Shown piece after piece: positions 1 to 64,000 of a stretch of 64,000 bases of DNA (positions are counted from its first letter, which is position 1; each line of letters begins with the position of its first letter). The position numbers were made by a program, and so were the translations under genes. Source of the stretch: an uncultured beta proteobacterium (GTDB lineage Bacteria > Pseudomonadota > Gammaproteobacteria > Burkholderiales > SG8-39). The DNA lies in assembly GCA_902826155.1 (NCBI GenBank), contig CADEDU010000005.1, positions 98,550 to 162,549 on the forward strand. Direction: 5' to 3'. Under the pieces are notes generated by a model, which was not told where the DNA came from, did no database searches, and saw only the letters and a list, made by a program, of their open reading frames with translations.

Positions 1-242
1 GCGGCCACCACCGTACCGAATGGTTCGTGCCCCAGCGTCGAGGGCAGCTTGGCTCCGCGTTCGGTCATGTAGAAGCGCTTGCCTCCGCCGAGCTCGAAGT
101 AGCCGTCGCGAATGTGCACGTCGCTGTGGCACACGCCGGAATACTTGAGCTTGATGAGCACTTCGGTTCCGGTCGGCCGCGGCGTTTCGCGTACCGCTCG
201 TTGCAGCGGCTTGCCCCATTCGACGACGTCGTAGCTTTCCAT
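1..242 (-). CDS. Zinc-containing alcohol dehydrogenase, 5' part only
   Basis: The minus strand reads from an ATG at 242 off the left edge of the window; about 80 residues are visible. The protein begins MESYDVVEWG and shows the GroES-like fold of medium-chain dehydrogenases: GVCHSDVH with the likely catalytic-zinc ligand Cys38, and GHEPFG with His72-Glu73. Family members oxidise alcohols or reduce aldehydes with NAD(P). The Rossmann domain and structural zinc site lie outside the window, so cofactor and substrate cannot be judged. It is divergent from the gene at 476, and the 233 bases between them hold no other gene that I can see. Confidence 0.85.
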   Translation of the reverse strand, partial: MESYDVVEWGKPLQRAVRETPRPTGTEVLIKLKYSGVCHSDVHIRDGYFELGGGKRFYMTERGAKLPSTLGHEPFGTVVA

Positions 243-475
243 GGTTCCCTCGGGTTGGACGGTGATCGATCTGCCGGCAGCGGACGGACGCGCCGTGCTG
301 CACGTTCGCCGCAAATTCGGTCACAGATTCTACCCAGCACCCCTGATCGGGCGGGATTTTTCCCGGGCTGCGCAGGCTGATCGAACCCATGATTCGGCAT
401 CCCGAATACCAATGAGCGGCCGCGCAACGCTCGCACGCTCTCCCGCAACGAACACAGGCTCTCGGAGGTTCGACC

Positions 476-820
476 ATGAAACCACGCGGCGACCGTATCG
501 CCTGCTCCCTGGAATCCGATGACGGCGCGCGCGGCGTGTACTCGGTGCATGCCGGTACCGAACCGCACACTGTCAGCCGCGTTGATCCGGTCGAGTGGGG
601 CGATAAGAAACCGAACGGCAACATCAAGGTCGCCATGTTCAGCATCATCGGCGACATGGGCTACACCGGCCAGATCATCCGCATTACCGGCGAAGAGTTT
701 CTCGCGCTGATGCGCACCAAGCTCATCACCAATTTCTACGCGGCGATCCTGTGGGGCGGCGGGCCGATGAAGATCGTCAAAGACGCGGCGGTTCTCGCCA
801 AGCGGCCCACACCCGCCTGA
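476..820 (+). CDS. Small conserved-looking protein of unknown function
   Basis: This 114-residue protein is not one I recognise. It begins MKPRGDRIAC, has no signal peptide or clear membrane segment, and is of mixed alpha/beta composition with a moderately hydrophobic stretch around residues 85-100 (LITNFYAAILWGGG). A good ribosome site (CGGAGG) lies 8 bases before the ATG, which supports it as real. It lies upstream of a Bug receptor and molybdenum hydroxylase genes on the same strand, with a 120-base gap, so it may or may not share their transcript. No function is proposed. Confidence 0.6.
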   Translation: MKPRGDRIACSLESDDGARGVYSVHAGTEPHTVSRVDPVEWGDKKPNGNIKVAMFSIIGDMGYTGQIIRITGEEFLALMRTKLITNFYAAILWGGGPMKIVKDAAVLAKRPTPA

Positions 821-940
821 CGCGCACCGAGGCGCGCGTGCACCCGGCAACGGCGTGCACCCCCTCAACAAATCCCTGGCGGCGCACTAGCCGCGCTTTA
901 GCGCTTTAGAATTCGCGCTTCCATCTCCCGGAGCGCGATC

Positions 941-1909
941 ATGTTCGCCCGCACGTCAGCTGTCGTCGTTGCGTTGCTCGCAACGTTGGGCCAGGCGAGC
1001 GCGCAATCGACCTATCCGACCCGGCCCGTTCGCATCATCGTGCCGTTCGCGCCGGGTGGCAGCGCCGACACCATGGCGCGCCTGGTTGGTGGTGAGCTGA
1101 CTCGCAGCCTCGGCCAGCCGGTCATCGTCGAGAACCGTCCCGGTGGTGCATCGATGATCGGCGTCGACACCGTCGCCAAGTCCGCACCGGATGGGCACAC
1201 GCTCGGGCTGGTCGCAACCGGCGCGCTGGCGATCAACCCGGCGCTGTTCGCGAAGATGCCGTTCGATCCGCACAAGGATCTGACGCCGGTAGCGCTCGTC
1301 GCCACGATTCCGATGGTGCTGGTCGCCAACGTCGCGTCGCGCATCGATTCGTTGGGCGAGCTGGTGACGCGGGCCAAAGCCCAGCCCGGCGCGCTGTCGT
1401 TCGGCACCACTGGCAACGGCTCGGCGATGCATCTGGCGGGCGAGATGCTCAAGCAGCAGTTCGGCTTCGACATGACGCACATTCCCTACAAGGGCAGCGC
1501 ACCTGCGGTGGCCGATGCCATGGCCGGCCAGGTGCCGCTGGCGTTCGTCGATCTGACCTCCGCGTTGCCGCACATCCGTTCGGGCAAGGTCGTGGCACTG
1601 GGCACTGCCGGCGGCAAGCGCACGGCCAGCGCGCCCGATCTGCCCACGCTCGCCGAACGCGGCGCCGCAGGATTCGACGCGACGGGATGGCTCGGCATCA
1701 TCGGGCCCGGCGCATTGCCCGGGCCGATCGTCGAGCGGCTCAATGGCGAGATCAATCGAGTCGTGGGCATCGCCGAAATTCGCGACCGGGCGCTCGCGGT
1801 GGGTGCCGAGCCCGCAAGCGACACGGCGGCGGGGTTCGCCCGGTTCGTGCGCGACGAAGCAGCCAAGTGGGCCAAAGCGGTGAAGGCGGCGAATCTGAAA
1901 GTGGAATAA
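941..1909 (+). CDS. Bug-family tripartite tricarboxylate receptor (TctC-like)
   Basis: This 322-residue periplasmic substrate-binding protein has a signal peptide of about 21 residues ending ASAQ. It is followed by the Bug hallmarks: YPTRPVRIIVPFAPGGSADT, a ligand loop ENRPGGASMIG, and the PDG turn around residue 85. The family binds carboxylates and other small anions or amides for TctAB-type secondary transport, but no membrane subunits are near. A GGAG lies upstream of the ATG. The gene ends 14 bases before the [2Fe-2S] subunit of a molybdenum hydroxylase, so it probably belongs to that operon and delivers its substrate or a precursor; that link is inference. Confidence 0.93.
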   Translation: MFARTSAVVVALLATLGQASAQSTYPTRPVRIIVPFAPGGSADTMARLVGGELTRSLGQPVIVENRPGGASMIGVDTVAKSAPDGHTLGLVATGALAINPALFAKMPFDPHKDLTPVALVATIPMVLVANVASRIDSLGELVTRAKAQPGALSFGTTGNGSAMHLAGEMLKQQFGFDMTHIPYKGSAPAVADAMAGQVPLAFVDLTSALPHIRSGKVVALGTAGGKRTASAPDLPTLAERGAAGFDATGWLGIIGPGALPGPIVERLNGEINRVVGIAEIRDRALAVGAEPASDTAAGFARFVRDEAAKWAKAVKAANLKVE

Positions 1910-1923
1910 GTGGAGAACGATGC

Positions 1924-2463
1924 ATGAACGCAGGAGTGGAGCGCGCGATCAAAGTGCGCCGCAACGTGCAGATGCAACTGCGCGTCAATGGCGAGGATGT
2001 GGAGGTGTCCTTCGCGCCGTACAAGACGCTGCTCGAGGTGCTGCGTGAAGATCTCGGGCTCACCGGCACCAAACACGGCTGTGAACTGGGCGAGTGCGGT
2101 GCGTGCGCGGTGCTGGTCGATGGCGAGCCGCAGCTCTCCTGTCTGGTGCTCGGCGTGGAGTGCGACGGCCACTCGATCGAAACGGTCGAAGGACTGGCCG
2201 ACGGCGCCGAGTTGCATCCGCTGCAGACCGCGTTCGCCGATCTCGGTGCTGCGCAGTGCGGCTATTGCACGCCCGGCATCCTGATGACGGCCAAGGCGCT
2301 GCTTGCGAAGGAGCCCAATCCGAGTCGCGACCGCATTCGCGACGCCATCTCCGGCAATCTGTGCCGCTGCACCGGGTACGTGCAGATCTTCGAGGCGATC
2401 GAGGAAGCGGCGCGGGTGATGGTGCAATCCGCCGCGGCAATCAAAAAAGGAGCCGACCGATGA
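1924..2463 (+). CDS. hcrC: Molybdenum hydroxylase [2Fe-2S] subunit (HcrC/CoxS type)
   Basis: This 179-residue small subunit carries two [2Fe-2S] clusters. Cys53, Cys58, Cys61 and Cys73 form the plant-ferredoxin-type site (KHGCELGECGAC), and Cys112, Cys115, Cys147 and Cys149 form the helical-domain site (CGYC, CRC). It passes electrons between the molybdenum site and the FAD subunit. I start at ATG 1924, 14 bases after the Bug receptor stop, because the frame upstream of it only extends back through that gene. Its stop overlaps the start of the large subunit (ATGA), which implies translational coupling. The symbol is given by analogy with the neighbouring HcrB-type gene. Confidence 0.92.
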   Translation: MNAGVERAIKVRRNVQMQLRVNGEDVEVSFAPYKTLLEVLREDLGLTGTKHGCELGECGACAVLVDGEPQLSCLVLGVECDGHSIETVEGLADGAELHPLQTAFADLGAAQCGYCTPGILMTAKALLAKEPNPSRDRIRDAISGNLCRCTGYVQIFEAIEEAARVMVQSAAAIKKGADR

Positions 2464-4922
2464 GCGCGCGCGATCGATTGAACGTAATCGGCAAACCGCG
2501 TCGCCGTGTCGACGGCCGCGCCAAGGTCACCGGGCTTACGCGCTTCGCCGATGACATCGTGCTGCCGCGCATGGTCCACGCCCGGCTGCTGCGCTCGCCG
2601 CATCCGCATGCGCTGATCGAATCGATCGACGCCGCACGCGCGCTCGCGTTGCCCGGCGTGCATCTGGTGCTGACGGGGGCGGACTTCCCGATCACGTTCG
2701 GCATCATGCCGGTGTCGCAAGACGAATACCCGCTGGCGCGCGATCGGGTGCGTTACGTCGGCGACCCGGTGGCCGCGGTGATCGCCAAGGATGAGCAGAC
2801 CGCCACCGAGGCGCTCGATCTGATCGACGTGAAGTATCGGCCGCTGCCCACGATCGCCAGTCCCGAAGAAGCATTGGCCAATCCTGAGCCGCGCCTGCAC
2901 GAGTACGGCGAGTTCGGCAACGTGCACCGCATCCAGAGCTACGAGTTCGGTGACATCGAGGACGCCCTCGCGAAAGCCGACCACGTGTTCGAGGACACGT
3001 TCTTCTACGAGGGCAATACCCATCTGCCGATGGAGCAGCACGCGGCGGTGGCAACCGTCGACCCGGAAGGCAAGCTCACGATGTGGTCGAGCACGCAGGT
3101 GCCGCACTACATCCATCGCGCGATGGCCAAGGCGCTGCAGATGCCGCCCGCGCACATCCGCGTCATCGCCTGCCCGAACGGCGGCGGGTTCGGCGGCAAG
3201 TGCGATCTGCACAACCACGAAATCGTGGTTGCCAAAGCGGCGCTCAAGCTCGGTCGTCCGGTGAAGGTCTGCCTCAACCGCGAGGAAGTGTTCTACATGC
3301 ACCGCGGGCGCCATCCGGTGCTGATGAAAATGCGCACCGGCGTGAACAAGGACGGCACGCTCGCCGGCATGCATCTGCAGACCCTGCTCGATGGCGGCGG
3401 TTACGGCTCGTACGGCGCGGCCAGCACGTTCTACACCGGCGTGCTGCAGACGGTGACCTACGAGCTGCCGCGCTACAAGTTCGATGCGTGTCGCACGTTT
3501 ACCAACAAGCCGGCATGCGGCCCCAAGCGCGGTCACGGCACACCGCAACCGCGCTTCGGCCAGGAGGTGCAACTCGACAAGATCGCCGAAAAGCTCAAGC
3601 TCGATCCGGCCGAATTGCGCTTGAAGATCGTCGCCAAGCCCAATTCGCTCACCGCCAACTGGCTGAAGATCGGCACCATCGGCCTGGCCGAGTGCATCCG
3701 GCGCGTGGTCGAGCGTTCCGACTGGAAGAACAAGCACGGCAAGTTGCCCTACGGCCGCGGCGTGGGCATCGCGTGCTCGTCGTACCTGAGCGGCGCGGGG
3801 TTGCCGATCTACTGGAACAAGATGCCGCACTCGGGCGTGCAGCTGCTCGTCGATCGCAGCGGGCAGGTGACGGTGTTCTGCGGCGCCACCGAGATCGGCC
3901 AGGGCTCCGATGACGTACTCGCCGCGTGCGTGGCCGAAGTACTTGGGATCGACGCGTTCGAGATCCGCTGCATCACCGGCGACACCGGCCTCACGCCGAT
4001 CGACCTGGGTTCGTACTCCAGCCGCGTGACGGTGATGATGGGTCACGCGGCGATCCAGGCGGCCGAGCGCGTGAAGAAGCAGATCCTCGAAGCAGCAAGC
4101 GAGAAGATGGACGTCTCGCCCGACAAACTGGTGTGCGCCCAGGGCCGCGTGTTCTTCAGCGAGGACCCCGGCAAGTCGATGAGTTTTCGCGAAGCGGTCG
4201 GGGCGGCCGAAGAAAAGTTCGGCACCCTGGGGGCGGTCGGTTCGTACTCGCCACCGCGTCCGCCGGGCAAGTACAAAGGCGCGGGCGTCGGGCCGTCGCC
4301 CGCCTACTCGTATTCGGCGTGCATCGTCGAGGTCGATGTCGATCCCAATACCGGCTGGATCCACGTGCCGAAGATCTGGGTGGCGCACGACATCGGCCGC
4401 TCGATCAATCCGGTGCTGGTGCGCGGTCAGGTCGAAGGCAGCGTCTACATGGGGCTGGGCGAAGCGCTCATGGAAGAGCAGGTATTCCGCCGCCTGCCGC
4501 CGAAACTCTCCGGCGCGCTGGTGCACAAGATCCCGTCGATGCTCGAGTACAAGAGCCTCACGTCGCTGGACATGCCCGAGATCGTCACCGACATCATCGA
4601 GGATCCCGATCCGAACTGTCCGTTCGGCGCCAAGGAGGCCGGGCAGGGGCCGCTTTTGCCGGTGATGCCCGCGGTCGCTAACGCGGTGTTCGACGCGGTC
4701 GGCGTGCGCATCGACGAAGTGCCGATCACGCCCGACAAGGTGCTGCGCGCACTGGCGAAGAAAGCCAAAGGCGAAGCGCCGCGCGTGGGGCCGGAGCATT
4801 TCCCGGACGTGCCCTATCCCGAGCCGGTATTCGTGCTGCCGCCGTGGGAAGGCGGCGATGGCAACGCGTCGCAGACTCCGCCGCGCGCCAAACCCGCCAA
4901 CGCGAACCGGAAGGTGGCGTAG
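2460..4922 (+). CDS. hcrA: Molybdenum hydroxylase large subunit (HcrA/XdhB-like)
   Basis: This 820-residue molybdopterin-cytosine-dinucleotide subunit belongs to the xanthine dehydrogenase family. It begins with the GKPRRRVDGRAKVTG entry motif. It shows the Mo-site loop GGGFGGK near residue 242 and a RGHGTPQ loop, as in hydroxybenzoyl-CoA reductase-like members, rather than the YRGAGRPE loop of CoxL types. At the position that normally holds the catalytic Glu it reads KEAGQGP, with Gln729 (codon CAG at 4644-4646). The ATG overlaps the stop of the small subunit. With its neighbours it forms a complete three-subunit enzyme. The likely substrate is an aromatic acyl-CoA or N-heterocycle, but the Gln leaves the chemistry open. 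Confidence 0.9.
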   Translation: MSARDRLNVIGKPRRRVDGRAKVTGLTRFADDIVLPRMVHARLLRSPHPHALIESIDAARALALPGVHLVLTGADFPITFGIMPVSQDEYPLARDRVRYVGDPVAAVIAKDEQTATEALDLIDVKYRPLPTIASPEEALANPEPRLHEYGEFGNVHRIQSYEFGDIEDALAKADHVFEDTFFYEGNTHLPMEQHAAVATVDPEGKLTMWSSTQVPHYIHRAMAKALQMPPAHIRVIACPNGGGFGGKCDLHNHEIVVAKAALKLGRPVKVCLNREEVFYMHRGRHPVLMKMRTGVNKDGTLAGMHLQTLLDGGGYGSYGAASTFYTGVLQTVTYELPRYKFDACRTFTNKPACGPKRGHGTPQPRFGQEVQLDKIAEKLKLDPAELRLKIVAKPNSLTANWLKIGTIGLAECIRRVVERSDWKNKHGKLPYGRGVGIACSSYLSGAGLPIYWNKMPHSGVQLLVDRSGQVTVFCGATEIGQGSDDVLAACVAEVLGIDAFEIRCITGDTGLTPIDLGSYSSRVTVMMGHAAIQAAERVKKQILEAASEKMDVSPDKLVCAQGRVFFSEDPGKSMSFREAVGAAEEKFGTLGAVGSYSPPRPPGKYKGAGVGPSPAYSYSACIVEVDVDPNTGWIHVPKIWVAHDIGRSINPVLVRGQVEGSVYMGLGEALMEEQVFRRLPPKLSGALVHKIPSMLEYKSLTSLDMPEIVTDIIEDPDPNCPFGAKEAGQGPLLPVMPAVANAVFDAVGVRIDEVPITPDKVLRALAKKAKGEAPRVGPEHFPDVPYPEPVFVLPPWEGGDGNASQTPPRAKPANANRKVA

Positions 4923-4990
4923 ATGAGCGCGCTTTCCGCAGGCGGGAGCTTCGTTCGCGCTGAAATTAGCCTCCTCACGGAGCAACAACC

Positions 4991-6013
4991 ATGATGCGGC
5001 TACCCTGGTTCGATTACCGCCAGCCGCGTTCACTCGGTGAGACCGCTCGCATCCTCGCCGGTGAAGGCTCGCAGGCGATGCTGATCGCCGGCGGCACCGA
5101 TCTGCTGCCGAACATGAAGCGTCGACAGCAGGTGCCGCAGACGCTCGTTTCGCTACGGCAGGTCGAAGGCCTTAAGGGCGTTGTCAACGGCACCGACCTG
5201 ACCCTTGGTGCGGGCTTGACGCTCACCGAAATCGTCGAGAGCGACAAGATCGGCGCGCCCTACAAAGGGCTCAAGCAGGCCGCGCATCAGGTGGCCACGG
5301 TGCATTTGCGCAACATGGGCACGATCGGCGGCAACCTGTGCCTGGACACGCGTTGCAACTACTACGATCAGAACTACGAGTGGCGCAAGGCGATCGACTT
5401 CTGCCTGAAGAAAGACGGCGACACCTGCTGGGTCGCCACCGCGAGCAAGCGCTGCGTTGCAGCCTCCTCCACCGATACCGCGCCGGCGTTGATGGCGCTG
5501 GGTGCCAAGGTGCGACTGTTGTCGGTGGGTGGCGAGCGCGAACTGGCGCTGGCCGATTTGTACAAGAACGACGGCATCGACTATCTCGCGCGCAAGCCCG
5601 AGGAGATCCTGACCGAGGTCGTGCTCCCCGATGCTGCGGGCTGGCGCAGCACATATTGGAAGTTGCGCCGACGCGGCGCGTTCGATTTTCCGGTGCTGGG
5701 CGTGGGCGCCGCCGCGAAGTTCGCTGCCGACGGCACCGTCACCGAGGCACGCATCGCGCTGGGCGCGGTCGCTTCGCGGCCGTTCCTGGTGCCGGCTGGC
5801 GCAACCGCGCTGGTGGGCAAGGCGCTGACCGACGAATCGATCGGCGCTGCCGCGGCTGCAGTTGCCAGCCGCGCCAAGCCGCTCGACAACACCGATCTGG
5901 ATCTGTACTGGCGTAAAGACGTCGTCGGCAGTTTCGTGACGTATGCCCTGCGCGAACTGCGTGGTGACGACATGCGTGAGGTGCGTCGGCGGGTGGCGCG
6001 CGTCGAGCTTTGA
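4991..6013 (+). CDS. hcrB: FAD subunit with extra [4Fe-4S] loop (4-hydroxybenzoyl-CoA reductase beta type)
   Basis: This 340-residue FAD-binding subunit has the AGGTDLLPN pyrophosphate-binding motif near residue 33 and TIGGNL at 111-116, both standard for CoxM/XdhC-type subunits. In addition, residues 117-160 hold a cysteine-rich insert with Cys117, Cys122, Cys138, Cys146 and Cys155. In 4-hydroxybenzoyl-CoA reductase such an insert binds a [4Fe-4S] cluster that lowers the potential so that the enzyme reduces its ring substrate. I recall the Thauera ligands as Cys122, 138, 146 and 155, the same numbers as here. Two ATGs (4991, 4994) are possible. It closes the operon, 68 bases after the large subunit. 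Confidence 0.9.
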   Translation: MMRLPWFDYRQPRSLGETARILAGEGSQAMLIAGGTDLLPNMKRRQQVPQTLVSLRQVEGLKGVVNGTDLTLGAGLTLTEIVESDKIGAPYKGLKQAAHQVATVHLRNMGTIGGNLCLDTRCNYYDQNYEWRKAIDFCLKKDGDTCWVATASKRCVAASSTDTAPALMALGAKVRLLSVGGERELALADLYKNDGIDYLARKPEEILTEVVLPDAAGWRSTYWKLRRRGAFDFPVLGVGAAAKFAADGTVTEARIALGAVASRPFLVPAGATALVGKALTDESIGAAAAAVASRAKPLDNTDLDLYWRKDVVGSFVTYALRELRGDDMREVRRRVARVEL

Positions 6014-6077
6014 CCTTTCGCAATCCCGTCGAGCGGCGCTCTGGAACTCTTTCGAGGCCGCGTTTGTCGCAGGTATC

Positions 6078-6560
6078 ATGCCGCCCATGGTCCGATTCGC
6101 TCGCATCGTTCTCGTCGCCTTGCTTGTCGCGATGATCCCCGCCAAGGGATTTGCCGCGGCGCGCATGCTGTTCTGCGGCATGGCGTCCGATCGCACTGCG
6201 ATGATGGCGCACGGCCAGAGTGGAATGAGCGGCGGTGCACATCATGGTGCTGGCCATGGCGCTGATCAGGCGAATGCACAACCGCCTTGCCACGCCGCGG
6301 ATGCGGGAGTGGCCGGTCACGGTGCACGCCACGGCGGTTCGGCAGGTGGTGCGAGCGGGGACGGTACCGGCCCGGATGATCAAGCCCCTACTCACGAAGC
6401 CTCGTGCAGCGTCTGCGCGGTGTGCTCGTCCGCGACGGCGATCGCCAGTGTTCCGGTGATGCCGTCGGACCTTGCCGCTTCCTATCGAGCGGCGACCGCG
6501 CGTCTCGTTCATTTCGTCGGCCATATCCCGCCGACCCTCGATCGGCCACCTCTAGGCTGA
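6078..6560 (+). CDS. His/Met/Cys-rich secreted protein, DUF2946-like
   Basis: This 160-residue protein has an N-terminal hydrophobic signal segment (VRFARIVLVALLVAMIPAKG). A central region follows that is rich in His, Met and Gly (HGQSGMSGGAHHGAGHGAD), and then a Cys pair (CSVCAVC) before a hydrophobic stretch. This is the usual look of small DUF2946 proteins near copper genes, and metal binding in the periplasm or membrane is plausible. Start choice is ATG 6078, with 6087 a close alternative. It heads a run of same-strand copper genes. Family assignment is from overall pattern only. Confidence 0.65.
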   Translation: MPPMVRFARIVLVALLVAMIPAKGFAAARMLFCGMASDRTAMMAHGQSGMSGGAHHGAGHGADQANAQPPCHAADAGVAGHGARHGGSAGGASGDGTGPDDQAPTHEASCSVCAVCSSATAIASVPVMPSDLAASYRAATARLVHFVGHIPPTLDRPPLG

Positions 6561-6635
6561 CTCCCGTTGCGTTAGTGCCCGCGGCGTGCCGCTTCGTCGG
6601 CGCGTCCGATGTTCGTTTGCACCCGGGAGTATTCA

Positions 6636-7010
6636 ATGATTCGCATTGCAGCCAACGTGGCTGTCGTTTGCGCATTTGCATGCAGCGCGCAAGCGCAGTC
6701 CGCCGCACCGCTTCAGCGTTCCGATCCGGCTGACCCGGCCCTGCCGGTTCCGGCCGCCCGATACGACTCGCCGTATTCCGGCTATCAACGCTTCGAGGAG
6801 CAGAAGCCGGCGTCCTGGCGTGCCCTGAACGACGAGGTCGAGCGCCTCGGCGGTCACGAGGGTCACATCAAAGGCTCAGCACCGAACGAGCCGCCTCGCG
6901 CACCGGCCGCCCGCGAAGCCGCGCGCGCCGCACCGTCGCCAGCGCCTCAAGCGGCGCCGAACCCTGCACTGAAGCCCGCAGCGGGCGGTGCGCATAAACA
7001 CCATCACTAG
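6636..7010 (+). CDS. Small secreted His-tailed protein of a copper operon
   Basis: This 124-residue protein has a signal peptide (cleavage probably after SAQAQ, about residue 20). A short ordered region (residues 30-75) contains YDSPYSGYQRFEEQ and HEGH, followed by an Ala/Pro-rich tail ending HKHHH. Start ATG 6636 follows a GGGAG ribosome site. It ends 10 bases before the TolC-type gene, so they are probably co-transcribed. Position and terminal histidines suggest a periplasmic metal-binding accessory. I do not recognise a named family. Confidence 0.7.
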   Translation: MIRIAANVAVVCAFACSAQAQSAAPLQRSDPADPALPVPAARYDSPYSGYQRFEEQKPASWRALNDEVERLGGHEGHIKGSAPNEPPRAPAAREAARAAPSPAPQAAPNPALKPAAGGAHKHHH

Positions 7011-7020
7011 CGAGGGACGC

Positions 7021-8454
7021 ATGCAATTGCTGAATCGACTATCAGCGAGCGGCACCTCGCGCGCAGCAGTGCTCGCTGTCGTGGTGGTGCTGGGGGGATG
7101 TGCCACGTTCTCCAACGACGGCGGCTTCGGTGCGATCGAGACCATCGCCAAGGAGCGCCTCGGCCAGAACGTGCGCTGGCAGCGCTCGGACGCCGACGCG
7201 CAAGCGGTGCGCGAGGCGCTCGCGCCGCTGCTCGCCAAACCGCTTTCTGCCGATGACGCGGTGCAAGTCGCGCTGCTCAACAACCCTGGCCTGCAGGCGA
7301 CTTACGCCGAACTCGGCGTGGCCGAGTCCGAACTGGTACAGGCCGGACGATTGCGCAACCCGCACTACGCGATCCTGCGCACCAAGCGCGGCAACGACGT
7401 CGAGAAAGTCGAAGAAGCGCTGTCGCTGGAGATCATCAGCCTGCTCACGATGCCGCTGCGATCGCGCATGGAAGCGCGCCGGTTCGAGCGGGTTCAGCGC
7501 GACGTCGGCGAGCGCATGCTGCGTGTCGCGCACGACACCCGCAAGGCTTACGTGCAGGCGCTTGCCGCCGAGGAGATTGCCCGATACATGGCGCAGGTCC
7601 ATGAAGCGGCCGAGGCGAGCGCGGAACTGGCGCGGCGCATGGCGCGTGCGGGCAATTTTCCGAAGCTCACGCAGATGCGCGAGCACGCGTTCTACGCCGA
7701 GGCGACGGCCAACCTGGCGCGCGCACGCCATGGCGCACTGGCCGAGCGCGAGAAGCTGACCCGGCTGATGGGGCTGTACGGCGCGGACGCGCAGTTCAAG
7801 CTGCCCGAGCGTCTGCCCGATCTGCCGGCGACGCTGGTCGAGCGTCAGGCGCTCGAATCGACCACACTGAGCGAACGGCTCGACGTGCAGGCTGCGCGAC
7901 GCGACACCGAAAGCCTGGCGCAATCGCTTGGCCTCACCCAATTCACCCGCTTCATCAACGTGCTCGAAGTGGGCCGCGCCCGCACTCGCGAGGGCGATCA
8001 TCCGTTCGCTTACGGTTACGAGATCAGCCTGGAAATTCCGCTGTTCGATTGGGGCGGCGCCAAGGTGGCACGCGCCGAAGCGCTGTATATGCAATCGGTG
8101 CATCGCGTGGCCGAGGTCGCGGTCAACGCGCGATCGGAGGTGCGCGAAGCGTACTCGGCGTATCGCACCAGCTACGACACGGCGCGCCACTATCGCGACG
8201 AGGTCGTGCCGCTCAAGAAGCAGATCGGCGAGGAGCAGCTGCTGCGCTACAACGGCATGCTGATCAGCGTGTTCGAACTGCTCGCTGATGCGCGCGACCA
8301 GGTCTCGGCGGTAAGCGCGACCATCGAAGCACTGCGCGATTTCTGGCTGGCTGAAAGCAATCTGCGCGTCGCGATGTCGGTGGGCTCGCCCGGCGCGATG
8401 GGGATGGCGGGTGCAAGAACCACGACGCCTGCGGCCGCCGCCGGCGGCCACTGA
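7021..8454 (+). CDS. TolC-family outer-membrane lipoprotein (CusC-like)
   Basis: This 477-residue protein has a lipoprotein signal with lipobox LGGC, so it is probably acylated on Cys24. The rest is the duplicated alpha-helical coiled-coil plan of TolC/NodT-type channels, with VQVALLNNPGLQATYAELGVAESEL in the first repeat and long Ala/Glu/Arg-rich helices. Such channels form the outer-membrane exit duct for tripartite metal or drug exporters. No RND pump or membrane-fusion protein is next to it, so the partner must be elsewhere. It lies 13 bases before the multicopper oxidase gene, indicating a copper role. Confidence 0.9.
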   Translation: MQLLNRLSASGTSRAAVLAVVVVLGGCATFSNDGGFGAIETIAKERLGQNVRWQRSDADAQAVREALAPLLAKPLSADDAVQVALLNNPGLQATYAELGVAESELVQAGRLRNPHYAILRTKRGNDVEKVEEALSLEIISLLTMPLRSRMEARRFERVQRDVGERMLRVAHDTRKAYVQALAAEEIARYMAQVHEAAEASAELARRMARAGNFPKLTQMREHAFYAEATANLARARHGALAEREKLTRLMGLYGADAQFKLPERLPDLPATLVERQALESTTLSERLDVQAARRDTESLAQSLGLTQFTRFINVLEVGRARTREGDHPFAYGYEISLEIPLFDWGGAKVARAEALYMQSVHRVAEVAVNARSEVREAYSAYRTSYDTARHYRDEVVPLKKQIGEEQLLRYNGMLISVFELLADARDQVSAVSATIEALRDFWLAESNLRVAMSVGSPGAMGMAGARTTTPAAAAGGH

Positions 8455-8467
8455 TCGGAGCGAATCC

Positions 8468-9838
8468 ATGAACACTCGACGCAATTTTCTGCGCAATGCG
8501 GCAGCGGCCACACTTGGCGCGGGGCTGGTCTCACGCGTGGGCGCTGCCACGCTGCCCGAAGCGCCAACCCAGAGCTCACCGAAAACCCAAGGCCCGCTGG
8601 CGCCACCCAGTGGCCGTCCATACAACCCGGTCGTCACGCTCAACGGCTGGACCTTGCCCTGGCGTATGAACAACGGCTGGAAGGAGTTCCACCTCATTGC
8701 CGAACCGGTGGTGCGCGAATTCGCCCCCGGCATGAAGGCGAATCTGTGGGGCTACAACGGCCAGTCGCCGGGGCCGACGATCGAATGCGTGGAAGGCGAC
8801 AAGGTGCGCATCTTCGTCACCAACAAGCTGCCCGAGCACACCACAGTGCATTGGCACGGCATCTTGCTGCCCAACGGCATGGACGGCGTGGGCGGACTTA
8901 CCCAGAAGCAGATCCCGGTGGGCAAGACCTATGTGTACGAGTTCGAAATGAAGCACTCGGGCACGTTCATGTATCACCCGCACGCCGACGAGATGGTGCA
9001 GATGGCGATGGGCATGATGGGATTCCTGGTGGTGCATCCGAAGAACCCCAAGTTCATGGCCGTCGATCGCGACTTCGTGTTCCTGGTCAACGCCTTCGAC
9101 ATCGAACCCGGTGCAGCCACGCCGAAGATCAACACCATGCTCGATTTCAACATCTGGTCGTGGAACAGCCGGGTGTTTCCCGCGATCGACCCGCTGGTGG
9201 TGCGCAAGGACGATCGGGTGCGCGTCCGCATGGGCAATCTCACCATGACCAATCATCCGATCCATCTGCACGGCTTCAACTTCAGCGTGTCGTGCACCGA
9301 CGGCGGCTGGGTACCCAAGGGCGCGCAGTGGCCCGAGGTGACGATCGATCTGCCGATCGGCGCGATGCGCGCGTTCGATTTCGTGGCCGATGCCCCGGGC
9401 GATTGGGCGATGCATTGCCACAAGTCGCACCACACCATGAATCCGATGGGCCACAACGTGCCGACGATGATCGGCGTCGATCATCGCGGCGTCGCGCGCA
9501 AGATCATGAATCTCATCCCCGACTACATGGTCATGGGCGAGCGCGGCATGGCCGACATGGGCGAGATGGAGATGCCGCTGCCCGACAACACGCTGCCGAT
9601 GATGACCGGCGCCGGGCCGTTCGGGCCGCTGGAGATGGGCGGCATGTTCACCGTGCTCAAGGTGCGCGACAACATCGCGCGCGGCGACTACAGCGATCCG
9701 GGTTGGTTTCAGCATCCGCCGGGCACGGTCGCCTACGAGTGGACCGGCTCCGCGCCCAAAGCCGAACGCGCGCCCGACGCGCCCAACGCACGCGCTTCGC
9801 TCAGCGCGCGCAAACCCACCGGACATTCCCACCACTGA
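8468..9838 (+). CDS. Tat-exported multicopper oxidase
   Basis: This 456-residue protein has a twin-arginine signal (TRRNFLRNAAAATLGAG). All four copper motifs are present: His128-Trp-His130, His170-Pro-His172, HPIHLHGF at 263-270, and HCHKSHH at 316-322 followed by the Met axial region of the type-1 site. It should therefore hold one type-1 copper and a trinuclear cluster, acting in the periplasm to oxidise Cu(I) or another substrate. The C-terminal part has a Met-rich segment (MGERGMADMGEMEMP), common in cuprous oxidases. It sits between a TolC-type gene and a CusF-like gene in one tight transcript. Confidence 0.95.
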   Translation: MNTRRNFLRNAAAATLGAGLVSRVGAATLPEAPTQSSPKTQGPLAPPSGRPYNPVVTLNGWTLPWRMNNGWKEFHLIAEPVVREFAPGMKANLWGYNGQSPGPTIECVEGDKVRIFVTNKLPEHTTVHWHGILLPNGMDGVGGLTQKQIPVGKTYVYEFEMKHSGTFMYHPHADEMVQMAMGMMGFLVVHPKNPKFMAVDRDFVFLVNAFDIEPGAATPKINTMLDFNIWSWNSRVFPAIDPLVVRKDDRVRVRMGNLTMTNHPIHLHGFNFSVSCTDGGWVPKGAQWPEVTIDLPIGAMRAFDFVADAPGDWAMHCHKSHHTMNPMGHNVPTMIGVDHRGVARKIMNLIPDYMVMGERGMADMGEMEMPLPDNTLPMMTGAGPFGPLEMGGMFTVLKVRDNIARGDYSDPGWFQHPPGTVAYEWTGSAPKAERAPDAPNARASLSARKPTGHSHH

Positions 9839-9853
9839 CCACAGGAGATCACC

Positions 9854-10150
9854 ATGAAACGCAAGATTTTGATGACCGCGGTCCTCGCGCTGTCGCTCAG
9901 CGCATCGCTTGTCGCGCGAACGCAAACTCCGATGACCGAAGCCGAGGTGCGCAAGGTCGACAAGGAAGCCGCCAAGCTCACGCTCAAGCACGGTCCGATC
10001 CCCAATCTCGAGATGGGCGCGATGACGATGGTGTTTCGCGTCAAGGATCCGGCGATGCTCGATCAGGTCAAGCAGGGCGACAAGATCAAGTTCAGCGCGG
10101 AGAAGATCGGCGGGCAGTACACGGTGACCGGCATCGAGGCGCCGCAATGA
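9854..10150 (+). CDS. CusF-like periplasmic copper-binding protein
   Basis: This 98-residue secreted protein has a signal peptide of about 24 residues and a small OB-fold domain of the CusF/CopK-like type: KHGPIPNLEMGAMTMVFRVKD, with His and two Met residues in the expected ligand positions. In E. coli CusF a Trp caps Cu(I); here the segment before AMTM is LEMG, with no Trp in that region. It probably shuttles copper in the periplasm. Its stop overlaps the start of the following lipoprotein gene (ATGA), indicating coupled translation. Confidence 0.9.
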   Translation: MKRKILMTAVLALSLSASLVARTQTPMTEAEVRKVDKEAAKLTLKHGPIPNLEMGAMTMVFRVKDPAMLDQVKQGDKIKFSAEKIGGQYTVTGIEAPQ

Positions 10151-10674
10151 TCCGCTCTCGGCAGGCAAGCATCGCCCGAACGATCGGTGCCGCGCTGCTC
10201 GCTGCCACGACCTTGGCGGCGTGTTCCTCGATGACGCCCTATGCCGGGCAACAATCCCGTCCGATCAAATCACTGTCCGATCGAGAGGTCCGCGATTACC
10301 TGAGCGGCGCCGGCATGGGCTTCGCGCGCGCGGCCGAGCTGAACAGCTATCCGGGACCGATGCACGTGATGGAGCTCGCCGATGCTTTGCAGTTGTCGGG
10401 GCAGCAGCGCGCTGCCACGCAGGTGTTGTTCGATGCGCACAAGGCCGAGGCGCGCGCCATCGGTGCGCAGCTCGTCGAAGCCGAGCGCGAGCTCGACGCG
10501 CTGTTTCGCGCAGGCGCCGCATCCGAGCAGGTGCTGGCCGATCAGGTGTCGCGTGTCGCGCAATGGCATGGCCGTTATCGGCTGTCGCATCTGGAAACGC
10601 ATCGGCGCATGCGCGCGCTGTTGAGCGCCACGCAGATCAGCCGCTACGACGAACTGCGCGGGTACGTGCGCTGA
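10147..10674 (+). CDS. Periplasmic lipoprotein, Spy/ZraP-like heavy-metal sensor type
   Basis: This 175-residue protein has a lipoprotein signal (TLAACSSM lipobox). The mature part is almost entirely helical. It contains PGPMHVMELADALQLSGQQR, which resembles the LTxxQ-type helical repeats of CpxP/Spy/ZraP and the periplasmic heavy-metal sensor family, then Glu/Ala/Arg-rich helices. A role in periplasmic metal stress is likely from position at the end of the copper operon. The start overlaps the CusF-like stop. The family call is by pattern and could be a more generic helical lipoprotein. Confidence 0.75.
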   Translation: MIRSRQASIARTIGAALLAATTLAACSSMTPYAGQQSRPIKSLSDREVRDYLSGAGMGFARAAELNSYPGPMHVMELADALQLSGQQRAATQVLFDAHKAEARAIGAQLVEAERELDALFRAGAASEQVLADQVSRVAQWHGRYRLSHLETHRRMRALLSATQISRYDELRGYVR

Positions 10675-10890
10675 GAGGGCGCGGTCGAAGCAATCGATCG
10701 ATCGGGGCAGGCGCGTGCGCGCGTGACATAAGAACGCTCGTGGCGCATGGATTCACCGTCAAAGCGGAAAAGTGCTCGTTCCAAGGCGCCAGACGAGCAG
10801 CCATTGCCACTGAAACCCGGACAATGGCTTAACAAAATCGGCGGGAGTGTCGGACTGTGAACACCCGTCTGGAGTACGCCTCCTCCACCC

Positions 10891-12096
10891 ATGACACCTA
10901 GTGCCAAGGTCCGGGTTGTTTCGATAGGCGCGTTGGGCGCAACAATATTGGTCGCGGTGTTGATCGGTATTGCGCTGACGGCGGCCTGGCGTGCAATCCA
11001 CATCGAACAACAAGGGCGCGACAAGCTCGCGGCCGCGATCGCGTTGTCGCGCGAGATGCTCGAGCTGAAATATCGACTGGCCGAGCTCAATGCCTGGCAT
11101 GCCTCGCAGGCGCTGGAAGCCGTGCGCAATGCGAGCAACTCGGTGGAGCGGCACAGCGCCAACCCCGCTTTTCTCGAATCGGTGAATGGGCTGCGCTCGA
11201 AGCTGGCGAGCGTCGACACCTCGCGCCTTGCCTTCGAGGATCAGCATCAGTACCTGCAACTGCAGCGCTCGGTCGCCGAATACCTCGACTCGCAGACGCG
11301 TGCGGGCGAGCGTGTCGAGGCACAAAAACTGAGCGCCATCGCCGTCGCGGAACCCGCACCGTACGAACAGGCGCGAGCTCTGGTTGCCACGTTCGCCGAT
11401 CGCGTGGTCGAGCGTTCGGAGCGCGCGGCGGTCGAGGCGGCGCGCGCGAGCGATCAGGCTACGACCTGGAAACTGACCTTCGCCGTGGCAGCTATCGGCC
11501 TGGCGCTGCTGTTCTTCGCGACCAGCCTGCGCGTCGTGGTGCAGCCGCCGAAGGTAGTCAACGTGATCGACGAGCAGGTGCGTACCGACCAGGCAACCGG
11601 CGTGGCCACCCGCCAGCGCTGGAATGAAGAGTTTCCGCTTGCGTTGGAGCGGGCGCGGCGCACCGAACGCCCGGTGGCGGTGGCGATGCTCGATCTGGAT
11701 CAGTTCGATCCGAACGACACCAACGGTCATCTGGCGCGCGCCAGGTTGCTGTCGCACGCGGCCAGGGCGTTTGCCGGCCGGCTGCGCGAAGGCGACCTGA
11801 TCGCGCGCTATCACGGCGAGCAGTTCGGCTTGATCCTGCACGGCTGCGGTGCCGATGCGGCACGCGAGATCATCGACCGCGTGCGCGAGGCCCTGCCCAA
11901 GGGACAGATGCTCTCGGCCGGCGTGACCGACTCCGACGGTCATGAGGAAGCCAACGGCGTGCTCGGCCGCACCAGCCGCGCGCTGTACGCCGCGCAACAC
12001 GCCGGCAGCAATCGCACCGTTATCATGCGGCGTGACGCAACGGTCGAACTGCAGCGCGACGCCGAGATGCCCTACGCGGCATTGCCGCAGACGTAG
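10891..12096 (+). CDS. Membrane protein with degenerate GGDEF domain
   Basis: This 401-residue protein has two membrane helices, residues about 10-32 and 190-212, enclosing a helical periplasmic sensor region. A C-terminal diguanylate-cyclase-like domain follows (residues about 225-390). The usual DLDxFKxINDxxGH region appears as DLDQFDPNDTNGH, and the active-site GGDEF is replaced by HGEQF at 308-312. Loss of the Gly-Gly and the Asp argues against c-di-GMP synthesis; the domain may bind GTP or act as a regulatory partner. No clear ribosome site precedes ATG 10891. It follows the copper operon after 216 bases of empty sequence and precedes a CDF exporter, so metal-linked signalling is possible. 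Confidence 0.85.
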   Translation: MTPSAKVRVVSIGALGATILVAVLIGIALTAAWRAIHIEQQGRDKLAAAIALSREMLELKYRLAELNAWHASQALEAVRNASNSVERHSANPAFLESVNGLRSKLASVDTSRLAFEDQHQYLQLQRSVAEYLDSQTRAGERVEAQKLSAIAVAEPAPYEQARALVATFADRVVERSERAAVEAARASDQATTWKLTFAVAAIGLALLFFATSLRVVVQPPKVVNVIDEQVRTDQATGVATRQRWNEEFPLALERARRTERPVAVAMLDLDQFDPNDTNGHLARARLLSHAARAFAGRLREGDLIARYHGEQFGLILHGCGADAAREIIDRVREALPKGQMLSAGVTDSDGHEEANGVLGRTSRALYAAQHAGSNRTVIMRRDATVELQRDAEMPYAALPQT

Positions 12097-12185
12097 GGCA
12101 AGGCAGCCGCGATACGCGCGCCGGTCGAATCGCGGCCGGACTTGCGGCGGCAGGCAGCCGACCCCTTTCGTGGAGCAATCGACGG

Positions 12186-13178
12186 ATGGCGCACGACTCG
12201 CACGGTCACGATCACCACGGGCATCATCATCACAGTGCCCACGCGCACAACCACGCGCACGGCCACACGCATGGGCACGCTCATCATCATGGCCACGCCG
12301 ATCATGGCGCTTCGACCACGCACGCGTTCGCGTGGGGCATCGGCCTCAATACCACGCTGGTCATCGTTCAGTTCGCCGTGGGTGTACTCGCCGGTTCCCT
12401 CGCGTTGCTTGCCGATGCCGGACACAACTTGTTCGACATCTTCGGGCTGCTGGTGGCGTGGCTTGCGGCAGTCGCTTCACGCTGGCGACCCACCCGGCAA
12501 CTGACCTACGGACTACGCGCAACCTCGATCTGGGCTGCGCTGTTCAACTCGACGCTGATCCTGGTGGCGTGCGGCGCAATCGCGTGGGAAGCGATCGAAC
12601 GTCTCAGTGCGCCCGCGCCGGTCGATGCGTCGCTGGTGGTGTGGGTGGCGTTGCTCGGCGTCGTCGTCAATGGCGCCTCGGCCTGGTTCTTTCATCGCCA
12701 TGCCGCCCACGATCTCAATGCGCAGGGCGCGTTCCTGCATCTGCTGGGCGATGCGGGCGTGTCGCTGGCGGTGGTGTTGTCGGCGCTGGGGATTCTCGCG
12801 ACCGGATGGCTCTGGCTCGATCCCGCCTGTAGTCTGCTGGTGGTCGTGGTGATCGTGTGGGCGAGCTGGCGGTTGCTGCGTCAGTCCGTGCACCTGGCGC
12901 TGGGCGGTGTGCCCAACCGGATCGATCCTGCCGCGGTGCGCGGCTACTTCGCCGCGCAGCCCGACATCACCGACGTGCACGATCTGCACGTATGGGCGAT
13001 GAGCACGACTGAGGTCGCGCTCACCGTGCACCTGGTGTCTCCATCGGGCCACCCGGGTGACGATTTCCTGCAGCGGGTGACGCGTGAGCTGGGCAGCCGT
13101 TTCGGTATCCATCACGCGACGATCCAGATCGAGCGCGGCGACCACGCTTGCGCGCTTGCACCCGAACACGTCGTCTGA
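12186..13178 (+). CDS. Cation diffusion facilitator (CzcD/ZitB-type) metal exporter
   Basis: This 330-residue inner-membrane protein has six predicted helices. The cytosolic N-terminus has 22 histidines in the first 46 residues, a metal-binding extension. The two helix motifs that form the transport site are present (ADAGHNLFD in helix 2 and HLLGD in helix 5), with His-Asp pairs typical of zinc/cobalt transporters. The C-terminal cytosolic domain ends with AMSTTEVALTVHLV and HHATIQIE, as in ZitB. It exports divalent metal in exchange for protons. It lies 89 bases after the GGDEF-like gene. Confidence 0.95.
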   Translation: MAHDSHGHDHHGHHHHSAHAHNHAHGHTHGHAHHHGHADHGASTTHAFAWGIGLNTTLVIVQFAVGVLAGSLALLADAGHNLFDIFGLLVAWLAAVASRWRPTRQLTYGLRATSIWAALFNSTLILVACGAIAWEAIERLSAPAPVDASLVVWVALLGVVVNGASAWFFHRHAAHDLNAQGAFLHLLGDAGVSLAVVLSALGILATGWLWLDPACSLLVVVVIVWASWRLLRQSVHLALGGVPNRIDPAAVRGYFAAQPDITDVHDLHVWAMSTTEVALTVHLVSPSGHPGDDFLQRVTRELGSRFGIHHATIQIERGDHACALAPEHVV

Positions 13179-13225
13179 GTCGGTTCGCTGAGGTATAACC
13201 CCGCCTCCGCGATACGGAGCCGGTC

Positions 13226-14077
13226 ATGACGCAATCCACCAAGCCCAGACACGAACAGCTCGCCGCGTTGCTCGATCATCGGTTCGGCGATGCGCCCGCA
13301 ATCGACCCGGCCACGCCCGGACTCGATGCGCTGCTCACCATCGCCGACCATCGGGTGAAGCGCCACTACACCGATCAACCCGTGCCGCTGGAGCTGGTGC
13401 GCATGCTGTGTGCGTTGGCGCAATCGGCGCCATCGAAGAGCGATCTGCAACAGCGCGACATCGTCATCGTGCAGGATGCCGCGCAGCGCGCGCGCATCAC
13501 GTCGTTCTTTCCCGGCGATCCGTGGATGGCCAAGGCGCCGATCTTCCTGGTGTTCTGCGGCAACAACCGCCGCCAGCGTCAGTTGCACGAGTGGCACGGC
13601 GTGCCGTTCGTGAATGACCATCTCGATCCGTTCTTCAACGCCGCGGTCGATGCCGGCATCGCGCTCGGCACGTTCATCGGCGCCGCCGAGGCTGTGGGGC
13701 TGGGGTGTTGCCCGATCAGCGTGATCCGCAACTACGCCGAGCAGGTGTGCGAGATCCTGCAGCTACCCTCGCACGCGTTTCCGGTGGCCGGCATGACGCT
13801 GGGCTGGCCCGCCAATCATCGCGAGATCAGCCTGCGCCTGCCGCTTGCCAGCACCGTGCATGTCGATCGTTTTGACGACACCAACATTCGCGCGCAGGTC
13901 GAGGGCTACGATCGGCGCCGCAACAGCGTGCAGCCGTTTCGCCAGCAGCGCGATACGGCGAAATTCGGCGAATCAGCGACCTACGGCTGGTCGGAGGACA
14001 AGGCCCGCCAATACGCTAAACCCGATCGCGCGGACTTCGGCGCGTTCGTACGCCGGCGCGGGTTCAAGCTCGACTGA
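13226..14077 (+). CDS. NfsA-like FMN-dependent nitroreductase
   Basis: This 283-residue protein belongs to the oxygen-insensitive nitroreductase family. It has HRVKRHYTDQPVP near residue 42 (FMN phosphate contact), APSKSDLQQ around residue 70, and AAEAVGLGCCPISVIR with VAGMTLGWP in the C-terminal half, a pattern closest to NfsA/FRP-type enzymes that use NADPH. It would reduce nitroaromatics or quinones in the cytosol. It stands alone, with a hairpin-rich stretch directly downstream. Confidence 0.88.
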   Translation: MTQSTKPRHEQLAALLDHRFGDAPAIDPATPGLDALLTIADHRVKRHYTDQPVPLELVRMLCALAQSAPSKSDLQQRDIVIVQDAAQRARITSFFPGDPWMAKAPIFLVFCGNNRRQRQLHEWHGVPFVNDHLDPFFNAAVDAGIALGTFIGAAEAVGLGCCPISVIRNYAEQVCEILQLPSHAFPVAGMTLGWPANHREISLRLPLASTVHVDRFDDTNIRAQVEGYDRRRNSVQPFRQQRDTAKFGESATYGWSEDKARQYAKPDRADFGAFVRRRGFKLD

Positions 14078-14097
14078 CTAAACGAATTTCTGAACAA

Positions 14098-14169
14098 GGG
14101 GGCTCGCCCCCTCGTAACTCCCTGAGAAGTATGGGACCTCCGCATCACCGGAGTTATGCGGAGATTCCC
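14098..14169. terminator. Two adjacent hairpins between convergent genes
   Basis: Two inverted repeats lie in the 97 bases between the nitroreductase stop and the pentapeptide gene stop. The first pairs GGGGGC (14098-14103) with GCCCCC (14106-14111), and outer A-T pairs extend it. The second pairs CTCCGCAT (14138-14145) with ATGCGGAG (14156-14163), with outer GGGA/TCCC pairing at 14133-14136 and 14166-14169. A two-way terminator is the simplest reading, though there is no long T run. It could also be a dispersed repeat. Confidence 0.55.
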
Positions 14170-14174
14170 AAACT

Positions 14175-14567
14175 CTACTTGCACGCGCCGATCGACCCTG
14201 CGGCGCATGCGCGCGTGATCGCGGTGCCGTAGCCGTCGCGACGCTCCAGCCAGGTCGCACGCGACAGATCGGCGCCGTCGAGCTTGGTGCCCTGCAGTTG
14301 TGTGCCCACCAGCGAGGCGCCCTGCAGATTCGCGCCGCTCAAGTCGGCCCCGCGCAGATCGGCTTGATCGAGATTGGCTCCCGCCAGGTTCGCATTGCGG
14401 AAGTTGGCGCCGCTCAGCACCCGCAGGCTCAGGTTCTGACCGGACAGATTGGCGTTGGCACAGCTGGTGTTCGCTTCGACCTTGCAGTTGCCCACGACGA
14501 GTGGGGCGCCGGCGCAGGCGGCGAACAAGGTGGGGGTGGCGAGGGCAATGACGATCCTGCGGAGCAT
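14175..14567 (-). CDS. Pentapeptide-repeat lipoprotein
   Basis: This 130-residue protein has an N-terminal export signal ending FAACAGAP, a probable lipobox. From residue 40 it has about eleven pentapeptide repeats of the A(N/D)L-x-x form (LSGANFRNANLAGANLDQAD), which fold as a right-handed quadrilateral beta-helix. The short C-terminus contains a Cys pair (ACAAGSIGACK). Pentapeptide proteins have varied roles, and nothing here fixes one. Location would be the periplasmic face of a membrane. It is a single gene, convergent with the nitroreductase. Confidence 0.88.
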   Translation of the reverse strand: MLRRIVIALATPTLFAACAGAPLVVGNCKVEANTSCANANLSGQNLSLRVLSGANFRNANLAGANLDQADLRGADLSGANLQGASLVGTQLQGTKLDGADLSRATWLERRDGYGTAITRACAAGSIGACK

Positions 14568-14736
14568 GGTGAGTCTCCCGAGTGGTTGCGTGGGCGAGCG
14601 CTGAACGGCGAAGCGGATGTACGAAGCGCGCGGCGTTTCGGATGCAGTCCTCTTCTAAGAATCGGTGATACGAGGACGTCGCTGCGGATTCTCCCGAATC
14701 GTGGAGCCGCCACACCGCCAGGATACGCGGGGCGCC

Positions 14737-15504
14737 TTATTTGAACTTCGGCGAGCGTTTCTCGCGCAGCGCCGCCAGTCCTTCCTTGAGATTGTCCGAG
14801 CGCTGACTGGCAACGTACGCCGCCTGGATGGCCGGTGCATCGAGCTGCCCGCGCGCGATCAGATTCAGATGCCGTTTCATGCTGCGCACCACGTCGCGCG
14901 GCGAGTCGATGAGCGTCTGCACCATGGCGTCGACCTCACGCTGCAGTTCACCCGGATGGACGAGCGCGTCGTAGAAGCCGAGTTGCTGCATCTGCTCGCA
15001 CGGCGTGGGCCGGCCGAGCAGGAATAGCCGTTTGGCCGCGGGCAATCCCAGCCGCTCGACGTAGCGGCGCATCGCGCCCGGGTAGTAGTGCAGCCCGATC
15101 TTGGTGGCGGGCATGACGAAGCGCGAGCCGGTCACGCCGACGCGGAAATCGCAGGCGAGTGCGATGTCGGTGGCACCGCCATAGATGCTGCCGTTCATCG
15201 CGGCGATGGTCGGGATGGGCAGATCTTCGATCTGGTCCATCAGGCCGTCCCAGGTCACGCCATGCGGTTCGGTCTGCAGGTTCACCAGCGCTTCGAGCGT
15301 GTAGCCGGAACTGAAGGTCTTGTCGCCGGTGCCGGTGATGACCAGCACGGCCACCTCGGGCGCGCCGGCGACTTGCTGCAATTGCGCGGCAAGCACGGGC
15401 AGATCGCTCGGATCGATCCGATTGTGCTCGCGCGGGCGATTGAACCGCAGCGTTGCGCGCGCGCCGTCGATCGTGAGCAGCGGGGCGCTGGCCTGATCGG
15501 ACAT
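14737..15504 (-). CDS. Crotonase-family (enoyl-CoA hydratase/isomerase-like) protein
   Basis: This 255-residue protein has the crotonase fold, with the oxyanion-hole region NGSIYGGATDIALACDFRVG at about 104-123. The two glutamates that activate water in classical enoyl-CoA hydratase are not conserved: the segment MPATKIGL has Ala133 and the later helix has Arg159. It is therefore more likely an isomerase, hydrolase or other crotonase than a true hydratase. It follows a DUF2237 gene by 7 bases on the same strand, so the two form a small operon. Confidence 0.85.
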   Translation of the reverse strand: MSDQASAPLLTIDGARATLRFNRPREHNRIDPSDLPVLAAQLQQVAGAPEVAVLVITGTGDKTFSSGYTLEALVNLQTEPHGVTWDGLMDQIEDLPIPTIAAMNGSIYGGATDIALACDFRVGVTGSRFVMPATKIGLHYYPGAMRRYVERLGLPAAKRLFLLGRPTPCEQMQQLGFYDALVHPGELQREVDAMVQTLIDSPRDVVRSMKRHLNLIARGQLDAPAIQAAYVASQRSDNLKEGLAALREKRSPKFK

Positions 15505-15511
15505 GCGCGCG

Positions 15512-15895
15512 TCAGTGCAAGTCGAGCGCGTGCTGCTTCAACGCATCGAGCGACACGTACTTGAGCGCACCCTGGTGGGTCGATTCGAGCACGACCTTCG
15601 GTGCCATGCCGGCCTCGAATGCCTCGACCCAGCGCAGCACGTGCAGGCACCAGCGGTCGCCCGCCTTCAGGCCCTTGAAGCGCAGTTCCGGCCGCGGGGT
15701 CGACAAGTCGTTGCCGCGGCTCTTGGAGAATTCCAGGAACTCACTGGTGACTTTGACGCACACGAGATGTGCGACGCCGTCGGTGCGGTGCGTGGCACAG
15801 CTGCCATCGCGGAAGAAGCCGGTGAGCGGGGCATAGCTGCATGCGAGCAGCGAGCCACCGAGGACATTTTTTTCGCTGGTGAGCGTTTCGGGCAT
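15512..15895 (-). CDS. DUF2237 family protein
   Basis: This protein of 127 residues from the chosen start (142 if ATG 15940 is used) has the full DUF2237 pattern: NVLGGSLLACS near the N-terminus, PLTGFFRDGSC, then FSKSRGNDLSTPRPE and GDRWCLHVLRW with ESTHQGAL near the end. The function of DUF2237 is unknown. Conserved Cys and His residues could bind metal. I prefer ATG 15895 because the conserved region starts a few residues later and the longer N-terminus (ENSAPACFHRSTH) looks non-conserved. It is co-directional with the crotonase gene. Confidence 0.85.
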   Translation of the reverse strand: MPETLTSEKNVLGGSLLACSYAPLTGFFRDGSCATHRTDGVAHLVCVKVTSEFLEFSKSRGNDLSTPRPELRFKGLKAGDRWCLHVLRWVEAFEAGMAPKVVLESTHQGALKYVSLDALKQHALDLH

Positions 15896-16071
15896 CGGGT
15901 GAGTCGATCGATGAAAGCAGGCGGGCGCGCTATTCTCCATGTCCGGCGCAAAAGCGCCAAGCCAGCGCTGCCCGCACCGGGCCGGCGCGCAACGCAGACT
16001 CGCTCATGTCCAGCAGAACGAACTCGCCGGCGCGCACTGCCGGCACCTCCAGGCAGCCTATCGACTCCTCG

Positions 16072-18207
16072 ATGCAACCCCCGAACGCCTCCGGGCAATC
16101 CTGGCGCATCGGCATCGACACCGGTGGCACGTTCACCGACATCGTCGCCGTCCACGGCGGCACCGGCCGGATGCTCGTCACCAAGGTTTCCAGCACTCCG
16201 CACAACCCCGCGGTCGGTCTGCTGAACGGCGTGAAGTCGGTGATGGCGTTGGCCGACGAGCCCCTCGAATCGGTGGCCACGCTCTCGCACGGCACAACGG
16301 TCGCGACCAATGCGCTGCTGCAAGGTGCGATCGACTCGTTGGGCCTGATCGTCACCGAGGGGTTCCGTCACATCCTCGAGATCGCGCGCCAGGCGGTGCC
16401 CGACGGTTATGGCAATTCGTACTTCTGGGTCAAGCCGGAGCGGCTGGTGCCGTTGCATCTGGTGCGCGAAGTCGGCGGCCGTTTGAATTTCCAGGGCAAG
16501 GAATTGCGCAAGCTCGACGAGCAGAGCGTGCGCGAGGCGGCGCGATTCTTCAAACGCGAAGGCATCCGCGCGGTGGGGGTATGCCTCATCCACGCCTACG
16601 CCAACGCGAAGCACGAGCGCCGCGTGCGCGAGATTCTGAAGCGCGAGTATCCCGAGCTTGTGGTGTCGCTGTCGTGCGAAGTGTTGCCCGAGTATCGCGA
16701 GTACGAGCGTGCGATCACCACGCTGGTCGATGCGTTCGTCAAGCCGCACATGAGCGTGTACCTGCGCCGCATCAAGGACGAGCTGGGCCCAAAGCTTGGC
16801 GCCCGGCCGTTCCTTGTGATGCAATCTTCCGGCGGCGTGATCAGCGCCGAACAGGTCGTGGGTAAGCCGATCACCACCGCGTTGTCGGGGCCGGCCGCCG
16901 GTGCGCTCGGCTGCTCGGTGGTCGCGAAGCTCGCCGGTTTCGACAACGTGGTCACGCTCGATGCGGGCGGGACGTCCACCGACATCTGCCTGATCGAAGG
17001 GGGCCATCCGCACATCACCAACGGCTCGTCGATCGGTGCGTTCCCGGTGCGCATTCCGATGATCGACATCGAGACCATCGGCACCGGCGGAGGCTCGATC
17101 GCGTGGATCTCGCGCGAAGGCCATCTGAAGGTCGGACCGAAGAGCGCGGGCGCGGTGCCCGGGCCGATGTGCTATCCCAACGGCGGCGATCAACCGACGA
17201 TCACCGACGCGAATCTGGTGCTCGGGCGCATCCCGCCGGCGCTGATCGGCGGGGGCATCAAGCTCGATGCCGACCGATCGCGCGCCGGCATCGAGGCACT
17301 GGGCCGGAAGCTCGACAAGCGCATGAGCGTGGAGCAACTGGCCGCGGGCATCATCGAGATCGCCAACTGGAGTCAGGCCAACTGCATCCGGCAGATGACG
17401 ATCCAGAAGGGCATCGACCCGCGTCGATTCGCGCTGCTGTCGTTCGGTGGTGCAGGGCCGGCACAATCGCCCGCGGTGATGCGGCTGCTGGGCATGGCCG
17501 GGTGCATCGTGCCGTTCAATCCGGGCAACCTCTCGGCGTTCGGGCTGCTCGCGGTCGACTGGCGCACCGATCACATCGCCACGCGCGTCACGCATGAAGA
17601 CGCGATCGACGTGGCGCAACTCGCCGCGACCTACGAGCGTCTCGAGCGCGAGGCGATCGAGACGCTCGCGCGCGATGGCATCGACCCGGCCCGTTGCCGC
17701 ACCGTGCGCGAAGCCGACGTGCGCTACGTCGGTCAATCGATGGAGGTGCGCGTTGCCGCACCGGCAGGGCCGATCGATGCGCGCTTCGTGCAAACGCTCA
17801 TCGCCAGTTTCCACGCGGCACATCGCAAAGCGTTCGGCTATGACTATCAAGGCCGAGTGGCACGCGAAGGAGGCCCCCGGATCGGTGGCCAGCGCGTTGA
17901 ACTGGTCAACTTCGTGGTGTCGGGGTTCGGTGTGATCGAGCGGCCGGCGCTGCCCAAGCTCGAACCCCGGCCCGGCGTGATCGCCGCGCGCAAGGCGGTG
18001 CGGCCGGTCTATTTCGATGAGCGCTGGATCGACACGCCGATCTACGACCGCGCCGTCCTGCCGGCGGGCCACCGGCTCGAAGGCCCGTGCGTGGTCGAGG
18101 AGTTCGGCTCGACCACCGTGGTGTGGCCGGGGCAATGGCTGGAAGTCGATGCGCACGGGATCATGCTGGTGCGCGAGAAGGTGACCGATATCGGAGCACG
18201 GCAATGA
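16072..18207 (+). CDS. hyuA: Hydantoinase/oxoprolinase subunit A (HyuA)
   Basis: This 711-residue protein of the HyuA/acetone-carboxylase-beta family has the N-terminal nucleotide-binding motif GIDTGGTFTDIV, HGTTVATNALL near residue 87, and the central LDAGGTSTD motif of the actin-like ATPase fold. The family hydrolyses hydantoins or 5-oxoproline with ATP, or carboxylates ketones. ATG 16072 puts the conserved core at residue 11; an ATG at 16006 adds an unconserved Ser/Thr-rich leader. The stop overlaps the start of subunit B. No transporter or regulator is adjacent. Confidence 0.92.
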   Translation: MQPPNASGQSWRIGIDTGGTFTDIVAVHGGTGRMLVTKVSSTPHNPAVGLLNGVKSVMALADEPLESVATLSHGTTVATNALLQGAIDSLGLIVTEGFRHILEIARQAVPDGYGNSYFWVKPERLVPLHLVREVGGRLNFQGKELRKLDEQSVREAARFFKREGIRAVGVCLIHAYANAKHERRVREILKREYPELVVSLSCEVLPEYREYERAITTLVDAFVKPHMSVYLRRIKDELGPKLGARPFLVMQSSGGVISAEQVVGKPITTALSGPAAGALGCSVVAKLAGFDNVVTLDAGGTSTDICLIEGGHPHITNGSSIGAFPVRIPMIDIETIGTGGGSIAWISREGHLKVGPKSAGAVPGPMCYPNGGDQPTITDANLVLGRIPPALIGGGIKLDADRSRAGIEALGRKLDKRMSVEQLAAGIIEIANWSQANCIRQMTIQKGIDPRRFALLSFGGAGPAQSPAVMRLLGMAGCIVPFNPGNLSAFGLLAVDWRTDHIATRVTHEDAIDVAQLAATYERLEREAIETLARDGIDPARCRTVREADVRYVGQSMEVRVAAPAGPIDARFVQTLIASFHAAHRKAFGYDYQGRVAREGGPRIGGQRVELVNFVVSGFGVIERPALPKLEPRPGVIAARKAVRPVYFDERWIDTPIYDRAVLPAGHRLEGPCVVEEFGSTTVVWPGQWLEVDAHGIMLVREKVTDIGARQ

Positions 18208-20144
18208 GCGCAGGCACGATGACCAAACCCTGGCCGGTTCCGCCGGTGCGACGCAAGCTCAAGGACGTCGACCCGATCGTGCTGCAGATCGTCGAGGGCA
18301 CGATCAACTCGATCGAGCGCGAGATCGAAATCGCGATCGAGCGCACCTCGCGCTCACCGATGATCCGCGAGGCGCACGACTACCGCGTCGGCCTGTTCGA
18401 CCGCTATTGCCGCAAGCTCACCGGGCGCTCGTATTCGGCGATGCCAAACGCCGTGGTGCGCGACTATCCGCCCGAGACGATGAAGCCGGGCGACGTGTTC
18501 CTGATGAACGACACGTACCTCACCGAAGGCTCGATTGGCCATCTGCCTGACGTGTGTTCGACCGTGCCGGTGTTCCACGACGGCGAAGTGGTGGCGTACA
18601 TCCAGGCGTTCGGCCATCACGACGACATCGGCGGGCGCGTGCCCGGTTCGATGCCGGGCACCGCGGTGTCGGTGTTCGAGGAAGGCCTGGCGATCCCGCC
18701 GATCAGGATCTACAGCGAAGGCAAGCGCAACGACGACGCGTTCAAGATCGTCCGGCGCAATACCCGCGTGCCCGAGATGCTCGAAGCCGATCTCGACTCG
18801 GAGATGCAGGCGATCATGATGGGCGCGCAGCGCATGAGCGAGTTGTTCGTGCGCTTCGGCACCGATACGGTCGAGGCGTGCTTCCAGGCCATCCTCGACA
18901 AGTGCATGCGTATCTATCGCGACGAGCTGCTGCCGAAGATTCCCGACGGCACCTTCGCCTGGGAAGATTACGTCGAGCACGACGGCGTCACCGATCCCAA
19001 GCTGCACAAACTTGCGCTCAAGATGACGAAGAAGGGCGGCAAGATCATTCTCGATTTCAACGGCACCGATCCGCAATCGAGCGGACCGATCAACTGGCCG
19101 GCCGACTACGCCGACGGTGCGTTTCTGGTGAAGTGGATCGCGCCGGTCCTGCGCAACCTCGCCGACACGCCCGAACGCGCCGCCGAGATCAGCGTCAACG
19201 AAGGCGTCTGCGAAGTGTTCGACGTCGTGTTTCCGCCGAAGGGCACGCTCATCACACCGGAATGGCCTGCGGCCACCAACGCGCGCTCGTTCGTGCTGTT
19301 GCGTTCGCTCGGTCTGCTCGCTGGCGTGGTAGCCACGGCCAACGGCGGCGAGATGCCGGCCGATCAGGAAACCATCCGATACACCGGCTTCTACGGCAAG
19401 GACCGGCAAGGCAAGTCGTTCCTGTCGCGCGAGGTGCTGGGCGGCGGATCGGGCGGGCGCTACTACGCCGACGGCAACGACGCGATCCATATCGTGCCTG
19501 ACTCGCGCAACCAGCCAGCCGAATTCACCGAAAACCGCTTTCCGATCATCGTCGAGAAGCTCGCCCTGGCCACTGACTCGGGCGGCGCCGGCAAACGTCG
19601 CGGCGGGCTCGGCTACGAGAAGCACTATCGCGTGCTCGTCGACTGCCACACCATCGTGACCGCCGACCGCGTGCGCCTGGGCTGCTACGGCCTGAACGGC
19701 GGCAAGGCCGGCAAGCCGTTCTGCGTCACGGTCGATCTGTACGGCAAGGCGAAAGACCTCGGTGGGCTGGTCGACGGCGAACCGCTCGAGGCGGGCCAGG
19801 TGATGCGCGTGTTCACCACCGGCGGCGGCGGCTGGGGCGATCCGCTCGAGCGCGAACTCGAACTGGTCGTGCTCGATGTGCGCCAGGGCAAGGTCTCTGC
19901 GACCGCCGCACGCAAGGACTACGGCGTGGCGTTCAAGCGCTCACGATCGGCCGACGAGCTTGTCGTCGACGAGAAGGCCACGGTGGCGTTGCGCGCGAAG
20001 TTGCGCAAGGCGCGCCCGAAGCGCCTGCCGATGATCGATCGCGGGCCGGGGTATGAGAAGTTGGCGGGCAGAAAACCGCAGCAGGCGAAACGCGCGAATC
20101 AAACAAAACGAGCGAAGCAACAATCAAAGCAACGAGCGCGTTAG
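18204..20144 (+). CDS. hyuB: Hydantoinase/oxoprolinase subunit B (HyuB)
   Basis: This 646-residue protein of the HyuB family has an N-terminal DPIVLQIVEGTINSIERE helix and SRSPMIREAHDYRVGLFD. Conserved FGHHDDIGGRVPGS (about residues 134-147) has His/Asp residues likely to bind metal, and TTGGGGWGDPLERE lies near the C-terminus. It works with HyuA as a heteromer in the cytosol. The last ~30 residues are a Lys/Arg/Gln-rich tail (QQAKRANQTKRAKQQSKQRAR) not usual in the family. The start overlaps the hyuA stop (ATGA). Confidence 0.92.
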   Translation: MSAGTMTKPWPVPPVRRKLKDVDPIVLQIVEGTINSIEREIEIAIERTSRSPMIREAHDYRVGLFDRYCRKLTGRSYSAMPNAVVRDYPPETMKPGDVFLMNDTYLTEGSIGHLPDVCSTVPVFHDGEVVAYIQAFGHHDDIGGRVPGSMPGTAVSVFEEGLAIPPIRIYSEGKRNDDAFKIVRRNTRVPEMLEADLDSEMQAIMMGAQRMSELFVRFGTDTVEACFQAILDKCMRIYRDELLPKIPDGTFAWEDYVEHDGVTDPKLHKLALKMTKKGGKIILDFNGTDPQSSGPINWPADYADGAFLVKWIAPVLRNLADTPERAAEISVNEGVCEVFDVVFPPKGTLITPEWPAATNARSFVLLRSLGLLAGVVATANGGEMPADQETIRYTGFYGKDRQGKSFLSREVLGGGSGGRYYADGNDAIHIVPDSRNQPAEFTENRFPIIVEKLALATDSGGAGKRRGGLGYEKHYRVLVDCHTIVTADRVRLGCYGLNGGKAGKPFCVTVDLYGKAKDLGGLVDGEPLEAGQVMRVFTTGGGGWGDPLERELELVVLDVRQGKVSATAARKDYGVAFKRSRSADELVVDEKATVALRAKLRKARPKRLPMIDRGPGYEKLAGRKPQQAKRANQTKRAKQQSKQRAR

Positions 20145-20182
20145 CCCTTTAGCGAATCCGGTTGCGCACGCCCGGGGCGGGA

Positions 20183-20202
20183 TGCGCCTGAACGCAGGCG
20201 CA
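20183..20202. terminator. Perfect hairpin between convergent genes
   Basis: TGCGCCTG (20183-20190) pairs with CAGGCGCA (20195-20202) across a 4-base loop, in the 91 bases between hyuB and the DUF1772 gene, which converge. No strong T run follows in either direction, so termination efficiency is uncertain, but position and symmetry fit a bidirectional terminator. Confidence 0.55.
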
Positions 20203-20235
20203 AAGATTCTTCGACTCCACCAGCAAATCGCCGCG

Positions 20236-20703
20236 TCACAGATCCGCCAGCGCCAGGCAGAACGCCACGGCCGCTGCGATCGACGCAAGCGTGCGCAGGT
20301 GATTCCAAGCGGTCCACTCACGCAGATATCGCTGCCATAGAGCTGCACTGCCTTGCGCGCGAGGATCGAGCGCCGCGAGGGCGTTGTTGCGGGGCACGTT
20401 GCACACGATCGTCACCAGCAGCGCGCCGATCAGATACGCAAGCGCTCCGGCAAGTGCGTAGCCGCCTGCTGCGATCCACTTTGCGAGCACCGCGACCACC
20501 AGCGCAACGCTCACCAGCGCCGTGCCGAGGAACACGCCGAGGAACAGCGGATTGACGATCGTCAGGTTGACCGCCTGCATCGCGGCGATGCCTTCATGCG
20601 CGGGCAGGCGCGCGAGCGCCCGCATCACCGCGACCGAGAACACGAAGAACACACCGGCCATCATGCCGCTGCCGATCGCGGCGGCTAGCGTCAGCGTGAA
20701 CAT
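20236..20703 (-). CDS. DUF1772 integral membrane protein
   Basis: This 155-residue protein has four predicted helices (about residues 3-27, 49-73, 79-102 and 133-153). The loop after helix 3 reads NVPRNNALAALD, and WNHLRTLASI leads into helix 4, both hallmarks of DUF1772 (anthrone oxygenase-like fold). The function of most bacterial members is unknown. It lies 18 bases downstream of an OmpR-type response regulator on the same strand and is probably co-transcribed with it. Confidence 0.88.
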   Translation of the reverse strand: MFTLTLAAAIGSGMMAGVFFVFSVAVMRALARLPAHEGIAAMQAVNLTIVNPLFLGVFLGTALVSVALVVAVLAKWIAAGGYALAGALAYLIGALLVTIVCNVPRNNALAALDPRAQGSAALWQRYLREWTAWNHLRTLASIAAAVAFCLALADL

Positions 20704-20721
20704 CGATCAGCGCACCACAGC

Positions 20722-21459
20722 TCAGCGCACGATGTCGACGGCCACCGTGAACACATACCCCTCGCCGCGCTCGGTCCTGATGAACGACGCGTGCTCGGGA
20801 TCGTGCTGGAGCTTGCGCCGCAGCCGCGCGATCTGCACGTCGATCGCCCGGTCGTACACTTCGGCGTTGTGCAGGCGCGATTGCGTGAGCAGCTGATCGC
20901 GCGTGAGCACGCGTTGCGCCGCGGTGAGGAACGCAACCAGCAGCCGGAACTCGCCGTTGGTGATGCTGACTTCGTCGCCCGCCGGGTTCTTGAGTTTGCG
21001 CAGGCGCACGTTCAACTCCCAGCCGGAGAACCGGTACGCGCGCACCTTCGCTACTTCATCGGCAACGGTCATCGCCGCTTTCGAGCGGCGCAGCAGCGCG
21101 CGGATGCGAGCCAGCAATTCGCGCGTGCTGAACGGTTTGGTGAGGTAGTCGTCGGCGCCCAGTTCCAGGCCCATGACGCGATCGGCCTCATCGATACGAC
21201 CAGTGAGCATCAAGATCGGAATCGACGATTCCTCGCGCAGCCGGCGCGCGATCTGCATGCCGTCTTCGCCGGGCAGGCGCAGGTCGAGCACCACCAGGTC
21301 GACCGTATCGCGCGCCAGTGCGGCAGTGAGTTCCTTGCCGTTGGCGACCGTGGTCACGCGCAGGTCGTTTTCGGCGAGATAGTCGGCCACCACCTCGCGG
21401 ATCGCAGGATCGTCGTCGAGCGCGACGACGTGGGGAAGAATCGGCGGCGTCATGTCCAT
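20722..21459 (-). CDS. OmpR-family response regulator
   Basis: This 245-residue protein has a receiver domain with the acidic pair in ALDDDP, phosphoacceptor Asp in VVLDLRLPGEDG, and LTKPFSTRE carrying the conserved Lys. A winged-helix DNA-binding domain follows, with NGEFRLLVAF, RAIDVQIARLRRKL and ERGEGYVF. The chosen start is ATG 21459 (21453 also fits); a longer frame to 21639 adds an unconserved Arg/Ser-rich leader. No histidine kinase lies beside it on this strand; the hybrid kinase at 22678 carries its own receiver. It reads divergently from the pseudogene at 21755. Confidence 0.93.
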   Translation of the reverse strand: MDMTPPILPHVVALDDDPAIREVVADYLAENDLRVTTVANGKELTAALARDTVDLVVLDLRLPGEDGMQIARRLREESSIPILMLTGRIDEADRVMGLELGADDYLTKPFSTRELLARIRALLRRSKAAMTVADEVAKVRAYRFSGWELNVRLRKLKNPAGDEVSITNGEFRLLVAFLTAAQRVLTRDQLLTQSRLHNAEVYDRAIDVQIARLRRKLQHDPEHASFIRTERGEGYVFTVAVDIVR

Positions 21460-21754
21460 CGCACGGCTTTCGAAGCTGGAAGGAGCATCACTGCGGAGGC
21501 ACGGCGGCGCGCCGCAGGTGACGGTGGATGACTGCTCGGCAGCGGCCGGGGATTCCAGGAATCGACCCAATGAGCCCGGACGTTCCGTGACAAAGGTAAC
21601 ACCGCTTGCCCGCAGCCGGGGAGGGGGCGAGCGTTTCAATCGACATCGATCGCGCTCATCGGGCCATCGGTGGACAGCGTATGGGATCCACCGTGCGCGG
21701 CCACGGCATTTCGGCCCTGCTCAATCCGCTCATCCATCGCCGAGGATCCGCCCC

Positions 21755-22156
21755 ATGCCTAACACCGATGCGCAAGGTCTTGCTCTGAGCGGCGCGACCG
21801 GTCAGAGCCTTGCTCAACTCAACGTCGCGCTGCATCAACTGCGCTGCTACATCGGCGACCCGGTGGCAACCGGGGACGCCGCGCTCGCTCACAGCCCTGA
21901 TCTCGTCATGGGACACGTGCTGCGCCCGATCCGGCATCGCTCGCACCGGTTCGGCGGCAGCCACGCGCAGCGCGATCTGCTCGATCTCACCCTGCTCGAG
22001 TCGGCGATCCGTTCCGGTGAGCCAAGCCTCGCGCAGGCGTTCGCCGCTGAACGCCTCGCGCTCAAACCGCACAGTCCGCTCGCGCGCTTGTACATCGAAC
22101 GCAGCGTTGCCACGGGCGGCATGACCCGGTCGCACCCGCTTGAATGTGTCGATTGA
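21755..22156 (+). pseudogene. TTC38-like TPR protein remnant with large internal deletion
   Basis: The frame encodes 133 residues. The first ~50 (LAQLNVALHQLRCYIGDPVA, then ALAHSPDLVMGHVL) look like the N-terminus of tetratricopeptide-repeat-38-like proteins. The rest (RHRSHRFGGSHAQRDLLDL, then LAERLALKPHSPLARLYIER) looks like their C-terminus. Family members are roughly 430-460 residues as I recall, so about 300 central residues, nearly all the helical repeats, are missing while the frame stays open. I infer an in-frame internal deletion. The product is probably non-functional, though it could still be translated. Confidence 0.65.
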
Positions 22157-22240
22157 AATGTCCACCACCTACCGCGCAACTGGCGGGAAACCCGCGGCGC
22201 GGAACATCATCCTCATCGCAGTCTGCCGCAAGGTCACCCC

Positions 22241-22444
22241 ATGAAACGTCTGCCCGTTGCCTCGATCGTTCTGCTCGCCACCTTCACGCTTGCCCATGTA
22301 GTCCGTGCCGACGTGCTGCAACCCGAAGGCGAGATGCCCACCTGCGAAATTCCCGGGATCACCGCGCCGCGCGATCGCGCCGTGTCGCTGGAGTCGATCG
22401 TGGGCGTCAGGGTCAGCGCCGAGCCGTCTCGGCCCAACTGCTAG
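22241..22444 (+). CDS. Small secreted protein of unknown function
   Basis: This 67-residue protein begins MKRLPVASIVLLATFTLAHVVRA, a clear signal peptide, leaving about 44 mature residues with two cysteines (one at the very C-terminus). An AAGG lies upstream of the ATG. It is followed within 10 bases by another tiny frame on the same strand, so the two may be co-expressed. No family is recognised. Confidence 0.5.
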   Translation: MKRLPVASIVLLATFTLAHVVRADVLQPEGEMPTCEIPGITAPRDRAVSLESIVGVRVSAEPSRPNC

Positions 22445-22454
22445 GGGGCCGATC

Positions 22455-22601
22455 ATGATGCGCGACGTCGTGTGGGGATGGCTCGGATCGCTGGTGATCC
22501 TGATCGCACTGCTCACGTGGATCGGTGAACTCGACCCGCTGTTCGCACCGATCCCTTCGGCGGTGCACGCGGCGGGGCAAGCCGATGTGCCGCCGCTGTA
22601 G
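22455..22601 (+). CDS. Possible small single-span membrane protein
   Basis: This 48-residue frame begins MMRDVVWGWLGSLVILIALLTW, giving one hydrophobic segment at about residues 7-22, then a short Pro/Ala-rich tail. A GGGGG stretch precedes the ATG at suitable spacing. It lies 10 bases after the small secreted gene and 76 bases before the hybrid kinase. Its size and lack of a recognisable family make this tentative. Confidence 0.4.
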   Translation: MMRDVVWGWLGSLVILIALLTWIGELDPLFAPIPSAVHAAGQADVPPL

Positions 22602-22677
22602 CAGCGAAGCGCCGGCTCGGTCGGCGCATTCGTTGCAATTAGACTGACAACGACAACAGGATCGAGGAGGTCGACCG

Positions 22678-25600
22678 ATGCGGCAATTGCAACGCGGCGA
22701 CGACACCTATAGGCGGCTGTTCGGCGATGAAGACCTCGCCGTGTTCGTGATGGGCGAGGCGATCGAGGACTGCAATCCGAGCGCGTGCCGCCTGTTCGGC
22801 CGTTCGCAGGACGAGATCCGCGGGCGCACGCCGCTCGAGTTGTCGCCGCTCACCCAACCCGACGGAACGCTCTCGGCCGAATACGGCAGACGCCGGACCG
22901 AGGCCGCGCTGGGTGGTCTGGCGCAATCGTTCCTGTGGGAGTTTCGCCGCGCCGACGGCACGCCGGTCGAAACACTGGTGCAGCTGGAAGCCGTGCGCCT
23001 GGATTCCAAGGTGCGCCTGTTCAACTACGTGCGCGACATCTCTCACTTGTGGCAGGCGGAGGTATCGCTCAAGGAATCCGAAACGCGACTGCAGCAGATC
23101 CTCAATCACACCTCGACGATGGTGCTCGCCAAGGACATGGAGGGGCGCTGCCTGTTCGCCAATCCGGCGGTCGAGCGGGTGATCGAGGTACCGGTCGAAC
23201 AGCTCATCGGACAACCGGTTGCCGACTACTTCCCTGCCGACGTCATCGCGCGCTTCGAGCGGCAGGACGCACAGGTACTCTCCGAAGGCCGCGCGGTCGA
23301 AGTCGAGGAACAGGAACTGGTGCGCGGTGAACTGCGCACTTATCTGGTCAACAAGTTTCCGCTGCGCAACGCGCACGGCGAGCCGTACGCCGTATGCGGC
23401 CTGGGCACCGACATCACCGAACGCAAGCGCACGGAAGACGCGCTGCGGCAGGCGGCACTCGCCATGTCCAGCGCCGGCGATGCGTCGATTCTCGACCGCC
23501 TGACGCAATCGCTCGCCAGCATTCTCAACGTCGATGTCGCGTTCGTCTCCACGATGGTGCCCGGCAGCGAAACCCGCATGCGCATGCTTACCTGCGCGAT
23601 TGATGGCGCCCAGGGGCCGTGTGAGGTGTACGACCTCGACGACACGCCCTGCTGCAACGTAGTGGGGCAGGCGTTCCGATTCATCCCGCGCGGGTTGCGC
23701 GAACAGTTCAAGGCCGATGCGACGGTGCAGATGCTCGGGCTGGAAAGCTACGCGGGGTTTCCGCTCAACAGCCCGCGTGGCGAGCCGATCGGGTTGGTTG
23801 CGGTGGGTTCGCGCCGGCCGCTGCGCAACGCTGGGCTGTGCGAGTCGATCCTGAAGATCTTCGCCGGCCGGATCGCCGCCGAGATCGAGCGAGCGCGCAC
23901 CGAGGAGGCGCTGCGGCAATCCGAAGTCAGCTACCGCACCATCTTCGACGAGAGTGAAGACGCGATCTTCGTGCACGACTGGGACAGCGGCGCCATCGTC
24001 GATGTCAACCCCAAGGCGTGCGAGAGCGAAGGCTACAGCCGCGAGGAGATGCTCGGCGTGAGCGTGGCCGACATCAGCGCGGGCGTGCCGCCGTTCAGTG
24101 CCCAGGAGGCGCTGCGGCTGCTCGAGCAGGCGCGTAGCGGCCCGGTGCGATTCGAGTGGCGCGCGCGTCACCGCAGCGGCAGACTCGCCTGGAAGGAGAT
24201 CTGCCTCAAGCCCGCCCGCATCGCCGGCGTGCCTCGCATCCTGGCGTTCTCGCGGGATATCACGTCGCGCAAGATGGCCGAGGAGGCGCTGCGCGCGAGC
24301 GAAGAACAATATCGCGGCATCTTCAACGCATCGCTCGATGGGCTGGTGCTGCGCGATGCGCGGCTGCGGGTCGTCGACGTCAATCCCGCGTTCCTCGCCA
24401 TGAACGGCATCACGCGCGAAGAACTCATGGGCGCGGAGCATCTTTCCTACATCGCACCCGAGCAGCGCGTGCTGAGCGCGGGGCGTTTGCAGGCGGCACT
24501 GGGCGGGTTGTCGCTGCACTACGAATCCGAAGGCGTGCGCAGCGACGGCACGCTGTTCGATACCGAAGTGCGCGTGGCGCCGATCCGCTATCAGGGGCAG
24601 CCGCACGTGCTCAGCATTGTTCGCGACATCACCGAGCGCAAACGCATCGAACGGGAGCGCACGCAGATCGAAGGGCGGCTGCGCCAGGCGCAGAAGATGG
24701 AGGCCATCGGCCAGCTCACCGGCGGCATCGCGCACGATTTCAACAACATCCTGGCCAGCATCATCGGCAACATCGAGCTGGCCGCCGACCGGCCTGCCAG
24801 CCACAACGATGCGAAGGTCTCGAACTATCTGGCACGCGCGCACCGTTCATGCGAGCGCGCACGCGATCTGATCCAGCAGATGCTGCTGTTCAGCCGTGGC
24901 CGGCGGGGCGATCCGCGCGTGGTCGAATTCGCCACCATGCTGCCCGAGACGGTGAAGCTGCTGCGTTCCACCTTGCCCAGCTCGCTCGAGCTCCGGGCGC
25001 AGGTCGAGCCGGACACGCCCAGTGTGCTCATCGATCCGGTGCAGGTCGATCAGGTGCTGATGAATCTGTGCATCAACGCGCGCGACGCCACCAGCGCGAG
25101 CGGGCACATCAGCATCGGTGTGCGTGGCCTCACCGCGCACGGTCTGGTGTGTTCGGCGTGTCGCAATGCCGCGACGGGACGATTCGTCGAGGTGTCGGTG
25201 AGCGACAACGGCGCTGGGATGAAGCCCGAAGTGCTGGAGCGGATCTTCGAGCCGTTCTTCACCACCAAGGAGATCGGCAAGGGCACCGGCATGGGGCTGG
25301 CGACCGTGCACGGCATCGTGCATGAGAGCGGCGGGCACGTCATGGTGGATAGCGCACCCGGCCGCGGCACGACGTTCCGCGTGCTGCTGCCGATGCACGA
25401 GGCGACGACGCAGGCGGAACGTCCTGCCAAAACGGTGTCGCCGGCCAAGGAGGAGCGCAGTCCGCTCGCGGGCCACGTGCTGCTGGTGGACGACGAAACC
25501 ATGGTGAGCGAGTTCATGGTCGATCTGCTGAGCAACTGGGGACTGCAGGTGACGACCGCGCGCGACGGAGCCGAGGCGGGTGAGTTGTTCGTGCGCGAGC

Positions 25601-25830
25601 GCGACCGGTTCGATCTGGTGTTGACCGATCAGACCATGCCGCGCATGAGCGGTCTGGAGCTCGCGCGCACGCTGCTCAAGCTGCGCCCCGAGCTGCCGGT
25701 GATTCTCTACACCGGATTCGCCGACGGCCTCACCGACGATCAGGCCAGCGCCGCCGGTGTGCGTTCGGTGATCCGCAAGCCGGTGGCGCCCAACGCGTTG
25801 TTCGAAGTGCTGCGCAGCCATCTGGGCTGA
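22678..25830 (+). CDS. Hybrid histidine kinase with four PAS domains, GAF and receiver
   Basis: This 1050-residue cytosolic protein has no membrane helices. Order: PAS (about 12-130), PAS (138-250), GAF (270-405), PAS (418-540), PAS (545-660), HisKA with phosphoacceptor His686 in GGIAHDFNN, HATPase_c with the G1 box SDNGAGM around Asp843 and GTGMGLATVHG, and a C-terminal receiver with Asp984 in LTDQTMP. The GAF domain contains a Cys-rich patch (DDTPCCNVV). It senses small-molecule or redox cues through the PAS/GAF array and phosphorylates its own receiver. The next step in the relay (an HPt or separate regulator) is not visible. A GAGGAGG site precedes the ATG. Confidence 0.95.
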   Translation: MRQLQRGDDTYRRLFGDEDLAVFVMGEAIEDCNPSACRLFGRSQDEIRGRTPLELSPLTQPDGTLSAEYGRRRTEAALGGLAQSFLWEFRRADGTPVETLVQLEAVRLDSKVRLFNYVRDISHLWQAEVSLKESETRLQQILNHTSTMVLAKDMEGRCLFANPAVERVIEVPVEQLIGQPVADYFPADVIARFERQDAQVLSEGRAVEVEEQELVRGELRTYLVNKFPLRNAHGEPYAVCGLGTDITERKRTEDALRQAALAMSSAGDASILDRLTQSLASILNVDVAFVSTMVPGSETRMRMLTCAIDGAQGPCEVYDLDDTPCCNVVGQAFRFIPRGLREQFKADATVQMLGLESYAGFPLNSPRGEPIGLVAVGSRRPLRNAGLCESILKIFAGRIAAEIERARTEEALRQSEVSYRTIFDESEDAIFVHDWDSGAIVDVNPKACESEGYSREEMLGVSVADISAGVPPFSAQEALRLLEQARSGPVRFEWRARHRSGRLAWKEICLKPARIAGVPRILAFSRDITSRKMAEEALRASEEQYRGIFNASLDGLVLRDARLRVVDVNPAFLAMNGITREELMGAEHLSYIAPEQRVLSAGRLQAALGGLSLHYESEGVRSDGTLFDTEVRVAPIRYQGQPHVLSIVRDITERKRIERERTQIEGRLRQAQKMEAIGQLTGGIAHDFNNILASIIGNIELAADRPASHNDAKVSNYLARAHRSCERARDLIQQMLLFSRGRRGDPRVVEFATMLPETVKLLRSTLPSSLELRAQVEPDTPSVLIDPVQVDQVLMNLCINARDATSASGHISIGVRGLTAHGLVCSACRNAATGRFVEVSVSDNGAGMKPEVLERIFEPFFTTKEIGKGTGMGLATVHGIVHESGGHVMVDSAPGRGTTFRVLLPMHEATTQAERPAKTVSPAKEERSPLAGHVLLVDDETMVSEFMVDLLSNWGLQVTTARDGAEAGELFVRERDRFDLVLTDQTMPRMSGLELARTLLKLRPELPVILYTGFADGLTDDQASAAGVRSVIRKPVAPNALFEVLRSHLG

Positions 25831-25963
25831 ACGCATCCCGAGCCGGCTGCTTCAACTGAAACGCTCGCGGCGGGGCGCGACATATCGGTGCGAAATGCGT
25901 CGGGGATGATGGACGCATACATCAGCGTCGCTCCCATCATCACGAACCGCACCGAGGTGCCGC

Positions 25964-26314
25964 ATGACCGTCGATCTGGCCGGAAACATCATCAACGTCG
26001 CGCGCAATCGCACCATCGCGCTCGACAATGCCCGTGGTACCACCGTCGTTTGCGTACGCGGATCGCTGTGGATCACCGAACAGCGCCGCAGCGACGACTT
26101 GGTGCTCGAACCGGGTGAGCGCTACGTGCTGAGCGGCAATGGCAAGGCATTGATCACGGCGCTCGGAGCAGGCGCGATCAAGCTGATCGATCGGCGGTCA
26201 CTCGCTCGCGCCACGATCGATGCGCTGAGCGGGGCATTCGCCCGCTGGTGGGTCGGTCGTTTCGATCAGCATACGATGGGTGTCGCTGCGCGCCGCTACG
26301 GCACTGCAATCTGA
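25964..26314 (+). CDS. DUF2917 family protein
   Basis: This 116-residue protein starts with a beta-rich domain (residues 8-75) containing RGTTVVCVRGSLWITEQ, LEPGERYVLSG and GAIKLID, the pattern of DUF2917, which is cupin-like in its repeated glycine/proline turns. The C-terminal ~35 residues are helical. Function is unknown. It is a single gene 133 bases after the kinase. Confidence 0.8.
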   Translation: MTVDLAGNIINVARNRTIALDNARGTTVVCVRGSLWITEQRRSDDLVLEPGERYVLSGNGKALITALGAGAIKLIDRRSLARATIDALSGAFARWWVGRFDQHTMGVAARRYGTAI

Positions 26315-26419
26315 TCGCCCGCGGGGCGCGCACCGACGCGTGCCCTGTGCGGTTGCCGCGCTGCCGACACGGCGGCGCTGGTAGGCTTGCGGACCTCCCC
26401 CATTCGAGCGAGAAGGTCC

Positions 26420-27136
26420 ATGAGCGACACCAAACCACCGATCGTCCTCGTTCACGGCGCCTGGCATGGTGCCTGGTGCTGGCGGCGCGTCGTGCCGCTG
26501 CTGCGAGCTGCGGGGTATGAAGTCTATGCACCCACGCTCACCGGTCTTGCCGACAAGGCGCATCTGCTCAGTCGATCGGTCAACCTCGCCACGCACGTCG
26601 ATGACGTGCTCGGACTGATCGAGGCCGAAGAGCTGCGCGATGCCGTGCTCGTGGGCCACAGCTACGCCGGCATGGTGATCACCGGCGTGGCCGATCGAGT
26701 ATCCGAGCGCCTGCGCAGCCTGGTGTACCTCGATGCGTTCGTGCCCGAGAGCGGCAAACGGTTGATCGACTACGCTGCGGCCGATCGGCGCGAGGCGATG
26801 ATCAAGGCGGGGCAGGCGAGCGGCTTCGTCGATCCGCCGCCTGCCACGCTGTTCGGCTTGAAGCCCGGCACGCCCGACATGGACTGGGTGACCCGCCGCA
26901 TGACGAAGCAGCCCTACGGGACCATGGCCGACGCGCTGACGTTGCGCAGCGGCGGCGGTGCCCAGCTGCCGCGTAGCTACATCTACTGCGCCAATCCACC
27001 CACCGGGTCGTTTCAGCAATTCGCCGCCGTGCTGCGCGAGGACAGGCGCTGGCGCTTCCACGAGTTCAACACCGGCCACGATTGCATGGTCACCGAGCCC
27101 GCCGAGACGGCGCGGCTCATTCTTGCCGGGGTGTGA
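26420..27136 (+). CDS. Alpha/beta-fold hydrolase (esterase/MenH-like)
   Basis: This 238-residue cytosolic hydrolase has an oxyanion motif VHGAWHGAWCW at 11-21, nucleophile Ser81 in VGHSYAGM, and catalytic His220 in NTGHDCMV. The GAWHGAW type is common in plant-esterase/hydroxynitrile-lyase-like bacterial hydrolases. Start ATG 26420 follows AGAAGG. It lies 145 bases before the cyclase gene in the same direction, so it could act on an ester or lactone in the same pathway. Substrate is unknown. Confidence 0.9.
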   Translation: MSDTKPPIVLVHGAWHGAWCWRRVVPLLRAAGYEVYAPTLTGLADKAHLLSRSVNLATHVDDVLGLIEAEELRDAVLVGHSYAGMVITGVADRVSERLRSLVYLDAFVPESGKRLIDYAAADRREAMIKAGQASGFVDPPPATLFGLKPGTPDMDWVTRRMTKQPYGTMADALTLRSGGGAQLPRSYIYCANPPTGSFQQFAAVLREDRRWRFHEFNTGHDCMVTEPAETARLILAGV

Positions 27137-27281
27137 CGCGAGCGGCGCGAATCGCGCTACATTCCCCGGCATTCCCGCTGACTCGCCTTGCGCATGCAGC
27201 AGTACGCATGGCGAGGCGGCGCGCCCGTTTTCGACCACCCGAACTCGCTTTCCCGATTCCAATCGCACCCAGGAGGAAGAC

Positions 27282-28253
27282 ATGGCTGCAAAGAAGATCA
27301 CCCGTCAGGACATGACCGCCGCGGCGGAGAAGTACAAGAACTGGGGCAAGTGGGGTCCCGCCGACGAGATCGGCACGCTCAACTACACCCAGGCCGAAGA
27401 CATCATCGCGGCCGCACGCCTGGTGCGCAAAGGCAAGGTGATCTCGCTCGCGCTCAACTTCGATCATCACGGACCGCAGGGCGCCAAGAGCAACTATCCG
27501 GCGATGGGGCGGATCAATCCGGTGCATACGATGCTGCGCACCGGCACCGATGCGTATTCCGGCGTGCTTGATTCTCGTGGCATCCGCGCCGCCGACGACA
27601 TGGTCGTGATGCCGCTGCAGTGCGGCACGCAATGGGACGGCCTGGGCCATGTGTTCTACGAGAACAACATGTGGAACGGCTACGACTGCCGCGAGGTCAC
27701 CTCGGCCGGCGCGCAGAAGTGCGGCATCGAAAAGACCAAGAACAAGATGGTCGGGCGCGGCGTGTTTCTCGATGTGGCGCGAGCGCTCGGTAAGGAATGC
27801 CTCGACGACGGCTACGGCATCACCGGCGCCGATCTCGATCTCACCGCGAAAAAGCAAGGCATCGAGATGAAGCGCGGCGATTTCGTGATCGTGCGCACCG
27901 GGCAGATGGAACAGAAGCTTAAGGCGGGCAGCTGGGACGGCTATCCCGGCGGCGATGCGCCCGGGTTTTCATTCGAGACGCTCGAGTGGATCCAGCGCAC
28001 GCAGCTGGCCGCGCTGGCGAGCGACACCTGGGGCTGCGAGGTGCGTCCGAATGAATCGGAGAAGGGCATCAACCAACCTTGGCACTGGATCACCATCCCG
28101 ATCATGGGCATGACCATGGGCGAGATCTTCTATCTCAAGGACCTGGCCGAAGACTGCGCCGCCGACGGCGTGTACGAATTTCTGTTCGTGGCACCGGCGC
28201 TGCCGATCACCGGTGGCGTGGGCTCGCCGATCAATCCGCTGGCGATCAAGTAG
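27282..28253 (+). CDS. Cyclase-family (kynurenine-formamidase-like) hydrolase
   Basis: This 323-residue protein of the putative cyclase superfamily (metal-dependent amidohydrolases such as KynB and isatin hydrolase) has WGPADEIGTLNY near the N-terminus and QCGTQWDGLGHVFY around residue 110, in place of the shorter HxGTHxDxPxH metal site. GRGVFLDVARALG and IKRGDFVIVRTG-type turns follow. The Gln-Trp-Asp-His arrangement resembles longer members of unknown substrate. AGGAGG lies 8 bases before the ATG. It is followed after 10 bases by the ThDP enzyme, so they are one operon. Confidence 0.9.
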   Translation: MAAKKITRQDMTAAAEKYKNWGKWGPADEIGTLNYTQAEDIIAAARLVRKGKVISLALNFDHHGPQGAKSNYPAMGRINPVHTMLRTGTDAYSGVLDSRGIRAADDMVVMPLQCGTQWDGLGHVFYENNMWNGYDCREVTSAGAQKCGIEKTKNKMVGRGVFLDVARALGKECLDDGYGITGADLDLTAKKQGIEMKRGDFVIVRTGQMEQKLKAGSWDGYPGGDAPGFSFETLEWIQRTQLAALASDTWGCEVRPNESEKGINQPWHWITIPIMGMTMGEIFYLKDLAEDCAADGVYEFLFVAPALPITGGVGSPINPLAIK

Positions 28254-28263
28254 AGGCACGACC

Positions 28264-29946
28264 ATGGCCAAGATGACCGGCGCACAACTGATGGCCGACA
28301 TGCTGAAGGGCTACGGCGTGTCGCACGTGTTCATGGTGCCCGCGGTGCTGCGCACCACCTTCGCCGAGATGGAGCGGCGCGGCACCGGCATTGCGCGCGT
28401 GCACACGCATGGTGAGAAATCCGCTGCGTACATGGCCGACGGCTTTGCGCGCGCCACCGGGCGGCCGGGCGTCTGCATGGCGCAGGTGATCGGCGCGCTC
28501 AATCTCGCGGCAGGGCTGCGCGACGCGTGGCTCGCGCACTCGCCGGTGATCGCGATGACCGGCGGACGTGATCCGAAGACCAAGTTCCGCAAGGTCTATC
28601 AGGAGATCGACGACGTACCCGCGTTCGAACCGGTGACGAAGTTCAACGCCACCGTTGATGACGTTTCCCGTTTCCCCGACATGGTGCGGCAGGCGTTTCG
28701 GGTGGCGGTGTCGGGCACGCCCGGGCCGGTGCATCTGCAGTTTCGCGGCAACGAAGGCCAGATCGATCAGGAAGAGGCCGACATGGAGCCGCTGTGTGAA
28801 CCGTTGTTCGCGCAGGTGCCGCCGTTCCGGCCGGAGCCCGAGCGGGGCAGCGTGATGAGCGCGCTGCAGTTGCTGCAGAACGCCGCGCGCCCGGTGATCG
28901 TCGCCGGCGGTGGCGTGCGCGCTTCGGGCGCGCAGCGCGAGGTCGTCGCGCTGGCCGAGAAGCTCGGCATCCCGGTGGCGACTTCGCTAAACGGCAAAGA
29001 CACCATCCCCGGCATCCATCCGCTGTCGGTGGGGGTGGTCGGCTCGTATTCACGCGAAAGCGCCAACCGTATCGTCGCGCAGGCCGATCTGGTGTGCTTC
29101 ATCGGCACAGAGGCAGGCGGCATGACGACGCATTTCTGGGCGGTGCCGAAGATAGGCGCGACTGCCATTCAGATCGACATCGACGCGGAAGCACTCGGGC
29201 GCAACTATCCGTTGCAGGTTGCGGTGCACGGCGACGCGAAGACCGCGCTGCTGCGCATGATCGAAAACGCGGATGGTGCGACGTCGAGCAAACGGCAAGC
29301 GTGGCTCAAGACGGTCAATACGACACGCGAGGAGTGGTACGGGAAATACCGCTCGCTGCTCGATGCCGATACCGCGCCGACGCGGCCGGAACGGCTATGT
29401 CGGGATCTGTCGCGGCACATGCCCGACGATGCGATCGTCGTGGTCGACACCGGACACGCCGGCATGTGGATGGGCGGCATGTTCGATCTGAAGAGTCCGC
29501 GTCAGAGTTACATCCGCAGTGCCGGGCATCTGGGCTGGGCGTTTCCCGCCGGGCTGGGTGCCAAGTGCGGTGCGCCGCATCGGCCGGTGGTCACGTTCAC
29601 CGGCGATGCCGGGTTCTGGTACCACATCGGTGAGATCGAGACGGCGGTGCGCTGGAAGATGAACGCGGTGACTGTGGTCAACAACAATGGCGGTGGCAAT
29701 CAGTCCAAGCGCGGCTTCGATCGTGTCTACGGCGGCAAACAAACCGAGCAGGCACTCGAGCTGTGGACGTACACCAAGGTCAATTTCGCACGCATCGCCG
29801 AAGACATGGGTGCAGTGGGCATCCGCGTGGAGAAGCCCGGCGAATTCGCACCGGCGCTGGCGCGCGCGCTGGAAGCCAACCGGCCGGTAGTGATCGACGT
29901 TGTGACTGAGCTGGACGCGCTGGCGCCGCTGGCTGTTGGCGGCTGA
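28264..29946 (+). CDS. Thiamine-diphosphate-dependent enzyme (acetolactate-synthase-like)
   Basis: This 560-residue protein has the three-domain ThDP lyase plan. The N-terminal pyrimidine-binding domain carries the activating Glu51 (HTHGEKSAAYMADG). A central domain follows (about 195-330), then a C-terminal pyrophosphate domain with the Mg site from Asp448 (TGDAGFWYH) to VNNNGGG. No membrane or FAD-specific feature is obvious. Such enzymes cleave or join 2-oxo acids. It follows the cyclase gene by 10 bases and precedes a Bug receptor by 29 bases, suggesting a catabolic operon with its own uptake protein. Confidence 0.9.
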   Translation: MAKMTGAQLMADMLKGYGVSHVFMVPAVLRTTFAEMERRGTGIARVHTHGEKSAAYMADGFARATGRPGVCMAQVIGALNLAAGLRDAWLAHSPVIAMTGGRDPKTKFRKVYQEIDDVPAFEPVTKFNATVDDVSRFPDMVRQAFRVAVSGTPGPVHLQFRGNEGQIDQEEADMEPLCEPLFAQVPPFRPEPERGSVMSALQLLQNAARPVIVAGGGVRASGAQREVVALAEKLGIPVATSLNGKDTIPGIHPLSVGVVGSYSRESANRIVAQADLVCFIGTEAGGMTTHFWAVPKIGATAIQIDIDAEALGRNYPLQVAVHGDAKTALLRMIENADGATSSKRQAWLKTVNTTREEWYGKYRSLLDADTAPTRPERLCRDLSRHMPDDAIVVVDTGHAGMWMGGMFDLKSPRQSYIRSAGHLGWAFPAGLGAKCGAPHRPVVTFTGDAGFWYHIGEIETAVRWKMNAVTVVNNNGGGNQSKRGFDRVYGGKQTEQALELWTYTKVNFARIAEDMGAVGIRVEKPGEFAPALARALEANRPVVIDVVTELDALAPLAVGG

Positions 29947-29975
29947 TTGCGATCGCGAGGATGCAAGGACCAACC

Positions 29976-30989
29976 ATGAACACACACACGTCTGGATTTG
30001 ATAGCCCAACGCGCCGCGTTGGCATCGCGCGGCCGTTGCTCGGGGCGTTATCCGCAGTGGTGGCGATGGCCATCACCGCCGGAGTGCATGCACAGGCTTA
30101 TCCGAGCAAGCCGGTGCGCATCGTCGTGGCCCACGCACCAGGTGGCCCGGTGGATGTGATCGCGCGCCTGGTGCAGCCCAAGACCCAGGAACTGCTCGGC
30201 CAGCAGCTCATCGTCGAGAATCGCGTCGGCGCCGGCGGCAACATCGGTACGGCCGCGGTGGCGAAATCGCCGGCCGACGGCTACACCATTCTCGCGAACT
30301 CCTCGGCGTTCGCCGTTAATCCGAGCCTCACCGCGAACGCCGGCTACGACGCCGAGAAGGACTTTGCACCGGTGGTGCAGGTCGCCACGCAGCCCAATCT
30401 CGTCGTCGTACATCCAGGCGTCAATGTGAAGAATCTGCAGGAGCTGCTCGCGCTGGCGAAAACCACCAAGCTGTCGTACGCCTCGCCTGGCAGCGGCACC
30501 ACGCCGCACCTCACGGCCGAGATGCTGTTTCGTGTGATCGGCAAGGTCGACGTCCAAGGTGTGCACTACAAAGGCGCGGGCCCCGCAGCCGCTGCGGTCG
30601 TAGCCGGCGAACCGCAAGTGGGCTCGCTCGCGGTCACTGCGCCGATTCCGCACGTGCGCGCCGGCAAGTTGCGGGCGATCGCGATCTCCAGCGCCAAGCG
30701 CCATCCCGCACTGCCAGACGTGGCCACGTTCACCGAGCAGGGGTATCCGAACGTGCAGGACTACACCTGGGTCGGATTCTTCGCGCCCGCCGGCACGCCA
30801 CCGGCAGTGGTACAGCGCCTCAACGATGCGGTGAACCAGGCGATCAAGTCTCCCGAAGTGATGGAGCGCCTGGCCTCGCTCGCATTCGAGCCGATCGGCG
30901 GCACGCCCGTGCAGTTCGCGCAGTACGTGAAAGAGGAAGTCGTGAAGTGGGGCAAGGTGGTCAAGGAGACCGGCGCCAAGGTCGACTAG
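29976..30989 (+). CDS. Bug-family tripartite tricarboxylate receptor
   Basis: This 337-residue protein has a long N-terminal region before the signal helix (RPLLGALSAVVAMAITAG) with cleavage near VHAQA. It then has YPSKPVRIVVAHAPGGPVDV, ENRVGAGGNIG and SPADGYT, which are the Bug ligand loops. ATG 29976 follows AAGGA; an ATG at 29961 lacks a better site. Position after the cyclase and ThDP genes suggests it supplies their substrate. No membrane subunits are nearby. Confidence 0.92.
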   Translation: MNTHTSGFDSPTRRVGIARPLLGALSAVVAMAITAGVHAQAYPSKPVRIVVAHAPGGPVDVIARLVQPKTQELLGQQLIVENRVGAGGNIGTAAVAKSPADGYTILANSSAFAVNPSLTANAGYDAEKDFAPVVQVATQPNLVVVHPGVNVKNLQELLALAKTTKLSYASPGSGTTPHLTAEMLFRVIGKVDVQGVHYKGAGPAAAAVVAGEPQVGSLAVTAPIPHVRAGKLRAIAISSAKRHPALPDVATFTEQGYPNVQDYTWVGFFAPAGTPPAVVQRLNDAVNQAIKSPEVMERLASLAFEPIGGTPVQFAQYVKEEVVKWGKVVKETGAKVD

Positions 30990-31060
30990 TCGGACGCAAC
31001 CAGTCCGCCGACAGCGGCTGCTCGCTCGCCTGATCTTCTCTGATACGGCGGCGCACCAAC

Positions 31061-31975
31061 ATGAGTCGCGTGATCGTCGCCGGCAGCATCAACGTCGACC
31101 TGGTCGCGACGGCTGATCGCTTTCCGCGCGCCGGCGAAACCGTGCCGGGTCGCACGTTCGCGCAGTATCCGGGCGGCAAAGGCGCCAATCAGGCGATCGC
31201 TGCCGCCCGAGCCGGTGCCACGACGGCCATGGTTGCGGCGGTCGGTGACGACGACCACGGCCGGCAGATGCGCACGTACCTCAGCGCCAGTGGTGTCGAT
31301 TGCACCGGTGTGCGTACGCACCCGACGCTTCCTACTGGTATCGCGCTCATTACGGTGAGCGCGGGCGAGAACAGCATCGTCGTCGTGCCTGGCGCCAATG
31401 GCAGCCTCGCCGCGTCCGATCTGGACGACCTCGCGTTTGCGCCCGGCGATGTGCTGGTGACCCAGCTCGAGATCCCGATCACGACGGTCGCCGCGGCGCT
31501 GCAACGCGCGCAACGCCATGGCGCGATCACCGTGCTCAACGCCGCGCCGATGCTGGCCGAGGTCCAGTCGCTGCTCGCCCACGCGCACGTACTCATCGTC
31601 AACGAGACCGAGCTGTCGGCGCTGACGCAGACGCAGATCGATCAGGACGCCGCGTCGCATCTCGTCGCGCAGGCGGCCGACGCGTTGCGCCAACGCGGTC
31701 TGCCCACAATCATCGCCACCTTGGGTGCGCGCGGCGCGATCGTCGTGGGTGAGAGCACCTGGTTCGAGTTGCCCGGCCGCGACGTGGCGGTCGTGGACGC
31801 GACCGGTGCGGGCGATTGCTTCGTCGGCACGTTCGCTGCGGCGCTGACAACTGGCGGCACGATCAAGGCCGCGGCGCAATTCGCCAACGTCGCCGCGTCG
31901 ATCTGCGTCCAGCGGCCCGGCGCCGGGCCGTCGATGCCCACGCGCGAGGAGATCGAGGCGGCGTTCAGGGGTTGA
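31061..31975 (+). CDS. rbsK: Ribokinase (PfkB family)
   Basis: This 304-residue sugar kinase has GSINVDLV at the N-terminus, PGGKGANQAIAAARAG near residue 38 (PfkB signature 1), NETE around residue 185 and the ATP/anion-hole motif DATGAGDCFVGTF with catalytic Asp. It matches ribokinase better than fructokinase or adenosine kinase by its NVDL and GGKGANQA motifs. It would make ribose 5-phosphate in the cytosol. A nucleoside hydrolase that could release ribose lies about 1 kb away on the other strand. Confidence 0.9.
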   Translation: MSRVIVAGSINVDLVATADRFPRAGETVPGRTFAQYPGGKGANQAIAAARAGATTAMVAAVGDDDHGRQMRTYLSASGVDCTGVRTHPTLPTGIALITVSAGENSIVVVPGANGSLAASDLDDLAFAPGDVLVTQLEIPITTVAAALQRAQRHGAITVLNAAPMLAEVQSLLAHAHVLIVNETELSALTQTQIDQDAASHLVAQAADALRQRGLPTIIATLGARGAIVVGESTWFELPGRDVAVVDATGAGDCFVGTFAAALTTGGTIKAAAQFANVAASICVQRPGAGPSMPTREEIEAAFRG

Positions 31976-32016
31976 TTACGGGGTAAAGTACCGACGATGA
32001 CATTGGAGGATCAATC

Positions 32017-32979
32017 ATGAAGAGACACCGTGTACTGCTGTCGCTGCTCGCGGCACTGATTCCAACGGTCGCGTTGGGTCAGGCCTATCCGGTCAAGCCG
32101 GTGAACATCATCGTGCCGTATCCGCCGGGCGGGCTGATCGATCTGGTCGCGCGCATCATCCAGCCGGAGATGCAAAAGGAGCTGGGCCAGTCGGTGTTGA
32201 TCGAGAATCGATCCGGTGCCGGCGGCAACGTGGGTGCGGAGTTCGTCGCACGCGCCGCCCCGGACGGCTACACCTTGCTGCTGGGCAACCCATCGCTCGG
32301 CATCAGCGAGAGCCTCTATCCCAAGCTCAACTATCGTCCGCTGCAGGATCTGGTCTACATCGGCCAGTACGGCAAGGTGCCCAACATCCTGACCGTGCAT
32401 CCGTCGTTTCCTGCCAAGAACATTCAGGAGCTGATCGCGCACCTGAAGAAGAATCCCGGCAAGTTCAACTACGGTTCGCCCGGCTACGGCACCTCGCCGC
32501 AGCTTTCGGTGGAACTGTTCAAGCAGCGCACGGACACCTTCATCGTTCACATTCCGTTCCGCGGCAGCGGCCCGGCAACGGCAGCGTTCATGGCGAACGA
32601 AGTGCAGATAATGTTCGACAACCTTCCGCCGCAGGTGCCGAACATCAAGGCGGGCAAGGCGCGCGCGCTGGCAGTGAGCAGCCTCAAGCGCTCGCCGGTG
32701 TTTCCCGACGTGCCGACTCTCGATGAAGCGGGGCTTAAGGGATTCGAGGTCACGTCCTGGTTCGGCTTGAACGCGCCGGCGGCCACGCCGAAGGAAGTCG
32801 TGGCGCGAATCAATCAGGCGCTCAACAAAGTCACCGCCACGCCAGATGTGCGCGAGAAGCTCACCTCGCGGGGTGCCGAAGTCATCCAGGGAACGCCCGA
32901 GCAGTATCTGGCGTTCGTGAAGGGTGAGTACGACAAGTGGGGGCCGGTGATCAAGCGTGCGGGGATCAAACCGGAGTGA
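32017..32979 (+). CDS. Bug-family tripartite tricarboxylate receptor
   Basis: This 320-residue protein has a signal peptide ending VALGQA. The Bug motifs are VNIIVPYPPGGLID, ENRSGAGGNVG and APDGYTLLLG. A GGAGGA lies 7 bases before the ATG. It is placed directly between the ribokinase and a convergent nucleoside hydrolase, so a nucleoside or sugar-derived ligand is possible, although the family usually binds small carboxylates. Confidence 0.92.
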   Translation: MKRHRVLLSLLAALIPTVALGQAYPVKPVNIIVPYPPGGLIDLVARIIQPEMQKELGQSVLIENRSGAGGNVGAEFVARAAPDGYTLLLGNPSLGISESLYPKLNYRPLQDLVYIGQYGKVPNILTVHPSFPAKNIQELIAHLKKNPGKFNYGSPGYGTSPQLSVELFKQRTDTFIVHIPFRGSGPATAAFMANEVQIMFDNLPPQVPNIKAGKARALAVSSLKRSPVFPDVPTLDEAGLKGFEVTSWFGLNAPAATPKEVVARINQALNKVTATPDVREKLTSRGAEVIQGTPEQYLAFVKGEYDKWGPVIKRAGIKPE

Positions 32980-33027
32980 GGAGTAAGGGCGCTCCCGCCC
33001 CCGCCGCACCCGGCGACGGGCGTTCCT

Positions 33028-33981
33028 TCACGAATACTCCAGCAGCACCTCCAGTACCAGGTCGATCAACGGACGCTCGCGTGCCGCCAGTGCCACCTTC
33101 GCGTTGGCGTTCGTGGGTGCTTTGATCTGTTCAGTGGAGCCGGGCCGCACGCCCCGCAGATCGCACACCGTCATGCCGCGGGTGTGGTTGCCCTGCAGCT
33201 CGATCTGCACTGATGCGTCGACGTACGTCACCAGTTCGGGCGCCACGTACGGCACCAGCGCGCACACGTCGTGCATCGGTGCGACGTCCAGTCCGTACAC
33301 GCGCTGCTGTCGGCTCAGATAGAAATCCATGAGATCGGCGATGGTGCCGGCCACGCGCCGGCCGCTGGCACGCAGGCGGTCCACGTCCGCCCGATTGAAG
33401 CCGGTCTGGCGCGTGACGTTGTAGCCCATCATGCGGATCGGCACACCGCTCGCGAACACGATCGCGGCCGCCTCCGGGTCGCAGTACACGTTGAACTCCG
33501 CCGCAGGCGTGATGTTGCCGAGTGTGGTGGAGCCACCCATGATCGCGATCTCCCGCAGCCAGCCGGCAAGACGCGGTTCACGCTGCAACGCGACCGCGAG
33601 ATTCGTCTGCGGACCGACCAGCGCGATCGTGAGCTCGCCGCGATGGCGATGCGCCGTCTCGATGATGAAATCGACCGCGTGCATGTCGATCAGTGCGCGG
33701 TCGGGGGCGGGCAGCGTCGCGCCATCGAGTCCGGATTTGCCGTGGATCTCGCTCGCCTGGTGTGCGGCCGCGGCCAGTGGTGCGGCGTGTCCACGGGCCA
33801 CCGGCACATCGATGCCGGCAAGCGTGCATAGCGCCAGCGCGTTGCGCGTGGTGTTCTCCAGCGTGCTGTTGCCGTGAACGGTGGTGATACCCACCAGCTC
33901 GAAGCGCCGATGTGCGAACAGTAGCGCGACCGCGTCGTCGTGTCCGGGGTCGCAATCCAGCAGGAGTTTGTGTCGGGTCAC
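33028..33981 (-). CDS. Inosine-uridine-type nucleoside hydrolase
   Basis: This 317-residue protein begins (M)TRHKLLLDCDPGHDDAVALL, the calcium-binding DxDxxxDD motif of the nucleoside N-ribohydrolase family. NVYCDPEAAAIVF and MHDVCAL in the C-terminal half give the second metal-site Asp and a catalytic His. I choose a GTG start at 33981, because it puts this motif at the N-terminus and has GGAG 8 bases upstream. It cleaves nucleosides to base and ribose, which the nearby ribokinase could phosphorylate. It is divergent from the mutarotase gene, with 51 bases between. Confidence 0.92.
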   Translation of the reverse strand: MTRHKLLLDCDPGHDDAVALLFAHRRFELVGITTVHGNSTLENTTRNALALCTLAGIDVPVARGHAAPLAAAAHQASEIHGKSGLDGATLPAPDRALIDMHAVDFIIETAHRHRGELTIALVGPQTNLAVALQREPRLAGWLREIAIMGGSTTLGNITPAAEFNVYCDPEAAAIVFASGVPIRMMGYNVTRQTGFNRADVDRLRASGRRVAGTIADLMDFYLSRQQRVYGLDVAPMHDVCALVPYVAPELVTYVDASVQIELQGNHTRGMTVCDLRGVRPGSTEQIKAPTNANAKVALAARERPLIDLVLEVLLEYS

Positions 33982-34032
33982 CGCGTGCTCCGATCGTGAA
34001 TCAACGAGTACGCAGCATACAATCGACCCACC

Positions 34033-34911
34033 ATGAACGAAGACTCCCTGGTAGCCATCGCCGACGTTGCGGACGTTCGACTCGGCACGTTCCTCGACAT
34101 TCCAGCGCTGCTTGTCGAAACGCACGCTGCGCGCGCCGCGATCAGCTTGTTCGGTGCACAACTGCTCTCGTATGCGCCCGCGGGGCACGACGATCTGCTG
34201 TGGGTATCGCCGGGCACATCGAAGCCGCCACGACCGATTCGCGGCGGCGTGCCGATCTGCTGGCCGTGGTTCGGCCGGCAAGGCGTCGAAGCCAGCGCGC
34301 CGCAGCACGGCATCGCGCGCACCGCGCCGTGGAAGGTGGCGTTTGCGCAGGCACGCGATGCGGGCAGCGTGGCGCTATCGCTGGTGCCTCAAGACAGCGC
34401 GTTGAATGCGCTGCGCGTCGAACTCATGTTCGAGATCGGCGCGACGCTCACGCAGGCGCTCAAGACCACCAACACCACCGATGCGCCGGTCACGCTCACC
34501 CAGGCGTTTCACACGTACTTTCGCGTGGGCGATGCAGCTCGCGCCGCGATCGGCGGCATCGAGGGGCTCACGTACCTCGACAAGCCCAGCAACTTCGCGC
34601 GTCGGGTGCAGGATCAACCATGGCGGCTGGAAGGCGAATGTGATCGTGTGTATGTGGGTGCGCGCGGCGCATACACCTTGGACGACCCGGTGCTCGCTCG
34701 GCGCATCCACATCCGCGCAAACAACAGTCGCGCGCTGGTGGTGTGGAACCCGGGTCGTGAACGCATCAGCGCGATCGGCGACATTCCCCCGGCGAACTGG
34801 CGCGAGTTCCTGTGCCTGGAAGTGGCCAATGCCGGCGATGACGTGGTGACGCTTCAGCCGGCGTGCGCGTGCGTGATCACGCAGACGTTGTCGGTCGAGC
34901 GCAGGAAGTAG
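34033..34911 (+). CDS. D-hexose-6-phosphate mutarotase (YeaD-like)
   Basis: This 292-residue protein has the galactose-mutarotase-like beta-sandwich. Motifs are SLFGAQLLSY, RPIRGGVPICWPWFG, HGIARTAPW (catalytic His region), QAFHTYF and the catalytic Glu in EFLCLEVAN. It interconverts anomers of hexose 6-phosphates. There are only 51 bases between it and the divergent nucleoside hydrolase; a TACAAT at 34018-34023 could be a -10 element, but I see no convincing -35. Confidence 0.9.
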   Translation: MNEDSLVAIADVADVRLGTFLDIPALLVETHAARAAISLFGAQLLSYAPAGHDDLLWVSPGTSKPPRPIRGGVPICWPWFGRQGVEASAPQHGIARTAPWKVAFAQARDAGSVALSLVPQDSALNALRVELMFEIGATLTQALKTTNTTDAPVTLTQAFHTYFRVGDAARAAIGGIEGLTYLDKPSNFARRVQDQPWRLEGECDRVYVGARGAYTLDDPVLARRIHIRANNSRALVVWNPGRERISAIGDIPPANWREFLCLEVANAGDDVVTLQPACACVITQTLSVERRK

Positions 34912-34953
34912 ACCCGCGTTCACCCGTACGGGATCGGCCGCGTCGCGCCCCTT

Positions 34954-35415
34954 CTACCGCGTGGGTTCGTTGGTGTCGCCGTCGCCCTTGCGCTCGCTGA
35001 GCGTGCGCACCAGGAACGCGCCGTTCGATTGCGCCAGCAGCCGATCGCCCGCCCAGATATCGCAGCTCGCGTATGCCATGCGCCGCCCGGTCTTCTTGAC
35101 GATCACGCGCGCTTCGATCCATGCGCCCAGCGGCGCGCCGTTGATGTAGTCGACCTGCAGACTGGTGGTGGCCATCGGCTGGCCGGTGCCATAGCGCCGG
35201 TGGATCGCGTAACCGAGTGCGGTGTCGGCCAGCACCGCGATCATGCCGCCGTGCACATTGCCGCCGAGGTTGGTGTGGCGTGCATCCGACCAGAAACCCA
35301 TGGTCGCGCCGAGCGCATCGTGTCGCACGAAAAACGGGCCGGTCAGTTCGCGAAACGCACTGGTGCGCTCGATCGGGGTGAATCCCTCCGGAGGCGGTTT
35401 GTTGGCTTCGTTCAC
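34954..35415 (-). CDS. PaaI-type hotdog thioesterase
   Basis: This 153-residue protein has the hotdog signature GGNVHGGMIAVLADTALGYAI near residue 55-75, with ATTSLQVDYI and GRRMAYASCDI following. It hydrolyses acyl- or aryl-CoA thioesters. The start is uncertain: I choose GTG 35415, where the first plausible cytosolic sequence begins, since upstream in-frame residues look unrelated and overlap the end of the cupin gene. It is the third gene of a minus-strand set with a cupin dioxygenase and a flavin monooxygenase. Confidence 0.82.
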   Translation of the reverse strand: MNEANKPPPEGFTPIERTSAFRELTGPFFVRHDALGATMGFWSDARHTNLGGNVHGGMIAVLADTALGYAIHRRYGTGQPMATTSLQVDYINGAPLGAWIEARVIVKKTGRRMAYASCDIWAGDRLLAQSNGAFLVRTLSERKGDGDTNEPTR

Positions 35416-35501
35416 TTGTGATTTACTTTGGGGTAGAGGGGCTGTCGTGTTTCGGATCGTAGCGTTCTTGATTTCGAGAACGAACTGCAGGCGGACCGGC
35501 C

Positions 35502-36500
35502 TCAGGCCTGGTTCGTTCGCAGCAGCCCGAGTTTTGCCATCACCGGCGCGTCGGTCACGCGAAACAGAATGGCATCGCGCTCGGCGAGATGCTGGTGCGC
35601 GCGCCACGCGGGTACCGCGATCACATCGCCGCGCTCCCAGGCGATCGACTCGCCTTCGATCGTGCTGCGTCCGCTACCCTGCACGACCGTGTAGACATTG
35701 TTCGCCGTCGTCGTGAGCGATGCCGTTTCTCGGTCGGCATCGAGCGCCATCATGTGCAGCCCAAGCGTATCGAGCGCCGGGGCACCTAACTCGATACTGC
35801 GCCCGAATTGCGGATGCGAGGCAGCGCCAGCCAGGCGCGATTGCGTCGCGGCGAACGAGAAGATGTAGGGTGACTCCGGTGCAGTAGCGATCGGCTGCTG
35901 AGTGCGATCGGGATGTTCCTCGAAGAACATCGGCTCGAGCAACTGCACCAAGGGCACGTCGAGATAGTCGACCCACACGGCTGGTCGCGCGCCATCGTGG
36001 CCATGACCATGCCAGCACCACGACGGGGTCAGCACCACGTCGCCATCGTGCATCGGGATCTTCCTCGCATCGACGGTCGTGAAGGCACCGTCGCCGGCAT
36101 CGAGTACCAGGCGCAGCGCGTTGGGCGAATGGCGGTGCGAGCGTGCCATCTCCCCCGGCAGGATCGACTGATACGCCACCACCATCGTGCGCAGCGTCGC
36201 GTACTGATTGCCTTCGATCGGATTGACCAGGATGAGATTGCGCCGCTCGGCCTGCTCGGTCGAAACCAGGCGGCCCGCAGCGTCGAACGCGGCCTGTGCA
36301 TCGCGATAGTGCCAGCGATGCGGTTGGAAATTCCTGCGCGGCGCCGGCCAGATCGCAGGCTCGCGCTTGTTCCAGCCCGCGCCGATCGAGAGCTCCGCGA
36401 GCTGCGGATAGAGCACCGGCAGACTCGGTGCAGATCGCAACGCTTCACGCACGGCGGCCGCATCACGTTCCATTGTGGGCTCCTGTTGAATCGCGTTCAT
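35502..36500 (-). CDS. Gentisate 1,2-dioxygenase-like bicupin protein
   Basis: This 332-residue protein has two cupin domains. The first carries PGEMARSHRHSPNALRLVLD (about residues 100-120) and SWCWHGHGHDG, giving the His ligands of an Fe(II) site as in gentisate dioxygenase. The second has VVQGSGRSTIEG and WRAHQHL. Gentisate dioxygenases cleave the ring between carboxyl and hydroxyl carbons. The ATG at 36500 overlaps the stop of the monooxygenase gene, so hydroxylation and ring cleavage are probably successive steps. Confidence 0.88.
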   Translation of the reverse strand: MNAIQQEPTMERDAAAVREALRSAPSLPVLYPQLAELSIGAGWNKREPAIWPAPRRNFQPHRWHYRDAQAAFDAAGRLVSTEQAERRNLILVNPIEGNQYATLRTMVVAYQSILPGEMARSHRHSPNALRLVLDAGDGAFTTVDARKIPMHDGDVVLTPSWCWHGHGHDGARPAVWVDYLDVPLVQLLEPMFFEEHPDRTQQPIATAPESPYIFSFAATQSRLAGAASHPQFGRSIELGAPALDTLGLHMMALDADRETASLTTTANNVYTVVQGSGRSTIEGESIAWERGDVIAVPAWRAHQHLAERDAILFRVTDAPVMAKLGLLRTNQA

Positions 36501-38122
36501 CGACCGACAACCCGAGCCAGCCAACGTTCGGGCTGCGCGGGCAACGCGTCGGCGCGCCAGCAAGTATGCCCGTCGGGTCGTACCAGCACGAAGCGGCGTT
36601 CGTAGGCTTGTCGCGCGGGAGCGTGCTTGACATGGTGAACGGTCAGGGGAATGCGGTGCGCACTCGCACAGCGTTCGAGTTCGCCCGAGTCGGTCGCGAT
36701 ATCCCTAAAATCGAGCAGCACGAAACCTCGCCCAAACAGATCGAGCGTGGAGCGCCCGTCGGAAAATCCGCCGTCCAGCCACACGTGCGGCGCGCGCGAA
36801 CCAGGATGCGAGCCCTGCACGTAACGGCTGACTTCGAACGGTGGCGCTGGCGTTTCGTCGGGCCACAGGATCGGCGAATCGTCGTAGCGGTAACCCAGGT
36901 GAATGCCGAGCGTGAACCACTCGCGCTTCATGATTTCGGTGAAGTACGCGCCGATGCGGGCGCGGGCCGCTGCACCTGCGGCGGTGTCGTCCCACAACTC
37001 GGGCGTTGGCGGCACCGAGCACATGCGTGCCAGATTGCCGCTCGCCTCGCTCACGTTGCGCTCGGCCACTGGTTTGCGTTCCGCCGTGTAGGCATCGAGC
37101 AGCGCCTCACCGCCCCAGCCCGCGCGCGCTGCATCGAGCTTCCAAGACAGATCGACCGCATCGCCGATACCGGTGTTCATGCCGAATCCGCCAGTGGGCG
37201 ACATCATGTGCGCAGCGTCGCCCGCAATGAATACGCGGCGCGCACGAAATGTTTCGGCGACCAGTTCGCGGCGCGTCCACGGCACGATCGAGAGGATCTC
37301 GTAGTCGAACGGCTTGCCGACGGCGCGGCGGATCGCGGCGTGAATGTCATCGACCGACCACTCGCGCTTCGTCGTGGATCCGATGATCGAGAAGCGCCAC
37401 TGATCGCGACCATTGATCGCAACGATCGTGGCCCAGGTGCCTTCGGGACCGATCAGAATGGCGCGATAGCCGCGCCGGCGATCGTGTAGCGCGTCGAGAC
37501 CGTCGGTGCGAAAGATGACGTTGGTGGTGTAGGTGAGCACCGGATTGCCCTGCAGCCGAATGCCGAGCGTCTCGCGCACCACGCTGGCTGCGCCGTCGCA
37601 GCCGATCAGATACTGCGCCTCGATCGTCTCGTGAGTGCCGCGTTCCTGATCGAACACGACTGCGCGCACGCAATCAGCGTCCTGGGTGAATGACTCGAGC
37701 CGCACTCGATAGCGCAGCGTGACGTTCGCGTGCGACTGCGCAAAGCGCCGCAGGATCGGATCGAACATGTTCTGCGGACAGCGCTCGCGCCGTTGCGGCG
37801 ACTGCTCCGGCGGACGCGCCGCATGCATCGTCGGCATCGGCTCACGGCCGAGCTCCCAGCCGGTGAAGCTGGTGAGGTAGATGTTGTCCTGCGGATAGTC
37901 GCGCGGATAGGCCGAAGCCTCCACCCAAGGCACGATGCCCCATCGCCGGCAGAACTCCATGGTGCGCACGCCCACCATGTCCATGCGTGGCTGAACGATC
38001 GAGCCGTCGCCCTGCTCGACCAGCATGCATGCTTGTCCACGCCAACCGAGGTCGCCCGCCAGCGCCAGGCCGACCGGGCCGGCGCCGACGATCAGAATCG
38101 GGATGCGGATGGGGGTGGTCAC
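36497..38122 (-). CDS. FAD-dependent aromatic hydroxylase (class A monooxygenase)
   Basis: This 541-residue protein has the FAD motif IVGAGPVGLALAGDLGWRG at the N-terminus, the CDGAAS (DG) motif near residue 174 and the second FAD motif FIAGDAAHMMSPTGGFGMNTGIGD near residue 300. A C-terminal thioredoxin-like domain is typical of the MhpA/TfdB/PheA group (about residues 440-541). It hydroxylates a phenolic or salicylate-like ring with NAD(P)H and oxygen. It is followed with overlapping stop/start by the gentisate-dioxygenase-like gene. Confidence 0.92.
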   Translation of the reverse strand: MTTPIRIPILIVGAGPVGLALAGDLGWRGQACMLVEQGDGSIVQPRMDMVGVRTMEFCRRWGIVPWVEASAYPRDYPQDNIYLTSFTGWELGREPMPTMHAARPPEQSPQRRERCPQNMFDPILRRFAQSHANVTLRYRVRLESFTQDADCVRAVVFDQERGTHETIEAQYLIGCDGAASVVRETLGIRLQGNPVLTYTTNVIFRTDGLDALHDRRRGYRAILIGPEGTWATIVAINGRDQWRFSIIGSTTKREWSVDDIHAAIRRAVGKPFDYEILSIVPWTRRELVAETFRARRVFIAGDAAHMMSPTGGFGMNTGIGDAVDLSWKLDAARAGWGGEALLDAYTAERKPVAERNVSEASGNLARMCSVPPTPELWDDTAAGAAARARIGAYFTEIMKREWFTLGIHLGYRYDDSPILWPDETPAPPFEVSRYVQGSHPGSRAPHVWLDGGFSDGRSTLDLFGRGFVLLDFRDIATDSGELERCASAHRIPLTVHHVKHAPARQAYERRFVLVRPDGHTCWRADALPAQPERWLARVVGR

Positions 38123-38287
38123 GACGTCTTCGCTACGGCGATTGTTCGAAACGGTTCAGATTGCCTGAGTCTGCGCGGATTGCGCGGCATCGGGCAAGTC
38201 ATCAAGCGGATGTCGTGCGCGCGGACGTTGTCGTCGAGGTTTCGCATCGAGATAATCGATGCAGAGAAATTAAGATCGGAGGTCGAC

Positions 38288-38716
38288 ATGCGGCATCACG
38301 CCGTGCTCGCAGTGGGGTGGGTCCTGGCATTGTTCATTGGCGGCGCGGCGGCTCAAGGCCAACAGGCTTCCCAGCACGTGCGCGTGCTGACCGGGCCTAA
38401 CGGCGAACGCATCACCATGACGTTTCTCGAACCGCGCGCCAAGAACGAGCTGCTCATCAAGTTCGAAGGCATCGACGGCGAGTGGAACAACAAGGTTCTG
38501 CGCCACAAGCGCATCGTATTCGAACGCGACCACGAGAACTTCGAGCTGTGGACGGCACGCGGCGCGCCCAACTACGTGTCGATCGTGCAACGCGCATCGG
38601 TATACGACGTGTTTCCGATGGGCGCCGGTCGACCGTTGCGCATGGTGCACGATTCGGACGCATCGCAGCGTGCAGGCGCGGAGCAGTTGAGCGGTCGGGC
38701 GGCTGCGCGGCGCTGA
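38288..38716 (+). CDS. Secreted protein of unknown function, paralog 1
   Basis: This 142-residue protein has a signal peptide (AVLAVGWVLALFIGGAAAQ). The mature part reads as a single beta-rich domain containing GERITMTFLEPRAKNELLIKFEGIDGEWNNKVL, then an ENFELWTARGAPNYVSIV segment. It is clearly related to the next gene at 38815 over the whole mature length (both share GER, TMxxLEPRAK, LLIK, GI(D/E)GEW). GGAGG lies 6 bases before the ATG. No family is recognised. A periplasmic structural or binding role is possible. Confidence 0.75.
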   Translation: MRHHAVLAVGWVLALFIGGAAAQGQQASQHVRVLTGPNGERITMTFLEPRAKNELLIKFEGIDGEWNNKVLRHKRIVFERDHENFELWTARGAPNYVSIVQRASVYDVFPMGAGRPLRMVHDSDASQRAGAEQLSGRAAARR

Positions 38717-38814
38717 TCAGTGATATTCGTCTCAGTCCACGGCTGGATCCCGCACGGATCCACCGCGTCGGCCAGTGAGAATGCGGCGTTCAACTTCGAT
38801 ACTGGAGCGGCGGC

Positions 38815-39255
38815 ATGTTGAGGTTCCCGGCCCTGATTCTCACCTCGGCGCTCGTGATCGGTGCGGGCGTTGTCGCCGCGCAAACTCCAAGAGCTCACCC
38901 GGTCGCAAAGGTATTCAAAGGCGCCGAGGGTGAACGCATGACCATGGTGTACCTCGAGCCGCGGGCCAAGGATCAACTGCTGATCAAGCTCCAGGGCATC
39001 GAAGGCGAATGGGACAACACGGTGCTGCTGCACCAACGCGTGTCACTCGGCAATCAGCGCGAGAACTACGAGCTGCTGAACGTGAAGACCGATCCGAACT
39101 ACGTGACGGTCGTGTGGCGAGGCGGTGCGTACGAGGTCTACCCGAAAGGCTCGAAGCGCGCGCCGATCCGGATGAGCTACGTCGAAACCGAGTCGGCGCG
39201 CGTCGACGTGACCGCGATCGTCGACGAGTACACCAGGCGCCAGCGCTCCAACTAG
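38815..39255 (+). CDS. Secreted protein of unknown function, paralog 2
   Basis: This 146-residue protein has a signal peptide (ALILTSALVIGAGVVAAQ). It shares the core GERMTMVYLEPRAKDQLL plus GIEGEWDNTVLLH and ENYELLNVKTDPNYVTVVW with the gene just upstream, so the pair arose by tandem duplication. The C-terminus differs (VTAIVDEYTRRQRSN). Its stop lies inside a 25-base tandem repeat. Function is unknown. Confidence 0.75.
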   Translation: MLRFPALILTSALVIGAGVVAAQTPRAHPVAKVFKGAEGERMTMVYLEPRAKDQLLIKLQGIEGEWDNTVLLHQRVSLGNQRENYELLNVKTDPNYVTVVWRGGAYEVYPKGSKRAPIRMSYVETESARVDVTAIVDEYTRRQRSN

Positions 39256-39290
39256 CGCGCGCAGTCAGCGCTCCAACCAGCGCGCGCAGT
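39241..39290. repeat. 25-base tandem duplication across a stop codon
   Basis: Two copies of a 25-base unit lie head to tail at 39241-39265 and 39266-39290, with a single difference. The first contains the stop codon TAG of the upstream gene; the second has CAG at that place. A partial third copy (CAGC) follows. This is a recent-looking slippage or unequal-exchange duplication. Confidence 0.9.
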
Positions 39291-39311
39291 CAGCACACCA
39301 ATGAGGGCTTC

Positions 39312-40091
39312 ATGATTCGCGCACTTTTCGCAGCATCGATCGCCACGGTCTTGTTGAGTCTCGCTCTTGACGCGACTGCCCAGCAGCGCCGCTATACGAT
39401 GAAAGATCTGGACGCGCTTGCCGCCGGAAAGTCGTGGATCGAGCTTGCCGAGCATCTGGACGACATCGCGCCCGCGAGCCGCAATAAAGCGTGGGAACAG
39501 CTCGCCGAACGGGCCGGCATCGGCCTGCTCGAGGGAAGCGTCGCGCAGCAACGTCCGCTCGAGGGCATCATGACGAGCGAACATCTGCTTCGCCGCTATG
39601 GCCACCTTCAACGCTCGCGCTCATTCATGGACAAGCGTGCCGAAGTCGGGCTCAAGTCGTTCGAGGGTTGCTTTGCCGATCGGTGGTCGGCCGAGCATTG
39701 CGGCAAGGAACTGCGCACGTTCGTAGCGGCCGACCCCGACAACCGCGATCTGGCATTCAAGGCCGGCAAGCTTGCGCGACTGAACATGCGTGACTGGTTC
39801 GCGGCCCCATTCTTCAAGGCAGGTCTCGTGAAGGAGAGCGCGTCGCGCAGTTGCAGCGACGAAGACGTCAAGCTCGCCACGATGGCAGCGCTCGTGCTGC
39901 CCGATCACGACAACTACAGACCGTTCATCGATGCGGGTGTATCGATCGCGCGCGACCTGTGCTGGGCGCCCCTGCAAAACGCGCTGATGACTCAGCTCAA
40001 GGAGAACAACAGCTACTTCGCGGCCAACAGCTGCGCCTTCCTCAAGGCGAAATCAAGCGCGGATCCGGCCGTCGCCGCGGCGTGCAAATAG
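39312..40091 (+). CDS. Secreted helical protein of unknown function
   Basis: This 259-residue protein has a signal peptide ending DATAQQ. The mature protein is helical with six well-spaced cysteines (CFADRWSAEHC, SRSCSDEDV, DLCW, NSCAFLK, AACK) that could form disulfides in the periplasm. A segment MKDLDALAAGKSWIELAEHLDDI begins the mature part. It is convergent with the acyl-CoA ligase and the two stops touch (40091/40092). I do not recognise a family. It probably belongs with the two paralogs upstream. Confidence 0.72.
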   Translation: MIRALFAASIATVLLSLALDATAQQRRYTMKDLDALAAGKSWIELAEHLDDIAPASRNKAWEQLAERAGIGLLEGSVAQQRPLEGIMTSEHLLRRYGHLQRSRSFMDKRAEVGLKSFEGCFADRWSAEHCGKELRTFVAADPDNRDLAFKAGKLARLNMRDWFAAPFFKAGLVKESASRSCSDEDVKLATMAALVLPDHDNYRPFIDAGVSIARDLCWAPLQNALMTQLKENNSYFAANSCAFLKAKSSADPAVAAACK

Positions 40092-41627
40092 TCAGTGCGA
40101 CGGTGTAGCCAACATCCGCCTCAGTTCAACGCGCAATAGTTTCCCCGCGGGCGTGTAGGGCAAGGCATCGACGAAGTACACCGCGCGGGGCCGCTTGTGG
40201 CGGCCGATCTGCTCGCCGGACTCGAATAATGCGGTCAGCTCCGCGGCGGACAGATCCACGCCCGGGCGGCTAACCACCGCAAGCGCCGGCAACTCACCCC
40301 AGGTTGGATCAGCGATTCCGAAGGCCGCACAATCTGCGACGCCCGGATGCGTTTTCGCGACGCGCTCCAGCTCACTCGGATAGATGTTGATGCCGCCCGC
40401 GATGATCGTGTCCTTGGTGCGGCCCACCAGTGAGAGGAAGCCCGCGGAGTCGGCCGTGGCGAGATCGCCGGTCCAGGCCCAGCCGTCGTCGGAACGGAAC
40501 AGATCACGCGTCGCCGCTGCGTCATCGAAATAGCCGAGCGCGACATGCGCACCACGCGTGGCGAGCTCGCCGATTTCGCCAGGAGCCGCCGGGGTGCCGG
40601 GCGCTTTGAATACGGCTACCTCGACCATCGTGTTGGGTCTGCCGATCGACTCTGGTGCGACTCGACGTTCGTGCGGCTGCTGACTGAACAGCGGCCCGGT
40701 CTCGGTCTGACCGTAGTTCTGTACGAACCGCACCTGCGGCAGCGCGCGTTCCAGCGCCGCGACCAGCGTCGGATCGCCCGGCGCGCCGCCATAGACGATC
40801 AGCCGCAGGGAGGCCAGACGCTCCGCGTCGAACGCCGGGTGCTTGAGCAGCATCGCCAGTTGGGTGGGCACCGCGAACGCGCCGGTGATGCGATGACGCT
40901 CGACCGCCGCGATGAACGCCTGCGGGTCCCATCCATGCATGACGACGATCTTCGCCCCGGCGCAGATGCCGGTCTGAAACCAGGTGTACAGGCCGGCGGC
41001 GTGATAGAGCGGCGAGGCGAGTGCGAGTACGTCGTCGGGCTGCAGCGCGAAGTCGGCGAGCGACACCTGCGACGATAGCCATCGTCCGTGATGCGGCTGG
41101 ATCGCACCCTTCGGAAAGCCGGTGGTGCCGCTGGTGAACAGGATTGCGCTTGCACTGTGTGGCTCGATGGTGCAGGGCGGGGGCACATCGGCCTGACCGT
41201 GCAGCACCGATCCGAGCGTGGGGCGCATCGTTGAAACCGCCTCGTCGATGAACACGACCCGGCGTGCGGGCAGATGTTGACTGGCAACCGCAACCAGTGA
41301 CTGCAACGCCGGATCGATGAAGAGCGCCGCCAGTGGCACTTTCTTCAGCGCATAGTCGAGCTCCGCGGCGGCGAACCGCACCGGCAGATGCACCGACACC
41401 GCCGCTGCTTTGGCGATGCCAAAGTAAATCGTGGCGTAGTGCTCGCTGTTGCCCGCGAGAATGCCGACGCGATCGCCCGGCGCGATTCCCAGCGTGCGCA
41501 GTCCATGCGCGCAGCGGTTGGCCAGCGCATTGAGCTCGGCGTAGGTGGTCGAGCGATCGCCGTCGACGAGCGCGACCCGATCGCCGAAGCGCCGTGCGCT
41601 CGCCTCGAGCAACTCACCGATCAGCAT
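40092..41627 (-). CDS. AMP-dependent acyl-CoA ligase
   Basis: This 511-residue ANL-superfamily enzyme has the phosphate loop FTSGTTGFPKGAI, QNYGQTETGP, WTGDLA with the ATP-ribose Asp, hinge GRTKDTIIAGGINIYPSE and the C-terminal catalytic Lys in YTPAGKLLR. It adenylates a carboxylate and forms a CoA thioester. It lies 9 bases after a molybdenum hydroxylase large-subunit gene on the same strand, so the two are likely co-expressed; a CoA-activated aromatic or heteroaromatic acid is a plausible substrate. Confidence 0.92.
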   Translation of the reverse strand: MLIGELLEASARRFGDRVALVDGDRSTTYAELNALANRCAHGLRTLGIAPGDRVGILAGNSEHYATIYFGIAKAAAVSVHLPVRFAAAELDYALKKVPLAALFIDPALQSLVAVASQHLPARRVVFIDEAVSTMRPTLGSVLHGQADVPPPCTIEPHSASAILFTSGTTGFPKGAIQPHHGRWLSSQVSLADFALQPDDVLALASPLYHAAGLYTWFQTGICAGAKIVVMHGWDPQAFIAAVERHRITGAFAVPTQLAMLLKHPAFDAERLASLRLIVYGGAPGDPTLVAALERALPQVRFVQNYGQTETGPLFSQQPHERRVAPESIGRPNTMVEVAVFKAPGTPAAPGEIGELATRGAHVALGYFDDAAATRDLFRSDDGWAWTGDLATADSAGFLSLVGRTKDTIIAGGINIYPSELERVAKTHPGVADCAAFGIADPTWGELPALAVVSRPGVDLSAAELTALFESGEQIGRHKRPRAVYFVDALPYTPAGKLLRVELRRMLATPSH

Positions 41628-41636
41628 GCGTCGCGG

Positions 41637-43970
41637 CTACTTCGCGCTATGCAACGCTGCCCACACCCGCTCCGGACTGGCCGGCAGATCGAAGTGGCGG
41701 ATGCCGCGCGCGCTCAGTGCATCGAGCACCGCGTTCATCGCCGAGGGCAGCGCGCCGGCGACGCCCGATTCGCCCGCGCCTTTCACGCCGATCGGGTTGG
41801 TGGTGCACGGCACGGCGTGATGGCCGACCGCCATGCTCGGCATGTCGTCGGCGCGCGGCATCACGTAGTCCATGAACGAGGCGGTGAGCAACTGGCCGCT
41901 GCGGTCGTAGCGGATCCATTCGCCCAGCACCTGGCCCAGCCCCTGCGCGACGCCGCCATGAATCTGCCCGTCGACGATCGTCTCGTGCAGCACGTTGCCG
42001 ACATCGTCGATCGCGGAGTAGCGCACCACCTCGGTGATGCCGGTTTCCGGATCGATCTCGATCTCGCTCACGTGGCAGCCGTTGGGAAAACTCATCGAGG
42101 GCGAAACGAACTTCGCCACCGCGTCCAGCCCCTTGGCCAGTTCTTCGGGCAGATCCTTCATCGACTTGGCGCGCTGCGCCAGATCGAGGATCGGCACTGC
42201 GCGGTCGGTGCCGCTCACGCGAAAGTTGCCGTTGACGAACTCGATGTCTGCCACGGCGGCCTCAAGCACATGACCTGCGATCCGCTTGCCCTTGTCGATC
42301 GCCTCGTCGCACGCCATTGCGGTGGCGCTGCCGGCCATCATGGTCGAACGCGATGCCACCGAAGGTGTGCCAGCCGGCACTTCGTCGGAGTCGCCTTGTA
42401 CGAGTCGGATCGCGCTCGCCGGCACGCCGAGCTTGCGTGCAATCAGCGGCGGAAAGGTGGACAGATGTCCTTGCCCCATCGCCTGCACGCCGGTGCGCAG
42501 CGCCACCTTGCCGTCGGCTTCGAAGCGCAGATCGACCGTCTCATCGAGGATGCCGCCGGCCACTTCCAGAAAACAGCACATGCCGATGCCGCGCAGTTTG
42601 CCCGTGCGCGCCGAGGTGGCGCGACGCGCGGCGAAGCCTTTCCAGTCGGCCAAGGCCAGCGCCTTGTCCATGATCGTTTCGAACTCGCCCGAGTCGTACA
42701 GCATGCCGGTGGCCGCCTTGTACGGCATCGCGCTCGCCGGAATGAAGTTGCGCCGGCGCAGTTCGCTGCGTTCGATGTTCATTTCGCGCGCGGCCTGATC
42801 GAGCAGATACTCGACCACGTAGATCGCTTCGGGTCGTCCGGCGCCGCGATACGGCCCAAGCGGCGTCGAGTTGGTGAGTACCACCTTGATGTTTGTCTGG
42901 ATCGCCGGGATCGCGTAGACGCTCGACAGGCAGTTCTTGGTGTTGCTGGTGGTGAAGATCGCGCCGAACGTCGTCACGTATGCGCCCATCCCGACCAGAT
43001 TCGACACGCGCAGCGCGAGGATCTTGCCGTTGGCATCGAGCGCCATCTCGCCTTCGATCACCCCGTCGCGCGCATGCGTGTCGGTGACGAAACTCTCCAG
43101 CCGCGTGGCGCGCCACTTCACCGGCTTGCCGACCTGACGCGCCGCGAACATGATCGCCGCGTACTCCGGATACGTGTACGCCTTCATGCCGAACCCGCCG
43201 CCCACGTCGTAGGTGAGCACGCGGATCTGTTGCGGCGGCACCTTGAACACCTGCTCGGCCAGCTGCTTGCGCACGATCGCCACGCCCTGCGTGCTGGCGG
43301 TCAGCGTGTAGCGCTGCGCCTTGGCGTCCCACTGGCCGATCGCCGCGCGCGGCTCCATCGCCGCCGGTGCGATGCGTGTGTCTTCGAGCTTGGTGCGAAC
43401 GACGTGCGTGGCCCGCTTGAACGCGGCCTCCACCGCGGCGACGTCGCCATCCTGCCAGTCGAGTGCGATGTTGCCCGGCGCTTGCGGCCAAAGCTGCGCT
43501 GCACTCGCGGCGCTGGCGCTAACCGCATCGGCCGCCGCCGGTAGCTCATGCAGATCGGCGCTCACGCGCTCGGCTGCGTCATCGGCCTGCGCCTGTGTGG
43601 TGGCGACCACAAGCGCGATCGCCTCGCCGATGTAACGCACGCGTTCGCCGGCCATGATCGGCGCCGACGCACCGAACATCGGCTTGCCGTCGCGCCCGGG
43701 AATCACCAGCGCCGGACCGATGCCGCCGAGGCCGGCCGCGGCGGTGTCCTTGCCGGTGATCACGGCGAGCACCCCGGGCATCGCACGTGCGGCCGCCGTG
43801 TCGAGGGCGCGAACCTCTGCGTGGGCGAGCGTCGAGCGCACGAACGCGGCGTACACCTGCCCGGGCTCGTTCACGTCGTCGCTGAAACGGCCGCGACCGG
43901 TGAGCAAGGGCGCGTCTTCGCTGCGCACGGTGTCGCGGCTGCTGCCGAAGCGCGAGGTTGTCTGCGTCAT
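41637..43970 (-). CDS. CoxL-type molybdenum hydroxylase large subunit, no partner genes
   Basis: This 777-residue protein of the CO-dehydrogenase/aldehyde-oxidase large-subunit family has RSEDAPLLTGRGRFSDD near the N-terminus, the molybdopterin loop DVGGGFGMKAYTYPEY, GPYRGAGRPEA as in form II CoxL, and the active-site GVKGAGESG with the expected Glu. ATG 43970 follows GGAGGA; a TTG 12 bases upstream is less likely. No [2Fe-2S] or FAD subunit is adjacent, so it must borrow partners. It lies upstream of the acyl-CoA ligase and is divergent from the GST gene. Confidence 0.92.
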   Translation of the reverse strand: MTQTTSRFGSSRDTVRSEDAPLLTGRGRFSDDVNEPGQVYAAFVRSTLAHAEVRALDTAAARAMPGVLAVITGKDTAAAGLGGIGPALVIPGRDGKPMFGASAPIMAGERVRYIGEAIALVVATTQAQADDAAERVSADLHELPAAADAVSASAASAAQLWPQAPGNIALDWQDGDVAAVEAAFKRATHVVRTKLEDTRIAPAAMEPRAAIGQWDAKAQRYTLTASTQGVAIVRKQLAEQVFKVPPQQIRVLTYDVGGGFGMKAYTYPEYAAIMFAARQVGKPVKWRATRLESFVTDTHARDGVIEGEMALDANGKILALRVSNLVGMGAYVTTFGAIFTTSNTKNCLSSVYAIPAIQTNIKVVLTNSTPLGPYRGAGRPEAIYVVEYLLDQAAREMNIERSELRRRNFIPASAMPYKAATGMLYDSGEFETIMDKALALADWKGFAARRATSARTGKLRGIGMCCFLEVAGGILDETVDLRFEADGKVALRTGVQAMGQGHLSTFPPLIARKLGVPASAIRLVQGDSDEVPAGTPSVASRSTMMAGSATAMACDEAIDKGKRIAGHVLEAAVADIEFVNGNFRVSGTDRAVPILDLAQRAKSMKDLPEELAKGLDAVAKFVSPSMSFPNGCHVSEIEIDPETGITEVVRYSAIDDVGNVLHETIVDGQIHGGVAQGLGQVLGEWIRYDRSGQLLTASFMDYVMPRADDMPSMAVGHHAVPCTTNPIGVKGAGESGVAGALPSAMNAVLDALSARGIRHFDLPASPERVWAALHSAK

Positions 43971-44138
43971 GGTGTCCTCCAATGTTGCGTCAATCGATTT
44001 GTGATCTGCCGATGGCGCAGATTAGCGCAGATCGATGGCAACCGATCACACGCGCAGGGTCGTTCGCGTTCGATCGAATCCCTCATAATCGCCGGCGCTT
44101 TTCCACCCCTTCCAACACTCCGATCGAGGAGGCCGACG

Positions 44139-44768
44139 ATGCTGAAGATCTATGGGCAGTGGCAGTCACGCGCATTTCGCGTTGCCTGGTTGTGCAAGGA
44201 GTCGAACATTCCGTTCGAGCACGTCAACGTGACCATCATGGTGCCCGATGCGACTGCGAAGTCCGACTGGTACCTCAAGCTCAACCCCAACGGACGGCTG
44301 CCGACCATCGATGACGACGGTTTCGTGATGTGGGAGTCGGCGGCGATCAATCTCTACCTGGCCGAGAAGTACAACAGCCCGCTCTATCCGAAAGACGCAG
44401 CAGGCAAGGGCCGCATGCTGCAGTGGGCGTTCTACATCGCGAACGACGTCGAGATCCCGATGACGTTCGTATTCCAGCATCGGTTCCGGTTTCCGCCGGA
44501 GAAGCGCGATCCGAAGATCGCCGAGGCGAACGAGCCGACGCTGCTTGCCAAGCTGAAGGTGATCGAGAGCCAGCTCAATCAGACGCCGTATCTGCAGGGC
44601 GACAAATGGGGCATGGCCGATCTGATCCCGGCGAGCGTGCTGTATTCGCTGTTCGCGATGAAGTACGAGCGGCTGGCCGACTATCCCAAGCTCAAAACGT
44701 GGCTCGAGGCGTCGGTGAATCGCCCCGCGGCGATCGAGGCGCGGCGGCTGCGGGGGGAGCAGATCTAG
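44139..44768 (+). CDS. Glutathione S-transferase family protein
   Basis: This 209-residue protein has an N-terminal thioredoxin-like domain (LKIYGQWQSRAFRVAWLCKES, with a Ser in the catalytic-region loop, and GRLPTIDDDGFVMWESAAI for glutathione binding) and an all-helical C-terminal domain with KWGMADLIPASVLY near residue 160. It is probably a Ser/Tyr-class GST or a maleylacetoacetate-isomerase-like enzyme. A strong GAGGAGG site precedes the ATG. It sits between two molybdenum hydroxylase large-subunit genes and may detoxify or isomerise a ring product. Confidence 0.9.
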   Translation: MLKIYGQWQSRAFRVAWLCKESNIPFEHVNVTIMVPDATAKSDWYLKLNPNGRLPTIDDDGFVMWESAAINLYLAEKYNSPLYPKDAAGKGRMLQWAFYIANDVEIPMTFVFQHRFRFPPEKRDPKIAEANEPTLLAKLKVIESQLNQTPYLQGDKWGMADLIPASVLYSLFAMKYERLADYPKLKTWLEASVNRPAAIEARRLRGEQI

Positions 44769-44797
44769 CGGCGTCGCGGTCGCGATGCCGCGGCACT

Positions 44798-44824
44798 AAG
44801 GCGGCGCGTATCGCGCGCCGCCTT
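44798..44824. terminator. 11-bp perfect hairpin, bidirectional terminator
   Basis: AAGGCGGCGCG (44798-44808) pairs with CGCGCCGCCTT (44814-44824) across a 5-base loop. It lies between the convergent GST gene (stop at 44768) and a molybdenum hydroxylase gene whose stop codon begins at 44824. Flanking A and T pairs give it the look of an intrinsic terminator usable in both directions, though the T run is short. Confidence 0.7.
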
Positions 44825-47244
44825 CAGCCTTTGCCTTTCGCGCGGGCAATGGCTCGCCACACTTTCTCCATCGTGAACGGCATCGCGAGCTCCTTCACCC
44901 CGAGCGGGCGTAGCGCGTCGATCATCGCGCTCGTAATCGCCGCCGGTGCGCCGATCGTGCCCGACTCACCACAGCCTTTCGCGCCGAGCGGGTTGTGCGT
45001 GCACGGCTGCGACTCGTCGGTCTCGGCGATGATGTTGGGCATGGTGTCGGCGCGCGGCATCACGTAGTCCATGAACGAGCCGGTAAACACTTGGCCGGTC
45101 TGCCGGTCGTAGGCGGTGGCTTCGAACATGCCCTGGCCGATGCCTTGCGCGAGCGCGCCGTGGAACTGCCCCTCGACGACCATCGGATTGATCACCGTGC
45201 CGATGTCATCGACCGAAGCGTAGTTGATGAGCTTGGTGACGCCGGTGGCAGGATCGATCTCCAGTTCGCACACCTGCGCGCCGTTCGACCAGGTGAGATT
45301 GGTCGGATCGAAGAACGCGTTCTCATGCAGCACCGGCTCCATGCCGGAGGGCAGGTTGTGCGCGTAGGTGACGGCACGCGCCACATCGGCCCAGGAAAGT
45401 TTGCGATCGGTGCCTGCCACGCGGAACTCGCCTTGGCCCTCGACCAGCGCATGCTCGACGTCTTTCTCCGCGGCTTCGAGCAAGTGCGCGGCAGCGCGCT
45501 TGGCTTTCTCGATCACCTTGTCGGCGGCCATGACGATGGCTGAACCGGCGATCACCATCGAGCGCGATCCGAACGTGCCGGTGCCGTAAGGCACGCGCGC
45601 GGTATCCCCCTCGAAGATTTCCACCATCGATAGCGGCACGCCGATCTTCGAGGCGATCACCTGCGCATAGGTCGTGACGTGCGCCTGGCCGTGGTTGTGC
45701 GTGCCGCAGCACACCAGCAGGCTGCCGTCGGCGGCGACGCGGATGTCGGCCGAATCGAAGAAGCCCGCACGCGCGCCGAACATGCCGGCGTACTTCGATG
45801 GCGCCACGCCGGAACTCTCGACGAAATAACAGATGCCGAAGCCGCGGATCAGCCCTTTCTTCTCAGCTTCAGCTTTGCGCCTGGCGAAACCCGCGTAGTC
45901 GGCGATCTTCAATGCGCGCTCGAACACCTGCGGAAAGTTGCCGCAGTCGTAGGTCGGGCCGACGGCGGTCGGGTACGGCATCGCGGTGACCGGAATGAAG
46001 TTGCGCCGGCGCAGATCCATCCGATCGATGCCCAGTTGCACGGCCGCTTCTTCGACCAGCGATTCGAGCACGTAGCACGCCTCGGGTCGGCCTGCGCCAC
46101 GATACGCATCGGTGGGCACGGTGTTGGTGAGCAGCACGCGCACATCGGCGAATATCGCCGGGATCGTGTAGGGCCCGGACAGCACACCGGTGTACACCGA
46201 GGTCGGCACCGCGCAGCCCACGGTCGAGACATACGCGCCCACCGAAGCGAGCGTCGAGACGCGCAACGCGAGGAACTTGCCGTTGGCATCGAGCGCGAGT
46301 TCGGCCTGGGTGACGTGGTCGCGCGCCTGATAGTCCGACACGAACGCTTCGCCGCGCGTCGACACCCATTTGAGCGGCCGGTGCAGCTTGCGCGCCGCCC
46401 ACGCCAGGATGATCTCTTCCGGATAGTGCTTGCCCTTGGTGCCGAAGCCGCCGCCCACATCCGGGCCGATCACGCGCACCGAGTTCTCGGGCAGGCTGAG
46501 CTGCTCGGCGACGAATTTGCGGATGTGATGCGGCACCTGGGTGGCCGAGTAGATCACCAGTTCATGGCCGTCCATGCCGCGATTGGCCGCGGCGATGGCA
46601 ATGACCGCGCGCGGTTCGAGCGCGGCGCACGCGATCCGGTGATTGATCAGATCGCGCTTGATCACATGTTTGGCGCCGGCAAACGCCGCGTTCACGGCCG
46701 CTTCATTGCCGCGCTGGAATCGCAGTATCTCGTTGCCCGGCGCCTCCGGATGCAGCTGCACGGCGCCCGGTGCGACCGCATCGCGCACGTCGACCACGGC
46801 GGGCAGCGCTTCCCAGTCGACTTCGACCAGCTCGGCGGCATCGAGGGCCTGATTGCGTGTCGCGGCGACCACCATCGCGACCGTTTCGCCGACATGGCGC
46901 GCGGTGCCGCGCGACAGGGCCCAGCGCGGCGGATCGATCATCTTGGTGCCATTCACGCCCGGCAGGATCCACAGCGGCGTCATCGGCCCGACTTTGTCGG
47001 CGGCCATGTCGGCGCCGGTAAACACCGCAACCACACCCGGCGCCTGCTGCGCTGCCTTGGTGCCGATGCTCCGTATCCGCGCATGCGCGTGGGGGGAGCG
47101 CACGAAGGCGCAGTGCAGTTCACCTTCGAACGTCATGTCGGATACGTAGTTGCCGGCACCGGTGAGGAACTTGCGATCCTCGCGCCGCAGGACGGATTGG
47201 CCGATGCCTTCGGCGTGGGGTGCGGGTCGAAATAGCGTGGTCAT
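44824..47244 (-). CDS. CoxL-type molybdenum hydroxylase large subunit, no partner genes
   Basis: This 806-residue large subunit starts with GQSVLRREDRKFLTGAGNYV. It has PDVGGGFGTKGKHYPEE, DAYRGAGRPEACYV and active-site GAKGCGESGTIG with the Glu intact. No [2Fe-2S] or FAD subunit gene is next to it. I choose ATG 47244 rather than a GTG at 47286, because the longer N-terminus is unconserved and the GTG lies inside the probable promoter. It is divergent from an ABC importer at 47387, which suggests that the importer brings in its substrate. Confidence 0.92.
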   Translation of the reverse strand: MTTLFRPAPHAEGIGQSVLRREDRKFLTGAGNYVSDMTFEGELHCAFVRSPHAHARIRSIGTKAAQQAPGVVAVFTGADMAADKVGPMTPLWILPGVNGTKMIDPPRWALSRGTARHVGETVAMVVAATRNQALDAAELVEVDWEALPAVVDVRDAVAPGAVQLHPEAPGNEILRFQRGNEAAVNAAFAGAKHVIKRDLINHRIACAALEPRAVIAIAAANRGMDGHELVIYSATQVPHHIRKFVAEQLSLPENSVRVIGPDVGGGFGTKGKHYPEEIILAWAARKLHRPLKWVSTRGEAFVSDYQARDHVTQAELALDANGKFLALRVSTLASVGAYVSTVGCAVPTSVYTGVLSGPYTIPAIFADVRVLLTNTVPTDAYRGAGRPEACYVLESLVEEAAVQLGIDRMDLRRRNFIPVTAMPYPTAVGPTYDCGNFPQVFERALKIADYAGFARRKAEAEKKGLIRGFGICYFVESSGVAPSKYAGMFGARAGFFDSADIRVAADGSLLVCCGTHNHGQAHVTTYAQVIASKIGVPLSMVEIFEGDTARVPYGTGTFGSRSMVIAGSAIVMAADKVIEKAKRAAAHLLEAAEKDVEHALVEGQGEFRVAGTDRKLSWADVARAVTYAHNLPSGMEPVLHENAFFDPTNLTWSNGAQVCELEIDPATGVTKLINYASVDDIGTVINPMVVEGQFHGALAQGIGQGMFEATAYDRQTGQVFTGSFMDYVMPRADTMPNIIAETDESQPCTHNPLGAKGCGESGTIGAPAAITSAMIDALRPLGVKELAMPFTMEKVWRAIARAKGKG

Positions 47245-47285
47245 CGCAGTGAGCTGGTCTGGACAAATGGTGGGAGGGCCGTGCA

Positions 47286-47314
47286 CTTATATTATGATCA
47301 GCGCCGATTGACAA
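47286..47314 (-). promoter_or_regulatory. Sigma-70-like promoter for the molybdenum hydroxylase gene
   Basis: On the minus strand TTGTCA (47314-47309) and TATAAG (47291-47286) are separated by 17 bases and would start transcription near 47279, about 35 bases before the ATG at 47244. The segment is AT-rich for this genome. On the plus strand TTGACA at 47308-47313 overlaps the same -35 and could serve the ABC operon, though its -10 is weak. Assigned by eye only. Confidence 0.55.
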
Positions 47315-47386
47315 ACCCGCGCCGCAGCGCGTGCATCTACGCACCGCCATGCGCCGCATGCCGAGTTTCTTCCTGGAGGATTGATC

Positions 47387-48364
47387 ATGCGTTGGTTCCC
47401 GCGGTTTGCACTGCCCGCGCTCGTCGCCGCGTCGACGGCGTTGGCCGCACCTGTCGCTATCGCGCAGGACAAGGTGAAGATGGCGTTGTTCATCGCCTCG
47501 TCGGCGATGCCGTACTTCATCGCCAACGAACGCGGCTATTTCAAGGCCGAGAACCTCGAAGTCGAAGGTGTGCCGCTCGCGAACCATCCGCTGATCGTCC
47601 AGGCGCTGGTCAAGGGCGACGTCGATACCGCCTCCAATCTGCTGTCGCTCGAAGGCGCGAACATCAACTCGATCCGCCCCGGCACGGCGAACTATTTTTC
47701 GATCAACTGCCAGAACACCAAATACCAGCTCGAAGCGTACGTGGTGTCGGCGAAGAACACGACGATCAAGTCGCTCAAGGATCTGAAAGGGCAGCGCATC
47801 ATGAGCGCACCCGGACCGGGCAACCTGTTCGTCGCCAAGGGCGTGCTGAAGGCCAATGGGCTGGAAGAAGGCCGCGACTACACGATGCAGGAACAGCAGA
47901 TGAGCGTGCATATCGGCGCGCTGCAGTCCGGGCAGTTCGAAGTGGCTTACACGCTCGAGCCGGTGGTGAGCATGATGGTTCATCGCGGCATCGGGCGCAG
48001 ACTGGAATCGGGCGTGATCGCCACGCACCTGCTCGGGCGGCCCGATGCGTGCGCGGTGCTCGCCGGCGGCGTGATGAGCGACAAATTCCTGAAGGAGCGT
48101 CCTCAGGTCGCCGAGCGCTTCGCACGTGCCTGGGCCAAGGCGCTGAAAGACGGTAACGATGATCCGAAAGCGCGCGAGCTGCTGGTCAAGCACATGAACA
48201 CCGCGGCGGAGATTGCACAGACGGTGCCGCTCTCGTACTACAACATGGTGCGCGATCTCTCGCCCGCTCAGATCGCCGATTTCCAGAAGCTCACTGATCT
48301 GGCCACGGCAGCTGGTCTGGTGAAAAACAAGATCGACGTCAAATCATTCCTGAAGACGTACTGA
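47387..48364 (+). CDS. NitT/TauT-type ABC substrate-binding protein
   Basis: This 325-residue periplasmic protein of the NMT1/SsuA/TauA type has a signal peptide ending VAIAQD, PYFIANERGYFKAENLEVEG near residue 45 and LVKGDVDTASN, the typical ligand-site repeats. The fold binds small organic anions, amines or heterocycles. A GGAGGA lies 8 bases before ATG 47387. It is the first gene of a complete three-gene importer and is divergent from a molybdenum hydroxylase gene. Confidence 0.9.
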   Translation: MRWFPRFALPALVAASTALAAPVAIAQDKVKMALFIASSAMPYFIANERGYFKAENLEVEGVPLANHPLIVQALVKGDVDTASNLLSLEGANINSIRPGTANYFSINCQNTKYQLEAYVVSAKNTTIKSLKDLKGQRIMSAPGPGNLFVAKGVLKANGLEEGRDYTMQEQQMSVHIGALQSGQFEVAYTLEPVVSMMVHRGIGRRLESGVIATHLLGRPDACAVLAGGVMSDKFLKERPQVAERFARAWAKALKDGNDDPKARELLVKHMNTAAEIAQTVPLSYYNMVRDLSPAQIADFQKLTDLATAAGLVKNKIDVKSFLKTY

Positions 48365-48413
48365 GCCACCGGGTCGATCCCTCCCCGCGCGCAGCAGGGA
48401 GGTCGAGCACGCG

Positions 48414-49172
48414 ATGAACGAACGGTTTGGTGTCCTGACGCCGGCGCTCGGCGCACTCGGCTTCCTGCTGCTGTGGTGGATCGTCTATCAGCTCAAGCTG
48501 ATCGACCCGGTGCTTTTGCCCTCGCCGGGCGACTCGATCAAGGCCATCTGGGATGGCTTCGTCGGCGGGGCGCTGATCAACGATTTCCTGATCACGGTGC
48601 GGCGCACGCTGCTCGCTTTCGTCATCGCGGTGGCGATTTCCGTACCGCTGGGCATCGTGCTCGGCTCGTCGCCACGCGTGTATCGATCGGTCGAATTCGT
48701 GATCGATTTTTTCCGCTCGACACCGGCCTCCGCATTGTTCCCGCTGTTCCTGGTCATTCTGGGCGTGGGCGAAGGCACCAAGATCGCGGTGGCGGCGTTC
48801 GGGGCGAGCCTGCTGATTCTGTTCAACACCGCCTATGGCGTGATGAACGCGCGCAAGACTCGCCAGGCCGCCGCGCGGGTGATGGGTGCTTCGAAGGCGC
48901 GCATCATGCTCGGCGTGACGCTGCTCGAGTCGCTGCCGCAGACGTTCGTCGGCATGCGCGCCGGCGTGTCGTTCGCGCTGGTGATCGTCATCGTCGCCGA
49001 GATGTTCATCGGCTCGACCGACGGGCTGGGTCAGCGCGTCATCAACGCGCAGTCGGTGTTCAACATGCCGGAAATGTACGCGACGATCTTCGCCGCCGGC
49101 GTGCTCGGATACGGGTTGAACCTGCTGTTCATCGTCATGGAGCGCCGATTCGTGCACTGGGGCGGCAAGTAA
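48414..49172 (+). CDS. NitT/TauT-type ABC permease
   Basis: This 252-residue membrane protein has about six helices and the EAA-like loop ARVMGASKARIMLGVTLLESLPQTFVGMR at about 155-185, which contacts the ATPase. The N-terminal LLPSPGDSIKAIWDG is typical of SsuC/TauC permeases. It lies 49 bases after the binding-protein gene and 14 bases before the ATPase gene. Confidence 0.92.
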   Translation: MNERFGVLTPALGALGFLLLWWIVYQLKLIDPVLLPSPGDSIKAIWDGFVGGALINDFLITVRRTLLAFVIAVAISVPLGIVLGSSPRVYRSVEFVIDFFRSTPASALFPLFLVILGVGEGTKIAVAAFGASLLILFNTAYGVMNARKTRQAAARVMGASKARIMLGVTLLESLPQTFVGMRAGVSFALVIVIVAEMFIGSTDGLGQRVINAQSVFNMPEMYATIFAAGVLGYGLNLLFIVMERRFVHWGGK

Positions 49173-49186
49173 CTTTCTTGATCCAC

Positions 49187-49978
49187 ATGAACGCTCCAAC
49201 TACACCGCAGGCTGTGACGACCGCTCCGACCCACATCACCATCCGCGGCTTGAGCAAGGCCTTCGGCGGCCAACCGCTCTACACCAACTTCGATCTCGAC
49301 ATCCCCAAGGGCCAGATCACCTCGGTGTTCGGACCGAATGGCTGTGGCAAGTCGACCATGATCAACATGGTCTCGGGCCTGCTCGACATGGATGCGGGCG
49401 AAGCGCTGTTCGACGGCAAGCCGCTCAAGGACACGGTGATCGGCTACGTGTTCCAGAACTACCGCGAGGCGCTGTTCCCGTGGAAGCGCGCGATCGACAA
49501 CATCAAGTACCCGCTGCAGATCGCCGGCAAGCCCAAGGGCGAATGCGATGCGCGTGCCGAGGAGCTGGTGCGCTCGTTCGACATCAAGTTCGACATGCAC
49601 CGCTATCCGTACGAGCTCTCGGGCGGACAGCAGCAGCTGGTGTCGATCATGCGCGCATTGGCGCCGCACCCCGAGGTGCTGTTTCTCGACGAGCCGTTCT
49701 CCGCGCTCGACTACGAGATGACGCTGTTCATGCGCGACAAGCTGCAGGATATCTTCCAGGCGACCGGGACGACGATGATCCTCGTCTCGCACGATCTGGA
49801 GGAGGCGGTATATCTGGCCGATCAGGTGCTGCTGCTCACCCGGCGGCCGGCACGCATCGCCGAGATCGTGCCGTTTCGCGCGCCGCGTCCGCGTCATCCC
49901 GAAACGCTTACGTCCGAAGAGTTCGTCCGAGCCAAGGCGCGCTGCCTCGAGGTGTTCCAGCGCGAAGTGCGCAAGTAA
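49187..49978 (+). CDS. NitT/TauT-type ABC ATPase
   Basis: This 263-residue ATPase has Walker A GPNGCGKST, Q-loop YVFQNYRE, signature LSGGQQQL, Walker B VLFLDEP and H-loop VSHD. It belongs with SsuB/TauB/NrtD-type importers and would power the transporter formed by the two genes before it. The chosen ATG 49187 leaves a 14-base gap to the permease; no strong ribosome site is seen before it, so translation may be partly coupled. Confidence 0.93.
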   Translation: MNAPTTPQAVTTAPTHITIRGLSKAFGGQPLYTNFDLDIPKGQITSVFGPNGCGKSTMINMVSGLLDMDAGEALFDGKPLKDTVIGYVFQNYREALFPWKRAIDNIKYPLQIAGKPKGECDARAEELVRSFDIKFDMHRYPYELSGGQQQLVSIMRALAPHPEVLFLDEPFSALDYEMTLFMRDKLQDIFQATGTTMILVSHDLEEAVYLADQVLLLTRRPARIAEIVPFRAPRPRHPETLTSEEFVRAKARCLEVFQREVRK

Positions 49979-50029
49979 GGAGTAGCTAACAATTTTGGTG
50001 GATACCTCCCCCAAACCCCCTATCTATGC

Positions 50030-50054
50030 CGCCTGACGGTAATTCTGTCAGGCG
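50030..50054. promoter_or_regulatory. Hairpin between the ABC ATPase and CoA-transferase genes
   Basis: CGCCTGAC (50030-50037) pairs with GTCAGGCG (50047-50054) across a 9-base loop, 16 bases before the CoA-transferase start. Its right side is followed by CTCCAGGAG, the ribosome-site region, not by a T run. It may be a weak terminator, an mRNA-stability element or a translation-control hairpin. Confidence 0.45.
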
Positions 50055-50069
50055 CTCCAGGAGTTTTCG

Positions 50070-51263
50070 ATGCCAGCCATTCACGCTTCCACCGCGCTTG
50101 CGCGACTGCGCGTTCTCGACCTCACGCGCGCGCGTGCCGGCCCCTCGTGCGTCAAGCAGCTTGCCGATTTCGGCGCGGACGTGATTCGCGTCGAGTCGCC
50201 ACCGGGGCTCGATGCCAACGCCGACCAGGTGGGCGGCCGCGACGGTTTCGACATGCAGAACCTGCATCGCAACAAGCGCTCGGTCACGCTCAATCTGAAA
50301 TCGCCCGAGGGCAAGGCGGTCTTCATGAAGCTGGTCGAGCGCGCCGACGTGGTCGTGGAGAACTATCGGCCCGACGTGAAGTTCCGGCTGGGCATCGACT
50401 ACGAGTCGCTCAAGAAGGTCAATCGCCGCATCATCCTCGCCTCCATTTCCGGCTTCGGGCAGGACGGCCCGTATCGCGAGTGGCCCGGGGTCGATCAGAT
50501 CGCGCAGGGCATGGGCGGCATGATGTCGGTGACCGGCAAGCCCGGCGACGGCCCGATGCGCGTCGGCGCCGCCGTCGGCGACATGGCCTGCGGCATCTAC
50601 ACCGCCACCGGCGTGCTGATCGCGTTGTACGAGCGCGAGCACTCGGGCGAAGGTCAATGGGTGCAGGGCAATCTGCTGCACTCGATCGTCGGTCTGCTCG
50701 ATTTCCAGGCGGCGCGCTACACCGTCAGCGGTGAAGTCGCCGGTCAGGTCGGCAACGATCACCCCACCGGCATGCCGACCTCTGCGTATCGGACGCAGGA
50801 CGGCTACATCAACATCGGCGCCTCGGGGCAGGGCATGTGGGTGCGCTTGTGCAACGCCATCGGCTTGTCGCACCTGATCGAGCATCCCGATTACGCCGAC
50901 GGCAAGCTGCGCAGCAAGAACCGGACGTCGCTGAACGAGGCGATCAACAACGCGCTTGCGGTGAAACCCAGCGCCGAATGGATCGCGATCATCAACAAGG
51001 CCGGCGTGCCGTGCGGGCCGATCTACACGATCGATCAGGTGTTCGCCGATCCGCAGGTGCAGCACTTGGGCATCGCGCAGTCGGTGAGCCAGCCCAAGCG
51101 CGGCGAAGTGAAGCTGATCCGCCAGGCGGTGACGCTCTCGCGCACGCCGGCATCGATCAAGACGCCGATAGCCGATCTGGGCGAGCACACCGAGGAGGTG
51201 CTGCGCGACCTGGGCTACGACGCGGCCGGCATCGCGAAGCTGCGCGAGGCGAAGGCGATCTGA
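50070..51263 (+). CDS. CaiB/BaiF-type (class III) CoA-transferase
   Basis: This 397-residue protein has the family N-terminal RVLDLTRARAGPSCVKQLADFGADVIRVE, the catalytic Asp171 in AAVGDMACGIYTATGV, and GNDHPTGMPTSAYRTQDGYI. It moves CoA between a donor such as succinyl-CoA or formyl-CoA and a free acid. It follows the ABC importer after a 91-base gap with a hairpin. The gene before it could import the acid that it activates; this is inference. Confidence 0.92.
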   Translation: MPAIHASTALARLRVLDLTRARAGPSCVKQLADFGADVIRVESPPGLDANADQVGGRDGFDMQNLHRNKRSVTLNLKSPEGKAVFMKLVERADVVVENYRPDVKFRLGIDYESLKKVNRRIILASISGFGQDGPYREWPGVDQIAQGMGGMMSVTGKPGDGPMRVGAAVGDMACGIYTATGVLIALYEREHSGEGQWVQGNLLHSIVGLLDFQAARYTVSGEVAGQVGNDHPTGMPTSAYRTQDGYINIGASGQGMWVRLCNAIGLSHLIEHPDYADGKLRSKNRTSLNEAINNALAVKPSAEWIAIINKAGVPCGPIYTIDQVFADPQVQHLGIAQSVSQPKRGEVKLIRQAVTLSRTPASIKTPIADLGEHTEEVLRDLGYDAAGIAKLREAKAI

Positions 51264-51334
51264 AGCGAAGGGCCCGCGCTCCCACCCCAACCCTGCCGCG
51301 CAGCGTGTGAGCGGCGACGCGCCGTCGAGCAGCC

Positions 51335-52477
51335 ATGCTCCTTGATCAACTCGAAACGCCCGCACTCGTTCTCGATGCGGCGAAGCTCGAACGCAATGTC
51401 GCGCGCATGCGCGCCAAGACGCAGGCGCTCGGTGTCAGCCTGCGACCGCACGTCAAGACGCCCAAGTGCATCGAAGTCGCGCGACTGTCGACGGCCGCTG
51501 CCACCGGGCCGATCACGGTGTCCACGCTGAAGGAAGCCGAGTACTTCCTCGAGCATGGCGTCACCGACATGCTCTACGCCGTGGGCATTGCGCCGGGCAA
51601 GCTCGATCATGTGGCCGCGCTGCGACGCCGCGGTGCGCAGCTCTCGATCATCCTCGACAACGTCGAAGCGGCCAGCGCGGTGGTAGCGGCGAGTCGGCGA
51701 CTGGGCACGACCTTTCCGACGCTGATCGAGATCGATTGCGACGATCATCGCTCGGGCGTGAAGCCGGGCGACCCGGTGCTGCTCGCGATCGCTTCGACGC
51801 TGAAGCAGGGCAACGTGCCGCTGCGTGGCGTCATGACGCACGCCGGCAGCTCGTACAACTGCCCCTCGATCGTTGCCATCAAAGCGATGGCCGAACAGGA
51901 GCGCGCAGCCGTAGTGCGCTGTGCCGAAGCGCTTCGCGCGGCCGGGCATGCGATCGACGTCGTGAGCGTCGGTTCCACGCCGACCGCCACCTATGCCGAG
52001 CGGCTCGATGGTGTCACCGAAGTGCGCGCGGGCGTCTACGTGTTCTTCGATCTGGTCATGGCGGGCTTGGAAGTATGTTCCGTCGACGACATCGCGCTGT
52101 CGGTACTGGTCACCGTCATCGGTCATCAGCGTGACAAGGGCTGGGTAATCACCGACGGCGGCTGGATGGCCATGTCGCGCGATCGCGGTACCGCGAGCCA
52201 GCGCGTCGATCAGGGCTACGGCCTGGTGTGCGATCGCGATGGGCGGCCGCTCGACGATCTGATCGTCGCTTCGGCCAATCAGGAGCACGGCATCGTCGCT
52301 CGGCGCAGCGGTGATCCGCTCGATGTCGATCGTTTGATGCGGCAATTCGCACTGGGCACGCAGTTGCGCGTGCTGCCCAACCACGCGTGTGCGACCGGCG
52401 CACAGCATGGCGCGTACCACGTGGTGCGCGGCTCGCGTGATATCGAGGCGACGTGGACGCGGTTGAATGGGTGGTGA
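51335..52477 (+). CDS. DSD1-type PLP enzyme (D-threonine aldolase / D-serine dehydratase-like)
   Basis: This 380-residue protein of the alanine-racemase-N fold has the PLP-binding Lys41 in RPHVKTPKC and a C-terminal domain with NHACATGAQH (His350, Cys352), the metal site that marks the D-threonine aldolase/D-serine dehydratase family. It acts on D-hydroxy-amino acids. ATG 51335 is chosen because conserved sequence starts directly after it. It converges on a molybdenum hydroxylase gene, with 12 bases between stops. Confidence 0.9.
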   Translation: MLLDQLETPALVLDAAKLERNVARMRAKTQALGVSLRPHVKTPKCIEVARLSTAAATGPITVSTLKEAEYFLEHGVTDMLYAVGIAPGKLDHVAALRRRGAQLSIILDNVEAASAVVAASRRLGTTFPTLIEIDCDDHRSGVKPGDPVLLAIASTLKQGNVPLRGVMTHAGSSYNCPSIVAIKAMAEQERAAVVRCAEALRAAGHAIDVVSVGSTPTATYAERLDGVTEVRAGVYVFFDLVMAGLEVCSVDDIALSVLVTVIGHQRDKGWVITDGGWMAMSRDRGTASQRVDQGYGLVCDRDGRPLDDLIVASANQEHGIVARRSGDPLDVDRLMRQFALGTQLRVLPNHACATGAQHGAYHVVRGSRDIEATWTRLNGW

Positions 52478-52489
52478 GCGTCGCTGCTA

Positions 52490-54745
52490 TCAACCTCGCC
52501 CTGACTGTACCGCCCGCCAAATCTTCTCCGCCGTGAACGGCATGTCCGGCACCTGTGCCCCGAACTGACGGAGCGCATCTGCAACGGCATTGGCAACCGC
52601 CGCCGGCGCCCCGGTCGCGCCAGCCTCCCCAGCGCCCTTTGCGCCTAGTGGGTGGATCGGCGAGGCCGTAGGTGCATCGATCACACGAAACGAGGGCAAA
52701 TCGTCTGCGCGCGGGAGCGCGTAGTCCATCAGACTTCCCGTGAGCAGTTGACCCGAAACTGCGTCGTAGCGGCAATGCTCGAGTAACGCCTGGCCGATGC
52801 CCTGGGTCACTCCGCCGTGCACTTGCGCCGCGACGATGACAGGATCCTGCACGACCCCGAAGTCATCGACGGCGGTGAACGCGATCAGCTCGACGCTGCC
52901 CGTTTCCGGATCGATCTCGATCTCGGCGACGTGACAGCCGTTCGGAAAGGTGCGCACCGCGGGCACGCGTGACTCACTGTCGAAGGGGTGTGGTTGTCCT
53001 GAGTCCGGTGCGACCTCGCGCACGAGCGTGGCCATCGTCACCGCACGATCCGTTCCGATCACCCGAAACGTGCCGGCGTCGAACGCAACATCGGCCTCCG
53101 CGACTTCGAACTTCGCGGCCGCGGAGGCACGCGCCTTGCCGATGGATTCGTCGCATGCCACTTTGATGGCACCACCCGTTGCGGTCAGCGAGCGAGAGGC
53201 GATCGTCGACCCGCCTGCCAAAGTTGTCGCACTTGGCCCTGCATCAGTCGCATCGTGGAGCCCTTGCGAGAGTCGAATGTTCGCTTCGGGCATGCCCAGC
53301 AATCGAGCCGCGATCGCGGGAAACACTGTCTCATGCGCCTGACCGGACGATTGCGTGGCCGCGAGCACTTCGATCGTCCCATCAGCGGCGAAGCGCAGTG
53401 CCGCACCTTCCTCGGGCGGACCACCGGTGGCCTCGATAAACGATGCGAGGCCGATGCCGCGCAGCCGTCCTCGGAATCGGGCTTCCTCGCGCCTTGCTGA
53501 AAATCCGGACCAATCCGCCTCCTGCAAGGCGCGTTCGAGCACGCCGACGAAATTTCCCGAGTCGTACTGCACGCCGTGCGCGGTCGTGTGGGGAAAGGTA
53601 CGAACCATATTGCGTCGGCGTAGTTCGATCCGATCGACGCCGATCCGTGCCGCGGCTTCGTCGACCAGCCGCTCGATTGCGAATGCCATCTCCGGACGTC
53701 CTGCGCCGCGGTAGGGGCCGACCGGTGGAGTGTTGGTCACCATGCACCGGACGATGCCATCGATGGCGCCGACTTCGTACACGCCTGCCATGCTGCGTCC
53801 CGGATTGAACGCGGCGATGAATGCACCGGCCTTGGCGATGTGTGCGCCGAGGTTGGACCGGAACTCGAAGCGCATCGCCTGAAAACGCCCGTCGCGATCG
53901 AGTGCGAGCTCCGCCTTCTGCACCACATCGCGCGCGTGATACTCCGAAAGGAAAGCTTCGGCGCGACTGGACAGCCAAGCGATCGGTCGGTGGAGCCTCC
54001 TCGCCGCGACGAGCAACGTGACGTACTCGGCGTAGACCGGCTCCTTGACGCCGAATGCACCGCCGATGTCGGGCGTTTCGATCCAGACCCGATCGGGCGC
54101 AATGTTCAGCACGTGCGCGAGCTGTGTACGCATCGATTGCGCGCCCTGGTGACTCACCCGCAGGCTGAATCGCCCGGTCGCGGCGTCGAATCGGGCGATC
54201 GCCCCGCGCGGTTCGAGCGGATGGCCGACGATCCGATTCGCGCGTAGCTCCAGTGCGAAGTGATGGTCCGCTCGGTCGAACGCCACCTGCGCGTTTGCCG
54301 GATCGCCATGGCCCATCGCGAAGCACTCTCGCGTGGATGCTGCTGGATCGGTGACCGCCGCAAGATCATCGTATTCGACGGCAATCGCTTCGATCGCATC
54401 TTGAGCCTCGAAGGGAGTCCGGGCGACGACGATTGCGATCGGCTCGCCGACATACGCGACTCGATCGATTGCGAGCGCTGCGCGTGGCGGCGGCGCGAGC
54501 GGTTTCACGATCCGTCCGGGCGGGACGGTCACCAGGAAATCGGCGAGTCCTTCCGCGGCTAGGTCGGTACCGCGAATCACCTCGAATACGCCTGGCAGCG
54601 CCCGTGCCGCGTCCAGATCGACCGAGCGAATCAGAGCGTGCGGCCGATCCGAGCGGAGAAACGCTGCGTGCAGTGTTTCTGCAGTGAGCGCATCGGCGCA
54701 GTAATGACCCGTGCCGGTTAGAAAGCGTTGATCTTCGCGGCGCAT
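52490..54745 (-). CDS. CoxL-type molybdenum hydroxylase large subunit, no partner genes
   Basis: This 751-residue large subunit begins directly at RREDQRFLTGTGHY, so it lacks the short leader usual in relatives. It has PDIGGAFGVKEPVYAEY (GGAFG rather than GGGFG), GPYRGAGRPEMAF and active-site GAKGAGEAGATG with the catalytic Glu. It starts 7 bases after the ABC permease stop, and so is the last gene of a deaminase-ABC importer-hydroxylase set. No electron-transfer subunits are adjacent. Confidence 0.92.
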   Translation of the reverse strand: MRREDQRFLTGTGHYCADALTAETLHAAFLRSDRPHALIRSVDLDAARALPGVFEVIRGTDLAAEGLADFLVTVPPGRIVKPLAPPPRAALAIDRVAYVGEPIAIVVARTPFEAQDAIEAIAVEYDDLAAVTDPAASTRECFAMGHGDPANAQVAFDRADHHFALELRANRIVGHPLEPRGAIARFDAATGRFSLRVSHQGAQSMRTQLAHVLNIAPDRVWIETPDIGGAFGVKEPVYAEYVTLLVAARRLHRPIAWLSSRAEAFLSEYHARDVVQKAELALDRDGRFQAMRFEFRSNLGAHIAKAGAFIAAFNPGRSMAGVYEVGAIDGIVRCMVTNTPPVGPYRGAGRPEMAFAIERLVDEAAARIGVDRIELRRRNMVRTFPHTTAHGVQYDSGNFVGVLERALQEADWSGFSARREEARFRGRLRGIGLASFIEATGGPPEEGAALRFAADGTIEVLAATQSSGQAHETVFPAIAARLLGMPEANIRLSQGLHDATDAGPSATTLAGGSTIASRSLTATGGAIKVACDESIGKARASAAAKFEVAEADVAFDAGTFRVIGTDRAVTMATLVREVAPDSGQPHPFDSESRVPAVRTFPNGCHVAEIEIDPETGSVELIAFTAVDDFGVVQDPVIVAAQVHGGVTQGIGQALLEHCRYDAVSGQLLTGSLMDYALPRADDLPSFRVIDAPTASPIHPLGAKGAGEAGATGAPAAVANAVADALRQFGAQVPDMPFTAEKIWRAVQSGRG

Positions 54746-54752
54746 CGCAGGT

Positions 54753-55592
54753 TCAGGCGTCGCGGCCGGTCTGCTCGGCTTGGACTGCCCATGGGAAGAA
54801 CCAGCGCTCGACCACCACGATGAGCTGAAACAACGCCACGCCCATCACTGCCAGCAGGATCACTGCGCCGAAGGCGAGCGGGACATTGAAGAACGCGGTC
54901 GATTGCGTGATGAGATAGCCCAATCCCTGATTCGCGGTGACGAACTCCGCGACCACCGCGCCGATCACCGATAGCGAGATGGACACCTTCAATCCACTGA
55001 AGATGAATGGCACCGCCGAGGGCAAGCGGATCAGCCATAGGTCCTGCAGAAAGCTGGTACGCATCACCCGTGACAGCTCGACAGTCTCGCGTGGCGTCGA
55101 AATGAGTCCGGTGACCGTGCTGACGAGCAGTGGAAAAAACGCGATGAGGAAGGTGATCGTCGTTCGGGAGAGCTGCCCGGTGCCCAGGATCACGACGAGA
55201 ATCGGCGCGATCGCGATGATCGGCGTCGATTGCGTGATCAGCAGCAGCGGATACACCGCGCGGGCCACCCATGGCGAAGATGCGATGGCCACGGCGATCG
55301 GCAGGGACAACGCAACCGAGGCGACAAAGCCCAACAGCACCGTGAGCAAAGTCGCGCCGATGTTGGGCCAAAGCTTCACGCCCAGCTTGTCGAGCTCGGT
55401 GATCACCTTCGACGGTGCCGGCAGCAGGTAGGGTGGAATCTTGAGTGCCCGTACCAGGGTCTCCCATAGCGCGACCACCAGCACCAAAGTCGCGATCGGA
55501 ATCAGGGCGCCCTGCCAGCTGCGCCAAAGCCGCGCGCTGCTAGAGAGCTGCGGCAGCAGTCGCTCGGGCGGGGTCGTTGCCGTAGATGACAT
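54753..55592 (-). CDS. NitT/TauT-type ABC permease
   Basis: This 279-residue membrane protein with about six helices has LPAPSKVITELDKL near residue 55 and an EAA-like loop LSRVMRTSFLQDLWLIRLPSAVPFIFSGL around 165-195. ATG 55592 overlaps the end of the ATPase gene by 53 bases, and the stop lies 7 bases before the hydroxylase start, so all are translated from one message. It forms the channel for the NMT1/THI5-like importer. Confidence 0.92.
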   Translation of the reverse strand: MSSTATTPPERLLPQLSSSARLWRSWQGALIPIATLVLVVALWETLVRALKIPPYLLPAPSKVITELDKLGVKLWPNIGATLLTVLLGFVASVALSLPIAVAIASSPWVARAVYPLLLITQSTPIIAIAPILVVILGTGQLSRTTITFLIAFFPLLVSTVTGLISTPRETVELSRVMRTSFLQDLWLIRLPSAVPFIFSGLKVSISLSVIGAVVAEFVTANQGLGYLITQSTAFFNVPLAFGAVILLAVMGVALFQLIVVVERWFFPWAVQAEQTGRDA

Positions 55593-56340
55593 GGCGTATG
55601 GATTGCGTGGCGCGCTGGAACTCGGCGTGCGCCATCGATTCGAGATTGCGAGGGCGCGGCAGGGCGATGTGTTCTTCAAGCGCGATACGTCCTGGTCGAG
55701 GCGACATTACGACGACCCGATCGGCGAGCAGCACCGCTTCGGGGATCGAATGCGTGACGAACACGATCGTCTTGCGCCGCTCGCTCCAGATTCGCAGCAA
55801 CTCGAAGCACATCGCCTCGCGCGTCAAGGCGTCCAGCGCGCCGAACGGCTCATCCATCAACAGGATGTCCGGATCTTGAATCAGCGCCCGACAGATTGCG
55901 GCGCGCTGCTGCATCCCGCCGGACAACTCGTGCGGCAGTTTGGACGCGAACTGATCGAGCCCGACGAGTCGCAGCAACCCACGGGCACGCGCGCGATCAT
56001 CGTCGCCGACGCGCTTGCGCCGCACGCGGATCGGCATGAGCACATTCGCCTCGATGCTCTGCCAGTGCAAGAGCGTCGGCTTCTGGAACACCATGCCGAG
56101 TCGGTCGAGATGCTCCTCCACCGCGGTGCCATGCAGCCGGACGCTGCCGCGCGTCGGCGCGACCAAGCCGGCGGCCAGTCGCAGCAGCGTCGATTTGCCG
56201 CAACCCGAGGGGCCGACGATCGCGACGAATTCGCCGTCATCGATCGTCAGCGACAGCTCGCGCAGCGCGAGGACCTCGCTGCCGTCCGCAGATTCGAATG
56301 CCTGCCACAGGTCGCCGAAGGCAACTGCAGGGCTACTCAT
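55540..56340 (-). CDS. NitT/TauT-type ABC ATPase
   Basis: This 266-residue ATPase has Walker A GPSGCGKST, Q-loop MVFQKPTLL, signature LSGGMQQR, Walker B ILLMDEP and H-loop VTHS. It is closest in style to ThiZ/SsuB ATPases. ATG 56340 overlaps the stop of the binding-protein gene (ATGA); a longer frame to 56427 adds an unconserved leader. It powers the importer encoded by its two neighbours. Confidence 0.93.
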   Translation of the reverse strand: MSSPAVAFGDLWQAFESADGSEVLALRELSLTIDDGEFVAIVGPSGCGKSTLLRLAAGLVAPTRGSVRLHGTAVEEHLDRLGMVFQKPTLLHWQSIEANVLMPIRVRRKRVGDDDRARARGLLRLVGLDQFASKLPHELSGGMQQRAAICRALIQDPDILLMDEPFGALDALTREAMCFELLRIWSERRKTIVFVTHSIPEAVLLADRVVVMSPRPGRIALEEHIALPRPRNLESMAHAEFQRATQSIRHVIYGNDPARATAAAAL

Positions 56341-57368
56341 CGACGCGGCAACAAGTCTCGAGTGACAAAGGACTCCGGATCGGTGCTTTTCACGTCTAGT
56401 TGCTGCGCTTCGGCCACCGTTTCCCACGTCCGGCGCAGTTGTGCCGCATCGAACGATCCCGCAGGCAGGCGCTTGCCGATGTCGCTGTCGAAGGTGAGCG
56501 TGTTGGCGATCTCGGCGGCACCGAGCTCGCGAGCCGGGTCAAGCCCGGTCACCAGCTTGGCCATCGACTCCACGGCGCCACGCGGATTAGTGCGCGCGAA
56601 TTCGATCCCGCGCAGCGTCGCGGCGACGAAGTTTCGCGCAACATCGGGGCTCTTGGCGAGCGTGGACTCGGCGGCGATGAGGGCGTTGCCGTAGATCTGC
56701 AGTGTCTCGGCAAACTGCAGCACGCGCACCTCCTTGCCGGCCTCCTTGGCCATCGAAGCGAATCGGGGTTGATTCGCGAGAAACCCGGTGACCGCATTGG
56801 CCTTGCCCGAAATGAGCAGCGGCCCCATCGTCGCCGGCTCGGAATTGATCAGGTTGACCTTGTTGATATCGACGTTGTTGCGCTTGAGCACGAGCGGCAA
56901 AAAGAGCCGCACCGAGCTGCCCGGTGCCCCCGCGAGGCTCTTGCCCTCCAAGTCCTTGAACGTCTTGATGCCTGAATCGGCCAGCACGAACACGGAGTGA
57001 GGCGGTCGCGTGAAGATCGATGCGATTGCCTTTACCGGTGTCTGCGAGCGGACGCGGCCGGTCATCACGGCGGCGATGTCGGCGACACCAAACGGCGCGA
57101 CGCCGGTTGCGATTTTGGTAACGGTGTCCGACGAGCCGAAGCCGCGCTCGATTGTGACGTTCAGGCCGGCCTCTTTGTAGAAGCCCCGATCGAGCGCCGC
57201 ATAGTAGGCCGCGTAGTCACCCGTGGGGACCCAATCGAGCAGCAGCTTCACGTCCTGCGCCGAGGCCGGCGCCGCAAAGAACGATATCGACAGGCCGAGT
57301 GCGGCGATCGCGCGAAACATGCGCTGTGGCCGGGGTACGGCGCTCCACAATCGAGCGGGGGTATTCAA
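56337..57368 (-). CDS. NMT1/THI5-like ABC substrate-binding protein
   Basis: This 343-residue periplasmic protein has the THI5/NMT1 ligand signature LLLDWVPTGDYAAYYAALDRG followed by ERGFGSSDTV and FGVADIAAVMTGR. ThiY-type relatives bind pyrimidine precursors. I choose a TTG start at 57368, which has AGGAG 8 bases upstream; an ATG at 57320 (FRAIAALGLSISFFAAPASAQ) would give a shorter, normal signal peptide and is possible. It lies 84 bases after a zinc deaminase gene on the same strand. Confidence 0.9.
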   Translation of the reverse strand: MNTPARLWSAVPRPQRMFRAIAALGLSISFFAAPASAQDVKLLLDWVPTGDYAAYYAALDRGFYKEAGLNVTIERGFGSSDTVTKIATGVAPFGVADIAAVMTGRVRSQTPVKAIASIFTRPPHSVFVLADSGIKTFKDLEGKSLAGAPGSSVRLFLPLVLKRNNVDINKVNLINSEPATMGPLLISGKANAVTGFLANQPRFASMAKEAGKEVRVLQFAETLQIYGNALIAAESTLAKSPDVARNFVAATLRGIEFARTNPRGAVESMAKLVTGLDPARELGAAEIANTLTFDSDIGKRLPAGSFDAAQLRRTWETVAEAQQLDVKSTDPESFVTRDLLPRR

Positions 57369-57452
57369 GGCAATCACTCCTGGTTGTTGGGATCGAGAGG
57401 ACTGACGGGCGATGACCCTTGCCGTCACGCCGCGACTATACCGTGGGCGATT

Positions 57453-57941
57453 TCAAGCGCGGCCCCAGAAGCCGGCGTGCACCACTGCCGCTTCGTCCTC
57501 CAGCGTCGGCCCGATCACTTCGATCGGGCGCTGCCCGCGCGCGAACACCTCGCGGCAGGGGAGCGCGAGCGTGGGGTTCTCCGGATGGTTGCCCGTCAGG
57601 CGAAGCAGCGTGCGTTCACTGAGCGCGTAGACGACGCGGCCGATGTTGGTCCAATAGATCGCGCCGGCGCACATGCAGCAGGGCTCCGCGCTCGTGTATA
57701 GCGTGCAGCGCGCGAGCTGTTCGGGCGAGAGCAACCTGGCTGCCTGGGCTGCGGCGCGCATCTCGGCGTGCTGAGTCGGATCGCCCTCGGGCGGCATCGA
57801 GTTGTTGCCCGCCTGCGCTATGACATTGCCGTGTTCATCGGCGACGAGCGCCGCGAACGGATGGCGCCCGTCGGCTCGGGATTGCGCGGACAGCTCGATC
57901 GCCCGACGCAGGAGGGCCGACTCGGAGACGGTGAGGGACAT
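57453..57941 (-). CDS. Guanine-deaminase-like zinc deaminase
   Basis: This 162-residue protein of the cytidine/deoxycytidylate deaminase fold has zinc ligands His58 (HAE with proton-shuttling Glu60), Cys88 and Cys91 in EPCCMCAGAIYW. GAIYW after the second Cys is typical of guanine deaminase and related base deaminases, rather than of tRNA adenosine deaminase. It converts an amino-purine or amino-heterocycle to the oxo form. It is the first gene of the minus-strand set that continues with the ABC importer and a molybdenum hydroxylase. Confidence 0.9.
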   Translation of the reverse strand: MSLTVSESALLRRAIELSAQSRADGRHPFAALVADEHGNVIAQAGNNSMPPEGDPTQHAEMRAAAQAARLLSPEQLARCTLYTSAEPCCMCAGAIYWTNIGRVVYALSERTLLRLTGNHPENPTLALPCREVFARGQRPIEVIGPTLEDEAAVVHAGFWGRA

Positions 57942-58134
57942 CGGCGCGCGTGGCCTTGCGGTGTTTGGCGGGTCTTCGCACCATGTGTACGAAGACGTGA
58001 GGGGTGACGAGTGCGACTGCGGTTATCGTAGCCCAGACCGCTGCGCGCGCGATCACCACCCGCGTGCGGCGATAGCTGCTTCGATCATGCTGGCGTACGA
58101 TCGCGCCACCCGTTGCATCCGTTCCATGTGATCC

Positions 58135-59118
58135 ATGACGACGAATCCCCGCTTGAGGATTTACAGCTTCGCCCTCGCAGCAGCCCTGGCTGTGCTCGCA
58201 TCACCGTACGCGCACGCCCAGAAGTACCCCGACCGTCCCGTGCGTCTGATCGTGCCGTTCGCCCCGGGTGGCGGCACCGACATTCTCGGCCGCGTGATCG
58301 CCCCGAAGCTCGCCGAAGGACTGGGGCAGCCGGTGCCGGTGGAGAACCGTGCTGGTGCCGGCAGCAACATCGGTGCTGATGCGGTGGCGAAAGCGCCGGC
58401 CGATGGCTACACGGTGCTGCTGGGCTCGAACACGCAAGCCATCAACGCGAGCCTCTACTCGAAGCTGCCGTTCGACACGATCCGAGACTTCGCGCCGGTG
58501 AGTCTGTTGGCGGTTGCGCCGATGGCGTTCGTTGCGCATCCGAGTGTGCCCGTCAAGACGATCGGCGAGTTGATCGCGCTCGCCAAACGCGATCCGGGCA
58601 AACTCAATTTCGCCTCGCCGGGCACCGGGACGCCGCATCACATCGCGGCCGAACTGTTCATGCGCATGGCCAACGTCACCGTCACGCAGGTGCCGTACAA
58701 GGGCGCGGGGCCGGCGCTCACCGACGTGCTCGGCGGTCAGGCGCAGTTCACCGTGCAGACGCTCGCGGCCGTGCGCCAGCACATCGGTGCGGGCAAGGTC
58801 ACCGCCCTGGGCATGGCCTCGGGCAAGCGCGCGCAGGTGGCGCCGGATATTCCGACCGTGGCCGAGTCCGGCCTGCCCGGCTACGAGGCGGAACTCTGGT
58901 TCGGCATTCTGGCGCCTGCGTCCACGCCGGCGGCCATCATCGATCGCTTGAACGCGGAGATCGTGCGCACGATGGCGGCACCCGAGATCCGCGAGCGGCT
59001 GCAGGCGCAAGGCTTCGAGCTGCGCACGTCCACGCCAGCCGAAATGGTGCAGCTATTGAAATCGGACATCGACAAGTACGCCCGCGTCATCCGCGAAGGC
59101 AACATCAAAGTGGAATGA
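58135..59118 (+). CDS. Bug-family tripartite tricarboxylate receptor
   Basis: This 327-residue protein has a signal peptide ending YAHAQK and Bug motifs VRLIVPFAPGGGTDILG, ENRAGAGSNIG and APADGYTVLLG. It is divergent from the deaminase operon, with 193 bases between. Its stop is followed at once by an 18-base tandem repeat and then the YrdC-domain gene. Ligand is unknown. Confidence 0.93.
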   Translation: MTTNPRLRIYSFALAAALAVLASPYAHAQKYPDRPVRLIVPFAPGGGTDILGRVIAPKLAEGLGQPVPVENRAGAGSNIGADAVAKAPADGYTVLLGSNTQAINASLYSKLPFDTIRDFAPVSLLAVAPMAFVAHPSVPVKTIGELIALAKRDPGKLNFASPGTGTPHHIAAELFMRMANVTVTQVPYKGAGPALTDVLGGQAQFTVQTLAAVRQHIGAGKVTALGMASGKRAQVAPDIPTVAESGLPGYEAELWFGILAPASTPAAIIDRLNAEIVRTMAAPEIRERLQAQGFELRTSTPAEMVQLLKSDIDKYARVIREGNIKVE

Positions 59119-59120
59119 AG

Positions 59121-59156
59121 GAGCGCAATCCAGTGAACGAGCGCAATCCAGTGAAA
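59121..59156. repeat. 18-base tandem duplication just after a stop codon
   Basis: GAGCGCAATCCAGTGAA(C/A) occurs twice in a row, at 59121-59138 and 59139-59156, with one difference at the last base. It lies directly after the Bug receptor stop codon and before the ribosome site of the YrdC gene. Confidence 0.9.
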
Positions 59157-59182
59157 CGAAAATCGCGGCAGGAGGCGTGGTC

Positions 59183-59866
59183 ATGAGCGTGCTCAACCCG
59201 GCAGCCGATGCGCAGCGTGCCTTCGATGCGATGCGCGCCGGCGGCATCGCGATCATGCCGATGGATGTCGGCTATTCGCTGATCGGCGCCACGCCGCCGG
59301 CGCTCAAGAAGATCTTCGCCACCAAGAAGCGCGCGCCCTCGAAGCTGAACGCGATGCTCGGCAACGACGCGATCGCGCGCGATCTCTACCAGCTCGATGC
59401 GCGCGGCTGGGAGGTGTACGAGGCGATCACGCATGACTACGACCTGCCGCTTGGCGCGGTGGCGCCGTATCGAGTCGGCCATCCGTTCTTCAACAATCTC
59501 GACGCGGCCACGATGGATGCGAGCACCAAGGGCGGCACGCTCCTCATGCTCGTGAACGCGGGCAGGTTTCACGCCGCAGTCACCGCGCTCTCGCACCAGC
59601 ATCAAGTTGCGCTGTTCGGCTCGTCGGCCAATCTGAGCATGACGGGCACCAAGTTCGACGGCGCCGCGATCGAAGCGGAGATCCGTGCGATCGCCAATGT
59701 AGTCATCGACTACGGGCTGATGAAGTATCACCCCTGGCGCGCGTCCTCCACCATTCTCAATCTGGCGACGATGGACGTCGTGCGCTTCGGCTCCTGCTAC
59801 GAGAACCTGCAGAACATCCTGGCGCGGCACTTCAAGGTGAACCTGCCGCCGAAGCCGGCGGGTTGA
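59183..59866 (+). CDS. YrdC/Sua5-domain protein
   Basis: This 227-residue protein of the YrdC fold, which in Sua5/TsaC makes threonylcarbamoyl-adenylate for tRNA t6A, has MPMDVGYSLIG, ATKKRAPSKLNAML (the Lys-Arg-x-x-Ser-Lys nucleotide loop) and ALFGSSANLSMTG. Standard members read YGLxxDA and KxRP; this divergent form probably is a YciO-like paralog of uncertain role rather than the essential t6A enzyme. ATG 59183 has GGAGG 7 bases upstream; a GTG at 59177 is less likely. Confidence 0.8.
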   Translation: MSVLNPAADAQRAFDAMRAGGIAIMPMDVGYSLIGATPPALKKIFATKKRAPSKLNAMLGNDAIARDLYQLDARGWEVYEAITHDYDLPLGAVAPYRVGHPFFNNLDAATMDASTKGGTLLMLVNAGRFHAAVTALSHQHQVALFGSSANLSMTGTKFDGAAIEAEIRAIANVVIDYGLMKYHPWRASSTILNLATMDVVRFGSCYENLQNILARHFKVNLPPKPAG

Positions 59867-59869
59867 AGC

Positions 59870-60847
59870 TCACTCGACCTTGATGTTGCCGTCCTTCACC
59901 ACCTTGGCCCAGCGCTTGATCTCCGCGCCGATGAACGCGTTCACCTCGGCGGGTGTGGCCGGTGCCGCCGGTTCGGCACCAAGCTTGGCGTAGCGGTCCT
60001 TCATTTCCGCCTCGCCGCTCGCACGCACGATCTCCTGATTGATCTTGGCGACGATGTCCGCCGGCGTCTTGGCGGGCGCGACGATCAGGAACCACGCGTT
60101 GAACTCATAGCCCGGCACGCCGGCTTCGGCGAGCGTCGGTTGATCGGGCAACTGTGGCGTGCGCTTCGCGGTGGTGACACCGAGTGCGCGCAGCTTGCCT
60201 TGCTTGATGAACCCGCCCGAGGAGATCACCGGATCGAGCATCACGTCGACGCGACCGGCCACCAGATCCTGCACCGCCGGCGCTGCGCCCTTGTACGGCA
60301 CGTGCAACATCTCGACGCCTGCCAGCTGCGCGAGCAGTGCGGCGGCCATGTGACTCGTGGTCGCATTGCCCGATGACGCGTACTTGAGCTGCCCCGGTTT
60401 GGCCTTCGCCAGCGCGATCAACTCGCGCACGTTGTTCGCCGGCACCGACGGATGCACCAACAGCACGTTCGGCACCGAGGCCACCAGCGCTACGCCGGTG
60501 AGATCGGCCTGCGTGTCGAACGGCAGCTTGGCGTACAGACTCGGATTCACCGCGTGGCCGACCGTAACGATCAGCAGCGTGTAGCCATCGGGTGCGGCGC
60601 GCGCAGCCGCCTCGGTAGCGATGATGCCGCCCGCGCCGGGGCGATTCTCGACCACGCTCTGATGCTTCCACGCGTCGCCCAGTCGCTGACCGATCAAGCG
60701 GCCGAAGGTGTCGGCCGCGCCACCCGGCGGAAACGGCACCAGGATGCGGATCGGTCGTGACGGAAAGTCGGCCGCTTGCGCACGAACGACGATCGGGGCA
60801 ACCAGCCCACAACACAACACCAAGAACGACGCGAGAATCCGATGCAT
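59870..60847 (-). CDS. Bug-family tripartite tricarboxylate receptor
   Basis: This 325-residue protein has a signal peptide ending VVRAQA, with RPIRILVPFPPGGAADTFG, ENRPGAGGIIA and APDGYTLLIV as Bug loops. It is the last gene of a minus-strand set after the amidase (88-base gap) and ends 3 bases from the convergent YrdC gene. It may bind the amide or ureide that its operon partners hydrolyse. Confidence 0.93.
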   Translation of the reverse strand: MHRILASFLVLCCGLVAPIVVRAQAADFPSRPIRILVPFPPGGAADTFGRLIGQRLGDAWKHQSVVENRPGAGGIIATEAAARAAPDGYTLLIVTVGHAVNPSLYAKLPFDTQADLTGVALVASVPNVLLVHPSVPANNVRELIALAKAKPGQLKYASSGNATTSHMAAALLAQLAGVEMLHVPYKGAAPAVQDLVAGRVDVMLDPVISSGGFIKQGKLRALGVTTAKRTPQLPDQPTLAEAGVPGYEFNAWFLIVAPAKTPADIVAKINQEIVRASGEAEMKDRYAKLGAEPAAPATPAEVNAFIGAEIKRWAKVVKDGNIKVE

Positions 60848-60935
60848 GCTGTTCCTTCTGATCGTTGCGAGCGAGATGAAAAAATCTGTGGAGATCTGCG
60901 TGATCTGTGGCCTGCTCTGGTAGCGAGCTCCGGCG

Positions 60936-62360
60936 TCAAGCCAGCGGCGGTTCGAACCGCATGTCGACCATCTGCTCGATCAGCCGCGCGAACTGCAAGA
61001 CGCGCGCGTCTTCATTGCGCGGCCCGACCACCTGCATGCCCACCGGCAGACCCTTCACCAGACCAGCTGGCACCGAACACGCAGGGGCACCGGCGATGTT
61101 GAACAGCGGCGTAAACACGGCATGCCCGCGCGGTAATGCCGGTTTGCCTTCGATCTCGGTCGGGTAGGGCTCATCGACCGGCCAGGTGGTGATCGGCGTG
61201 GTCGGGCACAGCAGCACGTCGTAGCGCTCGAAGAACTCTGCGAGTGCCGCGTGGATCTTCTCGCGCGTGAGCAGCGCCGTGGCCAGATCGACCCCGTTGC
61301 GCTCGAGGCCTGCTTCGATCATCTTCACCGAATCCGGATCGATATCGTCGCGGCGCGCGGCCAGGTGCTTGCCGAACAGCATCGCCAACCCAGCCTGCTG
61401 AATCGGCAGCTGCGGCGCCTGCTCCAGGCCCTCGGGCCAGTGCGGGTCGGCGTTTTCGATCGAGTAGCCCTCGGCACGCAGCTTCGCCACGATGCCTTCG
61501 AACACTTCCATCACGTCGTGGTCGACCGCGAAGCCCTGGCCTAACCGCGGGCTCCACGCCACCCGTAGCGACATCGGCGGCGCCTTGCGCACTGCACGTA
61601 CCAGTTTCACTTGACCGAGCGGCACCGACTCCGGATCGACCGGCACGTAGTCGATGATCGACTCCAGCATCAGCGCGGTGTCTTCCACATCGCGGGCGAA
61701 ACACCCGGTGACCGAGATGCCGAAATTCGGATCGGGGAATCCCCACGGCTGCGGCACCACACCCCGGCTCGGTTTCATGCCGACGACACCCGCATGGGCG
61801 GCCGGCCTGCGGATCGAACCACCCGCATCAGTGCCCAGCGCGAGCGCACCCATGCGCGCGGCCGTTGCACTGGCTGCTCCGCCCGATGAGCCGCCGGTCG
61901 TCATGCGCGTGTCCCAGGGGTTGCGCGTGATGCCATAGACCAGGTTGTTGGTCATCAGCTTCCAGGTGAACTCCGAGCAGTTGGTCGCGCCGAGGACCAC
62001 TGCGCCTAACGAACGCATCCGCGCGACCACCCACGAATCGCGCGGGGCGATGAAATCGCCGAACAGCTTCGAGCCGTACGTCGCACGGCGGCCGGCCACC
62101 CACAGGCTGTCCTTCACGGTGAACGGAATGCCGGCAAGTGGCAGCGACTCCCCCGCCGCGATGCGTTTATCGACCGCTTCGGCTTCGGCCAGCACTGCCG
62201 CAGGGTCGAAGCTCACAATGGCGTTGAGCTGCGAGTTGAACTGCCTGGTGCGCTCGATCGCGGCAGCACAGGCTTCACGCGCCGAGAACTTCTTCGAGCC
62301 GACGCCGCTGGCGATTTCGCGCGCCGACATCTCGGCGAGATCCCGCGATCTGGGTTTCAT
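60936..62360 (-). CDS. Amidase-signature hydrolase
   Basis: This 474-residue amidase has the catalytic triad Lys83 (FTVKDSL), cis-Ser158 (TTGGSSGG) and nucleophile Ser182 (GTDAGGSIRRPA). It hydrolyses a carboxamide in the cytosol. The ATG at 62360 overlaps the stop of the racemase-like gene (ATGA). With the PuuE-like and racemase-like genes upstream, a ureide- or hydantoin-derived amide is a reasonable guess. Confidence 0.93.
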   Translation of the reverse strand: MKPRSRDLAEMSAREIASGVGSKKFSAREACAAAIERTRQFNSQLNAIVSFDPAAVLAEAEAVDKRIAAGESLPLAGIPFTVKDSLWVAGRRATYGSKLFGDFIAPRDSWVVARMRSLGAVVLGATNCSEFTWKLMTNNLVYGITRNPWDTRMTTGGSSGGAASATAARMGALALGTDAGGSIRRPAAHAGVVGMKPSRGVVPQPWGFPDPNFGISVTGCFARDVEDTALMLESIIDYVPVDPESVPLGQVKLVRAVRKAPPMSLRVAWSPRLGQGFAVDHDVMEVFEGIVAKLRAEGYSIENADPHWPEGLEQAPQLPIQQAGLAMLFGKHLAARRDDIDPDSVKMIEAGLERNGVDLATALLTREKIHAALAEFFERYDVLLCPTTPITTWPVDEPYPTEIEGKPALPRGHAVFTPLFNIAGAPACSVPAGLVKGLPVGMQVVGPRNEDARVLQFARLIEQMVDMRFEPPLA

Positions 62361-63112
62361 GACGTGCTCGGCGGATTGCGAAACAACGCCGCGAGTTCGG
62401 CGCCGACGCCCGAGACGTTGCGCGGACCCGGCAGGCGCACGCTGCCCACCTTGGGCTTGGGAAGGTCGAGCTTCACCAGCATCTCGGCCATCGGCACTGC
62501 CGCGGCCATGCAATCGATCAGCGGCACCGGACAGCGCGGTTGCAACTCGTCGCGAAAGCCCGCCATCGCGGCACCGCCCAACACGATCGCTTCGGCGCCA
62601 TCGTGCTCGATCGCGCGCGTGGCCAGCGTGACGATCGCATCGAGCACCTTCTCGCGGGCGTTGAAGGTTGCTTCCGCAGGCAGGTCGATCGCATCGACCC
62701 GCACACAGCGGCCGGCCAGCCCGTAGCTCGCGACCTGATCGAGATAGGTGGCGATCATGTGCCGGCCGTAGCTGAGCACCGCGAAGCGCGTGGCAACCAG
62801 ACACGCCGCGTGCACGCCCGCTTCGGTCATCCCCACCACCGGCATCGCGAACAACTCGCGCAGGCCCCACAGTGCGGTATCGAGCGATACGCCGAGCACG
62901 ATCGCGTCGTGACCCGGGCTGTGCTTGGCGGCCAGCTCGAGGATGCCGTGCGCGGCAACGGCGTTCTCGGCGCGGCTGGTGATGACCTGTGGGCCGAACG
63001 TACCGGTCACCGCGGTGATCTCGGTGCCGGGCGAGGCGACGCGTCGTGCTGCGGCGGCAACCGCGTCGGTCACCGCCTGGGTCATGTTGGGATTGATCAC
63101 GAGCAGCTTCAT
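62357..63112 (-). CDS. Asp/Glu/hydantoin-racemase family protein without the catalytic cysteines
   Basis: This 251-residue protein begins LLVINPNMTQAVTDAV, the hydantoin/allantoin-racemase start. The two positions that normally carry the catalytic Cys pair read VLGVSLD (Val75) and LGGAAMAG (Gly180), so the two-base racemase mechanism is not possible. It may be an isomerase, lyase or decarboxylase such as Asp/Glu-racemase-like maleate isomerase relatives, or a non-catalytic partner. Both ends overlap neighbouring genes by 4 bases, so all three are translationally coupled. Confidence 0.88.
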   Translation of the reverse strand: MKLLVINPNMTQAVTDAVAAAARRVASPGTEITAVTGTFGPQVITSRAENAVAAHGILELAAKHSPGHDAIVLGVSLDTALWGLRELFAMPVVGMTEAGVHAACLVATRFAVLSYGRHMIATYLDQVASYGLAGRCVRVDAIDLPAEATFNAREKVLDAIVTLATRAIEHDGAEAIVLGGAAMAGFRDELQPRCPVPLIDCMAAAVPMAEMLVKLDLPKPKVGSVRLPGPRNVSGVGAELAALFRNPPSTS

Positions 63113-63999
63113 CGAGGCGGCACCTTGTCGAGCCAGAATCGGGCAATGTCTTCACGCCGGGCGAACCATACGTTGCCCTTGGCGCGCATGTGTTCGAGCG
63201 CGCTCGCCAGCCCCTGGATGCGACCGGGCCGACCGATGATGCGCGTATGCAGGCCGATCGACATCATGCGCGGCTGGTGCGCGCCTTCGCGCCACAGCCA
63301 CTCGAAACTGTCGACGCAGTAGTCGGCGAAATCGCTCGCGCGCACGAACGAGAACGAGTCGAAGAACCGCATGTCGTTGGTGTCGAACGCGTAGGGCACG
63401 ACCAGATGCGGCCGGCCGAGCACCTCGACGTAGTACGGCGCTTCGTCGTTGTACGCATCGCTGTCGTAGAGGAACCCGCCGTGCTCCACCAGCAGCCGGC
63501 GCGTGTTCACCGACGGCGACGACTTGGTATGCCAGCCCACCGGCGCCTTGCCCTGCAGGCGCTTGATCGAGTCGACCGCCCGCGCGATCAGCTTGCGCTC
63601 GGCACCTTCTTCCATGCCGGCGTGTGATTCCCAGCGCCAGCCATGGCAGCAGATCTCGTAGTTGCGCTTGGTGGCATCAGCGGGGATCCAGGGCGTGGCT
63701 TCGAGCGCGCGCGAGCAGGCGTTGAGCGTGAGCGGGACGCGCAGACTGTCTAGCAGGTTGGTGATGCGCCAATAGCCCACGCGCGCACCGAACTCGAAGT
63801 GGCTCTCCATGCACAAGTCGGGCGCGCCGACCACCTCATGATTGACCTCGTGCCGGGCTTCGTTGCGCTCATCGCCGGCTGAGAGCGCCAGCTCGGCGCC
63901 TTCCTCGACGTTGAGCACGACGGACACCGCCAGCTGTGCGCCGTTGGGCCAGCGCACGTCGGGATAGTGCTGGGCGTAACCGTGCAGATCGCGGGGCAT
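63109..63999 (-). CDS. PuuE-like polysaccharide-deacetylase-family hydrolase
   Basis: This protein has 296 residues from the ATG at 63999, one base inside the window edge, so a longer N-terminus cannot be excluded. It begins PRDLHGYAQHYPDVRWPNG, close to the start of PuuE-type allantoinases, and has LNVEEGAEL, EICCHGWRWESH and SPSVNTRRLL, a deacetylase-like fold. PuuE members open the allantoin ring without the usual amidohydrolase site. It is the first visible gene of a coupled set with a racemase-like gene and an amidase. Confidence 0.88.
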   Translation of the reverse strand: MPRDLHGYAQHYPDVRWPNGAQLAVSVVLNVEEGAELALSAGDERNEARHEVNHEVVGAPDLCMESHFEFGARVGYWRITNLLDSLRVPLTLNACSRALEATPWIPADATKRNYEICCHGWRWESHAGMEEGAERKLIARAVDSIKRLQGKAPVGWHTKSSPSVNTRRLLVEHGGFLYDSDAYNDEAPYYVEVLGRPHLVVPYAFDTNDMRFFDSFSFVRASDFADYCVDSFEWLWREGAHQPRMMSIGLHTRIIGRPGRIQGLASALEHMRAKGNVWFARREDIARFWLDKVPPR

Positions 64000-64000
64000 G

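Follow-up and report, generated by a model that had tools for sequence, protein, structure and literature searches.

A putative purine uptake and oxidation operon with an NMT1/THI5-type importer and a lone molybdenum hydroxylase subunit in an uncultured beta proteobacterium

The window analyzed here, a stretch of 64,000 nucleotides from an uncultured beta proteobacterium (contig CADEDU010000005.1, assembly GCA_902826155.1), contains a run of five open reading frames, all on the minus strand and all open:

57453..57941, minus strand: deaminase of the cytidine-deaminase superfamily, guanine-deaminase-like, 162 aa (PF00383, 76.6 bits)
56337..57368, minus strand: NMT1/THI5-type periplasmic substrate-binding protein, 343 aa, TTG start (NMT1 PF09084, 149.6 bits)
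55540..56340, minus strand: ABC transporter ATPase, 266 aa (PF00005, 114.5 bits)
54753..55592, minus strand: ABC transporter permease, 279 aa (PF00528, 90.6 bits)
52490..54745, minus strand: lone large (molybdopterin) subunit of a molybdenum hydroxylase, 751 aa (PF01315, PF02738, PF20256)

Pfam cut-offs were passed for dCMP_cyt_deam_1 and MafB19-deam (deaminase), NMT1 (binding protein), ABC_tran (ATPase), BPD_transp_1 (permease), and Ald_Xan_dh_C, MoCoBD_1 and MoCoBD_2 (large subunit). From the deaminase to the large subunit, the genes are spaced by an 84-base gap, a 4-base overlap between the binding-protein and ATPase genes, a 53-base overlap between the ATPase and permease genes, and a 7-base gap, when the binding protein (P0001) is read from TTG 57368, with GGAGTG upstream, the ATPase from ATG 56340 and the permease from ATG 55592. 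The five minus-strand genes and all four spacings of the first-pass annotation were reproduced exactly from the open reading frames and starts. Its description of the large subunit as lone was also borne out, as the small and medium subunits recognized in the window (1966-2379 and 4991-6013) accompany a different large subunit; apart from these, no FAD or 2Fe-2S subunits were recognized in the window that could accompany the large-subunit gene. A scan for promoters and terminators was uninformative, with no promoter-like sites and three terminator-like sites, compared with 3.7 in shuffled sequences.

The binding protein, ATPase and permease constitute a triad whose order and strand are kept in 27 of the 29 loci recovered by a pattern-based genome scan, which can miss members; the other two (L022 and L024) end at a contig edge. 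The linkage of the three genes is more than chance. The ATPase and permease are 73% and 79% identical, respectively, to those of locus L001. Even draws from the classes of genomes G001 and G002, made to find further triads, gave matches at E 1e-100 in 1 of 369 and 1 of 289 genomes, in each case the centre genome itself, and within the families of these genomes the matches at E 1e-90 (1 of 11 and 2 of 12) were all already known. The labels on NMT1-type importers seen here tend to be nitrate, taurine or sulfonate.

Among solved structures, the binding protein is nearest to ThiY, to a thiamin-bound protein and to THI5, which bind thiamin or its pyrimidine. The fold ranking places these above proteins that bind sulfonate, nitrate or taurine, which makes the latter three less likely as ligands. 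In a tree of 54 binding proteins, the clade holding the protein of the window has a support of 100/100 and is sister (97/89) to a clade with riboswitch-linked binding proteins, a relation that holds in this unrooted tree only if the root lies outside both.

The riboswitch in question is RF03054, the NMT1 motif or xanthine riboswitch, which senses xanthine and uric acid according to Yu and Breaker (2020; PMC7373994). Above the gathering score, it precedes the binding-protein gene in L034 and a 2OG-Fe oxygenase gene in L033 and L036; in L036 it also stands ahead of a small annotated ORF that is followed by the binding-protein gene. L033, a riboswitch-linked plasmid locus, has the first four genes in the same arrangement as the window (deaminase, binding protein, ATPase, permease), and its tadA-like deaminase is 49% identical to ours. 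No Rfam match up to E 5 was obtained in 52300-58300, and the whole window has none at gathering, hence neither RF03054 nor the TPP riboswitch; RF03054 was not detected at gathering in L001-L004 either. The 2OG-Fe reference proteins gave no match in the window that would indicate a pcbC-type dioxygenase.

The deaminase contains the zinc motifs HAE and PCCMC. Its best solved matches are 8WLW and 5XKQ, both named 'CMP/dCMP deaminase' (77 bits), followed by the guanine deaminase 1WKQ (70 bits), and it passes no NCBIfam cut-off. Among 33 loci (L001-L029 and L033-L036), a cytidine-deaminase-type enzyme lies beside the triad only in L033. A nucleobase:cation symporter adjoins kin of the deaminase in two of the four plasmid neighborhoods read (H21 and H29, not H25 and H43). 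The four closest genome loci, L001-L004, all have amidohydrolases instead of a cytidine-deaminase-type enzyme. That of L004 passes the 8-oxoguanine deaminase cut-off (624.7 versus 532) and is the only one of the four to pass a deaminase cut-off, those of L002 and L003 having been tested by Pfam or similarity only; the L001 enzyme scores 337 with the 5'-deoxyadenosine deaminase model (cut-off, 522). An amidohydrolase also follows the triad in 17 of the 22 loci L005-L026, which are not independent, as several are from Reyranella (three of the rest end at a contig edge and two are without one). In the control stretches, amidohydrolases occur in 4 of 38 (L103, L106, L111 and L136, of which L103 and L111 overlap), at least 1.7 kb from the binding-protein gene.

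A complete molybdenum hydroxylase adjoins the triad in all of L001-L004, which represent three lineages, compared with 2 of 38 control NMT1 loci (Fisher p of 0.00094 for three of three lineages with the window left out, and 0.00013 with it). In L003, L004 and the second hydroxylase set of L001 (whose medium subunit was named from reading its translation), the large subunit scores best with the PucD xanthine dehydrogenase model, at 534-574, below the family cut-off of 783.65. Three of the four genomes (G001-G004) encode a canonical XdhB elsewhere, so the triad-linked hydroxylase may do something else. The large subunit of the window is not of the family found in L001-L004. We searched genomes for the same five-gene order and found no second case; the large-subunit family differs and the deaminase type recurs only in L033. 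The uptake and breakdown route for an amino-substituted N-heterocycle put forward in the first-pass annotation is supported in outline, as a route of importer, deaminase and hydroxylase, and its likely substrates can be narrowed to purines; its five-gene order did not recur in the genomes searched.

The large subunit carries the motifs FGVKE and YRGAGR. In an alignment with two canonical XdhB rows from Phreatobacter genomes, Glu235 corresponds to the Glu of GGKE and Arg346 to the Arg of FRGFGG, the two residues that hold the purine in xanthine dehydrogenase. The xanthine-pocket Glu is present in 8 of the 120 homologues listed, including all six with at least 61% identity (P0195-P0200, 61-81%, known here as proteins only) and 2 of the other 114. 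The protein scores 166.3 bits with XdhB TIGR02965 (cut-off, 849.5) and 204.2 with TIGR03196 (cut-off, 783.65). CO oxidation is an unlikely function, as the CO dehydrogenase models give 407-459 bits against cut-offs of 950-991; YRGAGR is presumably not a form I CoxL loop, which speaks against it too.

We consider it fairly probable, from gene content and kinship, that these genes form an operon that scavenges an aminopurine, with guanine or a guanine-like oxidized purine as the best candidate, by deamination and then hydroxylation towards urate. The periplasmic NMT1-type protein would bind the purine base, and the ATPase and permease, judging from fold and kin, would import it. The cytidine-deaminase-fold enzyme, from its family, would take off the 2-amino group (guanine to xanthine), after which the molybdenum hydroxylase subunit may oxidize a ring carbon (xanthine to urate), with electrons presumably passing via small and medium subunits encoded elsewhere. 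The likely substrate class is narrowed to purines, with pterins as the other candidates, because of the riboswitch-linked sister clade and the 8-oxoguanine deaminase beside one triad.

A rather unlikely alternative is that only the first four genes act together, as a purine importer-deaminase unit, and that the large subunit stands next to them by chance or without a functional tie, as one of the many orphan CoxL-type genes of such genomes. Besides a complete set, the window has three large-subunit genes that stand alone, and among 399 genomes of the order of G001, 86 carry a relative of this subunit at E 1e-150 or better; the closest kin there reach 47% identity (50% in the order of G004). 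Consistent with a fortuitous association, none of 33 extended loci of the best-ranked large-subunit relatives (44-50% identical) showed the binding protein of the triad, although different ABC ATPase and permease genes lie close by in one of them (L147). However, the shared strand and 7-base gap, the molybdenum hydroxylases of other families in the four closest loci, and the concentration of the pocket Glu in the six closest homologues all argue for a functional connection. It seems improbable that the route serves a pterin instead, be it pterin itself, isoxanthopterin or a product of folate breakdown, which would be imported, deaminated to a lumazine and hydroxylated at C7. The L033 amidohydrolase is annotated as isoxanthopterin deaminase, with the best solved match (402 bits) to 2PAJ, an isoxanthopterin deaminase, and folD and an annotated homocysteine methyltransferase/methylenetetrahydrofolate reductase gene lie upstream in this locus; xanthine oxidoreductases also act on pterins. 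The riboswitch of the same L033 cluster, however, senses xanthine and uric acid (PMC7373994), and the L004 enzyme likewise points away from pterins. Salvage of a thiamin pyrimidine, HMP or FAMP, by a ThiXYZ-type transporter is very improbable even though the nearest solved structures would suit it. The locus differs from ThiXYZ/ThiY importers in having deaminases and hydroxylases as the enzymes next to the triad. At the gathering score, neither the window nor the 31 related and control loci scanned gave a TPP riboswitch, a weak argument since many true members may lack one, and Yu and Breaker (PMC7373994) describe the NMT1/THI5-like genes of the RF03054 motif as distinct from those of thiamin metabolism.

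Returning to purine scavenging by all five genes, the association of one NMT1 clade with the sensing of purines and with enzymes acting on them suggests a substrate for this clade that can be tested, and the locus would add a version in which the oxidizing step is performed by a lone molybdenum subunit, a gene group that is common in such genomes and has no recognized partner genes. A bolder extension, possible but doubtful, is that the FGVKE lone CoxL-type clade is a new sort of purine hydroxylase that arrived at the residues of the xanthine pocket on its own, relies on electron-carrying subunits from elsewhere and takes the place of the dioxygenase in riboswitch-type sets. The importer clade would then be a purine-specific NMT1 branch, with the deaminase and oxidizing enzyme swapped freely between folds.

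Other purine systems resemble this locus in part. The Bacillus puc cluster oxidizes purines to urate via a multi-subunit oxidase, and we know of no NMT1-type importer in it or in the Klebsiella hpx cluster. The latter, as cited in PMC7373994, shares the oxidation of purines to urate and differs in using dioxygenase-like enzymes. The exact five-gene order was not found among the matches listed in open-licence literature; contrary to the first-pass annotation, which knew of no described system, related gene sets are in print (PMC7373994 and PMC11698098). The locus probably represents a variation on a purine system already described, not a system of a new type. For purine catabolism in SAR11 (Sci Adv 2025, PMC11698098), the genes listed together include those for a purine ABC transporter, purine deaminases of the tadA type and the molybdenum subunit of xanthine dehydrogenase; unlike the window, the list also covers the FAD subunit as well as the steps that handle urate and allantoin. 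The closest likeness in order and binding-protein clade is to the riboswitch gene sets, in which NMT1-type, tadA, amidohydrolase-deaminase and dioxygenase genes stand under one purine-sensing RNA and the exact roles of the dioxygenases are not established, according to Yu and Breaker (PMC7373994). Both have NMT1/THI5-type genes, deaminases of the tadA or amidohydrolase type and ring-oxidizing enzymes, with the four-gene order of L033 in common; the window differs in having no recognizable riboswitch and, in place of the 2-oxoglutarate/Fe(II) dioxygenase, a molybdenum hydroxylase subunit.

The putative operon consists of five minus-strand genes at 52490-57941, and every spacing that the first-pass annotation had given for them (gaps of 84 and 7 bases, overlaps of 4 and 53 bases) proved exact when the open reading frames were re-read. 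Their products, according to Pfam, are:

within 52490-57941, minus strand, zinc deaminase of the cytidine-deaminase superfamily
within 52490-57941, minus strand, NMT1-type binding protein
within 52490-57941, minus strand, ABC ATPase
within 52490-57941, minus strand, ABC permease
within 52490-57941, minus strand, large subunit of a molybdenum hydroxylase, all three domains present

A protein identical to the binding protein (P0001) occurs on four contigs. The window also codes for five TctC-type (Bug) receptors (1013-1906, 30093-30986, 32080-32976, 58135-59118 and 59870-60847), two of which sit just upstream of the operon.

Import, deamination and oxidation of an aminopurine is the chemistry that would fit the members of this and the related loci. 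The aminopurine would be imported, would lose its 2-amino group and would be oxidised at a ring carbon next to a nitrogen; the window might lead from guanine through xanthine to urate, and L004, one of the four closest loci, from guanine through 8-oxoguanine to urate. The importer is constant across the loci, while the enzyme fold at each step varies.

An unrooted tree was built from 54 binding proteins. In it the clade of the window (12 sequences, support 100/100) is sister at 97/89, provided that the root lies outside both, to a clade of nine (100/99) holding the riboswitch-linked binding proteins. The clade whose importer genes are followed by an amidohydrolase joins both, with other NMT1 proteins, at a weaker fork (94/75), and control L113 forms a long branch on the riboswitch side. 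We read the gene sets of four plasmids, whose importers are 36 to 41% identical to that of the window. The Paracoccaceae plasmid (L033) has LysR, then a tadA-type deaminase, binding protein, ATPase, permease, amidohydrolase and 2OG-Fe oxygenase; the Qingshengfaniella plasmid (L034) has binding protein, ATPase, permease, amidohydrolase and 2OG-Fe oxygenase; and the Rhizobium plasmid (L036) has binding protein, ATPase, permease, 2OG-Fe oxygenase, LysR and a "cytosine deaminase". In the Ponticoccus plasmid (L035) no deaminase directly adjoins the importer, and the Rfam scan gave no riboswitch match. The L033 deaminase holds the same position in its run as that of the window (49% identity over 157 residues), and among L001-L029 and L033-L036 it is the only one of this type found beside the importer. 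Of the 31 related and control loci that were scanned with Rfam (L013, L018-L020, L022, L024 and L027-L029 were left out), three have the xanthine riboswitch RF03054, with four aptamers in their importer clusters:

L033, 12995-13046, RF03054 aptamer
L034, 8783-8840, RF03054 aptamer
L036, 8700-8748, RF03054 aptamer ahead of the importer, with a small annotated ORF between
L036, 11567-11612, RF03054 aptamer ahead of the dioxygenase

The main alternative is that pterins, instead of purines, are the substrate. In its favour, the L033 amidohydrolase is annotated as an isoxanthopterin deaminase; against it, the riboswitch of that cluster, according to PMC7373994, binds xanthine and uric acid and switches genes off.

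The large subunit in the operon is CoxL-like and exceeds no NCBIfam cut-off; among solved structures it comes closest to a CoxL (8UEM), 6-hydroxypseudooxynicotine dehydrogenase and quinoline 2-oxidoreductase. When it is aligned with two true XdhB sequences, its Glu235 and Arg346 fall on the GGKE Glu and FRGFGG Arg; the counterparts in bovine xanthine oxidase, Glu802 and Arg880, hold the purine. Homologues found number 4706; among the 120 listed, 8 have the Glu235 equivalent, and these include every one that is at least 61% identical (six). The neighbourhoods of the relatives that rank best (44 to 50% identical) were read as 33 extended loci, some ending at contig ends; the binding protein was not seen in them, which argues against a tight link between large subunit and importer. 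In 30 of these 33 (L137-L156 and L187-L199; exceptions L141, L154 and L155) neither a small nor a medium subunit could be recognised, so it is normal for large subunits of this clade to stand alone.

The closest loci carry complete sets. L001 has CoxM-CoxL-CoxS ahead of the importer with a TctC gene between, an amidohydrolase after it, and a second molybdenum hydroxylase set on the opposite strand. In both Phreatobacter loci (L002 and L003) the importer is followed by CoxM-CoxL-CoxS and, farther off, an amidohydrolase; L004 has CoxM-CoxL-CoxS after the importer and a divergent 8-oxoguanine deaminase (624.7 bits, cut-off 532). PucD xanthine dehydrogenase gives the best score for the large subunits of L003 (548), L004 (534) and the second L001 set (574), all below the cut-off of 783.65, and XdhA for the first L001 set (514 versus 780). 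The Glu235 position is Asp in L003, L004 and the second L001 set and Leu in the first. Directly after the Phreatobacter sets lies a 373-residue protein (L003 15937-17058, L002 7630-8751; 98% identical), whose L003 copy matched nothing in Pfam or NCBIfam at E 0.001.

The controls were 40 of the NMT1 loci in a set of 58 genomes belonging to the class of G002, a genome bearing the importer (every third list row, flanks of up to 8 kb per side); L104 and L105 were set aside as members of the amidohydrolase clade, leaving 38. A molybdenum hydroxylase adjoins the importer in 3/3 lineages (L002 and L003 counted as one) and lies somewhere in the stretch in 2/38 controls (L110 and L117), a contrast that is favoured because several control stretches end at contig ends (L101, L125, L132 and others). 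The Fisher p values, 0.00094 and, with the window included, 0.00013, are rough, given the kinship of the lineages and the choice of the window for this very feature. An amidohydrolase was found in four control stretches (L103 and L111, which overlap each other, L106 and L136).

Elsewhere in the window, just one molybdenum hydroxylase set was recognised as complete (small, large and medium subunit), at 1966-6013, and two further large subunits stand alone, one at 41637-43982 and one at 44824-47286. A second NMT1-type importer in the region 44824-49978 (47381-48364, 48414-49172, ATPase about 49286-49933) begins 94 bases from the latter, in the opposite direction, and is followed by a CaiB-type CoA-transferase and a D-serine-dehydratase-like gene. 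A hydantoinase A and B (oxoprolinase-type) pair lies at 16006-20144. An amidase, an Asp/Glu/hydantoin racemase and a PuuE-like allantoinase (312.7 bits versus a cut-off of 424.6) form one run at 60936-63999, which could handle allantoin after urate, outside the operon.

The first-pass annotation had known of no described system with this order. Our search of open-licence papers found none with the five-gene order, but the concept of a single regulon that senses purines and comprises genes of these types has already been published: PMC7373994 names NMT1/THI5-like, tadA, 8-hydroxyguanine/guanine deaminase and dioxygenase genes as neighbours of RF03054. For SAR11, PMC11698098 lists genes for a purine ABC transporter, tadA-type purine deaminases and xanthine dehydrogenase subunits together. 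Compared with the xanthine-riboswitch purine gene sets, the window has no recognisable riboswitch (no Rfam match up to E 5 in 52300-58300) and has a lone molybdenum subunit.
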